A stretch of DNA of 64,000 bases from Zelonia costaricensis (lineage: Eukaryota; Euglenozoa; Kinetoplastea; Trypanosomatida; Trypanosomatidae), in assembly GCA_030849075.1 (NCBI GenBank), contig JASAOO010003461.1, positions 1 to 64,000 of the forward strand, in the 5' to 3' direction. The translations under genes were made by a program, and so were the position numbers. This document shows positions 1-64,000 of this stretch, piece after piece. The notes beneath the pieces were generated by a model. It was not told where the DNA came from and made no database searches. It saw only the letters and a program-made list of their open reading frames with translations. Every line of letters begins with the position of its first letter. Positions within the stretch are counted from its first letter, which is position 1.

Positions 1-1686
1 AAGGGTGAGGGGGAGGGGGGGGGGAGAAAGCGTCAACTGGCTGGTGCTAGTGACGTGTGTGTGTGTGTGTGCGTTAAGGTGCGAAAGGATCTGTGGGTGT
101 GAGCTCAGCGGCTCCCTTCTTCTTGTCTACCTCGAGCGCGCCGGGGTTGGGTGGGTGGGTGGAGACGAGCCTAGTTGGAAGTGGGTAGCCGTGGTTCGTG
201 GCGTGAGGTGGCACCTGTGCGTAACGTGCGCTGCTGCCTGGGAGGGCGCTCTTGCATGCATGGTGGGTGCGTGCGTGCGTGGAGGTGCCAAGTACGTTGA
301 ACAGAAGCGGGGGTGAGTGGGTGGGGGAGGGGAAGAAGGTGAGAGCGTGTGCTTGTGATGCGGGCATGCATGTGTGAAGGCGCGGTTGGTGCAGTCCCAC
401 CTTCGCAGCCGACGCCAGGTGGGGAGGGTGGCACCGCGGGAATCAGTGCGCTGACGCATGCGGCACACAGACACACATGGAAGCCTTGGGGGGTGGGGGA
501 GAGTCGCGCCACGTCTGCACACCCTTGTCCACACGCGCTGACCTCTGCTGAAGCAGCGCCATGGGCGCACAGCAAAGACGCACAAGGGACAGTCACGGAC
601 AAGGTGAACATTGACAGGCACGTTCCGCTGCGGCACAGAGCTCCTATTCCTGACCTCATCCCCAGCAGTTCGGGTGGTTGACGTGTGTGGCGGTGGCCTA
701 CGCTGCCGCTGCGGCTGCCGCCGGCGCTTTCTTGTTCTGGAGCTTTCAGACCTTTACGTCGGCACGACCACGAAGATCGCCAGGGTGAGCCGGAAGGGGA
801 AGGGGGAGGGGGGGGGATGGAGACAGCATGGTTGATTACGTAAGAAAGACCGACAAGCACACAACCACACAGGGACACCGACACACATCTTATGCAGCCA
901 GCTGGCTACGCACGCAACCGCACCAACAAGAGGGAGGTTAGGCGTGAAGGTAAAGGTCGAGGGAAGAGACAAGCAACGCACGCACAGACACACACACAAG
1001 CAACGCATACCACCCCGCACGCGTGCAGCGGCCCTTCGCGGCAGCACGGTAAGCGACTTAAAACTCCCCCTTTCCTCGTGGCAGGTGGGGGCGCCTGCGG
1101 CAGAGGATTGGCAGGCAGCGCTATGTTCGTGGTGGGAGGCGGGCGGCCATGCACAGCGGCGCACAGACCTCGCTGCGGTCTCCCCCCCGCCTTCCTACTC
1201 GCACACACGCGAGCGAGGACGCATCACCTCCCGCACGCAACACAGGTGATGCTATATCATGTGATCGAGAACGTGGATGCGCGCTGCCCAGCCTCCCAGC
1301 GACCTCCTCATCGCCCGTCGCACAAACCCATGCCCTCCCCTCCCCTCCCGCCGCCGCCGCCGTCATCCTCCTCTGACGAGAGAGGGGTGAGGGGTGAGGG
1401 CGGGCGCCCGCCGCGGTTGGATGCTACCCGCAGGTGGAGGGGGTGGGGATAGTGGATAGGGGGACGGACTCGACGGTGATGGGAGGGCGCAGCGGCGACA
1501 AGGAAGGGCAGCGGGGCGGGGGTGGGAGGTGATGCAGGCACCACGGGAGTTGCGCACCAGCAGAGTGGTGGGGTGAGACATTGCGGACCCGAACAACGAG
1601 AACTCAACAACAACCACAGCACAAAGCTGCACACTTGCGTCAACACACTCACACACACGCACACACAGATACGCGTGGCAGTTAGC
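1..1686. other. Gene-free stretch, left edge
   Basis: No supportable gene is seen. The open frames here encode Cys/His/Thr/Pro-rich low-complexity sequence typical of translated CA/TG repeats. The stretch should hold the 3' UTR of the DFRP1-like gene and the upstream region of a gene lying beyond the left edge. A TG tract lies near 55-72 and a CA tract near 1650-1666. A strong minus-strand pyrimidine tract at about 791-822 is a candidate acceptor region for that outside gene. Confidence 0.6.
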
Positions 1687-2358
1687 TTATGAGAGGTCGA
1701 AGGCGGCCTCGTCGTCGTCGTCGCCCTCCTCCAGCCCCTCCACCTCCTCGCGCTCGTAGTACTCGTCGGCGTTCTCGTCGTCCACGAACAGCTCCTGGTC
1801 CATCTGCCACAGGTCCCAACCGCGCAGCTTGCCGTCCCCACTCTTGGCCCGCCGCACACGCGCCGCCTCCTGCTCCGCCGCCTCCTCACGCTTCCGCTGC
1901 TTCCACGCCTGGAAGGAGGCCTCAGTGACGGGGGTGAGGTCGGTGCGGTCCTTCAGCTTCTCGCGCTCCGCCTCTAGCTTCTCCTCAAGCCGCTGATCGT
2001 CCTGCTCGACGTCATCGAAGTCTTCGGGGCGGAAAAGGTACTCCTCGGGGTTGCACAGGTACTGATCATCACCCTCCCCCTCGGCGTCCTCCTCCCCCTC
2101 ACGCCTCTTGCGCTGCTGCTGGTCGACGTCGTTGAACAGCTTCGCCAGCTCCGCCTCACGCGCGCGCTTCTCTTCCTTGGCGGAGCGGCGCGCAGCGAGT
2201 TCAGCCTGCGACTTGCGCTCCTGCGGGTTGCGCTGATCGACGCTCTGGCGCACCTGCTGGACGTACGCCTGCACCTTGGCGCTGCGGTTCTTGTTCTTGA
2301 GGCCGAAGGTCTTGTCCTCCACAATCTTCTCCTTCTTCTTCTGCTCTGCCTTGCCCAT
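1687..2358 (-). CDS. DFRP1/Tma46-like protein without zinc fingers
   Basis: This 223-aa, charged, probably cytosolic protein resembles ZC3H15/DFRP1 (yeast Tma46), the partner that stabilises the translational GTPase DRG1. Residues 3-26 match the family N-terminus (KKKEKIVEDKTFGLKNKNRS). Residues about 125-203 match the DRG-binding region, with SFQAWKQRKREE (148-159) followed by an EL.DD..AD.Y-type segment. Family members usually carry two CCCH zinc fingers between these blocks. Here that space is an acidic linker and the protein has a single cysteine (C102), so no finger can form. The role in DRG binding is inferred from family knowledge. The start is the only sensible Met at the head of the conserved block. 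The gene is the most 3' of this window's transcription unit. Confidence 0.8.
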   Translation of the reverse strand: MGKAEQKKKEKIVEDKTFGLKNKNRSAKVQAYVQQVRQSVDQRNPQERKSQAELAARRSAKEEKRAREAELAKLFNDVDQQQRKRREGEEDAEGEGDDQYLCNPEEYLFRPEDFDDVEQDDQRLEEKLEAEREKLKDRTDLTPVTEASFQAWKQRKREEAAEQEAARVRRAKSGDGKLRGWDLWQMDQELFVDDENADEYYEREEVEGLEEGDDDDEAAFDLS

Positions 2359-3235
2359 CCTCGAATCTCAGCAGGTGAATGCTGCGCAGAGGTGAAGGAT
2401 GCCTTGGGGCGGGGGGGGGAGGAGTGGGGTTAGGCTGCTGCTTGTGTGTGTGTGTGTATGTGTGTATGTGTAGGTAACGTGGGCGATGTCGCTCAACGAG
2501 CACCTTGCTGTGTGCGTGTGCGTGTGCGTGTGGAGGGGGGGGGGGATGGAGGGAGGGAGGTGTTGTGAAGTTGGGCGGAGGACGCGCAAAAAAACGAAAG
2601 TGAGGCGACATCGGCCCGCTCAGGCAGCGCCGTCGTCGATGCGCTCGCACCGTTCAGAGCTGCTCGCGGCGAGGAGACGACGACGCGGAAGGGGGGGGAG
2701 CGGAGTAGCCCAGGCACACAGCCGCCGCCGTTCGACAAGCCACCACAATTGCTGAACGCTTCGTCGCCACTGTCCGGCTCGGATGCGTTTTCGCTTCGCA
2801 GAGAGCCGAGCTCTTGAGCAGCCGATAGACTGCTGGTTGACCTTCGTCATCGCCTTCAGCACTGGCGCTCTTCAACGGGCGAGAGGGTACGCACACACCC
2901 ATGCACACACATACACACACACACACACACTCACATACGGACACACACGTGTCTTGGTCAACCACCGCATCGCGCGGCGCGCCCGCGCATTCCAACACGC
3001 CGACGAGGAGAGGCAGCACCAGGGCAGGTACATGCAACACCGTACGCTGCAGCTCCTGCTTTCCGGCTCCGCTCTACGCTTCACAAGACCCCCCTCTCCT
3101 CTCGTTGCGTGATGCGGCGAGCCAACAGCCACTGCAGCCCAAGCACACGGCCTCCACGGTGACACCTACTCGGCCACAGCTCAACACGTCTCCAGTCGAT
3201 GGTGCGCTGCACCTTCACGGCCCCGCCCCCCGCTC
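2359..3235. other. Intergenic region with CA and G tracts
   Basis: No gene is supported. There is a TG/TA-type tract near 2444-2471, G runs near 2409-2420 and 2533-2560 (pyrimidine tracts on the transcribed strand, likely used for processing of the DFRP1-like mRNA), and a CA tract near 2905-2936. Confidence 0.6.
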
Positions 3236-6200
3236 CTACTCGAAGTAGCGACGCTTCGGGCGCTTGCGGAACCACTGATCATCTTCCCCTGACCCCGCTG
3301 CGGCATTCGACGCCGCCGGCGGTTCGGCGGCGTACACCGCCACTCCCTCCTCGGCAGGAGGCGTGGCGCGACTCCGGCCAGTCGGGCGCCGGCCTGCCGT
3401 ACGCCGCGTGCGCACCTGCGTCGCCTGCGTCGCCTCCGCGTCCCCGTCCTCCAGTTCCTCCTGCACCGCAGCGCGACGCGGGGCTGCTGCGGCGGGTGGG
3501 CCCGAAGAGGACGCCACTGGGGCTGCAGCCGCAGCGGCGGCAACGGGCACGGCCCGCCGCCCAGCCGCCGCGCGAGGCTGCACCGGCGCCGCGATCACCT
3601 CCAGCTCCTCCTCCTCGTCCTCCTCGAAGGAGTCTACCTCCTGCGGCGTGAAGGGCTTGCTACGGCGGGAGGCAGAAGTGGTGCCGCGGCCCGAGGCCCT
3701 CGCGGCTGGGCTCGCTGCGGGGGCGGCACGCATCGACGGGGTCGCTGCCGCCGGTGGTGGTGGGGGCGGGGATGCGGGAGTGCGCGCAGCGGCTACAACG
3801 TCTTCTTCCTCCTCGATCTCCTCCTCCTCCTCCCCCAGCTCCTCGTCCTCTTCGAAGCCCTCCGACTCCTCCGCCTCACCTCCTTCGTCCTCGAGGGCAT
3901 CGACGTCAGCGGTGCTGCCGCCGTTGCGGCGGCGCGCTGGTGCGGCCGGGGCGGGCGTGGCGGGCGCTGCACCCTTTGCCGTCCGCTGCTGCTGCTGATG
4001 CGTCTTCTGCTTCTGCCATTGGGAGTAGAGCGCCTCCTCCAGCCCGCCCTCGCCCTCGCCCTCGCCCTCCTCCGCCTCGTCCTCCGCCTCGTCAGCGCCA
4101 CCCTCTGGGCTGGCACTCGCCTTCGTGTGCCTCGCGGCGGTGCTCGCAGGCGCGGGTGCTGCCGCGCGACGAGTGGTCGGGGCGGTCGGCAGGGCTGGCT
4201 GAGGCAGCTTTGCGCGCTGCTGCGGCGGTGATGGTGGGGTTGCCAGCGCGTCCTCCGCGTCCTCCTCCACGTCCTCCTCCACGTCCTCCTCCGCGTCCTC
4301 CTCCACCCGCAGCACCCCGTCCTCCGCGTCCTCCTCCGCATCCACCTCCCCCACAGTGCGGCGCTTCGCAGACCCGCGGGCGGCGGCAGGGGCGGCCGGT
4401 GCGGCGGGCCGCTGCTTGCGCGATGGCGCAGTGACCGCAGCCAGAGCGTCAGCCTCCTCCTCCACCTCCTCCTCCTCCTCGATCTCCTCCTCCTCCTCTT
4501 CGACGCGACCTCCCTCGTCGTCGGCGGCTGCCGCCCTCCCATCGGACCCCACGGCGGCCTCCGCCGCGTCGCCACTGGCGTTCGCGTTGCCGTCGCTGCC
4601 GTCTTCTGGCAGGAGCTGCGCGAGTGTGGCCGTCAGCGTCGCCTCGAGGTCTTCGCGGTTGTGCAGCAGGCTGTGCACGACCGAGGCCCCCGATGTCTCC
4701 TCAATCTCCATCACGAGGTCGTCAATGCAGCGGTACTCGTCCATCTCGTCCGCCATGCCCAGCGGCACTGCCAGGGCCCGCAGCCGAACCACCTCCTCCT
4801 TCGTGAACGGGTTCGTGAGGTCGATGGTGGCTGTCGAGCGGAGCATGAAGTCCGTGTTGTTCTCGGGTCCCGCCAGCTTCGTGGCGATGAGGTGGTAGTG
4901 CACCACGTTGATGCGGGGCAGCACCTTGTGCCGCAGCAAGTGCAGCATGCCCAGCATCACCTCCGCAAAGGGCAGGCGCACCTCCTCCTCCATGATGTGG
5001 TCCTTCGTCGAGGTATAGTAGAGGTGCAGAGTGGTGCCCGAGAGTCGCACGACGCTGCAGCCGGCGCTCTGGTCAACCGCAGGGCGGAACGGGGAATAGC
5101 GCTTCTCCTTCGTGTTGAAGAGCGTCTTGTACGCCTGCATCGCCGTGGGCACCTTCCCAGGCGACATGTCTGTCGCGCCCCCACTGCCCGAGGAGGACGC
5201 CGACGCGGCGGCCCCGCTGAAGGGCCGCGTGTCGGAGGAGACGAGCGGAAAGCCGTACGGCGGCAGCGGCGTCCCCTCCAGGACGACCACGGGCTCCTCC
5301 CGTGCGAGGGCGCGCATCAGCACGGAGCCGTACAGCAGCGCGTTGACGCTCTCGCGCTTGTAGAACTCGACGCCGGCGTCGCTGGTGGCCTCCTCCAGCG
5401 CCATCTGGTGCTTGTTGTACGACGTCCAGATCGTCTTGAGGGCGCGCACGCCAACCGGGTCCGCCTCCGTGACCGTCGCGGCGTGGTACACGCTGAACAT
5501 GGCGAGTGGGTCGACCTGCGCGGTGTCCTCGTCCAGCACGATGATGTCGCCGCGCTGCTCCTGCAGCGTCCGCTCCGCCTTGTTCGTCGGGTGCAGGTAG
5601 CCGTCTGCGGTGTTGAACTGCTTCATCATGAGCTCGGCGAGGCGCACCAGCTTCTCGCGGCGCTCCTCGGCCGTGGCCTCCGCTGGCGCGGCCGAGGCTT
5701 GTGCTGCAGCTGCTGCTGTTGCGGCGGCGTCGCCGGTGTGAGTGGGAGGGGCTGCGGCGGACCCGGAGGCGGCGGGCGCAAGAAGCGGATCCGCCCCCCC
5801 CTCCTGCTCCTCCTCCTCCACCTCCTCCTCCTCGATCTCCTCCTCCACGAGCTCCTCTTCGTCTTCTTCGGCCTCGTCCGCTTCTCCGGCGGCCTCGTCC
5901 TCCTGCGCCTGGGCCGCCACCGCCGTGGCAGCGTGCGGGGGCGCGGCGCGGGCCGCGGGTGAGGCGCGCGGCGTCGCGGGGGTCCCTCTCGATGGGGCTG
6001 GCGGCGCAGCGGCGGCACTCGCGGACGCGCGCTTCGTCCTCTCCGGCACAGGCGGCTCCTCCTCCTCTTCACCCTCCTCCACCTCCTCCTCCTCCTCCTT
6101 CGCGCCCTCGCGGCCTAGGAGTGCCTCCGCCTCAGCGATCAGCTCCGCCATCTCTGCGTCCTCCACATCGTCGCGGCGGCCCTCGCCTCGTGGAGGGGCG

Positions 6201-7396
6201 GCAGTGGCAGCCGTCGCGCGCGGCGCATGTGTGCCAGCGCGACGCTGCGGTGCCGCACTGCCACTGCCACCACTGGCGCCGCCCGCGGATGCCACGGTCG
6301 CGACGCCTTCTTCCTCGTCTTCCTCCTCTTCCACCTCCTCCGCTGCTTCTTCGCCTTCGTCAGGGCCCCGCGCCTCTGCTGCCGACGCCGCGGTTCTCAC
6401 CGAGGGCGCCGGCCGGGCTGCAGATGTGGCAGTCGGAGCGCGAACAGCGTCCGCCGCGGCCCCCGCTGCAGCCGCAGCAGACACGGCGGATGCCTTGAGG
6501 TCCATGAGGAAGGGCGGCGTCGCCGGCGGGGCTGCGAGGCCGCCGGTCCCGTCCGACAACCGCTTCGGCGCCATAAGCTCGTCGGCGACGGCGCGCTGGA
6601 TCGCGCGAGTCAGCCACGCAACGACCTCGTCCTTCTGCGACTGCTGCCGGTGCCGGGCGAGTCGGTGGTACGCCGTATCGAGCACGCCGCGGCCGTAGGC
6701 ACTGAGCTGCACCCGGTCCGGCTGCTCCTTCCACTGCCCCACCGTCGCCACGCCCATCAGCCGCAGCGCACGTGCGTCCTGCTCGCTCTGGAACCGCTCG
6801 CTGCGCAGCAGCACGTCAAGGCACTCCGCGTCGCCGCGGACGGCCTTCAGCTTGCGCTTCTCCGTCATAGACGCGAAGTCGCGGAGGCTGACGGGCTCTA
6901 CGGAGCTGGCGAGGTCGGGGTCGACGAGGAGCTGCACAAGGTCCGCGACGGTGTGCACGGCGGCCGCGCCACCACCGCCGCCGCCCCGTGCCGCAGGCAG
7001 CAAGACTTCATCGACGGTGACTTCGTACGGGCCGCGGGGGTCCTCTTCATCTACATCTCCTGCCGGGGCTGCCGCGGGACGGTGGCCGTGGCGCGCTGCA
7101 CCGTGTGGCGCGAGGAGAACGCGGGTAGGCTGCAGGCCCGCCGCGATGTGGGCCGCACGTGCATCTGTCGTCAAGACCGGGTCGAGTGGGACGCGGAGCA
7201 CCGCGGCGTGGCTGCGACTCGTGCCACCGCTGCCGCCGTAGTGGTGGAGACCACAGGCGGTGCTCGAGAGACGCGAAGCGGGTGCCAGCGGGGCCCCTCC
7301 GCAGTGGACGGTGATCCAGAGTTGGCTGCTGCTGTGGTGCCGCGTGGGTGCCGCGGTGGTGGCGGCCACGGCCTGCACAGACCGACGTCGCAGCAT
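3236..7396 (-). CDS. Acidic mitochondrial-type protein, paralogue of the 2181-aa gene
   Basis: 1386 aa, function not recognised. The start at 7396 gives a basic, Ser/Ala-rich, acid-free N-terminus (MLRRRSVQAV...), typical of trypanosomatid mitochondrial presequences; the open frame upstream only translates CA repeat. Residues about 145-275 form a helical block (VADLVQLLVDP, VGQWKEQP) matching residues 278-420 of the next gene upstream. Residues about 300-585 are acidic low complexity. Residues about 598-930 form a second conserved block (YGFPLVSSDTR, FRPAVDQSAGC, PFAEVMLGMLHLLRHKVLP, LVMEIEETSG) again matching the neighbour. The rest alternates acidic blocks (runs such as EEEEEEIEEEEE) with Ala/Pro/Arg linkers and ends in a basic WFRKRPKRRYFE. 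It lacks the P-loop domain found between the two blocks in the paralogue. Gene reality is near certain; mitochondrial location is inferred. Confidence 0.8.
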   Translation of the reverse strand: MLRRRSVQAVAATTAAPTRHHSSSQLWITVHCGGAPLAPASRLSSTACGLHHYGGSGGTSRSHAAVLRVPLDPVLTTDARAAHIAAGLQPTRVLLAPHGAARHGHRPAAAPAGDVDEEDPRGPYEVTVDEVLLPAARGGGGGGAAAVHTVADLVQLLVDPDLASSVEPVSLRDFASMTEKRKLKAVRGDAECLDVLLRSERFQSEQDARALRLMGVATVGQWKEQPDRVQLSAYGRGVLDTAYHRLARHRQQSQKDEVVAWLTRAIQRAVADELMAPKRLSDGTGGLAAPPATPPFLMDLKASAVSAAAAAGAAADAVRAPTATSAARPAPSVRTAASAAEARGPDEGEEAAEEVEEEEDEEEGVATVASAGGASGGSGSAAPQRRAGTHAPRATAATAAPPRGEGRRDDVEDAEMAELIAEAEALLGREGAKEEEEEVEEGEEEEEPPVPERTKRASASAAAAPPAPSRGTPATPRASPAARAAPPHAATAVAAQAQEDEAAGEADEAEEDEEELVEEEIEEEEVEEEEQEGGADPLLAPAASGSAAAPPTHTGDAAATAAAAAQASAAPAEATAEERREKLVRLAELMMKQFNTADGYLHPTNKAERTLQEQRGDIIVLDEDTAQVDPLAMFSVYHAATVTEADPVGVRALKTIWTSYNKHQMALEEATSDAGVEFYKRESVNALLYGSVLMRALAREEPVVVLEGTPLPPYGFPLVSSDTRPFSGAAASASSSGSGGATDMSPGKVPTAMQAYKTLFNTKEKRYSPFRPAVDQSAGCSVVRLSGTTLHLYYTSTKDHIMEEEVRLPFAEVMLGMLHLLRHKVLPRINVVHYHLIATKLAGPENNTDFMLRSTATIDLTNPFTKEEVVRLRALAVPLGMADEMDEYRCIDDLVMEIEETSGASVVHSLLHNREDLEATLTATLAQLLPEDGSDGNANASGDAAEAAVGSDGRAAAADDEGGRVEEEEEEIEEEEEVEEEADALAAVTAPSRKQRPAAPAAPAAARGSAKRRTVGEVDAEEDAEDGVLRVEEDAEEDVEEDVEEDAEDALATPPSPPQQRAKLPQPALPTAPTTRRAAAPAPASTAARHTKASASPEGGADEAEDEAEEGEGEGEGGLEEALYSQWQKQKTHQQQQRTAKGAAPATPAPAAPARRRNGGSTADVDALEDEGGEAEESEGFEEDEELGEEEEEIEEEEDVVAAARTPASPPPPPPAAATPSMRAAPAASPAARASGRGTTSASRRSKPFTPQEVDSFEEDEEEELEVIAAPVQPRAAAGRRAVPVAAAAAAAPVASSSGPPAAAAPRRAAVQEELEDGDAEATQATQVRTRRTAGRRPTGRSRATPPAEEGVAVYAAEPPAASNAAAGSGEDDQWFRKRPKRRYFE
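4250..4306 (-). repeat. 12-bp codon repeat encoding EED(V/A) units
   Basis: Tandem 12-bp units read as Glu-Glu-Asp-Val/Ala on the coding strand, inside the acidic tail of the 1386-aa protein. The repeat is nearly perfect at the DNA level, which suggests recent slippage. Confidence 0.75.
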
Positions 7397-7460
7397 AGCG
7401 TTGGCCGTATCGTACTTTGATATCGCACACGCCTTGTGTCTACTCTGCCGATGTGCGTTC

Positions 7461-7486
7461 GTGTGTGTGTGTGTGTGTGTGTGTGT
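7461..7486. repeat. TG/CA microsatellite
   Basis: Pure GT dinucleotide run in the upstream region of the 1386-aa gene, between its putative acceptor and the start codon. Confidence 0.9.
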
Positions 7487-7590
7487 ATTCCTGGTCGAAG
7501 GGGACCTTGTCACACACACACACCGGTTCTATGAGGATGGCGGAGGCGTGCAGCGCACGATCGAGCCACGGCTACGAGGTGGACACCCGA

Positions 7591-7630
7591 CTGCCCAAGG
7601 AAGAGAGAGAAAAAGGAAGAAAGGCGAGGC
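7591..7630 (-). other. Putative spliced-leader acceptor of the 1386-aa gene
   Basis: On the minus strand a pyrimidine tract of about 30 nt (positions 7630-7597) is followed by GGGCAG, with the AG at 7592-7591. It is the first AG after the tract. It would give a 5' UTR of about 194 nt before the ATG at 7396. This is the usual trypanosomatid acceptor layout; use of the site is inferred. Confidence 0.6.
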
Positions 7631-9120
7631 AGACAAGGAGTGGGGCCAGAGTCGAACGCGGTCGCCTGCTGCACACGCGCACACACACTCAACTCGAGCG
7701 GTGCGGCTTGGGGAGCTGTTCTATGGAGGTCGTTGGGGGTACAGTAACAACGAAGACAACGCGGTGAGGGCGCGCTGCCGTGTAGCACGCCGCCGCTCAC
7801 GTGGCTCGATGCCTTCACGCAGGCGCAGGGCCGTACGGTGCACGTGCCCTTCTTGAAATGCAGAAGGAGAAAAGAAGAGGTCAACAGGAGGCGGTGTTGA
7901 TGCAGCTACACCGACGTGGTGGAGAGACACGGGATCGACAGCAGCTGCGGCGGTGCAATCTCTGCTGTGACAATTGTGTACACGCCGCGGCGTTCCCCCC
8001 CTTTTTTTACGGCGTGGGCGTTGGACAGGCAAGTCGTGCGTGCGTGTGCGTGTGCGTGTGCGTGTACGCTTTCGTCTATGCGTGGCTGGGCATCATCGAT
8101 TGATGGAGGAGGTGGGTGGTGGTGGGGGTGATGGGAGCCGTTATGTGGAGGCACGGGGGGAGGGGTGGCAGACGAACACCGAGCGGTGGGGGAGAGATGG
8201 AGTGAGGCGAGGCAAGTATTCACTGCGGGCGGTGGTCGCCTGTACTCGCGGCGGCGGCCGCCACTCTCGTCCGATGCGAGCGGCAGCGCACACAAGCCGG
8301 TGTTGTAAGTGCCGTCACCGGGCACACCGCCGCGGTGCGGCCGGAGGCCAGCGAAGGCGGCGGTGCGTCAGTTAGTCGAGGCGACCCCGCCGCGGGTTTC
8401 TCCTTTCACGCGAGAAGGAGGAGGCGAAGACTCCTGCACACGATGGCGCAGCAGCGCACACCGCTCGCCGTCTCTCCAGGCAACACCGCGACCGGGTCTG
8501 TGAGGGAAGGTTAGCGGGGGCTTCCCTTCTTGTGCTGATGCTGCTGGCAGCGGCACCGACCGCAGAGGGCTATTGCTGGTGGTGGTGGGGTGGATGGACT
8601 TGAAACTACAAGAGGAACGTCGCACCTCGCTGCATCACGCAGGCAAAGCGGCGGGGAAGGGGGGGAGGGGAACGGCGGAGGCGGGGATCCCCGCATCACA
8701 AGTGCCCAGGCTTCTCACCCCAAAATGCGTCGACGACACGGGGAAGAGGTGCGGAGGTGCGGAGGGGTGCAGCGCATCGAGTGGGAGGAGGGGGTGGGAG
8801 GTGAGCGTCAAGGTGAGGCACATCTAAGGCAAAACACACACACACACACAAACACACAAGTGCACACACCTGAACACTCGACGCGCGTGTCGTGCGCCTC
8901 CCTCGCCCCCCGTCCCCGGCAGGAGCTCGGACACACCGCCGCCTGCCCAACGTGGCGCACCGCTCCCCCTCTCCTCGCCGTTTTCGCGACGCGTGCACAC
9001 ACGCTCCGCAAGCGCCACAGCCGTCATCTATGTACGAAAAGAAAGATCAACAAGAACAACAACAGAGCCTCCTCGGTGCCCATGCACACGTCGTCACAGA
9101 CAAGGACGAACACCCAAGAC

Positions 9121-9152
9121 CACACACACACACACACACACACATACACACA
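9121..9152. repeat. CA microsatellite
   Basis: CA run of about 32 bp with one TA interruption in the probable 3' UTR of the 2181-aa gene. Confidence 0.9.
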
Positions 9153-9641
9153 ACCGTGAAGACAGCCACGCACATGCACCCGTACACATACACAGAGAGG
9201 GAAAGGAGGGAGAGAGCGCGAGAAGTGAAACACACACAACGCACGTACGCACGCCAAAGGAAGACCGGAGCGAGAAGCTCTGCCGCGTCGCATCGCTGCA
9301 GAACTCGCACCCACAACGCGCACCGAACGCTGCGAGCCCCACCATCGCCCGCGGCCGCCCAACGCGCCCGCCACCCACGCACCGCCCGTCACACCCACAC
9401 GAGAGGGGGGGGGTGCGGAAGGCACCACCAGCGACGATCACGTCGCCACACCACGCAACGACGTCTATGGTACACGAACCTGTGAACAGCACGAACACTG
9501 ACCGCCAGAGACACGCACACAGACACACACACACACACCTACACACGCAGCGTTCAGGAGAAGGGGAACGCACAGGGGAGTCGCACCTCAGCCAAGGAGG
9601 GGGACGCGCCGTCACGCGCAAACGGCCGCACGCCGCCGGGC

Positions 9642-10443
9642 TCACCGACGCCGCGAGCTGCTGCTACCACTGCCGCTGCCGGACTTCCTGTCGCTCTTCT
9701 TGCCCCCGCTGCTGGAGGGCGTCGTGGACCGTCCGCGCTTGGAGGTGGACGACGGCGCCGCCGCTGAGGGAGACCGCCGCCGAGCCGCGTTGGCGCTCCC
9801 GGCGGAGCGGGCCGAGGACGTCCGTGCTGCGGCGCTGGTGACCGGCGCTGCGGTGCGCTTGTGCTTGCTGCTCGCCGCCAACCGACGCACGGCGCTGCTG
9901 CTGCTGCTGGAGGCGCTACTGCGGCTGCTCTCGCGGCGTGCACTGCGGCCCTTGCCAGCGACGGAGTTCTTCTTCTTGTTGCTGGCACTGGGGCGGCGGC
10001 GCTGATGGCTACTCACGGCGTCGAAGAGCTTCTGGAGGTCGAGGGGGGGGCCTGCCTCGCCGTCCTCCTCCTCCTGCTCCTCCTCGCCTTCTTCTCCCTC
10101 CCCGCCCTCCGCCCCCTCCCCGTCGCCCTCGTCACTGCCAGCGCCCGCGGCGTCCTCGTCTGCGGCCTGCGCGCTGCCCGGCGCACCCGCACCGCGGCTT
10201 GAGGGCCCCTCCTCCCCGGCCTCCCGCTTCGCCGCCGTGCGTGGAAACACCGACGAGATGCTCTCCGTGCCGTCGAGGGGCGGCGCGACGTTCGGCGTCC
10301 ACGGCCCCGTGACACTCGCAAGCCCGCCACCGCCACCACCGCCGCTGCCCATCGTCATCGCACCAGCGGGATACTGGAAACCGACCGCTGCTGCGCCCGG
10401 GGGCACCGCCATGCCGGAACTAGGACGGGACATGAAGGCCTGC

Positions 10444-10475
<32 letters not shown>

Positions 10476-13400
10476 GTACGCGCCAGGCGCAGGAGGACTC
10501 GCGCCGACAAGCGGGACACCAGCGTTGGCAGCGGACGCGCTCATCGGCGCAGCGCCGCCGCCGCCGCCCGCCGGAGTCGGCTGCGTACCACGCAACCCGG
10601 CGACGAGGCTCTCGGGGGTGATGACGTCGTGCAGCCACGCCAGCGCGTCCGCCTCGGCCTCCTCGGCAGCCGAGCGAGGCGGCGGAGGCGCGCGTACCGC
10701 AGCCTTGGACGGGCCCGCCCCAGCAGCCGTGGGCGTTGCCACGGAAGGCAGGGGGGCGTTGTAGTTAATGCGGTCCTCCATCACGAGGTCGCGGCGCAGC
10801 TCACGCGCCGTCTCCTCGCGCTGCCGCTGCAGCCGCGCCGACGAGTCCGTCATGCCGTCAAGCTCGTCGTTCATCATCGCCTCCAGCAGCGCGGCGGACT
10901 CGTGAATGTAGTCGCCGTCGGCGACGAGGAGCTCCTCGGACCGACCGATGCGACCCGCAGCGGGGGACGACGCCCCGCCACCGCCGGACCGCCCGGCTGC
11001 GGCGTCGCGGGAGAGCCGCGCGTCGCTGGCCACGTCGTCGAGCTCGGCCCCTGGCACGACCTCCTCCTCCCCGATGTTCACGTAGTCCGTGCCATCGTCG
11101 TCGTCGTCATCGTTGATGTTGATGTCCATGGCATCTGCCACAGCGCCGGCCCCTGCCGCCGCCGTGGCTGCTGCCGCCCCAGAGCCCCCCGCGGAGGCGG
11201 CGCCGCGGTGCAGGGCCTGGGCCATGAGGTCTGCGGCGGACACCACCGCCGACGTGTACGCCGGCAGTACCGTCGCGTCCGGCACAAGCTGCAGCAGCGT
11301 CGGCGAGAAGAGCGACTCGACTTCTTCGGGGGTGGCCATGACGTCCTGCAGGACGCGCACGCGGTGCGTCCGCTCGAGCTCGTCGATCAACTCGTTCAGC
11401 GTGCGGAAGTCCTTGGTGATGCCGAGGGCCTGCTGCAGCTCACGCAGCCGGTCCATGACGCCGTCCTCGAAGACGCTGTCGTAGTCGAGGTAGCGCGGCA
11501 CCGAGGCGCCTGCCGCAGGGTTGAAGGCCTCCACACTCATGCCGCCCGGCAGCATCCCCGCCGCCGCGCCCGGACCGCCACCGCTGCCGCTGCTGCGCCG
11601 GCGCCGGTACGCGCCACCGGTGTGAAGACCGCCGATGCCGGCGCTGCTCGCGTCCGCGCCTGGGTACGCCTCATCCAGCGACACCACTGTCACGTACTGC
11701 ACGGCCCGCACCTTGTCCACGGGCAGCACCTGCCGCTCCAGCACGTGCAGGACACCGAGCAGCGCCTCCGCGAAGCGGGCGACGACGTGGCGCAGCTGGG
11801 CGGTGGTTGTCACGATGTCGTACAGGGCCAGCGTGGAGCCGCAGACGAACACCACGTCGCAGCCGCCGTTGAGGCCCACCAGCGGGCGGAACGGGAAGTG
11901 GCTCGGCGCGGCACTCGCGAAGAACATCTTGTAGGCCGACACAGCCCGGCGCACCGTGTCCGGCGTGGCGCTGCGCAGGAGGGCGTCACCGACCCCGGCG
12001 GCCGTCGCTGCAGCGCCGCGCGCGTGGTGATGATGGGCGCTGCTGCTGCTGCTGCTGCCCCGCACCCGCGTCTCGGAGGCGAGGAGGGGGAAGCCGAACG
12101 ACGGCACCTTCAGGTTAAGCTCGAGCTGCGCGCCCGCCACGGCGGCGGAGCGGAGCAGCAGGGCGCCGTGCAGGAGGATGCGCATCGCGTCGCGCTTGCG
12201 GGAGGGGGTTGTCGAGAGGGTCGCCACGACGCTGCGGTACTCGGCCCACACCTCCGCCCACGCCCGCACCACCTTGCGCTCGTTGCTGCCCACACCGGTG
12301 CTGCTGCGCAGTCGCGCTGCGGCGGCCGCGGCCTGTGCTGCTGCTGCTGCTGCTGCTACTCCGGACTTGGACGACTTGCCGCCCTCCGCTGCTTCGCCGT
12401 CCTCGCGCTCGACCTCCGCCGCCGCTGCTGCTGCGGCGGCCGCCTCGCTGCCGTCGAGCAGCTGCCCGTCCCCGTTGAAGACGCGCTCGTCGATGGCGTC
12501 CTGCCGCGAGAAGATCGCAAAGAGGGCGAAGGGGTGCACCTGGCTACTGGTGTGGTTGTGCGGCAGCACCAGCCCGTCCTTCACGTCCTGCGGCGTTGTG
12601 TCGAGCTCGGTGTTGAGGTAGCCAGTCGGGCTGCTAAGCTGGCGCTGCAGCAGCTCGACGAGGCGGCGCCGCGTCCGCCGTGGGTTCTGCAGCAGGGTGA
12701 TGTACATGGGCAACTCGGCGAAGAGCTCGCGTGGCACGTAGCTCTGGAGTAGCTGAGGGTGGGCGGACCCGTTGCCCATCATCAGCCGGGGCAGCCCGGT
12801 ACGGAGGTCCATGAGGGAGACGCGGTGCGACCAGAAGAGCTCCAGCGCCTTGCCCGCCAGCGCCGGTGCATTCTTGAGCACCTCGTACAGCAGCCCCGGC
12901 ATGTCGAGCTGGTGGGAGAGGTGCAAGGCGTGCAGCGTGGCGAGCAGCGGCAGTACACGCAGCCGCGACTGCAGCCCCACCCCGCCTGAGAGCGGCAGGT
13001 AGTAGCGGCGACACGGCGCGGGGCAGTGCGCCAGCAGCAGCGGGGTGGCGGCGGTGCCGGTGAAGACGAAGTTGACCTGCCCCACCGCGGAGGAGATTTG
13101 GGTGAAACATGAGGAAAGGTGCTCCTCCACCGACTTGCCCGTCGCCAGCCACAGCGCCACGACTTGCTGACGCTGCTGCTCCAGCGACGGCGCGGCCGTG
13201 GACGCTGAGTGTGCGAGGCCGGTGGCAGCGAGGAGCGTCCGGGCGTTGCTGGCTGCCACCGCGTCCGCCCCCGCCCCCGCCCCACCACCGCCGCCGCCGC
13301 CTTCGTCCCCGTCGTCGTCCACATCGGCCGCGTCGTCCTCGCCGTCGTCATCGTTGGCGTCTGCGGCAGCCGGACGGGCCCGGCGTGGGTCTGCTGACGC

Positions 13401-16187
13401 CGCCGTGCCGCTCCCCACGCTGCCCATGCCGCCGCCGCCGAGGGCCACCGCGGCAAGGGCGGCGGTGTTGCCCCACTTCGCCTGCATCGCGCTCAGCGGC
13501 CGGTCCACGTCGTCCACGAGAATGGACGCGAGCTGCGCAGGCGCCGCGGACGACGCCGTCCATGCTGCGCCCCCGCCCCCGCCCCGCTGCTGCTGCTGGT
13601 GGTGTCGGTGCCCTGCTCCGGCGTTGCGGGCCGAGAGCAGCAGGCTCTGGTACCGCTCCCACGCCCAGTTCTTCTCGTGCCCCCACCAGTGCACACTGCG
13701 CGGGGCGCGAGAGTAGAGCTCCTCGGTGCGGACGAGGTACGGGCACGACGCCAGCGCCACGCGAAACCAGAAGCGCGCGGCGAAGGCCAGCGGGTGGTCG
13801 TCGAGGTCGGGCAGGTATGGCGTGGCGGAGCCGCCGTAGCGCACGAGCACGACCTTGTCGCCCGGCCGCGCCGTGCGCTCCGCGAGCTGCTCGAGCAGCG
13901 CCGTCTTGCCCGAGAGCGGCCCGGCCTCGATGAAGTGGATCGGCTTGTCGGCCGCGGCGGGTGGGTAGTGCAGCAGCGTGGTCAGCCGGTCCTCCAGCAG
14001 CTTCGCGGGTCCGAACAGCTGATGCAGCCCCACCGCCTCCGTCGCACTGAAGCCGTTGCCGCCGTAGCGCTCCGGCTGGGCCAGCACCTCATACAGGGAT
14101 GTCACAGCGAGCGTGTCGACCCGCCGCCGCAGGCGGTGCAGCACCGAAAGGTACTCCTGCTCCGTCGCGTCGTCGACGAGGCTGCCGCTCTCCCGCGCCG
14201 TGGACGAGGGCGGCTCGGGCTGGCCAGACCATTCGCCGAGCGACACGTCGAGGCGATGGGAGCCGGTGAGGAACGTGCCGGGCGCGTACGCCGGCGGGGC
14301 GGACACCGTCAGGCCGCTCAGCGACGACGGCGTGGGGGGCGCGGGGGCTGACGCGCGGCCGTACGAGGACGACGAGGCCGCGGCGGCGGCCGCGGCAGCG
14401 GCCTCGTCGACGGTGCTGTGAAAGACAAAGTACCGGACCGGCACGGTGCGCAGCTCCAGCAGGCTGCCCGCCCGCTTCAGCAGGCCAGGCACACGGTCCA
14501 GGGCGAGGTAGCCGTTGCCCTGCAGGGACTGCAGCTCGGCCGGGAGCTGGTGCACCACGGCCTGCTCCAGCAGCTGCGTGAGGGCGGCCGCGATGACGCC
14601 GTACGAGCGCTCGAGGATCTCGCGCTCGGCCTGCTCGTCGCCGCGGCCACCGGGGGCGGCGCCCATCGCGGCGTGGTTCGCCACGTAGTCCTGCCGCACG
14701 CTCGAGACTACCTTCTGCACAAAGCGCACGTAGTGGTCGAGCGTGCAGGCCTCGCCCGGTCGCAGCATCGTTGTCCCCGCTGCCGCGGTCGAGCTCTGGC
14801 CCGCGGACGTGGTCGGGCCGCCGCTGATGCCGGACGGCCCGGCAGCCCCGCCACGCACCACATCGGCCGGCATCCAGTCCCGCCGCTTGGTCCACATCGC
14901 CTGCGAGGCGCGGTCGATTGGGACTTGCAGCGAGTCAAGAATGAACTTCCCCATCACGTCCGAGACCCAGTGCGAGAGCAGGTCCTCCACGGCGTTGCTC
15001 GTGTTGACCACCTGGACGACTTCGGCCATGTACGCCTCCACGCTCTGGGCGACGGCGGTGTCCAGCGCGGTGCGGGTGCGGGCCGACACCTTCACGAGCT
15101 GCGGGTGCTCGAGCCACTGCTGCAGCGAGTGGATGCCGGCCTGCTGCAGCGCCGCGAGGTCCTGCGCAGGCGACTCGGCCGCCAGCCGCGCCGCCTGCTG
15201 GTAATACGGGCTCTGCTCCAGCCACTGCTGCCACTCCTTCTTCCCGCCCAGCGCGAGGAGCTGCCGCCGCGGCTGCATGGCGACATACTCGCTCATCGTG
15301 ATCCGCTCCACCCCGTCGGCCTGCGGGTCGATCAGGAGCTGCACCACCTTGGGCAGCGTCAGCTCTGACGCCAGCGTCTCCTCCACCTTCACGATGTCCT
15401 CCACGCGGGCGTCGAGGGTGGGGCCAGCCACGGCGGCCATGCGCCGCGCCGGAGTGGGCCGCAGTGCCCCCTCCTGCCGACGCAGCGCGGCGGCCGCGGC
15501 GCTCACCATCGCCTGCGAGGCTGCAGCTGCCGTCGCAGCGTTGGGGACCACAGGAGTGCTGGCTGTGGTGGTGAAGGAGGGAGCAGACGGCGGAGGGGGT
15601 GCAGCGGCGGCTTGGGACTGTGACGGAGCTGGCGACGGTAGCGCTGATGCGGTAGGCGCAGATGCTGATGGTGATGGGGGTGGCATCTGATGCCCTCGGA
15701 AGCCGCTGCCACCTGCAGGGGCTGTGAGAGTGGCAGCGCGAGCCGCCGTGGCCCCTTCGTCTGCGCGAGGGGTGACCACCGCGTTAAGGATGGAGGCGAG
15801 ACCCTGCGCATGCAGGGGTACGGCGGGACCGGACGGCGACTGTGGTTGCGGCGGTACTGCCCCCGCTGCAGAACTCTTGGACCGGTCTTGCAGTGCTTGG
15901 GCTGTCGGTGCGGCATGCGAGTTGCCGGGTGGCGGTGGCGCCGAGGCGGCGGCGGCGGCGGCGGTGCCCGGGTGGTGGTACCAGGGAAGCCGGCTCGGCT
16001 CGCTGCTTCCGGGCGGCTTGTAGACGTAGCGCCGCACCGCCGTCGCGCGCAGCAGGCCGGATCCGGCCTCCGCACCACCGGCACTGCCTCTGCTGCATGT
16101 GTCCAGGTGTGAGTGCGTGCAGGTGAGAGGGCACGCGGTGGCGCGCGTGCCGACGGCGAAGGACGCCGCTATGCGCCGACGCAGCAT
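9642..16187 (-). CDS. Large mitochondrial-type P-loop NTPase protein
   Basis: 2181 aa, no named family recognised. The chosen start at 16187 gives MLRRRIAASFAVGTR, a basic presequence-like N-terminus; further upstream the frame is translated repeat. Residues about 60-250 are Ala/Pro/Ser-rich. Residues 278-420 hold a helical block with two WLE motifs (QQWLEQSPYY, QQWLEHPQLV). Residues about 720-1130 look like a STAND/AAA-type NTPase: Walker A AGPLSGKT at about 755-762 (fits [AG]x4GK[ST]), Walker B-like LASILVDDVD at about 886-895, and a sensor-like NFVFTGT near 1040. A Gly/Asp-rich insert lies at about 915-980. Residues about 1185-1630 match the C-terminal block of the 1386-aa neighbour. The tail has a Gln run, an acidic stretch and a long Ser/Arg/Lys-rich end. 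The NTPase call rests on motifs; the substrate is unknown. Confidence 0.85.
10440..10475 (-). repeat. CAG repeat encoding a Gln run
   Basis: CAG/CAA codons in tandem encode about twelve glutamines near residues 1904-1915 of the 2181-aa protein. It is a likely length-polymorphic site. Confidence 0.9.
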
Positions 16188-17784
16188 GACTGCCCTCCCC
16201 CAAAAGCAAGCGCCCGCACACACGGCACACACACGCAGATGTGTTTGTGTGTGTGTACGTGTATGTGTGTTCGTGTGCTTGCGCCAGTGACGGGTAAAGG
16301 CAGGGGCGCGGTCTCGGAGCGTCGGCGTTGTAGTGGTGACGGTGCTGTATGGATGTTGTGTGCACGCACGCGCTTGTGTGCCACTGCCTGCGCGCACGCG
16401 AACTGGAAAGCAAATCAAGGAGAAACAGGAGAGAGAGAGGAGACGGCAGGACACGGAGAAAAGGGAACTCTGCGGGTGCGGAGAACACAGTGACGTCCGC
16501 GTGTTCTACGGTGTGCCTGTTTGCGTGTCCCCTCGGGTCACGGGCGTGAGTGTGTGTGTGTGTGTGTGTACTATGGTGGTGGCAGAGCGCACCCTTCTAT
16601 GTGCCTCTATGATTATCGAGGAACGCCGAAGCGATCGAGGAGGAGCGGAGGTGGGGATGGGAGATGACTTGTATGTGTGTGTGCGTGCGTGTGCGTGTGC
16701 CGGGGTGAGAGCGGCGTGCGCGGTGAGGTACGAGCGCACGGACGGAAGATAGAGGAAGCGTAGAAAGGGGTAGGGGGGTGGGGCGGACGGCAGCGCCAGT
16801 CAAGCACGCGAAAAACTTAAACACAGGAGATGGCGCCCCTCAGGTCCCATGAGTACTGCCGGCAAGAGTGAGGACGCGGCGTCCAGCTGGTGTCGTGTGC
16901 GTACGATGCTGGCCACTCCGCGACTCGCTCACTGCCTCCTCCACGCAATCCGCACGGGCGTGTGTATGTGCGTGGTGTGTGGGTCGCCGCACGTGGGGTG
17001 CTGAGGTGCTGGAGGAGAACGCAGTTGGTGGAACAGGGTGTGTGCGCGTGTGTGTCGACACCTCTATGGTTATTCACACACCTGCGACTGACCCAGGCTG
17101 AGAAAGGGGGCCCGCACAGTGGACAAGGGAGGGGGAAGTAGGGGAGAGCGAGAGACAAGTTCGGTGGCAGCGACAGGCACATGAACCTGAGGGGGAGGGG
17201 GGGGAAGGCAGAGCCCGCACACACAAGCACAGGGCGCAGTCTGACCTAGATGGAGGCACCCCAGGGCAGAAGACCCCTCCTCCGCCTGTGGAGGGCGATA
17301 GCGCAGGACGCGTTCTCGCACCAAAGCCACTATCGCACGTGCAGCGGTGCGCTCGCAGCGGTGTGCACAGCACCGAGTGCACCCAAACAGCCGCACTCTG
17401 CACCGCTTCTTCTTTTCCTGTTTTTTCCGCGCGTCGCTTGCGCCATTTCGCGTTCCTCGACAGCGCGCGCGCACCCTTGTGGTGTGCCGTGTGAACAACT
17501 TCGTGATGTTGGGTTTGTGTGTGTGTGAGAGAAACGCGAACGATCAGCGATAACACAAATACGGGGCGCCGTTGATGCCCGTGCCTTTCCCCACTACCGC
17601 CCCGACCAACCACTGGCAAGTACCACAGCTGCACACAAGTGCGTGCGCGCGTCTACACACACACACACACACAGACACACACGCGCCGCTTTCTTTCTCC
17701 GCCAGTGAATGGTACAAGAGGAAGGTAGAGCGGCAGGTACACGCATACGCACACAGACACACGCACACACACGAGCATGCAGTA
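16188..17784. other. Intergenic region, 1.6 kb
   Basis: No gene is supported. It contains TG tracts near 16240-16270 and 16547-16569, a CA tract near 17655-17682 and the putative acceptor of the 2181-aa gene. The remainder is probably the 3' UTR of the TPR-protein gene. Confidence 0.6.
16403..16447 (-). other. Putative spliced-leader acceptor of the 2181-aa gene
   Basis: A minus-strand pyrimidine tract from about 16447 to 16407, rich in CTCT and TTTC, ends in TTTCCAG with the AG at 16404-16403. No AG lies inside the tract. The implied 5' UTR is about 215 nt. Inferred from sequence only. Confidence 0.65.
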
Positions 17785-19428
17785 CTACGTCACAAACTTG
17801 CGTGGGGTGCCGTCCATGCCGGGCGAGATCACCTCCGCCTCCTCCCAGATTTGCGCCGCTCGCTCTTCATCTGCGCGGGCCTCGTCGATGCGGCCGAGGG
17901 CCTCGCGGGCCTCGGCGCGGAGCTGGAACAGCGTGGCCGAGCGGTTGGCCTTCACGAACGCGAGCGCGCGCGTCAGGTCGTCGTCGGCGCGGTCAAAGGA
18001 CTTGAGCTTGCAGTAGATCATGCCCCGCGCCACGAGCACCGCGCCGAGCGCCTTGCGGTGCCGCTCCTTCTTCATGTCCGCCCCCTCCGTGATGAAGCTC
18101 ATGCTCGCCGTCAACGACTTGAGGGCGCCGGCGGGGTCGTCCTCGTAGACCTGGATCTTGGACCGCGTGTACATGGCCATCGTCAGCGCCATGAGCTTGT
18201 CGAACTTCGCGGACATGTCCACGCCGAACTTCTTCTGGATGTGGGCCCGCACCTTGGGGTGCTCCAGCCACTTCTCAAAGAGGTCGATGTCGCGCATGTA
18301 GCGGTTCACGAACTCGTGGGCCCGCTTCGTCTCCTGGTTCTCCTCGAGCACCATGTGCGCGCCGTGCAGCAGGCCCCAGTGCACGAACCCGTTGAACTCC
18401 TGCCGCTGCTGGATGTTCTCCTGGCCATCGCGCTGCGGGGCGAGCAGGTAGTCGACCTGGTCCTCGACCGTCATCGGGTTCCCGAACGCTTCCAGCCGCT
18501 TCTTGTCCTCCTCCAGGGCGGCCTGAATGTCGAACATCACCTTGCTGTCTGTGAACCCGTCGTCCTCGATCTCGTCCACCGCCGGGTCGAAGCTGGGCGG
18601 CGGAACGAAGCGGCGCGTCTCCTCGAAGGTCTCGTCCGCCATGTGGAAGTCGGCCCGCGTGAAGAAGCTGTCCGTCTCGTAGCTCAGCTCGAGCGGCGTT
18701 TCCTGGCTCAGCACCTCCTTCAGCTCCGGCACGTACATGCCGTCGGTCCGCTTCTTGTTCTTGTCCATCATGGAGCCGAACATGCGACCCGTCCAGTTTG
18801 AGTTCTCCGGCGGCCACCACTTCTCGCTCTCGCTGAGGCCCTCGCGCTGCTCCGGCGGCTCGTGGCCCGCACGCTGGGCGTTCGTGGCGCGCTGCACCAT
18901 GCGCCGCCGCAGCTCCGCGGCGTCCGTCTCCTCCTGGAGCTTGCGCGAGTACTCGACGCCGCCCGCGGACGCCGCGGGGGTCGTCATCGCCGTGCGCGGG
19001 GCCGGGGTGCGACTCGCCATGGAGGAGGAGTGCGGGGACACCCCCGGGGTGCAGCCGCTCGCGACCGGCGGCGGCCGCGGCCCTTTAGTGGCGGGGCTCG
19101 CCGTGCCCGGGGCCGTGCCGGGCTTCGACTTGAGGCTCAGCTTGGGGTCATAGAGGGGTGGCGCACGTGGCGCACGTGCGGCCGCGTCGCCGCTTCTGCT
19201 GCCGCCATCGCCTCCGAAGGCGCCTGAAGCCGCCGCCGCGGAGGAGGAGGATGTCGATGCCGCTGCCGGTGCTGGCGGGACGGGCGTTGGCGGCTCGCCG
19301 CGGAGCGCGGGCGTCGTGTGCAGGGGACGCGTGCCGCACGTCAGCGTCGTCGCGACCGCCACCGCCGCTGCCGACGCGGAGGTGCACGCCGCTGGAGGGA
19401 TGCGCGGAGCGTGCAGGATGCGGTACAT
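17785..19428 (-). CDS. TPR-like mitochondrial-type protein
   Basis: 547 aa, not recognised as a named protein. The start at 19428 gives MYRILHAPRIPPAAC and an Ala/Thr-rich, basic leader consistent with mitochondrial import. Residues about 45-160 are low complexity. Residues about 170-300 look conserved (SEKWWPPENSNWTGRMFG). Residues about 320-410 include VEDQVDYLLAPQRDGQENI and FEKWLEHPKV, which echo motifs of the 2181-aa neighbour. Residues about 455-535 form two TPR-like helical hairpins (ARGMIYCKLKSFDRADDDL; RAEAREALGRIDEARADEE). TPRs normally bind protein partners. It is the third consecutive gene with a presequence-like start. A mitochondrial complex subunit is a reasonable guess but unproven. 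Confidence 0.8.
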   Translation of the reverse strand: MYRILHAPRIPPAACTSASAAAVAVATTLTCGTRPLHTTPALRGEPPTPVPPAPAAASTSSSSAAAASGAFGGDGGSRSGDAAARAPRAPPLYDPKLSLKSKPGTAPGTASPATKGPRPPPVASGCTPGVSPHSSSMASRTPAPRTAMTTPAASAGGVEYSRKLQEETDAAELRRRMVQRATNAQRAGHEPPEQREGLSESEKWWPPENSNWTGRMFGSMMDKNKKRTDGMYVPELKEVLSQETPLELSYETDSFFTRADFHMADETFEETRRFVPPPSFDPAVDEIEDDGFTDSKVMFDIQAALEEDKKRLEAFGNPMTVEDQVDYLLAPQRDGQENIQQRQEFNGFVHWGLLHGAHMVLEENQETKRAHEFVNRYMRDIDLFEKWLEHPKVRAHIQKKFGVDMSAKFDKLMALTMAMYTRSKIQVYEDDPAGALKSLTASMSFITEGADMKKERHRKALGAVLVARGMIYCKLKSFDRADDDLTRALAFVKANRSATLFQLRAEAREALGRIDEARADEERAAQIWEEAEVISPGMDGTPRKFVT

Positions 19429-20034
19429 GACGTAACGAGGCGCGAGTGGACCGGCACGGCTTGTGCGCCGCAGCAGACCTGGTCGCGAGACACACACACG
19501 CACACACACACGTAGGTACGTGTGCTCGTGTATGTGACTGGAGAGAGAGAGCTCGGGCGCGATGCCGATAGAGGCGTGGCACGGTCGGCTGCAACTGCAG
19601 GCAGAGAAGGGGCACGCAGAGCGTAGGAGAGTTGCGGGGGGAGGGGGAGGGACGGTGGGGCTGCTGCTGCGTGGGTGTGTGGGGAGTCATGCGGGGGGGG
19701 GGGGCGCGGGAAGGGCTGGATGCCAGCGGCGACGACATGGCCAGCCGCACTGCCTCGCGCCCTCCACACTCCCTGTCGCGGGCCAGCCACGCTCATCGGA
19801 GCCGTGCATCATTCGCTGTTGAAGAGGGAGACGAGGGAGTGTGTGCTGGAGTTTGGAGTTGTTCCGCGGCGATGTGAGAAGGGGGCAGGGGCGGGAGCGG
19901 AGGTCCGTCACGCACCGGAGCGGTCTATGGTGATTTCTTTTTGGTCTTTGCGTTGTGCGAGGCCGCAAGAGTCGCTCGCACGGAGCTGACGAAAGCACAC
20001 ACACACACGCGCGCGCGCATCGACATCCGCATCA
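19429..20034. other. Intergenic region, 0.6 kb
   Basis: No gene is seen. It contains the putative acceptor of the TPR gene, a CA tract near 19493-19511, a G run near 19690-19703, and probably the 3' UTR of the kinase gene. Confidence 0.6.
19538..19552 (-). other. Putative spliced-leader acceptor of the TPR gene
   Basis: The minus strand reads a short CTCTCTCTCTCC tract followed by CCAG, with the AG at 19539-19538, about 109 nt before the start codon. The tract is short, so confidence is moderate. Confidence 0.5.
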
Positions 20035-23000
20035 TCAGCTGGCAGTGTAGTCGGCCTGCATAATGTGGAACGCCTCGACGAGGTAGCGACGGCACTCCTC
20101 GGCAGTCATGCGTGCGGCCCAGGTGTGCCGGAGCAGCTCCAGAGTGAGGTGCTGCAGAGGGCTGAGCGGGGGGCCGGCAGCCGACGGGGCTCGCACGGCG
20201 GCGGCGCTGCTGCTGTTCTCCTTCGCTGCGCCCCTGCCGCCTCGCCCACGGCCACGCCCGGCGTTCGCCGGCGCGGCAACCCCCAGCACGGCCCCGGTGC
20301 TCGTCAGCAGCTTCACCGGCTTGCTGGCGGCAGCCACGAAGCAGTCCCGCGTGTGGTCCTCCTCGGCGGTGCAGTCGGGGTTCGTGCACTTGGGGTACAG
20401 GCGCCGACCGAAGAGCAGCTCGTAGAGCGTGGCGCCGAGGCTGAAGGCGTCGGTGGGCCGCCCACACACGGCGTCGCGCAGAGCGCGGTGATCCATGTAC
20501 TCGAAGGTGCCGTACGCGTCCTCGACCTCGGCCATCGCGTCAGGCCCGACGAGGCGGCAGTTGCCAAAGTCGGACAGGTAGAACTTGACGGCGTCCATCG
20601 CGGGGGGCCCTGACACAGACGACGCGGCTGCTATCGCGGCTGCGGTCTGCTGCGATGGGCCGTGCTCGTAGGCGAAGAGCACGTTGCTCGGCTTCAGGTC
20701 GAGGTGAAGCAGCCCGAGTTCGTGCATCGCCGCCAGCGCGGAGCTGACGCAGTACGCCACGCCCTTGGCCACACGGTCGCTGCGGGGAATGCCCTCCACG
20801 TCGCCGTCGCACAGCTCCATCACAAGAAACGCAGTCGCGTCGCTCTGGGTCAGGTCTTCCTCTGTGATGGACAGAAAGCGCGGGAGGCGCACGGCGTGCA
20901 TCGCCGCCCGCGTCGCCCGCGCCTCGGGCCCTTCGGCCGCCGCGATGCGCTCGAGCTGCTGCGCCACGTGCTGCTCGAAGGTGGCAGGCGTGTCCTTGGC
21001 TGCAGAGGACGCTCCCGTCGCTGTGGTGTGGGCCCCTGCCGCGTTGCCGCTGCGACCCAGCTTGAGCACCTCCACCTCCTGCGCCGCGAGCGCCTCGGCC
21101 TCACGCCTCAGCCGCCGCCGCCACTCCAGCGCCGCCTGCGCCGCCGGCGGCAGCGCCTCGCGGCCGTGCACGAAGAAGGCGCTGTGCAGCGGCAGCACGT
21201 ACGGCACCTGCATCTCGTTCAAGAAGCGCATCGTCGCGATCTCGCGGATGGTGGAGAAGGAGTCCTCGATGGTGGCCTTGGTGCGCAGTACGATCGGGCA
21301 CGACTTCACCGCCACGAGGTCGCCGTCCACGGTGCGGCACCGCCACACCAGCCCAAAGCTGCCCTCTCCCACGAACTCGGCCGACGCAAAGGCGGCCCAG
21401 AAGTCGCCGTCGTCGAGGAAATGCATCGGCGACAGGACACGCCGCGCGGCGTCCATGAAGCTCTTCTTGGTGAACTTGGTGGAGAAGAAGTCCCGCAGGA
21501 GGGCATCAGCGGGGCGGCCCCAGTCCGGCAGCGACGGCACCACCGGCGGTGCGGTCAGCGCCGCACTCGCGCGGCGCGGTCGCTTCTTCTCCCGCTGCGG
21601 CACGGCCGCTCTCGCAGCGGCTGCTGTGTTTGCTTTGGCCTTTGTCCTCGGCCCTGCGGCGTGGTCGTCCGCGTCGTCGTCCTCGTGGCGGTGATGGTGC
21701 TGCTGCTGGTAGTGCTGCTGGTAGGCGTGGATGCTCTCGTACAGGGGGCTGGCGGGGCGCAGCTCGGGGTCGAGGCGGTTGGGAAAGATGAAGTCCCGCA
21801 CGTTGGGCTTCAGGGGACTGCGCAGCGCGTTCTCAACGCCCCCTTCCTCGTCACCGTCGTCGCGGTCAGCGCGCGAGACGGCAGGCGGCACCGCCGGCGG
21901 CGCCGTGGCGGTAGCGGTGGCGGGCCGCCACACATCGCCAGTCGTGCGCTGGTGTGCAGCCGCCGCAGCCACCCTCGCCTTGGTTACCCTTTCCTCCTCC
22001 TCATCGTCGTCATCGTCGATGATGAGCGGCAGCGACAGCGGCGGCGTCACATCGCCGCTGCCGTACGGCGGATGGGTGTCTCTCGGCGAGACGCGCGTGC
22101 GCTTGCGAAGCGGCGCCTCTGCCCTGTCCATCTCCTGCTCCTCTTCCGGCGCTGTCGTGTGCCCCCCATTACTCGTCTCCGCGTTTTCCTCTTCCTCGCG
22201 TTCCTCGACTTCCTGGTTGTCATCGTCCAGGCAGATGTAGTGCTGCGGGGAGGTGGTCAGGCGCATCGCGCCATCCTGCAGGGGCCGGGCAACCCTGCCC
22301 GTCGTGGTGTGGGCGGGGCTCTCCTGCGGCGGTACGGGCCTGCCGGGCTTGGCCGTCACCGCGGCAGCGGGCGTAGGGCCGCTTGCGGCGTCGGGTGGCC
22401 GCCGGCGTGGTCGGAAGGTTGGCGACAGGATCGCAGCGATCGGGTTGCTCGTCTCTGGCGGCGGGCGGCGGCGCAGAGAGCTGGCAGCGGCGTCGCCCCC
22501 GTGCGCGCCTGCCGCCCCGCTGCCTCGGCTCGGACTGCGCGGACGTGCCAGCACCCCTCCCTCGCTGTGCTGCGCATCCACAGGGGTGGTGATGCCGGCG
22601 TTGGCGGGCAGCACCGGCGTCTGCTGCCCGTCCTCCTCTGCCTCGAGCTCCTGCTTCACCCGGACGCGGGACGCATGCCGCGCTTCGCTGCCGCGGCCCG
22701 TTCCCTCCGCGGGCCCCTCCCTCTCGTCCTCGGCATCCACGTCGACGCTGTCGCTGTCGTCGTCGAGGCAGATCCACATGGTGCCAGGGGACGCGAGGGG
22801 GCGTGTGGCGGCGGCCTGGGTGATGAGCTGCGTAGAAGGCCGCCCGGCAGCGCTCGCGAGCGGCTGCGTCGCCACCGACGTGGCTCGACTCGTGCCTTTG
22901 CTGTGTCGTGCAGTGCCGGGCACCACGCGTGAGGACGGCAGCGGCACCGCCGTGGCCGCTGCCGTCGCAATGCCGGCGGATGCCGCGCTCGACGCGTGCA

Positions 23001-25455
23001 CAAGCGGCTGCGTCGGGGACGGCGCGCGAGCGGATGTGGTCTCCGCGGGTGGCGAGTGCAGCACTGTGTGTGCACGGCCGCCGCCGCCGCCTAACGACGC
23101 CGGCGACACGCTCAGCGACGTGGGCAGGTGGGCCGGCTGTGGGGAGCGCCAGACGGGTGGGTCGCGCAGGCGCAGCAGCCGCTGTGGGGTGCCGCCGAGC
23201 CACGGCTGCGACGGGGTCGACGCTGATAGCGTGCTGATGCTCGTCGTGTGGTCCGCCTCTGCGTCCGTGTCCATGTGCAGCACTTCGTGGTCGGCGAGCC
23301 GCGAGAGCGGGGAGGAGGTGCCGCGGGAGGAGAAGCGCGGGTGCAGGTAGACGTGGGTGGGGTTGGAGGGGGCGATTGGGTGCGCGGGGAACGCCGTGGC
23401 AGACGACGCTGGCGGCGTGGCGTGTGGTGGGGTGGTGATGGTGGAGATGGCCGTCGTGGGGGGTGAGCCGCGCGCGGTCTCGGCAGTCGCCACGCCCATC
23501 CTCGTTCGCCAGGCCGGTGCGCTCGGGGCCGACGCGGGAGCTGCGGGCGAGCTCTGCCGACTCCGGCTGCTGCCGTGCATGCGCAGGTGGCCTGCCGACG
23601 GCGCGAACGGCGACGTGGCTGCAGGCGTGGTGGCCTGCGAGGACGTCTTGGGATGCGGCGACGGTAGCGCGTCTGGCACGATGCCGCTGCCGCTCCTGGG
23701 GCGGCCGTGCACGGCCCGGTGCGCGTCGTCGGGGCGGTCGGACGACTGCGTGGCGGAGAGGTGCGTGGGCTGCCGCTGCAGGAGGAGGTCGGTGCTGGAG
23801 CGGAGCGGAGGGAGGCCCGAGGCCGCTCGCAGAGAAAGAGAGGCCGTGGGCGGAGGGGTCTGCGCCGATGCAGAGCCTGGCGGGGGTCGCGAGGTGGCCG
23901 TGTCGGCCGTGCTGCCCTCGCTCCAGCGACTGCGACTGGCGCTGGCGATGCTGCTCACGTCGAGGGGGCGCAGCGGGTGCGCGCGGGACGGGCGCCGCCG
24001 CTGGCCGTCTACCCCACTGTCCTCGTCGTCCGCGTCGCTCGTTGCGGCCATGATGTGCGTGTCCTCGGGCGAGTCGGCGATGTCGGACAGCGAGGCAAGC
24101 GAGATGGAGCGGGGTCGCTGGCTGAACAGCTGCTTCACCGCCTCCGGGGTGGCGTGCCCCGCGGCACGGGGCGCGTGCGCCGACTTGTCCACGCCGTGCG
24201 AGTGCGCATAACCACCCCCGCCGCGCTGGCTCGCACTCTCCGCCGCATCCTCCTCGCGCAGGCGCTGCGTGCTGGGCGTGCTGCCAGCCAGCAGCTGCCG
24301 CTGCCACCGGTGGCTGCTCCGCTTGCTCTCACTGTCCGCCGTCAGCGCCTCTGGGCTGCCCTCGCCGCGGCGTCCGCGCAGTTCCTCATCGCCGTCGTCG
24401 TCGTCCCCGCGCTTGTGCGTCGCCGCGAGAGTTCTGAGTGGTGGCGGCGGTGTGCGAGGGTCAGGCTGCGACTTCTTGGCCGGAGAACGCCCGCGGTCCG
24501 GCGTGACGCGCCCGTCGATGGGGGGCGGCTCGCCCATGTCGGCTTCACTGCGGAACAGCAGCGTGTCTTCGCCATCCTCTTCTGCTGCGGCTGCTGCGAC
24601 CTCCACGAAGTGCGACGCCGACGCCGCCTGCCCGTCGCCGCTGTTGTCGTTGTTGTTGTCGCCGTCGCTTGAATCGTCGATGATGATGACGACGCCTTCA
24701 TCGCCTCCCTCGAGCACAGCCCGCGGCGACACCGAAGTGGGCGCCTGGCTGAGGCTGCGACGGCGATGTGCGTCTTCGGCGTGGTCGTCTGCGCCGGTGC
24801 CGCTGACGCTCGTCGTCGTCACGCCTCCTTCGTCTACTTCGTCGTCTGCTTCACTGCTGCTGCGGCGGGTGGTGGTGGACAGCGCCCTGGCTTTGATCTT
24901 TGCAGGGGCCCGGTGACCTCGAGCCGCTCGCGTGGCCGTGCCTGAGGTGCGGCCCTTCGCCGCACGCGACGTCGACGGCGCCGAGGCGGACGTGCGACGC
25001 GGGGGCGGCATCGGGCGGCGTGCTGTGGTGTTCGAGGTGCGGGCGGGTGCAGCAGCAGTAGCCGTGGCGCTACCTCTTCTTGCAGTCGCGGCGGCGGCAA
25101 CTTTTGTGGGGGCCCCTCGACAGCTGATGGAGGGGCGCCGCGGTGTGGCGGTCTTGGTCGGGGTCGCACGCCCACGGAGCGGGGACGCTGCCACTTGTTT
25201 GTGTGCGGCTGCGGCTGCTGCGGCCGCCGGGGCTGGTCGTCGAGCGGGTGCCGTCGTCGCCGCCGCAGACGGCCGGCGTGACGGTGCCGCTGTTGTGCGC
25301 GCTGCCGGCGCCTTGCGCTGTGCCGCCGGCGCGCTCTTCTTCGCTGCCTTGGTGCGTGCTGCTGCTGCTGCTGCTGCGGCGGCGGTGGCCTTCGCACGGG
25401 CCTTGGCTGATGCCGTGGCTGTTGTCGCCGCCACGGGCCGCTTCTTGGGCGGCAT
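20035..25455 (-). CDS. WEE-like protein kinase with SUMO-interaction-like motifs
   Basis: 1806 aa. Start at 25455 (MPPKKRPVAATT). Residues 1-200 are Lys/Ala/Arg/Pro-rich like histone H1 tails. Residues 200-1300 are Ser/Pro-rich and carry four hydrophobic-acidic motifs: VVIIIDDSSD (255-264), WICLDDDSD (894-902), YICLDDDN (1073-1080), LPLIIDDDDDEEEE (1142-1155). A psi-K-x-E site, VKQE, is at 933-936 and an NLS-like KKRPRR at 1290-1295. The kinase domain spans about 1355-1805: GEGSFG (1363-1368), VAVK with K1384, E1405 in helix C, HLDLKPSN (1584-1591), DFG (1629-1631), DAFSLG (1669-1674). The catalytic loop and the DxFSLG segment suggest the WEE/PKMYT group, whose known members inhibit CDKs by tyrosine phosphorylation. 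The APE glutamate is missing (GTFEYMDHRAL). Inserts lie at about 1430-1530 and 1598-1622. WEE assignment is moderate; kinase assignment is strong. Confidence 0.85.
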   Translation of the reverse strand: MPPKKRPVAATTATASAKARAKATAAAAAAAAARTKAAKKSAPAAQRKAPAARTTAAPSRRPSAAATTAPARRPAPAAAAAAAAHKQVAASPLRGRATPTKTATPRRPSISCRGAPTKVAAAATARRGSATATAAAPARTSNTTARRPMPPPRRTSASAPSTSRAAKGRTSGTATRAARGHRAPAKIKARALSTTTRRSSSEADDEVDEGGVTTTSVSGTGADDHAEDAHRRRSLSQAPTSVSPRAVLEGGDEGVVIIIDDSSDGDNNNDNSGDGQAASASHFVEVAAAAAEEDGEDTLLFRSEADMGEPPPIDGRVTPDRGRSPAKKSQPDPRTPPPPLRTLAATHKRGDDDDGDEELRGRRGEGSPEALTADSESKRSSHRWQRQLLAGSTPSTQRLREEDAAESASQRGGGGYAHSHGVDKSAHAPRAAGHATPEAVKQLFSQRPRSISLASLSDIADSPEDTHIMAATSDADDEDSGVDGQRRRPSRAHPLRPLDVSSIASASRSRWSEGSTADTATSRPPPGSASAQTPPPTASLSLRAASGLPPLRSSTDLLLQRQPTHLSATQSSDRPDDAHRAVHGRPRSGSGIVPDALPSPHPKTSSQATTPAATSPFAPSAGHLRMHGSSRSRQSSPAAPASAPSAPAWRTRMGVATAETARGSPPTTAISTITTPPHATPPASSATAFPAHPIAPSNPTHVYLHPRFSSRGTSSPLSRLADHEVLHMDTDAEADHTTSISTLSASTPSQPWLGGTPQRLLRLRDPPVWRSPQPAHLPTSLSVSPASLGGGGGRAHTVLHSPPAETTSARAPSPTQPLVHASSAASAGIATAAATAVPLPSSRVVPGTARHSKGTSRATSVATQPLASAAGRPSTQLITQAAATRPLASPGTMWICLDDDSDSVDVDAEDEREGPAEGTGRGSEARHASRVRVKQELEAEEDGQQTPVLPANAGITTPVDAQHSEGGVLARPRSPSRGSGAAGAHGGDAAASSLRRRPPPETSNPIAAILSPTFRPRRRPPDAASGPTPAAAVTAKPGRPVPPQESPAHTTTGRVARPLQDGAMRLTTSPQHYICLDDDNQEVEEREEEENAETSNGGHTTAPEEEQEMDRAEAPLRKRTRVSPRDTHPPYGSGDVTPPLSLPLIIDDDDDEEEERVTKARVAAAAAHQRTTGDVWRPATATATAPPAVPPAVSRADRDDGDEEGGVENALRSPLKPNVRDFIFPNRLDPELRPASPLYESIHAYQQHYQQQHHHRHEDDDADDHAAGPRTKAKANTAAAARAAVPQREKKRPRRASAALTAPPVVPSLPDWGRPADALLRDFFSTKFTKKSFMDAARRVLSPMHFLDDGDFWAAFASAEFVGEGSFGLVWRCRTVDGDLVAVKSCPIVLRTKATIEDSFSTIREIATMRFLNEMQVPYVLPLHSAFFVHGREALPPAAQAALEWRRRLRREAEALAAQEVEVLKLGRSGNAAGAHTTATGASSAAKDTPATFEQHVAQQLERIAAAEGPEARATRAAMHAVRLPRFLSITEEDLTQSDATAFLVMELCDGDVEGIPRSDRVAKGVAYCVSSALAAMHELGLLHLDLKPSNVLFAYEHGPSQQTAAAIAAASSVSGPPAMDAVKFYLSDFGNCRLVGPDAMAEVEDAYGTFEYMDHRALRDAVCGRPTDAFSLGATLYELLFGRRLYPKCTNPDCTAEEDHTRDCFVAAASKPVKLLTSTGAVLGVAAPANAGRGRGRGGRGAAKENSSSAAAVRAPSAAGPPLSPLQHLTLELLRHTWAARMTAEECRRYLVEAFHIMQADYTAS

Positions 25456-27220
25456 GATGGTGGAGTCGGAGGGGGGGGGGGAATTGGGGTGGGAAGGGCT
25501 GCGGCTCAACGCGAAAGGCTCGATCAGTGCGGACAGGCGCGCACACACACACAAACGAAGGAAGAGGAGAAGAGCAGCGGGAGGAGAAGAAGAAAGCAGC
25601 TGATTTGTGTGTGTGAGTGTACGTGTGTGTACGGGTATGGGTGGTCACCCCTCACTTGTGTGTATGAGTGCGCGAAGCGTCGTCTCCGTCGTTCCCTATT
25701 GAGCCCTTCTGAGAGCGGAGGGAGGGGCCGCAACGTAGGCGATGCGTACACGTGCACGTGCGGGCGTGTCGGGTGTCTGCGAGCGTGTTGATCGAGCGGA
25801 GGGGATGCCCCGAAGAGGGGAAGTCAAGTTCAGCAGGGCCGCAACGTGAACGAGTGGGTGGGGGGGGGTGAAAGGGCGGCGGGGTGCGGGGGTGCTATGA
25901 GATACGCACAGGGGGATGAAAGGGGGGGGTTTGTGGGAGGGAGGGGAGGGAGGGAGCAGCGGCCGTGTAGCCCGCGAAGGTCTATCAAACGAAAAAGGAG
26001 AAAAACAGGAGACAGCAGCGGGCGGCGGCTGAGAGAGGGAGAGAGACACACACACACATGCACACGCGACCTGCCGCACACATGCCACAGCGTAGGGACC
26101 CGTTGCCGACGACCGAGGTGCGCAGCGGGTGAGCGGCTGCTGCGCGATGGCGTGCTCGAGATGTCTGTGCGCCGGTGCGTCTGCCTTGCTGGTCTAGCAA
26201 AGAGCGGAGGAGAGACTGCTCGAAGGGGAGCTTAGCGTGTGTGTGTGTATGTATGTGTGTGTAAGCCGTCGGGTGGTGCCCGCACCGCAGCACAAGGCAG
26301 GCGTGCGCTCCGGCCAACACCGCAGTCAGGAAAAGGCGATTCGGCGAGAGAGAGAGGCGTGCTGATGGTGTGTGCGCGGTGATGCGGGTTGTGGCAGTGA
26401 GTACGCGCACACACACACGCAAGCGAGAAGGATCAGCTGCTACCCTGCACCTGGTGCACGCACGTGTGTGTGTGTAGGTGTGGGTGAAGTGGGACCAGAT
26501 GATTGAAGGGAAGGGAAGGGGCGAGAAAGGGAAGGGGGGTGGGGTTCACAGATGTGAGAGAGCCCAAATTCAGCCGAGGCTGATCATCCAACTTCGAGGA
26601 CCGAAGCGAGGGCAGGAAATCGAGCGAGTGTGAGATCGGTGTACCCTCACGGAGGGGCATCGACGCGTCCGTCGCCCACGGCAAGGTAGACGAAAAGAGA
26701 ACGACAGACACGCAACCGTGAACGGCAGGCTGAGGTGAGGCGTCAACCCCCCCCTCCGCGCCTTGTCGCATTCCACTGCGACTACGTCACACAACCGTCC
26801 TTGGTAGCGTTAGGCGCGGCCCTGGCCGAATATGCACTCACTCACACACACACACACATAGAATCACACACACGCCCGGCCTTCTTACTTGGCGTATTGT
26901 GAAGAGGCGGGGGACGGCCCGCACAATCAACCAGGACGCGAGTCCAGCGCCGATGCACGGAGGCATTTAGGAAAGAAAGAAACTGAGGGGGACGGTAGGG
27001 GAAGGGTAGGAGCCCGCGGACGGACCGTGGCGTTAGTGGCACGCGCAGTCAACAGCGCGGCAGAAAGGAAAGGCGCGGTAGTGCGGCCTGCGTCAAGCGA
27101 AAAAGAACGGGCAACAGGTGGAGAGGGTAGGGGGGGGGAGTGACCGTGCAAGGTGGCGCGGTGCGCATCCCCTTGGCCACAGACACACACACACACGCAC
27201 CAAGACGGTCTGCACGGTGT
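25456..27220. other. Intergenic region, 1.8 kb
   Basis: No gene is supported. Near the kinase start the minus strand has a C-rich tract (about 25465-25497) and, further upstream, a better TTC/CTC tract (about 25555-25605). Either could serve trans-splicing; no single AG is decisive. G-rich runs lie near 25860-25960 and CA tracts near 26045-26060 and 26840-26860. Confidence 0.55.
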
Positions 27221-29482
27221 CTATGCGTAGTAGCGGTCAAAGCAGGCTGTCAGCCAGGCCCACTCCCAGCGACTGAGCTGCGCCGCGACACCCGCAGCAG
27301 CTGGCGCTGTCGAAAGGCTGTTGCACAGGTGCACGTACGACGCCCAGTCGCGCCAGGTGTCCGTTGCCATCAGCAACTCCCTGGCCCTCGCTGACTCGGG
27401 GCTTGCGGCCGCATCGTGCAGGACAGCCGCAGCGATGAGCTGCACCGGCACGGGTAGTTCGAAGACCTGCAGGAGGGCGAGCCGCTCCAGCATCCAGAAG
27501 AAATGCGCCAGTGCTGCGTCGGCGTCCGTGGAGGAGGACGGCGGCGCATCGCTCACGCGCTGTTGCTGCCGCAGCACCGTGCAGAGCTCCACGATGGACG
27601 GGTGTGTCGCGGCAAGCAGCAGCTCCTGCGACAGTGTCGTTCCGAAGACGCCGCGATCGTCGGTGTGGAAGGAGATGTTGGGGAGCACGTACGTCGATGG
27701 CGCCTCGGCAGAGCCGTCGCCGGTCGTGAGAGCAGCAGCGGCACCGGCAGCGGCAGCGGTAGCACCCTGATCGACAGCGGGGGATGAAGGAGGTCCACCA
27801 CCCCACCGCCGCGCCGCACGCGCCTGGCGGTGCAGCAGCCGGACCCGCTCTGTTGCGGTGTAGCACGGGTACGAGCCGCGCACCGCAGCGCCGTCGTCGC
27901 CGCCGCAGGCGTCACGTGTGTGGCTCTCTGGCATGGCGGCCCAGAGCTGGAGCAGGTCGCCCAGATGATGGTCCACCACGTCCGAGTGCCCGCCGGTCAG
28001 CAGGTTGCTCGTCAGGCACAGCTCGATCCCCTGCTGCGCCGCGAGGATGCGGGCAAGGTTGACAGGGTCGGTGAAGACGAGGTGACCCCACCGCTCGGGC
28101 GCGAAGTCGATCATCGCACGCAGCTCCCCCGCATCCTGCTTCTCACCCGCGTGGATCGTGATGGCGGCGCACATGTGCACGGACTCGGCACCGCCAGCGT
28201 GCCGCCCCCCTTCCACAGCCGCGCCGTCCGCTGCGCTGCTGCTGCTGATGTCCTCATCGCCGACGCCTCGCGCACCAGCCCGCGCAGCCGCCAGCGCCGG
28301 CTCCAGCTCCGCGTAGCGGCCCTTGTAGCAGTTCCCAGAGAAGTCCATGCCCGTCACCCAGCACGTTGCTCGCAGCCGGCACGCCACGAGATGCGACGCA
28401 TCCGCAGGGGCGTCGCTCGCACCGTCGGCGCCGGCTTCCAAGGAGGCCGGGACGTGCGTGCAGCACCACGCGTGGAACTCCTTCGCCTGCCGCTGCTGCG
28501 TCACGGTCGTGAGCCGCGCCGCCTCCCAGGCAGCCGCGACAGGCGCGCCACGGTTCACAGAGAGGAGGAGCCGCACGTGCATCCGCTGCGTGAGGTTGGG
28601 CTGGATGTACTCCACGAAATGGCGACGGAGAGCGGTGCTGAAGTCGTCCGCCTCTGTCGACGCAGGCCCCGCGCGGTGCGATGACGGCGACTGCAGCAGA
28701 GTCCGGTACACCCGCTCGTACACCCGCCACCACGCTGACGCCGTTGCGGCGGCGGAGGCCTCGGCCACGGGGAGCTCCGCGCCTGCCGAGAGCACCGCCG
28801 CGGAGGCCTCTGCGGGCATCAGCTCCCCCGTGGCGAAGTCGACGAGACCGCCAGCCAGCACGTGCTGCACGGTCTCGACCACCGTGTCCACGTACATTTG
28901 CTTCGTCACCACCGCACCGTCCTCGTCGTCGCCGCCGGCAGCGGGGGCCCGGAAGCCGCGGCGCATGCCGTCCCGCATCGAGGTGCGGATCTCCATCACG
29001 AAGATGTTCTCCGCTGCGCTGGTGATGAGCATGTCCTGCACCGCCAGCCGCGTGAAGGCGAGGTTTGTAAGCACCTTGTAGATGGCGTCGAACACGGTGA
29101 AGCAGTAGTGCATGCGCTCGGCCGGCGTCGCGGCAGACCCCGCTTCTCCACCGGATGCCGACGTCGGCGACGCCGCCAGCACGTTCTGTGCCCGCTTCTC
29201 CTGCGAGTTGAAGAAGAGGATATGGCCGGCCTCGTCACACGCGCTGCTGCCACTGTCTGTGCCAACCGGCGCGCTGGCAGCACCATCCGCGCCACCGTGG
29301 GGCAGGTGGAGAAGGCGCTCGAGGTGCGCGAGGAGCGGGGCGGAGATGCTGCCGTTGAGGTGGCAGTGGAAGTCGAGCTTGGGGACGCGGTGCAGGGCGG
29401 CGGTGAGGGGGCTGGACGGTGCCGCATCTGCGGGACTGCGCAGGAGCACCGGCTCCACCCTTGTGCGGTACAGCGCCTCCAT
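27221..29482 (-). CDS. ADAL: Adenosine-deaminase-like metallohydrolase (ADAL type)
   Basis: 753 aa. The protein aligns by eye with ADAL/MAPDA, which removes the N6 group of N6-methyl-AMP and similar purine nucleotides; the adenosine/AMP deaminase superfamily is the broader fallback. Zinc and catalytic elements are all present: HCH (H39, H41) in VPKLDFHCHLNGSIS, where the HLNGSIS wording is typical of ADAL; HAGE (444-447); ERWGH with H467; FHTDDRGVF with D608 and D609. IELCLTSN (486-493) and TTLSQELLLAA fit the same barrel. At 753 residues it is about twice the usual 350-aa ADAL; the extra length lies in Ala/Gly/Ser/Asp-rich inserts near 65-125, 175-290, 345-365, 400-435 and 520-600. The start at 29482 is the first Met before the conserved region; the frame above it is repeat. 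Probably cytosolic, purine salvage or nucleotide clean-up. Confidence 0.88.
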   Translation of the reverse strand: MEALYRTRVEPVLLRSPADAAPSSPLTAALHRVPKLDFHCHLNGSISAPLLAHLERLLHLPHGGADGAASAPVGTDSGSSACDEAGHILFFNSQEKRAQNVLAASPTSASGGEAGSAATPAERMHYCFTVFDAIYKVLTNLAFTRLAVQDMLITSAAENIFVMEIRTSMRDGMRRGFRAPAAGGDDEDGAVVTKQMYVDTVVETVQHVLAGGLVDFATGELMPAEASAAVLSAGAELPVAEASAAATASAWWRVYERVYRTLLQSPSSHRAGPASTEADDFSTALRRHFVEYIQPNLTQRMHVRLLLSVNRGAPVAAAWEAARLTTVTQQRQAKEFHAWCCTHVPASLEAGADGASDAPADASHLVACRLRATCWVTGMDFSGNCYKGRYAELEPALAAARAGARGVGDEDISSSSAADGAAVEGGRHAGGAESVHMCAAITIHAGEKQDAGELRAMIDFAPERWGHLVFTDPVNLARILAAQQGIELCLTSNLLTGGHSDVVDHHLGDLLQLWAAMPESHTRDACGGDDGAAVRGSYPCYTATERVRLLHRQARAARRWGGGPPSSPAVDQGATAAAAGAAAALTTGDGSAEAPSTYVLPNISFHTDDRGVFGTTLSQELLLAATHPSIVELCTVLRQQQRVSDAPPSSSTDADAALAHFFWMLERLALLQVFELPVPVQLIAAAVLHDAAASPESARARELLMATDTWRDWASYVHLCNSLSTAPAAAGVAAQLSRWEWAWLTACFDRYYA

Positions 29483-30727
29483 CGCCGCGGTGCTGATGCC
29501 GAGTGCGAGGGGGGAGGGGGACGGGAGGCTGGTGGAAGACGGCCGGGGTGGTGTCCGTGGTGGGGCGTGGGGATCATGAGACACGTGCGGCGTGTAGGAA
29601 AGTATGGAGAGGAGAAGCGTCGCGGTGATGACGGTGATGTCGATGAGGGCGGGAGGAGGAGGAGTATGGACACATGGCAGGGGAGGGGGGGGGGACTGCC
29701 GCAGCGCAGTTGGGTTTCCATACTGGCGTGGGGCTCTCAGCTCCCTGCACCACTGCCAGCGAGAACCTTCTCCCAAGCACACACACACACCGCGACCTGC
29801 GCCTGCTCAAAGGCACGAGACCGACCGCTGAGAGCATCCACGGCCAAGACGCGTGCGCGACGCACTAAACAGCTCCACGCACCGGCACACTCGACGTGAA
29901 GTCCTCGGACGACGACGTCACATCGAGAAGGAGACGCACAGGGAACGCCCCCCCCCCCACCCATTGTCGAGCTGCTGCACGCTGCGTTGAAGACCTTTAC
30001 CCTTGATGCGTGCCGCTTTGCTCTCTTTTTAGCGATGCCCGCGACGCTCATCATCCGACCCTGAGGGGGCGACACCCAGACACACACACACACACACACG
30101 TACACACGTGCACACACACGCGTTCACACACGCCGTCGCCCTCACCTCCGTCATCTTCGGCTCTTCACGCGCGTAGCCGCGCACACACCGTTTATGCGTG
30201 GCGGAGCGTGCGTGCAGGCGCATGAGGTGCAAGACCAGGAAGTGCGATACGAGGGAGGAGAGTGGGGACGGCGCGATGGCAGGGGCGCCGTCGGGGCTTT
30301 GGGGGGGGGGGAAGGGGGCGCCGTGCGACCGTTCAGCCGCCGGCGACATCGGCGCTGGTGCACACCACAATCCGCTGCGGACAAGTTGCACGTCCGCAAA
30401 CCCGACAAACCACCGCCGCAGGCACACGGGATTCAGATAAGAAGGGAGACGCGTCGAGCCCCGACGTCGGATGGACACGTCCTCGTGCTTCTCTCCTTGT
30501 GTGTGTGTGTGTGTGTACGGTAAAGGCGAACGGGGATGTGCCCGCCTCACCCCCCCGCTCTCCGTGCAGGCTCGGATGCGTTGGTTTCATCCGTTTCTCG
30601 TTCTTTAGGAAAACAGAGACATACGCACAGATATTCCACCGCAAACGCACACTGGACGTGTTGCTGCTCCTGGCGCGCGCACCCCCGCCCCGGATGCGCG
30701 CGCGATTTTGTATGTGTGGCTTGCCGT
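29483..30727. other. Intergenic region, 1.2 kb
   Basis: No gene is supported. It contains a C run near 29950-29959, a CA tract near 30081-30100, a G run near 30300-30309 and a TG tract near 30499-30515. Minus-strand AGs preceded by pyrimidines occur close to the ADAL start, but none is clearly best. Confidence 0.6.
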
Positions 30728-31102
30728 CTAGTGACCGCCGCCGCCCACGATGTTGAAGATCTGGTTCGACACGTACCACTGCCCGTTGTCTTGGGCGAGG
30801 TGGAAGACGTCGTTGAACTTGAGCGGGTGGCGCTCTTCCTTGAGCAGCACCTCGCCGTTCACCACGACGAGCACGCCGCCGCTGAGGGAGGGCTGGCAGT
30901 CCACGTTGTCCTGCTTGAAGGCCGCCTCCGCGAAGCCGAGGTTGCCGAAGCGCGCCATGATGGCGTCCACCCCCTGCATCTGCTCGCTCTGCCACGTCAG
31001 CAGCGTCGAGGGGCGGTAGATGCCCGCCAGCTGGGTGCGCTGGTTGGCGAAGAAGTTGTAGTAGTGCTGCACGAAGCCCATACCGACTTCGTTGAAGGAC
31101 AT
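30728..31102 (-). CDS. NTF2: Nuclear transport factor 2
   Basis: 124 aa, the usual length for NTF2. NTF2 imports Ran-GDP into the nucleus and binds FG nucleoporins. The opening FNEVGMGFVQHYYNFFANQR, the LAGIYRPSTLLTWQSEQMQG segment and the closing HLAQDNGQWYVSNQIFNIV follow the family end to end, with no insert or extension. The protein should work at the nuclear pore and in the cytosol. The start is fixed by family length and by a putative acceptor AG four nucleotides upstream. It sits next to NOP16 and H3, giving three nuclear-function genes in a row, though co-transcription here does not imply co-regulation. Confidence 0.95.
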   Translation of the reverse strand: MSFNEVGMGFVQHYYNFFANQRTQLAGIYRPSTLLTWQSEQMQGVDAIMARFGNLGFAEAAFKQDNVDCQPSLSGGVLVVVNGEVLLKEERHPLKFNDVFHLAQDNGQWYVSNQIFNIVGGGGH

Positions 31103-32062
31103 CGCGCTGGCAGGGGCAAGGGAGGGGGATGGGGGGAGCGACAGAGGAAGGGTGAGGAGTGACAGAAAGGGGCCGCAGTGCTGAGAGTGGGCGCGTGTGT
31201 GTGAGTACCTGCTGGGGTGGGGGTGAGTAGCCGGGGTCGGCGAGAGCGGTAGTGGTGCGGGTGGTGGTGGTGGTGGCGAGGGTTCCTTGCCCGGTGCGTG
31301 TGTGTCGGTGGAGGCACGGGGGAGTAGTGGTTTAGAGGTTTGTGGGTTGGCAATGGCGATGGTGGTATACGCGCATCGCGACGAGGAAGAGGAGGGATCG
31401 GGGAGGGGGAACAGGACGAGAACACCGATGGAGGAAAGGGGCGGGGGGGGGGGGGAGACTCACACACGCCACGTGGCGGAGAGCAGCACACACGGCGTTG
31501 AGCGGCGCGTACTGTCGCACTGACCGCCTCCGCAGCAGTGAGTGTGGGTGTGGGATGTGGGATGCACCAGCGTCGGGAACTCATCCATTTCTTTGCAGTC
31601 CCTCTTGCACCCCGAATAGCCTGTAAAGGCACTGCTGGAAGCTGCGACACGGAGATCGAGGAGGAAGCGAAGGCAGCCGCTCGTGTTGATCAGTCTCTAC
31701 GAGCTGCACCTCCCCCGGCGCGCGCTCTCCTGATTCTTCTCAGCGTGCGCTGCGTGCACATGCGCGATTCGTTTGTGTGTTAGGGCCACTCGTGGTGGCC
31801 TTAGTCGAGTCACAGGACAGCCCTGCGAGGCGGAACGGAGACGAAAAGGGGGAAGCGTTGCACGTTACTCGATGAAGCCAAACACATACACACCCGCACA
31901 GACATCCACACCTGCACTCGCACGCAGCATGCCTCCGCTCCAGGGCACAGGCACACACGCGTGAGGGTGCGGGGCGTGCGAGGAGGAGGAGGAGGCAGAG
32001 CAGCCGGGAAGAGTCAAGGCAGGGCCGCCGCAGCTGCCACCGCATCTCCTCCCACCCCCCCT
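31103..32062. other. Intergenic region between NOP16 and NTF2
   Basis: No gene is supported. Minus-strand pyrimidine tracts (plus-strand G runs near 31112-31150 and 31441-31456) dominate the NTF2-proximal half. The NOP16-proximal half is mixed sequence with a CA tract near 31885-31915 and is probably the NOP16 3' UTR. Confidence 0.6.
31107..31160 (-). other. Putative spliced-leader acceptor of NTF2
   Basis: A C/T-rich minus-strand tract ends in CTGCCAG with the AG at 31108-31107. No other AG occurs for about 70 nt upstream. The implied 5' UTR is only four nucleotides beyond the spliced leader. Confidence 0.65.
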
Positions 32063-32653
32063 TTACGCCCGCTGGCCGGAGCGCAGGTGCGGGTCAGCGA
32101 ACTGCTCAACAGAGAACCATCCCTTCGCCTCCGCCTCCGCAAACTCCTTCGGGAACGCCGCCTTCTCCCACGTGAGGTAGTTCACGATCTGGCGCTGCAG
32201 CTGGCGCATGTTGAGCTGGAAGGGGTTCAGCTTGTGGTCCAGCGTCATGCGCTTCAAATCCGTGCCGTAGCGCTGGATCAAGTTCACTATGGTCGACCCC
32301 TCCTGCTCGCTGACCGGGCGGCCGATTTTGCTTGCCTTGACGCGCTTCTCGTGCTCGGCGAGCTCGTTCTGCTCCTCGAAGATGCGGCGGGTGTGGGGCC
32401 GCACCTTGGCCTTGCGCCGCTCCGCTGCGGACTTGGGGGCGCTGGGATCGATGGCGAGGCCGAGGCGCGTGAAGGTCTGCTCAGCGGTATTGTTGCCCTC
32501 GAAGTACTTCTGGGTGAAGCGGTTGTTCGCGCCTGCCACGTCGACGGCGCGGACGTGGGCGAAGCGGCGCTTCAGATACTGCTTCTTTCCGACGCGGGTG
32601 ATGGGGATGTTCTTCTTCACCTTCCCCTTGGGCGTCACCTTGATGCGGCCCAT
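32063..32653 (-). CDS. NOP16: Ribosome biogenesis protein NOP16
   Basis: 196 aa, basic, a normal NOP16 length. NOP16 is a nucleolar factor of 60S pre-ribosome assembly. The N-terminus is Lys/Arg-rich (MGRIKVTPKGKVKKN). The C-terminal part carries the family signature: LIQRYGTDLKRMTLDHKLNP, then FQLNMRQLQRQI, equivalent to the ..KYG.D...M..D.KLN..Q.T...L pattern. No signal peptide or membrane segment is seen. In the 85 nt before the ATG the minus strand has a long C-rich tract but no AG; the first upstream AG is at 32740-32739, so the tract probably lies inside the 5' UTR. Confidence 0.92.
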   Translation of the reverse strand: MGRIKVTPKGKVKKNIPITRVGKKQYLKRRFAHVRAVDVAGANNRFTQKYFEGNNTAEQTFTRLGLAIDPSAPKSAAERRKAKVRPHTRRIFEEQNELAEHEKRVKASKIGRPVSEQEGSTIVNLIQRYGTDLKRMTLDHKLNPFQLNMRQLQRQIVNYLTWEKAAFPKEFAEAEAKGWFSVEQFADPHLRSGQRA

Positions 32654-33469
32654 CGTGGCGTAGGAGGCGATGCGCAGAGGCCGTGGGGTGGGGGAGAAAA
32701 GGGGTGGGGGGGGGGGTGGGGTTGGTGGTGTAGGCGGGCTGCGGGTGCCGAGAAGGTCGCGGTGATGCAGTCGGGGAGTTCGGCGCGCAACGCTGCCGGG
32801 AGAGGGTTGCAGACAGCTGTGACTGTGTGTGTGTGTGGAGGGGGGGGGGCGCAGATAGTGGGTAGCAGGGGTGGGAGAGGTTAGGGCAACTGCAGTCAGC
32901 AGAGAATAGGCAAGCATGGTGCTCGCGTGGAATGCGGCACCGCGTCAGCGAAGTCCATTGGCGCGTGCCACGGCTGCACGGCTCGCTCTCCCAGCTGCCG
33001 CACTGTCACAGATAGGCGCCGCTGTCTTCGCTGAAGGCTGCAGAGGGCACCAAGCGGCGCAACAGCGGGCCAGTGCACTTTCGTGGGTGGGAGGCGTGGG
33101 GGAAGGGGTGATCATCTGCAAAGGAGCTTGTCGCGTGGTGCACGTTGGGAGAAGAGGCACGGCGGGGTAGGGACACCGAGCCGCGGGCTGATGTAACTCA
33201 CACAAGTCACGTAGAGGAGATCAAGAGAGAAGAGAAGTGCGTCTATGAAGTGGCGATGGGGGCCACCGCCGCCGCCGCCGCCACCGCCACTGCGGCGGCT
33301 GACCGCCTCACCCGCCCCCTGAGCACACGCACACCGAAATGCACTCACGAGCGTGCCCGTGCGCCGGTGTTCAGGGTGAGTGTGAGAGGAGGGGGAGGGG
33401 GGGGAGAGGGGAGGGGGACGGGGCAGCCCACCTTCGGGTGGAGAGGGAGGAGAAGAAAGTCCAACACGC
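32654..33469. other. Intergenic region, 0.8 kb
   Basis: No gene is supported. It contains C-rich minus-strand tracts near 32690-32722 and 33390-33420, a TG tract near 32824-32838 and a GCC-type run near 33260-33290. It should contain the NOP16 5' UTR and the H3 3' UTR. Confidence 0.6.
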
Positions 33470-33862
33470 CTAGTTGCGCTCACCGCGCAGGCGCATGGCC
33501 AGCTGCACATCCTTGGGCTGGATCGTCACGCGCTTCGCGTGGATGCAGGCGAGGTTGGTGTCGGCCATCACGGACACGATGTACGCCTCCGTCGCCTCCT
33601 GGATCGCCATGATGGCGCTGCTCTGGAAGCGCACGCCCTCCTTCTGCGCGCTCGACACCTCGCGCACGAGGCGCTGGAACGGCGCGCGCTGGATCAGCAG
33701 GTCCGTGCTCTTCTGGAACTTGCGGATCTCGCGGATCGCGCACGTGCCCGGGCGCCAGCGGCGCTGCGCCTTCTTCACGCCCGACGCCGCGTTCGGCGCC
33801 TTCTTGCTCTTCTTCGACGTGATGCTGCGCTTCGCGCGGGCGGTCTCCTTGGTGCGGGACAT
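33470..33862 (-). CDS. H3: Histone H3, trypanosomatid type
   Basis: 130 aa, a core nucleosome histone. The N-terminal tail [20 protein letters not shown] is the divergent trypanosomatid form of the ARTKQTARKS tail. The globular part is clear: [19 protein letters not shown] (34-52), [52 protein letters not shown]. The lysine at 74 (SAQKEG) corresponds by position to the loop-1 DOT1 target region. It looks like the replication-type H3, not the H3V variant of kinetoplastids, which has a different tail. One copy is present in the window. Trypanosomatid histone mRNAs are trans-spliced and polyadenylated; a putative acceptor abuts the ATG. Confidence 0.97.
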
Positions 33863-34884
33863 GGCTGAGAGATATGGGGGGGGGGTTGGAGGGTTGGAGG
33901 GGGGGGGGGAGTGAGGTCTTGTGGCGGATGGCTGTGGGCTCTGTGGTGCACCATCCATGAGATGTAAAGCGGGAGAAGAGAGAGAGAGGGCGGAGATCGA
34001 GGCATCAGGGTCCGCACAGCGGGAAGCTAACTGTCTGTAGATGTGTGTACGTGTGTGTTGCATGGCCAGCTCCCACACACAAACACACACACACAAACGC
34101 ACACCTGGATAGCTTGTCAGTAAGTTCTGCTGTTGCCTCCGTCTGCGGGTGTGCGCGCTCCTCGTGCGCGAGCTTGTAGGGCGTGTCTTCGCCTCTGCTC
34201 ACGCGCAGCGCTCACGAGGCGGAGACAGTACACACACACACACACAGACACACATACACTCACACGGAAGCGTAGGAGTACGCGGGGTGGGGGTTGGGGG
34301 GATGGGATGGGGCCGCACCTTTATGCGTGGTGACAGCGTTGGGCACTACTCGTTGCGTGTTTGCCATGGAGAAGAGGTGCGGAGGGAGAAAGGGGAGGGA
34401 GTCACGCGTGGTGCAGCGACGCTGCGGTCGTGTGAGGGGGAGGGGGGGGGAGCCGGGGCGGGGGCGGGGGCGGGGAGGGCGGACGGCATCGAGAGCGGTG
34501 CGGTACCGGAAGGGGGGCAAACACAGGAGATCGGGGAAGGGGGAGGTGGGAGGTACAACATCGGTACGCGCACACGTTCCGACTGAGCGGGACTCAAAAA
34601 ATCAAATCAACGTCCACACACGCACACACACGCACAGACACAAACACAAACGCAGGGGCAGAGAGGGAGGGGAGGTGACGGGCGCCGGGTGGACACACCA
34701 TCTTGTCGCGAACTCCATCGTCGTGGACCCCCCTCCTTTACCCTGCAGGTCGCCACTACTGTCTTGTAGCGGCGCGACCTTTCCCGCGGCCTGCCGCTCC
34801 AGCTGCATGAGAGGCGGACTGCGGCACCCGCTGCACCTGTGCAAGACTCGCCGACGCATCATCGCGGTCGAAGAGTTGGCGAGT
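33863..34884. other. Intergenic region, 1.0 kb
   Basis: No gene is supported. It has the H3 acceptor region at its left end, CA tracts near 34085-34100 and 34231-34250, G-rich runs near 34437-34480, and otherwise unremarkable sequence, probably the 3' UTR of the 1393-aa gene. Confidence 0.6.
33865..33914 (-). other. Putative spliced-leader acceptor of histone H3
   Basis: Two C runs interrupted by AA/TT on the minus strand are followed by TCTCTCAG, with the AG at 33866-33865. No other AG lies in the tract. The ATG follows after two nucleotides (CC), which would make one of the shortest 5' UTRs possible. Confidence 0.65.
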
Positions 34885-37800
34885 CTACTGCTGCACCGGT
34901 GTTGAGGCCGCGGTCGTAGCGGCGCTGACACCGGCGGAGGGGAGCTGGTAGCGACGCCGCGCGACATCACGTGCGACCTCGCGCTGCCGGGCCCGACACA
35001 CGGGCAGCACGTCGCGCAGCGCCGCGCCGATGAGGCTGTCCGTCATGCACAACAGCGGCGTGCCAGCCGGCGTCGGCAGCGACGCGACCTGCAACACCTG
35101 CTGTGGATTGTGGAGACGAAGGTGGTGCGCGGCGGTGGCGCTAGTAGGGGCAGGGGCGGCGACGACGGTGGTGTACGGACTGGCCGGTGGCGGCGATGTC
35201 GGCTGCCTCGCCTGCACGCGTGGGCTGACGCGCAGGGCAGTCGGCGATGCGGCGCGTGGCCGAGCGCCAACGTGGGGAACCGCAGACGCCCCCGCCGCCG
35301 CAACAGCAGCAGCGCCGGGAGCGTGGTGCGGTTGGTAGCGGTAGACGGCAGCGAAGGGTGCTTGCGGGGCGGGGCCTGGCGCCCACATGAGCTTGACGTC
35401 GTGCCAGACCGCCGCCGCACTCGGGGCGGGCCGACTCGCGGCGCGCGCGGCGTGCCCCGTCTCTACTGCGTGCGGGTCCGCCCCCCGGTGACGGCCTGGC
35501 GACGGCGATGCCGTCCGCTGCAGCCCCTCGCCGTTGCGTGAAAGGTCAGCCAGCGCTGCGTGCGGTGGGACAGCCGCGGATGACGGCTCTTGGTGCCGCT
35601 GCGGCTGCTGCTGCGGGTGCTGCTGCTGCTTGCGACGGCTGTGCGGGTGGGTGGCGCTGCTGCTGCTGCACCCGCGGTACCGGCTGCTGCGTGGCGTGCC
35701 CGTGCCGTGCTCCGGCACGGTGCTGCTGATGCCCTCGACGGAGCGGAGGTGGTGCCGGTGCAGGTGGTAGCGATAGCGGCGGTGCCCGCTCGTGTGGCCG
35801 GCCTGCTGCTGCCGCTGCGGGGGGTGGTGCCGTTGCGGCCCGGCCTGGTCCAACGCCTGCGCCTGTGGGTCGCCCTCGCCGGTGGGCAGTATCATCATCG
35901 ATGTCGCGGCCGCGCCAGGGTTGCGGCGCCGGGTGATGCGCCAGTGCAGGCCGACGTGCTGGGCGCCGTTGCCCGCGCTGCCGTGGATCAGAATGGGCGC
36001 CACCTTGTGCGACAGCAGCGGCGGCGCACCAGCGGACACGTCGTCCGCTCCCTCAGTGCCGGCGTGGGCCTCGCCGCCTTCTATGTAGGGCACAAACCGC
36101 CGCAGTGCGCCCTGGGAGGAGCTGCGCGAGGATGGGGTGCTTGTCGTCGGCGTGTTGGTTGTCGTCGACGAGGTCTGCACATCCACGCTGCGGTGGCGGT
36201 GCGGCGGCGAGACGCGAGAGCGGTGCACGTGCGCGGCGGCGGCCGCCACGACCCTCAGGCTCGTGCCTGCGTGCGACCCGCCCTGCGCTTCCTCCTCTTC
36301 GTCCTCTCCTTCCCCCCTCCACGGGGCACGTCGGCTGCCGCTGCCACGCATCGGCGTCGCGTCTGCCACGACAGCGCCTCCAGACGTGATGGAGAAGATG
36401 ATGGGCGCCGGTGGCGTGGCAGTGCCGCCCACGACTGCGGCGGCGGCGGTGCTTGTTGGGGCCGCCCCCGCAGTACCCGCGACAGAGCTCCTTTCCCGCT
36501 GCTGCTGCGACCGGGGCGGGGGTGGAGACCCGCCCCCCGCCCCCACCAGCCCCGTGCTGCCCCCACCCCTCACGTCCATCAGAAGTGCATCCGCGAAGGC
36601 CTCCACCGGGGAGGAGGTGGACAGGCCCGAGGTGGTGAGCAGCGCCGGGGCCGCCGCCGTCGCTGGTGGAGGCGCAACGCCGGCCGTCAGCGCCATGACG
36701 TCCGCGTGTGCCTGTCGCAGTGCCGCCTCACGCATCGCCGACGCCACTGCAGGGGACTGTTCTGGCGGTGCAGCGGCGGCGGCGGTGGCGGAGAGGCGCA
36801 CCTTGGGCATCGCCGGCGGTGCCCCCGGCAGCACAGTCGAAATCACCTGCCGCGCCGCGTGCTCGCCGTCTGGCGTCATGTCGAGCGGTGTCACGGTGGC
36901 AGAGGCGGCGGCATCGGCAGTGGTGTACTCGTGCCGGGGCTGCGTGCGGGTGCGCGTCCGCGTCGTCGCACTCGAGCGCGACTCTCGCGCCGGGCGGCTG
37001 GACGGCCCCTCTTCCCCGAGGTACACCCGGCTGACCAAGTGATGCTGCAGGTGCTGCTGCTGCGGAGTCTGCCGCCGCGAGCCGCTGCCGGCACGCGAGG
37101 GCTTGTGGGATTGCTGCTGCTGATGTTGATACTGCTTCTCCGTCGATGATAAGCGGCGCTGATGCACCAGCGAGCGCTGCTCGTGCATGCCGTGTGGTGA
37201 GCTTTGATGACGACGCCGGCCGCTGCTGCCGAAGGGCGGCGATGACTTGCTGGCCGAGGCGACGTCGTGCGTGCTGTGACGCCGCGGCGCCGACACGCGG
37301 CCGCGCTCCTGCGACGCACCGGCGTGGCGGCTGTGCTGCCGTGGCGCCGACGCAGACGGCGTCGCGGCGGACGGCGTCGGCCCTCGACCGTGCCGCGGCA
37401 CCCGCTGGGTGGGCGAGAGGGGGCGCGTGTGGCGGCTGTGCGGGTGCGTCGTGGAGGCGGTGTCGGCGGCCGAGGAGGACGAGGCCGACATCGCGTCGTA
37501 CACGCCACGCCCTTCGAGCCGACCCTCCCGCATGGCCCGCATCATCATCGCCAGCGGCGGGCTGCGGTTACGGCGGTCATCGGCGACACTCGCACGCGCA
37601 CCCGCACCGCCGCCTGCACCACCTGCAGCGCTTGCAGCACCACCGCCGCCCACGGCGTTGTGCGGCGCCCCTGCACTCGCCTCGTCGTTGCCGCCACTCG
37701 TGCGCTGCCTCGGTGGAGTGGCTGACGCGCCGGCCTCGCCGCTCTGCACGCCGTCGCGCTTCTTCTCCGCCCGGCGGTGGCGCCGCAGGACCTCGCGGTG

Positions 37801-39066
37801 CTGACGCTGCTGGTGCTCGAGCTGCATCAGGTAGCGCTGATACTCTACGAGGGAGGCGGGGATGGGGGAGGAGGAGGGCGGGGGCGGTGCGGGCTGCTGC
37901 TGCTGCTGCTGTGGCTGCGTCGGGTGGAGCCGCGGCGGGGAGGGGTGATGTTTGCGGTTGGGCGTGCTGGTGGCTGCGGTGATGCCACGGAGCTCGTGCG
38001 GTGGTTGTGGTGGCAACGCGCGGCTGGCGACGTGCCCCGTTGACAACCACGGCTTGCCCTCCCCGCGCGACGTGCGGTCCACCGCTGTCGGGGCGTCGAC
38101 TGCAGAAATGTCAACAGCGCCGGCACCCCCTTCGCCGTGTTGCGCTCGCGGATGTTGGCGAGCAGCCTGCTGCTGCCGCTGCGGGTGCTTGGCTGCCGGC
38201 GGCTGAACTGCCGTGTCGGCACCCGCGAGGTCGGCATCATCGAAGAGGGCCCGCTTCGCGTGGTCGATCGAGTGCAGCTGCGGCGGATGCGGTGCCGCGG
38301 CGCTAAGGAGGGCACCCGCGGCGTCGGCGGCGGCGATGCTGCGCGTCACTACTGCGGCAGGCGCCGCCGTTGTCGTGGAGACGACGACTGACTCTGAGGC
38401 GAGCAGCTGAATGCCGTCTGTGATGGGCAGCAGGGCGAAGGACGCGGGCATGACGCGCGAGTCGGTCACGCCACCCGCCGCGACAGCCGGGGCAGCCGGT
38501 GGGGGCGGCAGGAGCACCTTGCGTTCTTGCAGCTGCTGCTGCTGTAGCTGCACGAGCGCCTCAAGGTCACGCTGAATGGCGAAGAGGTAGTTGGAGGACG
38601 TCAGGCTGGCGGACGGGCTCGCGCTGCCGTCGTCGCTGCACGTCTCACTCGAGGCCACGTCGCCGCCTACGGCCGGCTGCGCGCTTCCATGCGACGTGTA
38701 AAGCGGTGGCGGTGGCTGCAGCTGCACGGCGCCCTCGCTGCCGGCCGCCGTCGCACGCATCAGGTAGCGCTGCTCCAGCTGGTAAGGTCCGCCACCAAGG
38801 GCAGCAGCGCCAGCAGCCGTGCGAAGGTGCGAGGTTGTCGCCGCCGCTGCTGGCTCAGCGGAGCGGCTGATGGAGCTGGACATCGTTGTACTGCTGCTGC
38901 TGCTGCTGGTGATGTTGGCGTTGGCCAGCATGCTTGCGTCCGCCGCCGTAGCGGGGGCTGGACGTGCGGTGCTGCTGCTCGGTACGCCGGCACCTGGGTG
39001 CTCCGTCATGGCGCTGTTGTTCAACCCCGCCGGCGGCGGCGGCGACGAGTGCACGTCATCGTGCAT
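34885..39066 (-). CDS. Unrecognised low-complexity protein, His/Gln/Ser/Ala-rich
   Basis: 1393 aa, no family recognised. The start at 39066 (MHDDVHSSPPPP) is the first Met after a CA-repeat-derived upstream frame. Most of the chain is compositionally biased, with Gln, His, Ala, Ser and Arg runs. Two short segments look like coiled coils: NYLFAIQRDLEALVQLQQQQ, and LVEYQRYLMQLEHQQRQHRE with the basic continuation VLRRHRRAEKKRD. Both are near a YLM element also seen in LEQRYLMRAT. The last about 100 residues look less biased (SLIGAALRDVLPVCRARQRE). No signal peptide, membrane span or catalytic motif is seen. Codon composition and the uninterrupted frame support a real gene. A disordered scaffold or RNA-binding protein is possible but speculative. 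Confidence 0.75.
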   Translation of the reverse strand: MHDDVHSSPPPPAGLNNSAMTEHPGAGVPSSSTARPAPATAADASMLANANITSSSSSSTTMSSSISRSAEPAAAATTSHLRTAAGAAALGGGPYQLEQRYLMRATAAGSEGAVQLQPPPPLYTSHGSAQPAVGGDVASSETCSDDGSASPSASLTSSNYLFAIQRDLEALVQLQQQQLQERKVLLPPPPAAPAVAAGGVTDSRVMPASFALLPITDGIQLLASESVVVSTTTAAPAAVVTRSIAAADAAGALLSAAAPHPPQLHSIDHAKRALFDDADLAGADTAVQPPAAKHPQRQQQAARQHPRAQHGEGGAGAVDISAVDAPTAVDRTSRGEGKPWLSTGHVASRALPPQPPHELRGITAATSTPNRKHHPSPPRLHPTQPQQQQQQPAPPPPSSSPIPASLVEYQRYLMQLEHQQRQHREVLRRHRRAEKKRDGVQSGEAGASATPPRQRTSGGNDEASAGAPHNAVGGGGAASAAGGAGGGAGARASVADDRRNRSPPLAMMMRAMREGRLEGRGVYDAMSASSSSAADTASTTHPHSRHTRPLSPTQRVPRHGRGPTPSAATPSASAPRQHSRHAGASQERGRVSAPRRHSTHDVASASKSSPPFGSSGRRRHQSSPHGMHEQRSLVHQRRLSSTEKQYQHQQQQSHKPSRAGSGSRRQTPQQQHLQHHLVSRVYLGEEGPSSRPARESRSSATTRTRTRTQPRHEYTTADAAASATVTPLDMTPDGEHAARQVISTVLPGAPPAMPKVRLSATAAAAAPPEQSPAVASAMREAALRQAHADVMALTAGVAPPPATAAAPALLTTSGLSTSSPVEAFADALLMDVRGGGSTGLVGAGGGSPPPPRSQQQRERSSVAGTAGAAPTSTAAAAVVGGTATPPAPIIFSITSGGAVVADATPMRGSGSRRAPWRGEGEDEEEEAQGGSHAGTSLRVVAAAAAHVHRSRVSPPHRHRSVDVQTSSTTTNTPTTSTPSSRSSSQGALRRFVPYIEGGEAHAGTEGADDVSAGAPPLLSHKVAPILIHGSAGNGAQHVGLHWRITRRRNPGAAATSMMILPTGEGDPQAQALDQAGPQRHHPPQRQQQAGHTSGHRRYRYHLHRHHLRSVEGISSTVPEHGTGTPRSSRYRGCSSSSATHPHSRRKQQQHPQQQPQRHQEPSSAAVPPHAALADLSRNGEGLQRTASPSPGRHRGADPHAVETGHAARAASRPAPSAAAVWHDVKLMWAPGPAPQAPFAAVYRYQPHHAPGAAAVAAAGASAVPHVGARPRAASPTALRVSPRVQARQPTSPPPASPYTTVVAAPAPTSATAAHHLRLHNPQQVLQVASLPTPAGTPLLCMTDSLIGAALRDVLPVCRARQREVARDVARRRYQLPSAGVSAATTAASTPVQQ

Positions 39067-39123
39067 GATGGCTTCAAACACGCTCGAGTCGATCAGAGAC
39101 ACGCAAACGCACCAGCTCTCATC

Positions 39124-39124
<1 letters not shown>

Positions 39125-39159
<35 letters not shown>
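39125..39159. repeat. AC microsatellite
   Basis: Uninterrupted AC run of 35 bp, the longest pure dinucleotide run noticed in the window. It lies in the 5' region of the 1393-aa gene, between its putative acceptor and the ATG. Confidence 0.95.
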
Positions 39160-39163
<4 letters not shown>

Positions 39164-39199
39164 AAGAAGACAACGATGCAAACACGTAACGACGATCAG

Positions 39200-39276
39200 C
39201 TCGTGTGCGTGCGTGTTGGAGAGGACAAGTACAAAGGAGGGAGGGGGGGGGGAGGGGGGGGGAAAGGAAGAGAAGA
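39200..39276 (-). other. Putative spliced-leader acceptor of the 1393-aa gene
   Basis: A strong C/T tract (39276-39236 on the minus strand) is followed by the first AG at 39201-39200, in CACACGAG. The implied 5' UTR of about 133 nt contains the long AC microsatellite. Confidence 0.55.
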
Positions 39277-40928
39277 ATCGGTGAGACAAGGCGACGAGCG
39301 CGGCGGTGGCGATGAGTCGATGACGCGTTGGGTCTACACTACATCCAGGGGTGGGAGGGGGAACAGGTACGTCGGCCGCGCGTAGGGTGCACCAGCAGAG
39401 GGCAGAAGGAGGGAGAGGAGGAGCGGGGGTGAGGTGGGGTGGGGAAGGGGGGGGGGCTTCGGCTGCGTCCACTTGCCCCTCGGTTACCTACACAACAACA
39501 AGACAAGAGAGGCGAGTACCAACACGCAGCGCGCACCTCGGCACTTCAACACGCACTTGTATACTTCTCGTGTGTTCTGATCAAAGGGAGTCTACACGCG
39601 TGTGTGCGTGTGTGTGTGTGTGCGCGCGGAACGAAGTGCTTCCGTCTTCACCGTCAACGCAGCTGCGGGCGGTGGTCGGTGTGCGAGCGCGGCAATGGAC
39701 TGAGGCGCCGAATGCGGTGCGCAGGCGAGTGACGGAGGCAGGCAGAGCAGGCGGCGCGGAGGTGCAGGAGGGGGGGGGGGGGGGTTGAACAAAGCCAACG
39801 ACACAGCCGGCAGGCGGGGGCATCGACGTGCGATGGCAGAGGCCGCACGTGCCGCGCGACTCCATTTTGTGTACCGCACAGGCGGCGCTTTCTTCTCGCG
39901 GACAAGGCGCCGCCGTCGGCGTACGCCAAGACGCAGGCCGAACGCACGACTTGCGCGCGCGAGCGCCGCGCACACGGGTCTGCGGGCACCGCGCACACGG
40001 TGAGCATCCACTGCTCCCTGCCTTCGCTTTCTTAGGTTGTTTGTTTCGTCACCTAGGCTTGTTGCATCACGCGTGTGCGTGTGTGTTCCAGCGCGGCGCG
40101 CGTCGCCGTCCACGCCACGAACACACACGGAGAAGGCCGAAGTCTGGGACAACACGCCACGGCGCACGGAGGGGGTGGGGGTGGGTGAGTGCGGACGCAA
40201 CGAAGTGCACCGCGGCCGCTGCAGCAGCAGCAGCCGGAATAGAAACATCCGTTAGCGCCACCTCCTCGCATTCTCACCATCTTCCCCCCCTTCTCCTGTC
40301 AGGCGTGAAGGCGTGGAAGGCACCGCCGCGTCACCGCAGAAGGCGACTGACGCGCAGGGACTGCTGGACTCGAGGTCGGCGTCAACGACGCACACACACA
40401 CACACACGCACGTGCGCCTGAAAAGGGACAGTACGAGGAGGAGGAGGGGGGGGGGGACTCACCGGTCGCACTGGAAGACGGGGAAGCCATCGCCGATGCG
40501 GCGGAGCTACCCCACACGCACGCGTCCAAGCACCGTGTCTTGTGGGTGGGGTGGGGAACAAAGAAGAAGAAGAAAAGGAACTCTCACAGAAAGGCAGGAA
40601 AGAAGCGACACAGACACACGAGCATACACGAGTTGCAAGCGAGCGGAGGAGACAAGAAACACGCGGGGAGTGAATCAGAGCACGCCGCGCGGGGGCGGTG
40701 ACGGCGAGGGCGGGGACGGGGACGGGGGCGAGGGCAGGCCAGGTGGATGGAGAGGGCACCCATTGTGCGGCGTGTGATGCCATCGGGAACCGTTCAAGCA
40801 CACACACACGCACACACATACACGCGTACACACATGTTCTATGGGCGTTCACGAGCGTCGGTGTGTCTCTCGGTTCACGTCACGTCTTCTGTTTCTTATT
40901 CGCGTCTCGGTTCGTCTCTGGGGGCGCG

Positions 40929-41408
40929 CTACAGGGCGGCGTAGCTCTTGCCGACCGCCTGCTCGAGCTTCTTGTGGCCGTCCGCGCCGGGCTTGCCGCC
41001 CTGGGTGACCTTCAGCAGACGGATCTTGAAGACCAGCGCCGCGTTGGGCGGGATGACGCCGCCGGCACCGCGCGAGCCGTAGGCCAGCTCCGGCGGCAGG
41101 TACACCTCCCACTCCTCGCCCTCCACCATGTACTGCAGGGCCTCGGTCCAGCCCTTAATCACCTGGTTCGGCGCGAACGTCGCCGGGCTGCCGCGGTCCA
41201 TGGAGCTGTCGAAGACCTTGCCGGAGGTGAGGGAGCCGTGGTAGTGCACCGAGCACGCATCCGACACGTTCGGCGACTTCGCCGCGCCGACCTCGGCCAC
41301 CTTCGTGAGGATCTTGAAGCGCATGCCGCTGGGCAGCTTGTGCACGTCTGACTTGGCGTCGACGGACGCCATGAACGCCTGGTCCGCTGCGTTCATCGTC
41401 TTGGGCAT
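40929..41408 (-). CDS. FKBP-type peptidyl-prolyl isomerase
   Basis: 159 aa. It catalyses cis-trans isomerisation of X-Pro bonds. The FKBP fold covers about residues 45-135 with the pocket residues in place: Y56 (VHYHG), D67 (VFDSS), F78 (TFAPNQ), the VIKGW motif with W87, Y110 (ELAYG) and F127 (LVFKIRLL). A short N-terminal extension and a charged C-terminal tail flank it. With this start there is no signal peptide, so it is likely cytosolic or nuclear, not the secreted MIP type. The frame stays open upstream to 42158 but encodes CA-repeat low complexity, and a putative acceptor lies three nucleotides before this ATG. A second Met at codon 5 (MNAADQ) is possible. Confidence 0.93.
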   Translation of the reverse strand: MPKTMNAADQAFMASVDAKSDVHKLPSGMRFKILTKVAEVGAAKSPNVSDACSVHYHGSLTSGKVFDSSMDRGSPATFAPNQVIKGWTEALQYMVEGEEWEVYLPPELAYGSRGAGGVIPPNAALVFKIRLLKVTQGGKPGADGHKKLEQAVGKSYAAL

Positions 41409-42356
41409 GCACTGACGACAGAAAAGGGGGGAAGGTGTGGGAGGTGGGAGAAGCGTGTATGTGTGTGTGTGTGCGTTGGTATAGGTGGGTGCGCGAAGTG
41501 AGAGGGCTGTTGTGTGTTTGTGTTTGTGTGGAGGGCTGGGTATGCTGTGGGCAACTCTTCGGGAGGCACCGTGTAAACGAGGAGGGGGGAGTGGTGGTGG
41601 TGGTGGTGGCGGAGGCAGGACAGTTGATGGGAGGTGTGGCACGACACACGTGTGAGGCGCAACGCATCGAGCAGCGAAGCCGAATCCAGAAGTGCAGCGA
41701 AGGCTCCCCCTCCTTGCCTCCTTCGCGGAGGGGGGGGGGTTGAGGCGACTTACCGTGTTCGTGTCCCTCTTGATGACGATTTCACACGAAATTGTGTTTC
41801 TCTCGCTCATCTCAGCCTTCTCCGTCTCTCCACCCAGTCGGGGCAGAGCGGGCTTCCGTGGCGCGCGTGCGTGGGGGGCAAGCTTGAGCGGTCCGTGGAG
41901 GCACACCGAGGACAGCTGGCAATGGCGAGCGGTTCTTGCGCAGATGGTGGAGTTGGTGCGGGACGTCAAGTAGCATACAGACACACACACACACACACAC
42001 CTACGTGCACTCGTGCGTACCACATGTCTCGCCACAAGAGAAGCTTGACCCACAAGGAAAGAACGGCCCCCCCTCCGTCCTCCTGCGCGACATGAGACGA
42101 GGTGCGAGGGGCGGAGGGGCGGTAGAGGGGGGGGAAGGAGGTGGAGGGTTGCGTCCAACTAGTGTACATGGCGGCACTAGGCCGAGCTCGATGGAAGCAG
42201 GCTGTCACGCAAAGCTAATAAAAGAAAGAGGGCAAACAAACACACCCCAATACACACCAACACACACTCATGCACCGCAATAGGTGTGCCAACCACGCTG
42301 ATATGATTACATCCGTGACTGACGCGCATGCGCACTCTACACGGTGCGTGGCTGCC
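41409..42356. other. Intergenic region, 0.9 kb
   Basis: No gene is supported. It contains the FKBP acceptor region, a TGG run near 41591-41613, G runs near 41728-41740 and 42128-42135, and a CA tract near 41977-42001. The right part is presumably the 3' UTR of the IQ-protein gene. Confidence 0.6.
41412..41450 (-). other. Putative spliced-leader acceptor of the FKBP gene
   Basis: The minus strand reads a C/T-rich tract including CCCCCCTTTTCTGTC and then GTCAG, with the AG at 41413-41412. No AG occurs for about 90 nt before it. The ATG follows after TGC. Confidence 0.65.
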
Positions 42357-45300
42357 TCACTCGTCGTAGAGCGCAGCCCAGCGGATCACCTCGGCATCGG
42401 GCCGGAAGGCGGCATCGTCGTCGTCGCCGCCGTCGACCGCATCGCCGTACGTCTCCACCTCACCCAGCCCAACCTTGGCTGCATTTGGGTTGCACAAGAG
42501 GGCGTAGAGGCGGATGCGGCCCTGGTGCTGGCGCTCCGCAATGTACTGCCGCTCCAGCAGACACGTCACCTCCAACTCGACGAGCTGGTCCTGCCAGATG
42601 AGTCGCCACACCTCCTCCCGCTCCACCCGCTTGCGGGCACACTGCGCCACAGCCGCGGCCCGGTCGCGGCGCGCCTGCCGCGCACGCCAGCACCGCCACG
42701 CGCACTGCAGCCGCTCCGCCATCGCGCCGAGGAAAGCGAGCGCCGCGGCCGCCTCCGCCGCGGCCGCTGCATCCCGCACGCGCTGCTGACGCCGCCGCTC
42801 GGCCCGCTGCAGCACCGTCGCCGCGGCGTCCTCGCGCATCTCTCGTGACACCGTCGTGCGCACCGTGAGCTTCTCCGTCAGCATGCGGCGCCGCCGCGCC
42901 TGCACGAGCGTCGCCGAGGCCCGCGCCCGGAGCAGCGACTGCGTGAGGTGCATAGCGCGGAGCTGCAGCGCGGCGAGGGCGGCGGCGGCGGCGCGCTGCC
43001 GGGCCTGCTCCTCGCTCCACATGCGGCCCGCCTCGACGCGACCGAGAATGCCGCGGCCAATGGACTGGAGAAGTACGACGTTCTCCATGAAGGTCCGGCC
43101 GTGTCGGGCCTTGAGCCGCCGCACCAGCAGCTGGTCCATCGCACTCCGCGCACAGCACTGCAGCAGCCGCGCGGCTTCGTACGTGCGGGCCTCGCTCGCC
43201 AGCCGCTCGGCCTGCATCGTCTGCCGCATGGCGCGGAGGTAGCGCCGCTGCCGGCCCGCCGCGTGGCGGCGCCAGGCGCGCTGCAGACACGTCGCCGCGA
43301 CGCGCAGCTCGCGGGCGCGGGTGAGGGCGAGGTGGAAGCGCCGCCGCTCCATCGTGTGCCGCCAGCTCTCTGCGATGCGGACCGCCGCGTCCACCTCGCA
43401 CGCCTCCTGCTCCGCCGCCTCCCGCTCCAGCCGCGCCTGTCGCTGGGCGTACTCCTGCAGCACAATCGCCAGCACGGTCGTCGCGGCGTCGCGGCGCTGC
43501 TGCAGGGCCGCCGCCTCCGCGCGCCGCCGCTCCCGCAGCGCCCAGAACCATACGCGGGTCTGCACCCCGCGCACGTGCCGCTGGATGCACGTCGCGGCGT
43601 TGGCCTGCCGCGCCGCCTCTGCCTCACGGCGCCGCTGCTCCGCCACCTCGACGGTCCGGCGGCGCCAGTACGCCTTCTCCACGACGATGTGCCGCCACCA
43701 GCGCTGCACCATGACAGCGGTGGCGGCGTAGAGACGCAGCCGGGCGTCGTGGGCGATGCTGAGCTCCTTGCACAGCCGCCGCCGCTGCTCCTGCCGCACG
43801 AGCCACTGCCGCACCGCCCGCGTCAGCGTCTGCGCCGCGGCCACCTCGCACCGCTCCTGCTGGCGGCGGCGCTCGTCGGCGTTGGCGCGGGCCCGCAGTG
43901 CAGCGCGACGCCGCCGCTGCTCCCGCACCCCGGCAACAAAGCCGTCGATGGCCAGCGCCGCCGCCTTCTGGATCGTGTACATGTAGCGGTACAGCACCTG
44001 GCGACGCAGGTGCAGCTGCTCGCGGGCCTTGCTGGAGCGCCAGGCTAGCTGGATGACGATGGCGGCGTGGCCGCGGCGCTCGTTCAGCTCCGCGTAGAAG
44101 CCCACCACCTCGCGCTGGAAGCGGGCGTTGCGCTCCGGCAGCGTCTCTGCCTCTTCCTCCTCCTCCTCGTCATCTTCTTCGTCTTCGTCCTCTTCACTGT
44201 CGTCGCCCACGTCGTCACCGCGGCTCACGTTCGACGCACGGGCCTCGCTGCCGATGCGGGCGCGGGGGTGCCCCTCACCCGGCTGTTGCTCAACGCCGGA
44301 GGGCCGGCCGCTGCTGCCGCTGCCGGACGCGAGGAGCGACCCGCGCGTGTTGGGGCTCGATGCGATGGCGGAGGAGCGCGCCGCGGCTGAGTTGCTGACG
44401 CCCTCGCCGGCGTTCCCGTTGCCCGCTATCTGCATGGCGCTCGCGGGGATGCCCTGCGCGGTGGCGCCGAGGTCGCGAGGCGGCCCGTCGTAGTCGAGGT
44501 CGTGCAGCTGCAGCTGCTGCTGCGACGATGGTGCCGCACCGGACTTCGACGCGGCTGCACCTGCAACGGACGCGTTGCTGCCGCCGTCGCCGCGCTCCTT
44601 CTTGGAGAGGTCCGACACGCTGGCGGCACTCCGCGGACTGGCAGCGAAAGAGGTGGCGGCGGTGGAGCGCGGGCTGGGCATCAGGAGAAGCTTGCGGTCC
44701 TTCTTCTTCTTCCGCGGGCTTCCGCTGTCAGCCCCGCGCGGGCTGCCGGGCACGCCGCCGACGCTGGCTCTTGGCGAGATCGCAGAGAGCAGCAGCGCCG
44801 CGGTCGACGGCTGCGACTTGCCGTCGCGGTTGCCCCGCGCCTCGCCCTTCCTTTTTTTCTTCCTTTTCTTCTCTCCGTCCGCGCCGGTGTTCGCCTGCAG
44901 CGACGCATCCTTCACAGCGCTGCGCAGCACGAAGGCGTCCGCCGGGTTCTGCAGGCGGTAGCAGTGGCGCAGGGCATCGCGGCCGGACAACTTCGCCCCG
45001 GGCTGCGGGGACGGGCGGCGCGAGAGGCTGGGACGGCTCACGGCGGCATCGTTGCTGTTGGACGCCGCCACCGACCCCGCCTTCGCCGCTCTCGCCCCGT
45101 CCGACCCGGCGCCACCGCTGGACGACGCGATCGACGGCACCGGGAACGTGCGGGCGAGCTGCATTGCCGGCCCGGCGCTTACCCGCGAGGCGGAGTGCAG
45201 CGACGCGCCGTGGTCAGCCGTTTGCGTGAAGGGTGGCAGCAGCGACGGCGGACGCGCGGTGCGAGACGCAGCCACGGCGCTCGGGGAGGCGAGCTGCGGG

Positions 45301-47333
45301 GCTGGCGGCGCCGAGGCGGGTGGGCGCGGGGGCAGGGCACCCGGCGGCAGCTGGTGTTGTTGCTGCTGCTGTTGCTGCTGCGGCGGAATGGCCACCGGTG
45401 GCAGGGGCAGCGGACGGGTCAGCGTGCCGGCCGGCAGGCGCTGAGGGGCGGCGGCGTGCAGGGCGGCAGAGGCCTGGAAGTGCAGGTACGGGTCACTGCT
45501 GGCACGGCTCGACATGGTCGTGGCAATGCTGTCGCGTGGGAGCAACGCCGCAGCTGCCGCCGTGGTGCTTGGCTGTGACGGCGGCGCGCTGCGGCTGAAG
45601 GTCGCCATTCGCAGCCCGGCGCTGCCGTCTGGTGAGGCCGGGGCAACACCCGCGACGAGCGCCGCGGCCGTCTCCACCACGGGGTGCGCTGCGCCGAGCA
45701 CCTGCCGCCCCAGCGTGTAGGCCTCCGTCCAACACGGCAGCTGCTTACCCACCGCCGCCGGCGCAGGCGAGGACGCTGCATCAGCGGCGTGCCTCTGCGG
45801 ACGCGTCGCGTAGGCACTGCCGAGGAGGAGCAGCACGCCCGGCAGCAGGGCCCGCGCGATCGCTGACGCAGGCCAGAGGGTGCGCAGCGTGTGCTCCAGC
45901 TTGCCGCACCGCTTCACCACGTCCGCCCCTCCCAGCACGGCATGACGGGCGACGGCGCGCGCGTTGGGCGAGCGAGTCACGTCCGCGGCGTCGGCGTCGG
46001 CCGCCGCCGCGGCGATGGTGAGCCACAGCAGCTGCACGTCGTTGCAGGCGCCGTGTTCGAGGTTCAACTCCATCAGCACCCCATCGAGGAGCTCCACCAC
46101 TTGCGAGGGCTGCTGCTGCTGCTGCGGAGCCGCCGTTGCCGCTGAGGAGGCGGCAGAGGAGCGCGTGGATGTGGCGACGAGGGCATCGCTGGCGAAGCGC
46201 GCGAGGCGGGCCTCCCACTTGAAGACGTGCTTCGTCAGGCGCCGCGCGGCCTGCAAGCTAGCCAGCACCGCGGCAGCCGGCGCGGCGGGGGTGAAGACTG
46301 GGACGTAGGGCAGCAGCGAGGGCGCACCAGCGCCGGGCGCCCCACACGCGCGCCAGAGCCACACCGGGACGACCGTGGAGGGTACGGGGTAGGGGAAGTG
46401 CATGGGGGCGTCGTCCATGGCGGTGCTCGTCGTGGGCGCGCTGGCGTGGTGCTGGGCGAGCTGCACCGCCGTGCGGCTCACCTGGAGGACGGAGAGGGCG
46501 ACGCTGACGGCGGTGAGGGGCGGCGGCGGCGGTGGTGGTGGCGTACTGGCGGGGGACACGGCGTCCTCGTCGCCACCAGCGGCGTACGACGCGTTCGCTG
46601 CTGCCGCCGCAGAGATATCGCGAAGCGCGGCGATGAGAAGGTGCAAGTCGCGCTGCAGCGTCCAGCGACGGCGGAGCAGCAGCGCCAGCTGCACCACGTC
46701 GCCTGGGCCCAGCCCGGCTGCCGCCCCGGAGCTGCTGCCCTTCAACGGGCTTGGAAAGGAGGGGGAGGGGGCAGCCGCGCCTCCTCCGTCCGCTGCGGCG
46801 GCGGGTGCGGCTGCGGTGGCGGCGTTGGGCGTGGGCGCCGCTGCTGCTGCCGCTGCGCTGTTGCCGGCGCGGAGGGTCGCCTCGGGCAGCTCAGCGAGCA
46901 GCTTCTGCCAGTCCGCAGGAACGCACGCGAGCAGTACGACCAGAGCCTTCTCTAGCGCCGCCACGGCGGCGACGGAGTCGGGGGTTCCGTGGCGGATGAG
47001 GCTCAGTACATCCTGCATCTCGCTGCACCGCCGCAGCAGCGATGCTGTGGTGTCCTGCGTCTTGCGGTGGGACGGGACGATGGCGCTCGCGTTCGCCGTG
47101 AGGGTGGAGCTGTACATGCTCGCAATGCAGGCCGCGGCCTCGTGGACGAGAGGGGTGGTGCGGGTGTGTAGGTCGTGCAGCACCCCGCAGGCGCTATGGA
47201 TCGCGTTTGGGAAGCTTCCCACAGCCGCGTGTGGGGAGGACGCCGCGGAGGAGGAGGATGGGGGAGGGCTGCGGGGCTGTGGAGGTGCGCCGCCACCCTG
47301 CCGCAGTGGGGGACGCGGCTGTTGCTGCTGCAT
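42357..47333 (-). CDS. IQ-motif (calmodulin-binding) coiled-coil protein
   Basis: 1658 aa. The first two thirds are Ala/Ser/Pro-rich with moderately conserved helical patches (for example LLRRCSEMQDVLSLIRHG) and a Lys-rich KKRKKKRKG patch. An acidic run lies near 1045-1065. From about residue 1085 to 1620 the chain is helical, Arg/Gln/Ala-rich and holds repeated IQ-type motifs, each AA..(I/V/L)Q..(W/R)R: AAIVIQLAWRSSKAR (about 1088), AAVMVQRWWRHI (about 1204), AATCIQRHVRGVQTR (about 1243), AATCLQRAWRRH (about 1345), VVLLQSIGRGILGR and RLQCAWRCWRARQAR. IQ motifs bind calmodulin or EF-hand light chains, so a cytoskeletal or flagellar/basal-body scaffold is the natural inference. No motor domain is present. 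The start at 47333 (MQQQQPRPP) is chosen because everything upstream is repeat. Confidence 0.85.
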   Translation of the reverse strand: MQQQQPRPPLRQGGGAPPQPRSPPPSSSSAASSPHAAVGSFPNAIHSACGVLHDLHTRTTPLVHEAAACIASMYSSTLTANASAIVPSHRKTQDTTASLLRRCSEMQDVLSLIRHGTPDSVAAVAALEKALVVLLACVPADWQKLLAELPEATLRAGNSAAAAAAAPTPNAATAAAPAAAADGGGAAAPSPSFPSPLKGSSSGAAAGLGPGDVVQLALLLRRRWTLQRDLHLLIAALRDISAAAAANASYAAGGDEDAVSPASTPPPPPPPPLTAVSVALSVLQVSRTAVQLAQHHASAPTTSTAMDDAPMHFPYPVPSTVVPVWLWRACGAPGAGAPSLLPYVPVFTPAAPAAAVLASLQAARRLTKHVFKWEARLARFASDALVATSTRSSAASSAATAAPQQQQQPSQVVELLDGVLMELNLEHGACNDVQLLWLTIAAAAADADAADVTRSPNARAVARHAVLGGADVVKRCGKLEHTLRTLWPASAIARALLPGVLLLLGSAYATRPQRHAADAASSPAPAAVGKQLPCWTEAYTLGRQVLGAAHPVVETAAALVAGVAPASPDGSAGLRMATFSRSAPPSQPSTTAAAAALLPRDSIATTMSSRASSDPYLHFQASAALHAAAPQRLPAGTLTRPLPLPPVAIPPQQQQQQQQHQLPPGALPPRPPASAPPAPQLASPSAVAASRTARPPSLLPPFTQTADHGASLHSASRVSAGPAMQLARTFPVPSIASSSGGAGSDGARAAKAGSVAASNSNDAAVSRPSLSRRPSPQPGAKLSGRDALRHCYRLQNPADAFVLRSAVKDASLQANTGADGEKKRKKKRKGEARGNRDGKSQPSTAALLLSAISPRASVGGVPGSPRGADSGSPRKKKKDRKLLLMPSPRSTAATSFAASPRSAASVSDLSKKERGDGGSNASVAGAAASKSGAAPSSQQQLQLHDLDYDGPPRDLGATAQGIPASAMQIAGNGNAGEGVSNSAAARSSAIASSPNTRGSLLASGSGSSGRPSGVEQQPGEGHPRARIGSEARASNVSRGDDVGDDSEEDEDEEDDEEEEEEAETLPERNARFQREVVGFYAELNERRGHAAIVIQLAWRSSKAREQLHLRRQVLYRYMYTIQKAAALAIDGFVAGVREQRRRRAALRARANADERRRQQERCEVAAAQTLTRAVRQWLVRQEQRRRLCKELSIAHDARLRLYAATAVMVQRWWRHIVVEKAYWRRRTVEVAEQRRREAEAARQANAATCIQRHVRGVQTRVWFWALRERRRAEAAALQQRRDAATTVLAIVLQEYAQRQARLEREAAEQEACEVDAAVRIAESWRHTMERRRFHLALTRARELRVAATCLQRAWRRHAAGRQRRYLRAMRQTMQAERLASEARTYEAARLLQCCARSAMDQLLVRRLKARHGRTFMENVVLLQSIGRGILGRVEAGRMWSEEQARQRAAAAALAALQLRAMHLTQSLLRARASATLVQARRRRMLTEKLTVRTTVSREMREDAAATVLQRAERRRQQRVRDAAAAAEAAAALAFLGAMAERLQCAWRCWRARQARRDRAAAVAQCARKRVEREEVWRLIWQDQLVELEVTCLLERQYIAERQHQGRIRLYALLCNPNAAKVGLGEVETYGDAVDGGDDDDAAFRPDAEVIRWAALYDE

Positions 47334-49307
47334 CTGCGCCGCCTGGCTGGTGATGGCGTTGGTGTTGGGGAGGAGGGATAGACAGGTGGAAGGAGGGGAG
47401 GAGGGGGGGGGGGGGCGGCGGCGATGAGCGACGTCTCTGTTGTGTTCTCTTTCCCAGCCCGTGCACGTGCTGTGTGTGCGCTGTGTGTATGCAGCGCGGA
47501 GGGATGCGTCGACCGGCAGCTTGAGAATGGGAAAGAGGCACGGAGTGGGGAAGGAGGGGAGGGACTCGGTCGAGCATAGACGGGAGGGTGCCGTATCGGG
47601 AGGAGGGGTCGACCCGCCGGTGCACCTTCTGGTGTGGCCCGCGGCATGAAGGAGAACACAAGAGAGAGCGCTCCCCCCTTCCCCCCCTTCCCCCCTCTCC
47701 ACCCCCCGACCCCTACAGATCTGCAACGCAGGTGCGCGGGGGACGCTTCCCGGTGTGCGCGCGCACACACACACACGCCACTCAGGGCTCGCGCGTACGA
47801 AGGACCTCAGCCGCCACGGCGACCTCGCCGCCCTGGCGCAGCGCTCCACGCCTCGCGGGACTTCCGATGCTGTCCGCTTGACGAACCTGCGGTTGTGGCG
47901 GTGCGCTTTGCGGAGGCGGCGCAACGGCCAGCGGACACGAAGCCGCGACGCACACACACCCACACGGGCAAACACGCGACGGGGGGAGGGGGAAGGTCGC
48001 CGAGGGGCGCAAGCTTCGTGGCCGGTGTTGTCCAGAGCCTCCCTGCCCGTTTTCTTGTGTTTCCTTTTTTTTCTCTTCTTCTTGGCCAAACCTTTCGTCC
48101 TCAACAGGCGCCAGCATGATCAAGCAACATAGAACCACACACGCACACGCACCTACAGAACCGTGGCACCACCAACCACACGCGCACATGCATTCACGGA
48201 CGTACGTACAGGCGATGCGCCAGAGACACAAATGGGAAGAAAGAGAGGGGGAGGGGGCCGCTCTTGCACAGGCTTCGTTTGGCTCCTCACTCGCCTCTTC
48301 ACGAGGACACACACGCATACACACACACACACACACACATCCGTGTGCGACGAGAATCGGCATTTGATGGAGGCCATCGGCCATCCACGTCGGCGGCGTG
48401 CACGCGCGTCAGAGAGGCGGAATGCGAACAGGATGGTCGTCCCTTCTTTGATTTCCTTTCCCCCTCTCTCTCGCTCGCGCGTTCTCCCGATCTACGACGA
48501 CGCAGCGGACCTCCCCCGCACCGTCGCGGCCGTCGGTGTCGCACCGGGCGGTCCCCACGGCGTGTCTACGTGCACGGCGGGGGTGGGAGGGGGGGGGGCG
48601 GGAGGCAGGGAGTAGACACGGAGGGAGGCACACACGCATGCGCGCGCTCACACCTCAACACGCAGTCGAAGAAACAGAAGAAAAGCACATCAACTGCGCC
48701 CCTTCTTTTCAGTCCGACACGGACATGCCCACGCGCCGCAGCGGCACCTTTCCCGACTACGAGGTTTCCGCCCACGACCGCGACACACTCCGACACACAC
48801 ACACACACACACACACCATCGCGCACCTTGCGAGTCGCCGCCACCAGCGTCGCACAGAAGGGAGCCCATGCATTCAGAAACAGCGATCGCCCAAACGAGG
48901 GAGGCGGAGGAGAAGGGGTGGGTGGGGGGGGTACGCAAGAAGGGGCCTCGCTACGAGAGCGAGGCGGCCCGTGAAACACACACACACAAAAGGGAGAACG
49001 GAAAGGAAGGTTGGGTCGCTACGAACAACAACTAAACGAAGAGGTGGTGGGGGAGGGAGGCGGGGTGCTGACAGACGGGGTCGCTGGGGCAGGGGAGGTG
49101 GGTGCGGGGGCGGCGGCGGGCGGCGGGGGGGGGGAGGGAGGCGATGGAGGAGGGGAAGGGGAAGGGCGGTGAAGCAGGTGCCCTCTCCCGCACTTCCCCC
49201 ACCGCGCCCCCCTCTCCGAGTCGACACGGCCCTTTCTCTCTATCCCCGCCTCCCCACTTTGCACTTCGCTTCACGCACACGCACGCTCACACAAGATCAA
49301 CCACGCC
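47334..49307. other. Intergenic region, 2.0 kb
   Basis: No gene is supported. C-rich minus-strand tracts precede the IQ-protein start (plus-strand G run near 47403-47418), with GCGCAG directly abutting the ATG. CA/TG tracts lie near 47761-47776, 48317-48340 and 48793-48814, and G-rich purine runs near 49040-49170. The rest is probably the Rab11 3' UTR. Confidence 0.6.
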
Positions 49308-49937
49308 TTAGCAGCAGCCGCCGCTCTTCTTCTTCGCCTCGGGACTCTCGCCGGGATTCATGTTCACGGTGCGGCCCTGCTTCGGCGCTGCGCGGTCCGT
49401 CTCGCGGGCCTGCGGAGTGACGACGACGTCGTACACCGACTTCGCCAGCCACTCGAAGGCCTTGTCTACGTTCGTCTTCTCCAGGGCGGAGGTCTCGAGG
49501 AAGGACAGGCCGTTCTCCCGCGCAAACCGGTCGGCCGTCTCCTTCTTAACGACGCGCAGGTGCTCGAGATCGCACTTGTTGCCGATGAGGAAGATGCAGC
49601 ACGTGGCCGGCACGAAGACGCGCAGCTCCTGCAGCCACGTCGGGATCGAGTCGAAGGAGGTCTGGTTGGTGATGTCGTAGACGAGCATGGCGCCCTTCGC
49701 GCCGTGGTAGATGGAGCGCGAGATGGCACGGAAGCGCTCCTGACCGGCCGTGTCCCAAATCTGAATTTTGGCGTCACGGCCTTCGATCTTGACGCTCTTT
49801 GTCATGAACTCCACGCCGATCGTGGAGGGCGTATCCTGGCTGAACTCGTTCGTCGTGTAGCGGGTCATGAGGTTCGACTTACCGACGCCGCTGTCGCCGA
49901 TCAGCACGATCTTGAAGCTGAGGTTGGTGTCCTCCAT
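49308..49937 (-). CDS. RAB11: Rab11-like small GTPase
   Basis: 209 aa. Rab11 directs recycling-endosome and post-Golgi traffic to the flagellar pocket in trypanosomatids. All nucleotide motifs are intact: GDSGVGKSN (14-22), switch I STIGVEF (38-44), WDTAGQE (61-67), NKCD (120-123) and ETSAL (148-152). The wording GKSNLMTRYT, TIGVEF and NGLSFLETSAL is closest to Rab11 among Rabs I know. The C-terminus is hypervariable and ends SGGCC, a double-cysteine geranylgeranylation signal. The start at 49937 (MEDTNLSFKIV) fits the family; the codons above it are repeat. Rab subfamily assignment by eye is good but not certain (Rab2/Rab4/Rab14 are the alternatives). Confidence 0.92.
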   Translation of the reverse strand: MEDTNLSFKIVLIGDSGVGKSNLMTRYTTNEFSQDTPSTIGVEFMTKSVKIEGRDAKIQIWDTAGQERFRAISRSIYHGAKGAMLVYDITNQTSFDSIPTWLQELRVFVPATCCIFLIGNKCDLEHLRVVKKETADRFARENGLSFLETSALEKTNVDKAFEWLAKSVYDVVVTPQARETDRAAPKQGRTVNMNPGESPEAKKKSGGCC

Positions 49938-50175
49938 TTTCCACTTGCTGCTGTTCTTGTTGTCGATGTTGTTCTGTGTGTTTGTGTGTGTGTGTATAGG
50001 TCTGTCTTGCGGAGGTGATGGGCAACACAACGCACGATGCGAAGATCACAAGGCTTCCTTGGGTGAGCGAAAAGTAGCAGGGCAAGGCTGGCGATGCAGT
50101 CGAGTGCGTGTGCTGGCAGGTGCGGGGCGGGAAGTGGAGGCCGAGAGGAGAGAGGGCGAGGCGGGTATAGGACGC

Positions 50176-50225
50176 CTGCCGACGAAAGCGCACAGGCGAA
50201 GATAGAGAAGAAGAACCGGGAAAAC
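50176..50225 (-). other. Putative spliced-leader acceptor of Rab11
   Basis: A minus-strand TTCTTCTTCTCTATCTTC tract (about 50216-50198) is followed by the first AG at 50177-50176 in TCGGCAG. The implied 5' UTR is about 238 nt. Other AGs nearer the ATG lack a comparable tract. Confidence 0.5.
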
Positions 50226-51342
50226 TGGAAGCGAAGGGATCAGCACACACACGAAGGGGGTATGAGAGATCGGGGGGGGGGGTGGTGGTGGTGGTGGTGA
50301 GGGGGGACTGCGGTGGGTAGGGCAGAAGCTGAAGGTGGGTGAGAGGGCAGGTGGCGGTCGCCGCGCCATCACAAGGGAGAAGAGGTAGGGGGTGGGTGGG
50401 AGAGTGGATGGAGGGTGAGCGAGCATGGCATGGGGAGCAGGTCTCCATGGCGCTGCACACGTGAACACGCGTGGGCGATGCCGCAGTTGGGCCACGAGGC
50501 GGTGAAGTGGAGAGAGAAGCCGACAGCCCTCCCCCACCCTCACGCTCGCTGGGAGCGCAAACCCGCCTCCCATCAAGGCAGGGGAGAGAGACATTGCAGC
50601 TCTTCACGTGAACTGCCGCACGGGCCTGTCGCGTGGATGTGTTGGCGCTGCTGCAGTGGTGCGGGCACACGCCTGCGAGTGCGTCCTGCCACACACACAC
50701 ATACACACAGAGAGCCACACGGGCAAGTCTCCTCCCCATCCCAAGACTACGCAGCGTGTCGCCTCACGTGCACACCTGACCGCGAGAAGGGCAGCATCTT
50801 CACACTCCTCTCCGCACCGGTGGTGTTGAACTCCGTTCAGAGGCTTCGTTGGTGCGCGTTGCGGCTGCGCAATTTCGCCCGCGTCAACGGAGAGAACGGA
50901 AAGAAAGGCAAAGGCGGAAGCGGGAGCCTGTACCGGTGGTGGGTGGGGTGGAGCTCGCCTGGAGCGTGATGGACGCCGAGCGTGGCGGAGGGCCGGCGCG
51001 CAGGGCGTGCGTGAGAAGAGCTCGAAAGGAGGACGGGCACGCACAGCGCGTTGTGACCACACGTGCCTCCCCGCCGTCGCCTGTTCCCACTCTCACTGCC
51101 ACCGTTCCCCTCCCTCCCCTGACGTAGTGCTCCCCCTTCCCCGCCCCCTCGCCGCCTTCCCCCGCCTGCGGTGGGGCATCAGCACACCGATCTTCTACAG
51201 CCCACAACAGGGGAAGCGGGCGTGGTGCGAAGCGAGAGGAGGGGGCGGAGGGTGGACGGGGTCCACGACGAAGGCTGGCGTGGTGTAGCCACCTCTGTCC
51301 CTCCCCCTCTGTTCGCCGCAACCCACCCCTGTGACAGCTCGG

Positions 51343-51351
51343 CACACACAC

Positions 51352-51380
<29 letters not shown>
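51343..51380. repeat. CA microsatellite
   Basis: CA run with one AA interruption in the 3-kb gap between Rab11 and the 4-TM protein gene. Confidence 0.9.
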
Positions 51381-51382
<2 letters not shown>

Positions 51383-51637
51383 GACGGACACACAGACGCA
51401 CATCGAGGAGCCCGCCCAAAGGAAGAAGAACAGAAAGTAAGCGAGCGAGGGTAACACACACATAAAACAGTGGTGTCTGGTGTGTCACTGCTGAGCACAG
51501 TCGTGAGCGCTCATCCACTTCGAGCACCCAGCACACACACACACACACACAAACATACACATCCATAAAGACCTAGTCGATGTCACCTGCTCACGTACCT
51601 GTATGCGCGTACGTGATGGGCGAAACGGCTGCTTTAA

Positions 51638-51650
51638 CCCCCCCCCCCCC
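51638..51650. repeat. Run of 13 C
   Basis: Homopolymer of 13 cytosines on the plus strand. On the transcribed strand this is a G run, so it is not a pyrimidine tract for splicing. Its length is prone to sequencing error. Confidence 0.85.
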
Positions 51651-52952
51651 GACCGACGGACCGACCACCAGCCCCTTCTGCTTTTCGCGCTGCTCTCCCT
51701 CCGCGAGCCCCGCTCCCTGTGGCCTCCTCGCGCACATCACCTCCAGGCCCAGTTGATGCCCCCACGTGCCAGACGCACGCCTGCACAGGGTGAAGGAGTG
51801 CCGAGAGTGTGAGGGAAGGGGGTGTGGGGCGGCGAAGACCGTCGCCCTTGTTGGCAATCACACACACACACACACAGACAGACACACACGGCGGTGTGCC
51901 CCTTGCCTTCCGACCCCACCTCGTCAGCCCCTGCACGCGGACGAGCACGGCACAGTGCACGGCTAAACAACAAACAGCGAAGGCAGGGAGGAACATAAGA
52001 ACGAATGAAGCGAGAGAAGGAAAGATAACAAAGCGGCGATGGGGGGGCGAGGGGAAGGGCGTGTGAAAAGTAGTCCAGCGCCATCGCGAAGACTCCGGAA
52101 AGCGGAGGGGGGCAAGTCGGGAGCCGCGGAGGAGGGCAGAGAGCGGGAAGGGGGGGGGGGTGGATGGTCAACATCGACCAGAACACGCGGCGCGAGGAAG
52201 AACGCAAACGAACACATGAAAGCTACACAGCCAGGGGCACAACAACAAAAACACAACCAAGACAGCGTCAGAGAAGGAAAGAGAACTCGAAACGGAGTGA
52301 CGGCGAGGGACGGTGCGGAGGCGTTGTCGAGAGCACGCGATGCAGCACGGCCGTCACGCACCAACAGGAACACACACACACACACACACACGTTCTCCGT
52401 CACACGTGCCTGACCACCAAACACGTACGCCAAACGTCGGCAGCCTTTCTTTTCACTTGCCGAGTCTACGAAACAGAGAAGCAGGTGCGAGGGGCGGCGG
52501 CGGTGCGGCGGCAGCACAAGCAGCCTTGCGCACACGCGGCACACACTAGGAGGCATCGACGGGTGTGTGCCACACAGACGCACAGCGCGGGCTGGGAGGG
52601 AGGCGGGCTGTGTAAGGGGGGGGTGAGAGGGTGACGACACTGCGCAACGGGCAGCCAGGATAGGATTGGGGAGGGGGGGGGGGGTGACGCGGACCTGACC
52701 TCGCTTGTTGCGGCGTTCCTCCCTTCTCTCCCCCCCGCTGACGCACTTAGCACCACTGCCTGTATCGAGCGTCGCTCCCCCCCCCTAACCTACCTACCCA
52801 CCCACCTCGGCAACCACCTTCTCCTTCCTGCGCGAAGACGCTGAACCGAGCTGTACTCCTTACCGCTTCTACACTCTTCCAAGTCATCACCACTCCCACG
52901 CACATTCCTCCATCACCGGCGCCATGACGCTGGTGCGTGCAAGTGCGCTGCT

Positions 52953-53552
52953 CTAGTTGCTGATGCCCATCTCTACGAAGCGCTCGCCGTACGTCTTCGA
53001 CTTGACGCGCGCCAGCAGGACCGTCTGCACGTCGAACACGGCGATGACGTAGAGGAACATGTTGATGAACGCAGCGGCGAACAGCAGTGCATTGCCATTG
53101 CACTGTGCGACCGGCTCGCCCAGCGTGCCCGTCGTCACATTCTCGTTCTTGTCGTTCAGCATCTGGCCGATGCTGCCGATGCCAGAGTAGTTGCCGCTGA
53201 TGTTGATGCCGCCAATCGCGTTGCAGTCGCTCACCACCGGCGCAGACAGCCCCAACGAGTGCGCCACCAGGAAGGTCGTCGTGAGAATGAGAAACGTAAC
53301 GGCGTAGAGGAGGCGGTAGGCCTTGCGGGGCACGAAGTGGAGGATTAGGTAGCCGATGACCGTCGCGATGGCGAAGATGATGCCGAGGAAGTGCGCAAAG
53401 CCGGACTTACCGAAGCTCTTGGCCCCCGTAATCACGATGCCGGCACCGACGACGTACAGCAGGGTGATCACAGCCATGAGGATGGCCAAGATCAGCGAGA
53501 AGAACTTCCGCAGGAAGCTAAGAATCGTGTCGCAGATGGAAGCGCACCCCAT
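52953..53552 (-). CDS. Four-TM membrane protein with MGC acylation-type N-terminus
   Basis: 199 aa, no family recognised. The sequence starts MGCASIC: Gly2 fits N-myristoylation and Cys3/Cys7 fit palmitoylation, a dual signal common on trypanosomatid flagellar and surface-membrane proteins. Four hydrophobic segments lie at about 18-42, 52-74, 80-103 and 154-177. The 50-residue loop between TM3 and TM4 has three N-glycosylation sequons (N117 NIS, N121 NYS, N138 NVT) and two cysteines (C110, C151) that could pair. Topology is therefore N-in, C-in with a luminal or extracellular TM3-TM4 loop, which is tetraspanin-like in layout but without the CCG motif. The charged C-terminus (RVKSKTYGERFVEMGISN) is cytosolic. 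Function unknown. Confidence 0.85.
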   Translation of the reverse strand: MGCASICDTILSFLRKFFSLILAILMAVITLLYVVGAGIVITGAKSFGKSGFAHFLGIIFAIATVIGYLILHFVPRKAYRLLYAVTFLILTTTFLVAHSLGLSAPVVSDCNAIGGINISGNYSGIGSIGQMLNDKNENVTTGTLGEPVAQCNGNALLFAAAFINMFLYVIAVFDVQTVLLARVKSKTYGERFVEMGISN

Positions 53553-54725
53553 TTTCGCAGCTCGTCACGTGTCGTGCGTGTTCGTCGAATGGGTGTGGTA
53601 TGTGTCTGTGTGGGTACGCAACCCGGTTGATTCAGAAGGGGGACTTTGGGGAGGGCGATGTGCTTGTGTGTGTGAGGGGAAGGAGGTGAAGAACTGAGGC
53701 GATTGCTGCGTTGTACTAATGCAGAGAGAGAGAGAGGAGGGGTGGAGGTGGGTGGGTGGGTGTCCAGAAAAGGTCGTTAGGGCGAAAGCTGCGGGTGCGG
53801 CAGAGTGGGGTGGGGGGAGGCCGCAGCATGTGCGTGTGTGTGTCGTCAGCCGACAGCGCGCACATCAGCCATGAAGGATGAAACAAACACACAAAAAGCA
53901 CAAGAGTGCGAGAGAGGAGAGAAGAGGACGGCGATGAGAGAAGACAACGTCTGAGTCGCACGCGTGCGCATGCCTGCACGACGGAAAGCAGATGTGCTGT
54001 CAAGGACGCCCACCGCGTTACTCATCATGGGCGAGTTCCGCCTTGGGCGGTCTTTTCCTTGTTTTCTGACGTGAAGGCGTCGTCGTCGAGGTGCGCGCGA
54101 TCGGTGCTCACGAGCTCGACCAGCACCGGTGATGGCGAGTCCGCGGAGCGTCCCTGCGGCTGCACGCGAGCTGATATGCCCACAGCCGCAGAACATGGGC
54201 GGAGCGCGTTCACGGATTGAGCCATTGGGAGTCTCGCATGCAGTTGTGTTTGTGTTGCGTGTCGCGGTGGACACGACGAGGCTGCGCACATCGCTGCGGG
54301 GGGGGGAGGGGGAGGGTTCACCCGTTCGCCGCACACAGCACCAGGTGTGCTGGGAAGTGCGGGGAGAGTGAACGGTGTCCGAGGTCGACGACGCGCGCCC
54401 CCCTCATAGCCGGCGCGCGATCCTGCCCAGCGACGAGAGAGAGCGCACAGGAGAGGAAGACGAGGGCCGCGACATGACCGACTGCACGGCCCGTCAACGA
54501 CGGCGCGTCAACGCCGGCAGGCGCCAAGGAGATCACACACAAACACACACACACACACACATACACGCACACAAGCACATTTACACACATACCTTCAGAG
54601 CAAGACAGAGAAAACAGAGGAAACAAGAACGTCCAATGGCACCTGCCGAGCTGCGCCAGTCGGCGGCAAGAGGACCACCGCCACCTCCCCGTCGCCGCCG
54701 CCACCTCAGCGTTCCTCCCGGCACC
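53553..54725. other. Intergenic region, 1.2 kb
   Basis: No gene is supported. It contains the putative acceptor of the 4-TM gene, short TG tracts, a G run near 54299-54306, and a CA tract near 54541-54570 close to the stop of the large membrane-protein gene. Confidence 0.6.
53663..53695 (-). other. Putative spliced-leader acceptor of the 4-TM gene
   Basis: A minus-strand TTCTTCACCTCCTTCCCCTC tract is followed by CACACACACAAG, with the AG at 53664-53663 and an implied 5' UTR of about 110 nt. Confidence 0.5.
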
Positions 54726-57700
54726 TCACCAGCGCAGCTTCGCCTCGTCTGTCACCACCGCCGAGTCGCAGCCCACCAGCGCAACAGTGTCGGTGTCGGG
54801 GTCCACGGCGAGGCTGCAGCCGTTGTGGAACGTCATGCCGCACAGAGGGCGCACCGAGTAGCCGTTCACGACGTCGTCGTTGTAGCCGTCCCGCCGCACG
54901 CGCTCCTTGGTGATCCCGTTGTCGCAGACCCAGTCCTCCACATCGATGGCGTAGTACGGGTACGAGGCAGTTGCATTCGTCGCCGCCATGCAGCAGCAGC
55001 CAGACGTGAAGCTCTCCCAGTTGCTGTAGCCCGCCAGCTCGTACGTGACGCCGCCGGTGTGCTGGAGCCGCGTGCCGTCAATGAATTGCCAGTCCACCGT
55101 GTGCAGCATGCCGCACATCGCCAGCGCCAAGGCCAGCGTTGCGATCAGGCCGAGCACGATGAAGAGGAACGTCAGCACGCGCCGCACCGCTGCGTCGATC
55201 TCGTAATCGACGTAGGTCTGCACCGACGTGAGCTGGTCGCGGTGCTCCCAATAGGATTCCTTCAGGCGCTGACGGACGAGGAAGAGGCAGCGCAGCTTCT
55301 GGATAAGCGGGTCGGGCGCCGCGTCGCCGTCCGGCTCCGCCTCGCTGGGCGGGAGCGCGGCGGCTGCGGCAGTCGCGGAGAACGCGCGGCCGCAGGCGCC
55401 GGTGCTGCCAGGGGTGGCGGTGGCCGACGTCGACGTCGACGCCGGGGTGGTGCTGGCGCCGTGCATCGGGCGGTGCCGTGGCTCTGGGGAGGAGGTGGCT
55501 GGCCTCGGGCCGCCGCTGTGCAGGTGGGGACTGGCCACGTCGTCGTCCCCCTCGTCGCCGTAACCGCCGCTGTCGTGGCGGCCGGGCGCCGACGGCCCGT
55601 GCGTGCGGGACTGCGAGGTGATGCTTGCCATGCTGCCGTGGCGGGAGAGCCCCCCGGTGATGAAGGAGAGCAGCATGGAGTGTTGCCGCGTGATGGCCGG
55701 ACGCTGCCCCGACGCGGCGGACTCCCCTGCGCGCCCGCTGACGGCGCTGCTTGTGGTGAAGCTGCTACTGCTGTCGCTGCCCCGGCGCACAGCGGCATCC
55801 GGGTGTGTGCTGCCGCGGGCGCCGTGCTGAGGCGGGTGAAGGGTAGAGGACGCCGGCTTCACCTTGGCCAGCAGCTTGCCCATGAGCAGCCGTGCGAGGT
55901 GGCCAGCCTTCGTCGTCGGCCGCGACGCCGCAGCTCCGTGGCGGCGGTGCGAGCTCGGCCTGCTGCCGCCGTTGTTGCGGTCTGCGGACGCACCACTGGA
56001 GAGGGGCGGCGGGGGCGTCGGGGAACGGCTGCTGTGGCTGCTGCACCCCCCGCTGCTGCTGCTGCTGCTGCTGCTTCTGATGTGTTCGAGGTCGCCGCGC
56101 TCCCACCTCGCCCGCTCCCGCCGCTCGCGACGCCGCATCTTCTCAGGCTTGGCGTCGTTCGCAGCTTCATAGAGGAGCTCCGTCAGCATGGGGCCCCACT
56201 GCTCCAGCCAGTTGACCGACCCCGCCGTAGCGCCGCCACCGCCGTGCCCGCCGGCGTCGTCCTCGTCCTCGGGCAGCCTCGGCATGCCCGCGTCGATCAG
56301 CAGCGCATCACCGCCATGGAGTCCGGCGTAGTGGGCGTCTGTGTGGGCGAGGAGGTCCTGCTCCCGCTGCATCTCCGAGTCGAGGGGCACGAGCACCAGC
56401 CCCGGGCCGCGGTCTTGCCGCAGCCGGACCGCCTGCGCCTGATACTCGTTCGCGGCGACGAGTACGGGGCCCTGCAGCCACGGCAGCTGGAGGCCGCCCG
56501 TCACGGCAAGCGAGGTGTACACTGGGGAGATGAGGAGCGAGTTCGCCTCGAGCACCTCGCCGCCGTCTGCGGGTTGCGTCGCCGTCGACCGCTTCTTCAC
56601 GACCGAGCCGCCGGCACTGTCGATCTGCGCCTGCGAGTATTGCAGCTCGGCGCGGCGTGCTTGCTGCTCCTCCACGAGCTGTGCGTAGTACTGCTGCTGT
56701 AGCGAGGCCATGGAGCGGTGCTGCGGCGGGTTCTTGTCCGCTCCGCCGTCTGACGCTGTGGTGGTCGGCGCCGGCGCGCTGTAGAACAGGCTCCAGGGTG
56801 GCATGCTGCCGGGGACATCCACAACGCCCAGCATCGCATCGGTCGGGTTGCCCCAGAACGCGCGCCGGTCGCCCTCGCGGCGCCGCCGCTGCAGCTCGTG
56901 CGTCGTGCACAGCCGCGCAAGCCCACGCTCGTCTGCGGAGCCGGCGCACACCTGCCGCCGCACGTACACCTCCGTGAAGCTCAGCACCGCGCCACCGCCG
57001 CTGCGGGTGGCGCTTGGCTTCTCTGCGCCACCGACGCCGTGCTTCCTGTACTCCTCCTCGCCCCCGGCGCCCCTGCAGCAGCAGCAGCAGCAGCGGCCGC
57101 ACGTGAACAGGTGGGCAACCCCGGCCAGGGCGCGCTGCACGCCGTCGCCGCCGCCGCCGCCGCCGCACACAGGCGCCGGCTCCGCTGCCGAGTACTCCGT
57201 CGCATCCATATGGAGGGGCGCCGTGCCGTTGGGCACACCGCCGTCTGAGGAGGGGCGGCCGGTGTCGCGCCTGGCAACGGGGTCGCGTTGGCGCCCGTGA
57301 CACGCGGTGGGGGGCATTGCGTTGGACAGCAGCGTGGTAAAGCTATCGCCCGCCGTTGAGCTCGCTGCCGCTTCGGTCGCTGCTGCTGCTGCTGGGTGAC
57401 GTCCAGGCGGCAGCAGCGGCACGGAGTGTGCCTCCGCGTCGTCCGCCTCGCTGCCCTCCCCCCGCCTCGCCTCGGTTCGTTGCCAGGGCAGCGAGACCCC
57501 CGCCAGCAGACGCGTCAGCGACATCGACAAGCGCCGCCGGAAGTCACCTGCCGCCGCCGCAGTGCCGCTGTTGCTCCTGCTGCCGCTGGCGCCGCGGTGT
57601 CGCCGCCTGCTCTGGCTCGGTGACCGGCACTGCCGCGGCTGCTGCTGAGGCTGCGGGTTCCTGACGGTGGTGGCGGAGCGGCGCCGCAGGTACGGCAGGG

Positions 57701-60700
57701 CACGGGATGCCCACCATGTCGACGTGGCGTGCTGCCTGAAGTACAGCGACGGCACGAAGGCCTCGGTCGACTCCCGCGCGTACTCGCCCGCCGCATCGCT
57801 CGTCAACGCCGCCACCGGGTCGCCGGTCAGCCGCCGCGCACGGCGACGCTCCTCGTCGAAGGTCAGTGACAAGTCCCGTGAGCCGCCGCCACCGCTGTGG
57901 CGGGTGCGGGGGGTGGCCGTGGCTGTGGGTAGGGGCAAGGTGAGCTGCTGCTGATGCTGCTGGAGAGAGAGCGACAGCTCCAAGTTGTTTCCCGCGCCCG
58001 CCGCGGTACTGGAGGAGGGCACGCACACGAGGGAGGCCGACTGCAGCGGGTTGGACGCCGGCGACGCCGTCAGCGTCGATGCCGCGCCGCTTCGCGCTGC
58101 TGCTGCTGCGGCTTTTGTGGGGGTGAGCCGCAGCTGCCCTCCGTTGGCGGGCACCGGCACCGACCGGCTGCCCAGGCCCTGCAGCGACTGGCTGGGTGAG
58201 GGCCCAATGAACCCGGTGCCTATCGGGGAGGGGGAGAGAGAAAGGCTGCGCCGCACTCCAGCCCCGAGCGGGGGCGGAGCGCCAGCGCCGCCGTGCTGCC
58301 GCCGCCGCGCACCACTGCCACCGCCGTTTGTCCGGTTGACCGCCGCGGCCGCGATGGGGAGCGTCAGCCTTGGAAAGCCCCCCCACGACCCACCCAGACC
58401 CCCGCCGTCTTGCCGGCTCTGCCCAGGCGACGGGCCGCTGGACGGAGGCCGAGGGCCCGGCGACGGCTGCGGCTGCGCGGCCGCTGTGGCTGTTGCCCGC
58501 CCCTTGGCACGGTGGGGCTCGGCACGCACCGCCTCGACGCCCCTCGTGACGGTGCTCGTGCGCTGGAAGAGGGGCGCCGTCCGGAGCAGCGCGGGCCCTG
58601 CCGCCCTCGATGCCGGCGCAGACACCCTCACATTTCCAATACTGGCTTCCAGCGCCGAGGGCCCTTCCGCCACGACATAGTCGGCGCCGCCGGTGCAGCC
58701 GCACCCGGCGCGGTTCGGCTGGCCCTGTCGTTCCCGCCTCCGCTCGCGGTAGTCGTGGTAGAGCATGATGAACGGAGCGGCGATGGTTTCTGCGGCGATG
58801 ACGCACATCGCCCGCAGCAGCGTGCCCCACGTCCGGGCCTGCAGCAGCACCTGCACCGAGTCCTCCTGCACCACCGCCGCACGCGACACGAGGCTCTGCG
58901 GACTGCGCCCGCTCCGACCGCTGCCGCTTGACGTGGTGGTGGTCGAGCCCGCCACTGACGTCGCAGCGCTGTCCGTCTCGTCCCGGCCGCGCGGCTCCCC
59001 GCCCCCCTCCGCCGTGTCGCTGCCGCCGCGTCGCTGCGGGCGTCCGGCAGCATCGCGACGGCCGTTGGGGGCTTGTGGCGGCCGCGGCAGGGGGGGCAGC
59101 GAGGCACTGCGGTGATGCAAGCACCCGTCAGCCGCCGCTCCTGCCGCGGCGGCGGTGGGCCGCAAGGTGGCCGCATACGAGCTGAGACTGAGGGAGTGAC
59201 TCCTGCGGCTGCTACCGCCGCTGCTGCTGCTGCTCCTGCTGATACTGCTGCGGCTCCCCGGAGCCGCGTCACCCAGAAGCGGGTTGCGGGCACGTCGTGG
59301 TGGGCTGTCGCCGCCCCGCAGCGGCTGCATTTCTACAGCGTCGCCGTCCACGCTGTCCTCCTCCACCTTGGAGCGGGGCCGCCCGGGCAGCGGCTCCGAG
59401 TGCCGGCGCTGAGCCTCACGCCTCTCGCCCCTCTTGCGGTGCTGCTGCTGCTGATGCTGCTGATCGCCCGCGGTGGCTGCCGCCTCCACGATGCCGGAGG
59501 CCGCGGTGTGGAGCGGGTTGCATGGCTGGCTGATCAATGCGGGTCCGTCGGGTGCGGCGTACGCCGTAGTGACGCCCTCAACCAGGCGTCGCTGCAGCAT
59601 GTCGCCCCATCGGCGCTCATTGCGCAGCGACAGCACCTCCCCCACCAACACCGCCAGCAGCGGCACCACCACGAGGCAGATCATCAGCAGCGCCCACACA
59701 GCGGTCGGCACCGCAGCACGACCGAAGTGCTGGGCCACGAGGCAGACCACACTGCACACCGCCACCATCGCCTGCGTGGCTGGGAAGAAGAGGGTTTCTG
59801 TGGGGCGCATAAAGGGCCGCAGGACGAGGGAGCAGGTCAGGGCGATGAGGGGGATGACGAGGAAGAAGACCATGCCCACCCACGCGATGTCGCTCTGCTG
59901 CCCCCGCCGCATGATGCAGCCGACAATACCCAATACAATCTTCTGCAGCAGGAAGGACAGCCGGTAGAAGCGAAAGCGGGGCTTGTATGCCCGGTACGCG
60001 AAGGCAGCGCTGTTGTCGGAGAAGAGCACCTTCTGATAGTAGAGCTCCGCCGGCGTGAAGACGTCGTAGTAGCGGCGCTGCAGCGGGTACACATCCTGCA
60101 GCACGCGCACGCCGTACTGCGCCAAGTAGAACTGCAGGTACGGCAGAAAGATCAAATAGAACATGAACATCAGCGCGCCGCCCACGTGGTAGTAGCCGTC
60201 AACGCCGTCGCACGGCACGCGGGAATCGTAGACGAGGCGGGACTGCGTGTGTGCGGTCGAGCACAGGGACGCCTGCATCGCGGCCGAGCAGCGCTGCGGG
60301 TAATCGTGAAACGCGCAAGAGAGGCACCCCACAGGCAACGTCGCCCCGGTGCTCGCGGACGTGTTCTCAAGGGGTGGGAAGAGGGAGGCGGCGTGCGGCA
60401 GCCGCGTCCCTGCCGCGCATGTCGCGGAGGTGCAGTAGATGACAGAGATGAAGTTGGTGACGACGTTGATGTACAGCACCGAGGCGAGCATCAGCAAAAC
60501 GCAAAGGACCGGCAGCTGAAAGAACTGGCTACACCCCTGCTGCACCCGGCGTCCGCCGCGGGACATGCTCAGCACCCACCAGGCCCCCGTCCCCGCGGCC
60601 ACCACCAGCCCAATGGCGCCGAGCGCCTTGAAGACGGCACTCTCCTGCACTTCCGCCATCGACCGAATGGGAATCCCGCCCAGCAACACAAAGCTGCCCA

Positions 60701-61421
60701 GGACCAGCACCAGCAGGAAGAGACCCTGCAAGAAAATATCGGCGACATCGGCCTTGTCGATGCGCGCCTGCTGCTTCTTGGCGTGCACCAGCTCCGCGGC
60801 GACGGCGGCTATGTCGATGTCGTCGCGATTGACGATGCTCTGCGTGACGCGCTGGCTGTCGCGGCGCTTCTGCTCCTCCTCGATCATGCGCTCCGTCTCT
60901 GCGGCGTCAAGGCGCAGCTGCCGCAGCCGGAAGCGGCCCATGCACAGCAGCCCGAGCGCCAGCAGAAGCAGGAAGCACGGGAGCCCGAAGCCACCCAGGA
61001 CGCCCAGCGCGGCCGTTGAGGGCAGCTTCGCGTCAGGGTACGCGAAGGAGGAGAGGTCTGCGAGGAGCGCGAACCCGAAGATGAACATGAACAACGTGCC
61101 CAGCAGCAGCAGCATCCAGACGTACGCGATCTTGCCGTGCACGGCGAGCAGCCCGAAGGTGGCCAGCGCCAGTGGGGCGATGATGGCGACGCAGACATAC
61201 TGCAGCCGCAGGTCCAGTGGCAGCCACACCGGTAGGTGAATGCGCAGCGGGTTGTTGTATCGCTCCGACTCCTGCGTGACCTGGTACGTCTCGAGCGTGA
61301 GGTACTTGAGCGCGCTAAAGAGCTGCTCGTAGAAGCTGGGCAGGGAGTTGGGCGAGAGCTGCAGAAGCAGGGATAGATACTGGAAGTACGTCGTCGCCAT
61401 GTCGACGACATCGAGGAACAT
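54726..61421 (-). CDS. Very large multi-spanning membrane protein
   Basis: 2231 aa, not recognised as a named protein. The start at 61421 (MFLDVVDMATTYFQ) is chosen because an acceptor-like AG lies three nucleotides upstream. About ten or eleven hydrophobic spans fall in residues 70-680 (for example LQYVCVAIIAPLALATFGLL, IAYVWMLLLLGTLFMFIFGF, GGALMFMFYLIFLPYLQFYL, IAWVGMVFFLVIPLIALTCS). A Cys-rich loop (about 327-407, with CTSATC and CLSC) is probably luminal. YKPRFRFYRLSFLLQKIVLG (about 475) resembles a segment seen in protist TRP-like and Cys-rich surface proteins; this is a weak hint. A roughly 1400-residue hydrophilic Ser/Arg/Gly/Ala-rich region follows, broken by conserved-looking islands (LPWLQGPVLVAANEYQAQAV). 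A final span (about 2080-2105) leads to a roughly 125-residue Cys-rich end with a CCC triplet and NAT sequon. A transporter, channel or receptor role cannot be told apart. Confidence 0.8.
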   Translation of the reverse strand: MFLDVVDMATTYFQYLSLLLQLSPNSLPSFYEQLFSALKYLTLETYQVTQESERYNNPLRIHLPVWLPLDLRLQYVCVAIIAPLALATFGLLAVHGKIAYVWMLLLLGTLFMFIFGFALLADLSSFAYPDAKLPSTAALGVLGGFGLPCFLLLLALGLLCMGRFRLRQLRLDAAETERMIEEEQKRRDSQRVTQSIVNRDDIDIAAVAAELVHAKKQQARIDKADVADIFLQGLFLLVLVLGSFVLLGGIPIRSMAEVQESAVFKALGAIGLVVAAGTGAWWVLSMSRGGRRVQQGCSQFFQLPVLCVLLMLASVLYINVVTNFISVIYCTSATCAAGTRLPHAASLFPPLENTSASTGATLPVGCLSCAFHDYPQRCSAAMQASLCSTAHTQSRLVYDSRVPCDGVDGYYHVGGALMFMFYLIFLPYLQFYLAQYGVRVLQDVYPLQRRYYDVFTPAELYYQKVLFSDNSAAFAYRAYKPRFRFYRLSFLLQKIVLGIVGCIMRRGQQSDIAWVGMVFFLVIPLIALTCSLVLRPFMRPTETLFFPATQAMVAVCSVVCLVAQHFGRAAVPTAVWALLMICLVVVPLLAVLVGEVLSLRNERRWGDMLQRRLVEGVTTAYAAPDGPALISQPCNPLHTAASGIVEAAATAGDQQHQQQQHRKRGERREAQRRHSEPLPGRPRSKVEEDSVDGDAVEMQPLRGGDSPPRRARNPLLGDAAPGSRSSISRSSSSSGGSSRRSHSLSLSSYAATLRPTAAAAGAAADGCLHHRSASLPPLPRPPQAPNGRRDAAGRPQRRGGSDTAEGGGEPRGRDETDSAATSVAGSTTTTSSGSGRSGRSPQSLVSRAAVVQEDSVQVLLQARTWGTLLRAMCVIAAETIAAPFIMLYHDYRERRRERQGQPNRAGCGCTGGADYVVAEGPSALEASIGNVRVSAPASRAAGPALLRTAPLFQRTSTVTRGVEAVRAEPHRAKGRATATAAAQPQPSPGPRPPSSGPSPGQSRQDGGGLGGSWGGFPRLTLPIAAAAVNRTNGGGSGARRRQHGGAGAPPPLGAGVRRSLSLSPSPIGTGFIGPSPSQSLQGLGSRSVPVPANGGQLRLTPTKAAAAAARSGAASTLTASPASNPLQSASLVCVPSSSTAAGAGNNLELSLSLQQHQQQLTLPLPTATATPRTRHSGGGGSRDLSLTFDEERRRARRLTGDPVAALTSDAAGEYARESTEAFVPSLYFRQHATSTWWASRALPYLRRRSATTVRNPQPQQQPRQCRSPSQSRRRHRGASGSRSNSGTAAAAGDFRRRLSMSLTRLLAGVSLPWQRTEARRGEGSEADDAEAHSVPLLPPGRHPAAAAATEAAASSTAGDSFTTLLSNAMPPTACHGRQRDPVARRDTGRPSSDGGVPNGTAPLHMDATEYSAAEPAPVCGGGGGGDGVQRALAGVAHLFTCGRCCCCCCRGAGGEEEYRKHGVGGAEKPSATRSGGGAVLSFTEVYVRRQVCAGSADERGLARLCTTHELQRRRREGDRRAFWGNPTDAMLGVVDVPGSMPPWSLFYSAPAPTTTASDGGADKNPPQHRSMASLQQQYYAQLVEEQQARRAELQYSQAQIDSAGGSVVKKRSTATQPADGGEVLEANSLLISPVYTSLAVTGGLQLPWLQGPVLVAANEYQAQAVRLRQDRGPGLVLVPLDSEMQREQDLLAHTDAHYAGLHGGDALLIDAGMPRLPEDEDDAGGHGGGGATAGSVNWLEQWGPMLTELLYEAANDAKPEKMRRRERRERARWERGDLEHIRSSSSSSSSGGCSSHSSRSPTPPPPLSSGASADRNNGGSRPSSHRRHGAAASRPTTKAGHLARLLMGKLLAKVKPASSTLHPPQHGARGSTHPDAAVRRGSDSSSSFTTSSAVSGRAGESAASGQRPAITRQHSMLLSFITGGLSRHGSMASITSQSRTHGPSAPGRHDSGGYGDEGDDDVASPHLHSGGPRPATSSPEPRHRPMHGASTTPASTSTSATATPGSTGACGRAFSATAAAAALPPSEAEPDGDAAPDPLIQKLRCLFLVRQRLKESYWEHRDQLTSVQTYVDYEIDAAVRRVLTFLFIVLGLIATLALALAMCGMLHTVDWQFIDGTRLQHTGGVTYELAGYSNWESFTSGCCCMAATNATASYPYYAIDVEDWVCDNGITKERVRRDGYNDDVVNGYSVRPLCGMTFHNGCSLAVDPDTDTVALVGCDSAVVTDEAKLRW

Positions 61422-61424
61422 TTT

Positions 61425-61530
61425 CTCGCGCGCGTGTGCGTGTGCGTGTGCCACCCAAACAAGGTGGCACCCGGCAAGGGGAAAACAGAGAAGCACGGAA
61501 AGGGAAAAAAGGGGAACCACAAGGGGACGA
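61425..61530 (-). other. Putative spliced-leader acceptor of the 2231-aa gene
   Basis: Minus-strand pyrimidine blocks (about 61530-61480) are followed by no AG until 61426-61425, three nucleotides before the ATG. The AG-free zone is about 113 nt long and includes a perfect hairpin. An in-frame Met seven codons downstream (61400) is the fallback start. Confidence 0.6.
61448..61470. repeat. Perfect 8-bp inverted repeat upstream of the 2231-aa gene
   Basis: GTGCCACC and GGTGGCAC flank a 7-nt loop. The hairpin lies between the pyrimidine tract and the first AG, 27 nt from the start codon, so in RNA it would sit inside the acceptor region. Confidence 0.8.
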
Positions 61531-62119
61531 GGCAAAGCACTGGCGCGGGGCAGCTGTGCCAGAGGATCACCTGCGGTGTTGCACACCAATCACGAGGCGT
61601 CCGTGGCGCAGCAGAAGAACCGCACGAAGACAAACGCAACAACACGGAGGAGTCACGGGACGTACCGGGCGTACGCACTCGCGCACCCACACAGACAAGA
61701 AGAAGGAGAACCACAAGCACCTGTCAGGGCCACACACACACACACTGGAGGAAAGCTTGAGAAGTGAGACAGGAGAAGAGCGACAAAGACAAGGGGACAA
61801 GCAAAGGAGGGGGAAGGCAACCAAGTAGCACACATACACACACGCACACACGAGAGTGAGCCCCCACAACGAAGCGCGTCGCAGTGGGCCGGTAAGTGCG
61901 GAGGATGGGGGAGGGTGAAGGCAAGAGCGTGCGAGCGAGTGTGCGGAAGGAAGAGAAAGAAGGGAGGGAGGGAGGGAGGGGGGGGGGGAAGTGCACGTAG
62001 AAGCGGCAAGAGCGTAAAGCAGGAAGAAGGAGCAGAGGGCGACGAGGGTGAGCGGCGAAAGGAGCACGGAGCCGACACAGAATGGGGGGTGGGGGTGGGG
62101 GGAGGGCGAGAGACGGGGC

Positions 62120-62175
62120 CACACACACACACACACACACACACACCCACACAGACACACACACACACACACACA
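62120..62175. repeat. CA microsatellite, interrupted
   Basis: Two CA runs separated by CC and GA interruptions, about 56 bp in total, in the gap between the edge gene and the 2231-aa gene. Confidence 0.95.
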
Positions 62176-62547
62176 ACGCGTGGCCGCGCTGTGGAGAGCA
62201 ACAAGAAATGGAAAAGTGAGCAAGCTGGAGGCGGGCGGGCAGGCAAACACCGCGGGCTATGAGGACAGGAGACACACACACACACACACACTCAAAGAAA
62301 AAATGGAAAACGATCACAGAAAGAGAGAGAGAACGCAGCGAAGGTCTTCGAAGCCCGAAACGGCGCCGAAGTCGGCACAACAGACACGCAAGAAAGGGGG
62401 GGGGTGCGGGAGAGGCTCCGTTCCCCCTGCCACGCGACGTCGCGAGCGCGGATGCTGCGGCGAGATGTACGATGAGGGAGCTGGCAATCAGCAGCGGAGG
62501 TCGTGCGTGCGTGCGGGTGAGTTGAGGGAGGGGGTGGAGGGGGGGGG

Positions 62548-62604
62548 GTTCCGCGTGTGGACGCTTCCACGCACGNGTTCCGCGTGTGGACGCTTTCACG
62601 CACG
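62548..62604. repeat. Duplicated 28-mer flanking an undetermined base
   Basis: The 28 bases at 62548-62575 recur at 62577-62604 with a single C/T difference, and the only N of the window (62576) sits exactly between them. This looks like an assembly join in a low-complexity stretch. Confidence 0.85.
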
Positions 62605-63454
62605 ACACAATCGTGCACACGCGCACGACGGGGCGGGCGCGCGCTGGTGTAGAGCGGTGTAGGGGAAGCGGCTTGAGGAGAACGAGTTGACGGTGCAAGC
62701 GGGTACAATACGGGAAGAGGTGGGTGGGGGTGGAAGAGAGAGAAGTAGGACGTAGGAAGGGGGGGGGGTGGCAGCCGCCGATCTTCAACCGTGGCGCTGA
62801 TGTGTATGTGTGTGTGTGTTGGATACGCGACGGATACGTGGCAGGGAGAGTTGGGGAGGGAGGGGGATAGAGAGAGGCAGGTGATCGTGTCACAGAGGAG
62901 AGAGGGACGCCGTGTTGGCGTACAGATGCGATGGCGGCGACGTAGAGGGCACCGTACAGGTGCCGCTCCAGCGCGTCGGCGTCGCAGCGGCAGCGCCTTC
63001 TCCAAAGGAAACCGCAGAAGCTGCCCCGGCTACATCGCAAGCGGGGGGGGGGGGCTCAGCGCTGCGCGTCGAGACCTTCTTTTACGCAAGACAGCGGTGC
63101 TGAAGCGACGACGCCACACACAAGCGCCTCGTGGTACGCGGCACCTCTACATTCCGCTTTGACGCTTAAAGTGATGCATACAGGTAGTCACGCGCCACTT
63201 ACTTGAGAGCACTCCTTCCCACACACACCACACCACACCACACACACATACACACACAATCACACACCGACACAAGGATGCACACGGGTGGAGACAACGC
63301 GGCTTCAATAACCTTCACCCGCAGCGAAGGGAAAAAAAAAAACTTGACAAAGCACAGACCAAAGTCGTGAGGAGACGCGAAGAGCAGTGCCGCAGGCCCG
63401 CGCCGTGGCATCAGACGCGTATCGTCCTTCCCCCTCTCCTCACGCCCCCACTCC

Positions 63455-64000
63455 CTACGAAGACGGCGCACTCTCCACGACGCGCAGCAGACCCACCGCC
63501 GCGCTCACGATGCCAGCCAGCGCGCAGTACGGGTTGAGGATCGCGCTGAGCGGGGCATCGGCCTTGTACGTCTCGAAGTTGCCGAAGCAGTACTTGTACG
63601 CCAAGTAGAGCTCCGCGATGCAGCGCGCCTCGAGCAGCACGGTGGACGTCAGGTTCGGGTGCACGCGCAGCAGCCACACGTAGTCGAAGAACTTCCGCAT
63701 AATCCACGGCACGAAGAGAATACCGGTGGACGACTCCGCCGGCCGCTGGTGGCCCGCACCGCCCTTGCGGCGCTGCAGCCGCGCCTCCTCGGCGGTGGTG
63801 GGCGCGGCGTCCCCGGTGACGTCGACAACGGTGCTGTTGCTGGGGTGCTGCTCCAGGTCCTGCACCGGCGAGTTCAGCCCGCCCTCGCCCGACTCCATCG
63901 CCGTGGGCCTCTGCGTCTCGCGGCGGCCACCGCCCGGGGGGCGCAGGCGCTGCTGGAGCTGCAGCTGCTGCATCTGCTGGGACTCCCCGAGCAGGACCTC
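63455..64000 (-). CDS. Unrecognised protein, 3' part only (cut by window edge)
   Basis: 181 codons to the stop are in the window and the frame stays open through the right edge, so the first Met here (63973) need not be the start. The visible part begins Gln-rich (MQQLQLQQRLRPPGG), continues hydrophilic, and from about the middle becomes conserved-looking and hydrophobic: ILFVPWIMRKFFDYVWLLRV, LLEARCIAELYLAYKYCFGN and a C-terminal hydrophobic stretch AILNPYCALAGIVSAAVGLL. The last could be a membrane helix. No named family is recognised. It is the most 5' gene of the transcription unit visible here. Confidence 0.75.
   Translation of the reverse strand, partial: EVLLGESQQMQQLQLQQRLRPPGGGRRETQRPTAMESGEGGLNSPVQDLEQHPSNSTVVDVTGDAAPTTAEEARLQRRKGGAGHQRPAESSTGILFVPWIMRKFFDYVWLLRVHPNLTSTVLLEARCIAELYLAYKYCFGNFETYKADAPLSAILNPYCALAGIVSAAVGLLRVVESAPSS

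What the first reader, a model, noticed from the sequence alone, without database searches (positions are those of the whole stretch)
20035..25455. Kinase with four SUMO-interaction-like motifs and a consensus SUMO site
VVIIIDDSSD, WICLDDDSD, YICLDDDN and LPLIIDDDDD each match the hydrophobic-core-plus-acid pattern of SIMs, the first in the phospho-SIM form. VKQE followed by acidic residues fits a negatively-charged SUMO acceptor site. A multi-SIM kinase would be a reader of poly-SUMO; such a kinase has not, to my knowledge, been described in trypanosomatids.
Basis: partly seen in the sequence, partly recalled or inferred. Interest (0 to 1): 0.75.

Follow-up and report, generated by a model that had tools for sequence, protein, structure and literature searches.

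The report
Kinase with conserved SUMO-binding-like motifs
A gene of a single-celled parasite encodes an unusual protein kinase whose long floppy tail carries several conserved short motifs that look made to grip the protein tag SUMO, suggesting that the enzyme is steered to tagged proteins, although no binding has been tested.

Summary
The four motifs and VKQE are exactly where stated, in an 1806-aa trypanosomatid protein with a low-complexity N-terminal tail and a C-terminal orphan kinase with intact catalytic residues. They exceed chance: the published SIM-a pattern occurs twice (0.04 expected), a looser one four times (0 of 10,000 shuffles). Conservation supports three motifs. W-I-x-L plus acids (S2) is in 26 of 37 family sequences, from Bodo to Leishmania, and behaves position by position like a parallel SIM (psi-psi-X-psi, then acids). 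S3 and S4 are mostly kept in 15 Leishmaniinae-type homologues. S1, the "phospho-SIM", is not conserved; VKxE is confined to Leishmania-like species. The genome encodes SUMO with an intact groove core, one SENP-like and two MIZ-domain proteins. Against: two of four motifs miss the strict pattern, the motifs lie 70 to 640 residues apart, and AlphaFold gives S2 some order beside the kinase domain, so S2 may dock in cis. Best reading: a SUMO-directed kinetoplastid kinase, a new variant of a known kind (HIPK2 and viral BGLF4 are SIM-bearing kinases). SUMO binding is untested.

The parts
20035..25455 (-). kinase gene, 1806 aa plus stop, start ATG at 25455
   Evidence: similar MPPK-type start in Leishmania, Porcisia, Leptomonas, Trypanosoma and Bodo homologues
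25432..25455 (-). basic N-terminus MPPKKRPV, NLS-like by eye
   Evidence: similar first residues in P0003, P0005, P0007-P0009, P0011, P0012, P0014, P0018-P0023, P0041; a nuclear role is inference
24664..24693 (-). S1, VVIIIDDSSD (aa 255-264), strict SIM-a match, not conserved
   Evidence: core identity 0.18; comparable motif in P0002 and P0006
22756..22848 (-). conserved module aa 870-900 (AGRPSTQLITQAAATRPLASPGTMWICLDDD), holding S2
   Evidence: 26 of 37 sequences; AlphaFold block means 85, 67, 64
22750..22776 (-). S2, WICLDDDSD (aa 894-902)
   Evidence: W 26/26, I 26/26, position 3 seven residue types, position 4 L/I/V 26/26, next four places D/E/S 26/26
22648..22659 (-). VKQE SUMO-acceptor consensus, K934, followed by acids (LEAEED)
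   Evidence: counterpart in 11 of 26 sequences with S2, this one included
22396..22443 (-). conserved island aa 1005-1020 PIAAILSPTFRPRRRP, role unknown
   Evidence: PTFR also in Trypanosoma and bodonid homologues
22216..22239 (-). S3, YICLDDDN (aa 1073-1080)
   Evidence: hydrophobic kept 0.87, 0.93, 0.07, 1.0 at positions 1-4; core identity 0.63
22003..22032 (-). S4, LPLIIDDDDD (aa 1142-1151), strict SIM-a match
   Evidence: core identity 0.83
21706..21807 (-). conserved island aa 1217-1250 (PNVRDFIFPNRLDPELRPASPLYESIHAYQQHYQ)
   Evidence: identity 0.76
20056..21477 (-). protein kinase fold (aa 1327-1800); K1384, E1405, D1586 of HLD, N1591, D1629 of DFG invariant in 33 aligned sequences
20839..21168 (-). 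about 110-residue, largely helical insertion (aa 1430-1539) between strands taken as beta-4 and beta-5 of the kinase N-lobe
   Evidence: secondary structure of the model; strand naming is mine

Best explanation
The gene encodes a kinetoplastid orphan protein kinase, predicted active, whose long disordered N-terminal tail carries several SUMO-interacting motifs (S2, S3, S4; S1 in this protein and few relatives). The motifs would let the kinase gather at SUMO-rich places, such as SUMOylated complexes or SUMO foci, and phosphorylate partners there; in Leishmania-like species the kinase is perhaps SUMOylated itself at K934, which its own or another copy's SIMs could bind. Shown by sequence: motifs, their conservation and positional constraint, catalytic residues, presence of SUMO genes. 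Inferred: SUMO binding, nuclear site, recruitment, SUMOylation at K934.
For: Motifs exceed shuffles. Over 37 family sequences looser motifs number 61 against 1.17 expected and strict ones 24 against 2.15, while the motif in reversed order occurs 9 times; the sequences are related, so these are not independent counts. S2 in 26 of 37: W and I invariant, position 3 free (C, Y, F, H, S, E, T), position 4 L/I/V, then D/E/S at the next four places in all 26. In the sub-site scheme of PMC12751080 (section 16 read) a parallel SIM is psi-psi-X-psi then acids; position 4 docks in HS1 (strictest), X in HS2 (permissive), and by its ordering position 2 in HS3 (second strictest) and position 1 in HS4, which partly overlaps the Trp pocket of ATG8. 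That is the observed order of constraint. S3 shows it too (0.87, 0.93, 0.07, 1.0 kept hydrophobic); acids after the cores of S2-S4 are kept at 0.95 (n = 10) against 0.41 (n = 136) for other acids of the tail. Sequences without the S2 module often hold other such motifs under a further widened pattern: two LIRLDD-type in each of P0025, P0026 (one as LLRLDD) and P0042, FILLDDDD and VVILDDDS in P0024, VIDLDDDD in P0039, YILVDDSD in P0035. Own SUMO keeps the groove-core letters of human SUMO2 (FKIKR.T.L.KL) and has V-K-A-E near its start; one SENP-like match and two MIZ-domain genes. T. brucei SUMO chains made in bacteria bind a four-SIM RNF4 probe (PMC5825156, passages).
Against: No binding data. 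Two of four motifs miss the strict published pattern; S1 is not conserved. Among 4-residue windows of the tail S2 is in the top 1.6% for identity and S4 in the top 4.8%, but S3 only in the top 13.6%, and other islands without SIM character are as conserved. S2-S3 are 179 and S3-S4 70 residues apart, not a tight tandem. AlphaFold (aa 860-1806, 29 sequences, mean pLDDT 59.3) gives the S2 module block means 85, 67, 64 with a helix and a two-residue strand or bridge at S2, while S3 (29) and S4 (35-46) stay low; in one of 50 structural rows the alignment begins in that helix (PKG). The most conserved motif may thus serve the kinase domain in cis. 11 of 37 sequences lack the anchored W module, among them the T. 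equiperdum one; four of the 11 have tails of 99 to 156 residues. In 8 of 37 no looser motif was found, though P0037 and P0038 among these do have the W module with Ser after the core. With parasite extracts PMC5825156 found no significant difference between wild-type and mutant SIM probe.
Confidence: 0.52

Rival explanations
1. S2 and its preceding helix are a cis-docking segment that packs on the kinase domain and regulates it; only S3 and S4 (or none) bind SUMO.
For: The whole 30-residue module is conserved, longer than a SIM; AlphaFold gives it block means 85/67/64 with a helix and a bridge in a model whose kinase domain is mostly 80-95, unlike S3 and S4; in 1 of 50 rows the alignment to a PKG chain begins in the helix.
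Against: Confidence is moderate and coordinates could not be inspected, so the partner of the bridge is unknown; acids or Ser follow S2 in 26 of 26, which cis-docking does not need; the T. equiperdum homologue lacks the module but keeps a kinase domain and a YILVDDSDSD motif.
Confidence: 0.2
2. S2 and S3 are ATG8-interacting motifs (AIM/LIR, W/Y-x-x-L), linking the kinase to autophagy.
For: W-x-x-[LIV] in 26 of 26 at S2; ATG8-like genes in this genome (5 matches, 4 over cut-off); SUMO HS4 and the ATG8 Trp pocket overlap in part (PMC12751080), so the motifs resemble each other.
Against: Position 2 is invariant Ile where LIRs allow variation (family knowledge); acids lie after the core only; the xLIR pattern (recalled) fails at 26 of 26 S2 sites; S1, S4 and the LIRLDD motifs of other lineages have no aromatic.
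Confidence: 0.06
3. Acidic patches with hydrophobic anchors that bind basic partners (histones, import or other factors); SUMO not involved.
For: Asp/Glu-rich runs follow the cores; aromatic-plus-acid patches bind histones in known chaperones (recalled).
Against: Such patches need no strict psi-psi-X-psi order, yet that order with a free third position is kept in S2 and S3.
Confidence: 0.15
4. Chance motifs of a low-complexity tail.
For: S1 alone behaves so: core identity 0.18.
Against: Shuffles and conservation for S2-S4.
Confidence: 0.05

Closest known systems
HIPK1-3, notably HIPK2: nuclear kinases with a SIM in the speckle retention sequence
   Same: protein kinase with a SIM outside the kinase domain; in HIPK2 the SIM is needed for partner binding and chromatin opening (PMC7490299, abstract and passages)
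   Different: one SIM described, kinase domain at the N-terminus; here three or four motifs, kinase at the C-terminus, orphan kinase
Epstein-Barr virus kinase BGLF4, two putative SIMs
   Same: kinase with more than one SIM whose function depends on them (PMC12751080, passage)
   Different: viral, acting on host SUMO; sequence family unrelated as far as I recall, not compared here
RNF4-type SUMO-targeted ubiquitin ligases
   Same: several SIMs joined to a catalytic domain
   Different: ubiquitin ligase, not kinase; SIMs in tandem (the four-SIM RNF4 probe is described in PMC5825156)
Predicted SIM proteins of T. brucei (102 proteins) and the ESB1/ESBX proteins
   Same: kinetoplastid proteins with predicted SIMs in disordered or unstructured stretches (PMC5825156; PMC12890818; passages)
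   Different: no kinase is named in the main text of PMC5825156; its table was not available

Membership tests
SUMO-interacting motif (parallel type) | core psi-psi-X-psi followed by acidic or phosphorylatable residues | tested here: met
   S1-S4 in this protein; S2 in 26 of 26 sequences that have the module
SUMO-interacting motif (parallel type) | strict published pattern SIM-a (first residue P/I/L/V/M) | tested here: inconclusive
   met by S1 and S4, not by S2 and S3, whose first residue is aromatic
SUMO-interacting motif (parallel type) | lies in disordered sequence when unbound | tested here: inconclusive
   S3 block mean 29, S4 35-46; S2 block 64
SUMO-interacting motif (parallel type) | binds SUMO, lost on core mutation | not testable with these tools
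   needs a binding assay
poly-SUMO reader of the RNF4 kind | SIMs in close tandem | tested here: not met
   spacings about 640, 179 and 70 residues (positions)
negatively charged SUMO acceptor site | psi-K-x-E followed by acids | tested here: met
   VKQELEAEED at aa 933-942; counterpart in 11 of 26 sequences; modification itself untested
eukaryotic protein kinase (PF00069) | fold plus catalytic Lys, Glu, Asp, Asn and DFG | tested here: met
RD-type kinases | HRD arginine | tested here: not met
   Leu at that place in 33 of 33
PAK/STE20 family | closest fold and family signature | tested here: inconclusive
   PAKs lead one fold list, ULK1 the other, at 13-24% identity; a profile search at E 1e-10 lists only CaMK1
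ATG8-interacting motif | xLIR pattern (recalled) | tested here: not met
   0 of 26 S2 sites; the looser W-x-x-L core is met

The most novel reading that the evidence does not exclude
A SUMO-gated kinase: the S2 module (helix plus W-I-x-L strand) docks on the kinase domain in cis by adding a strand, and SUMO or SUMO chains, for which the same strand is a ligand, pull it away, so that the kinase is switched on or freed only at SUMO-rich sites. S3 and S4 would supply extra grip, and K934 a feedback site.
Probability: 0.1. Interest if true: 0.85.

Novelty: new variant of a known kind. Interest (0 to 1): 0.55.

Why it matters
SUMO is tied to VSG expression and nuclear organisation in T. brucei (abstract starts; PMC5825156 passages) and its gene is essential for growth or viability of Leishmania donovani promastigotes (PMC7602377, passages). 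A kinase family whose tail keeps SIM-type motifs from a free-living bodonid to Leishmania would tie SUMO signals directly to phosphorylation there, and it gives a small set of residues to test. It would also show that a Trp at the first SIM position can be kept over very long times.

Tried and rejected
Tried: PDB sequence search for a close kinase relative: only general kinase matches (best E 2e-7; profile search with cut-off 1e-10). NCBIfam: nothing above its cut-offs. A third homologue search with the T. vivax module found only the query itself although known homologues hold that module, so it was too insensitive to say whether other proteins carry it. Second AlphaFold model: coordinates not available, so the partner of the S2 bridge could not be named. 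Orthologue in the literature: the L. major and T. equiperdum/brucei contig lengths fit chromosomes 10 and 8 as I recall them, and LmxM.10.0830, an orphan kinase required in mouse footpads but dispensable in cultured macrophages (PMC13211308, Table 1 passage), is a likely orthologue; no sequence link was made, so it is not used as evidence. Searches with gene numbers that I guessed gave nothing. Rejected: pure chance for S2-S4. Wee1 membership was considered by eye from the HxD motif: a Wee1 structure is rank 13 in one fold list; no further test was made.

Controls and limits: nine other long window ORFs hold three looser motifs in all. The looser pattern, the wider one and the DNA patterns were chosen after seeing the motifs. 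In one search the first 100 of 186 places were listed; contig C392 holds seven of those, so clusters occur elsewhere. The second-best SUMO-like match (L010) and four weaker ones were not examined. Rows left out: P0027-P0032 (general kinases) were not used; the identity counts use P0003-P0017 only (P0002, 98% identical in the kinase part, and all Trypanosoma and bodonid rows left out); the 33-row alignment has no P0025, P0026, P0041 or P0042. The 37 sequences include the window protein, P0002 and truncated homologues.

Full report
What is there. The minus-strand ORF 25455-20035 encodes 1806 residues. Residues 1 to about 1300 are low-complexity and rich in Ala, Pro, Ser, Thr and Asp; residues 1327-1800 fold as a protein kinase with confidence (model of aa 1305-1806: mean pLDDT 85.7). 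Pfam finds PF00069 at 7.7e-23. The catalytic Lys, Glu, Asp, Asn and DFG Asp are invariant in 33 of 33 aligned sequences; the HRD arginine is Leu in 33 of 33. The kinase is an orphan: sequence and profile searches of solved structures give only general kinase matches, and fold lists are led by ULK1 or PAK at 13-24% identity.

Are the motifs real? All four and VKQE are at the stated places. Motifs 1 and 4 meet the published SIM-a pattern quoted in PMC5825156; motifs 2 and 3 do not, because W or Y stands first. Strict pattern: 2 observed, 0.042 expected, 7 of 10,000 shuffles. Looser pattern (widened after seeing the motifs): 4 observed, 0.022 expected, 0 of 10,000 composition shuffles and 0 of 10,000 block shuffles. 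Nine other long ORFs of the window hold three looser motifs in all. W-I-x-L-D-D-D is found once in the whole genome, here; I-x-[L/F]-D-D-D at 10 places, two here; [ILVM]x[ILVM]DDD at 186 (reversed control 199), three of them in 765 bases of this gene, with 4 in the window against a shuffle mean of 0.06.

Are they conserved? In 15 Leishmaniinae-type homologues (P0003-P0017) the tail averages 27% identity to the window protein and the kinase part 66%. Core identity is 0.93 for S2, 0.83 for S4, 0.63 for S3 and 0.18 for S1; among all 4-residue windows of the tail, 1.6%, 4.8%, 13.6% and 48.7% reach these values, and 16.1% reach that of VKQE (0.57). Non-motif hydrophobic residues of the tail average 0.33 identity and stay hydrophobic in 0.48 (n = 162); acids after S2-S4 are kept as acid or Ser in 0.95 (n = 10) against 0.41 for other acids (n = 136). 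Other islands of the tail are as conserved and have no SIM character. S2 with its preceding stretch (RPSTxLIxKAAATRPxxSPxTMWIxL) is in 26 of 37 sequences, the window protein included, among them Bodo saltans (P0023) and P0037 and P0038; P0025 has a WIPISEEEE that the anchored count missed. The ten others lack it: short tails P0033, P0034, P0036 and P0039, and P0024, P0026, P0035 (T. equiperdum), P0040, P0042 and P0043. Several of these hold other psi-psi-X-psi-acid motifs under a wider pattern: two LIRLDD-type in each of P0025, P0026 (one as LLRLDD) and P0042, two in P0024, and others in P0035, P0039 and P0043; P0033, P0034, P0036 and P0040 show none. Eight of 37 hold no looser motif.

SIM or something like it? 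PMC12751080 (passages and section 16 read) describes a parallel SIM as psi-psi-X-psi followed by acids. Position 4 docks in HS1 and is nearly always Leu, Ile or Val; HS3, position 2 by the order given, is next most selective; HS2, position 3, can take polar residues. S2 shows position 4 L/I/V in 26 of 26, position 2 Ile in 26 of 26, position 3 seven residue types including E, T, S and H, and acids or Ser in the next four places in 26 of 26. S3 keeps hydrophobicity at 0.87, 0.93, 0.07 and 1.0. The invariant Trp at position 1 is unusual; the review notes that HS4, where position 1 would dock, partly overlaps the Trp pocket of ATG8. That makes a LIR the nearest look-alike, but LIRs leave position 2 free (family knowledge) and the recalled xLIR pattern fails at 26 of 26 sites. 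ATG8-like genes are present, so this rival is not excluded.

The SUMO side. The genome encodes a SUMO (L009; 115 residues from the Met that I chose, ending TGG plus five, with V-K-A-E near its start) whose best solved matches are human SUMO2 and entry 2k8h, 'Small ubiquitin protein' (T. brucei SUMO as I recall). The stretch FKIKRGTQLKKL aligns with FKIKRHTPLSKL of SUMO2, so the groove residues named in PMC12751080 (SUMO1 Phe36, Lys37, Val38, Lys39, Thr42, Lys46, Leu47) are kept, with Ile for Val38 as in SUMO2; the numbering was carried over from the review's SUMO1/SUMO2 correspondence. One SENP-like match (41 profile positions, E 2.7e-5) and two MIZ-domain genes were found. In T. brucei, SUMO chains made in bacteria bind a four-SIM RNF4 probe, though with parasite extracts the difference from the mutant probe was not significant; 102 proteins were predicted to hold SIMs (PMC5825156, passages).

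A result against the plain reading. A second AlphaFold model of aa 860-1806 (29 sequences, mean pLDDT 59.3, pTM 0.58) leaves S3 (block mean 29) and S4 (35-46) disordered but gives the S2 module block means 85, 67 and 64, with a helix (aa 873-883) and a two-residue strand or bridge at Ile895-Cys896. In 1 of 50 structural rows the alignment begins in that helix (PKG). I could not look at coordinates. S2 may therefore dock on the kinase domain, instead of or in competition with SUMO. This lowers my confidence that S2 is simply a SIM and gives the boldest reading, a SUMO-gated kinase.

The acceptor site. K934 fits psi-K-x-E with acids after it. A psi-K-x-E lies 36 to 41 residues after the S2 Trp in 10 of 26 sequences and 23 after it in P0006: the window protein and its near twin P0002, Leishmania, Porcisia and the unnamed P0006. 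P0015 (Leptomonas) has MKYD and IKRE at 48 and 59; the others have none within that distance. It is a plausible but lineage-limited feature.

Verdict. Most likely this is a SUMO-directed kinetoplastid kinase (0.52), with cis-docking of S2 the strongest rival (0.2). Kinases with SIMs are known (HIPK2, PMC7490299, abstract and passages; BGLF4, PMC12751080, passage), so this is a new variant of a known kind. The listings of searches show no SIM-bearing kinase of trypanosomatids, within the limits of that library.

Noticed in passing
window 22396-22443 and 21706-21807: Two further conserved islands of the tail, PIxxxLxPTFRxR (PTFR also in Trypanosoma and bodonids) and VRDFIFPxRLDPELRPxSPLYxSIHAYQ, role unknown.
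   Followed up: partly
window 20839-21168: About 110-residue, largely helical insertion in the kinase N-lobe.
   Followed up: no
G000 contig C392: Seven [ILVM]x[ILVM]DDD matches among the 100 listed of 186, five of them on the minus strand between 13689 and 23228: perhaps another protein rich in such motifs.
   Followed up: no
   Followed up: partly
window 32063-32917, 40929-42158, 27221-29788: Neighbouring minus-strand genes: Nop16-like, FKBP-type isomerase, and an adenosine-deaminase-like protein just below the Pfam cut-off.
   Followed up: no
window 9642-16454, 42357-48104, 54726-61589: Three very long ORFs (2270, 1915 and 2287 aa) without a Pfam match at E 0.01.
   Followed up: no
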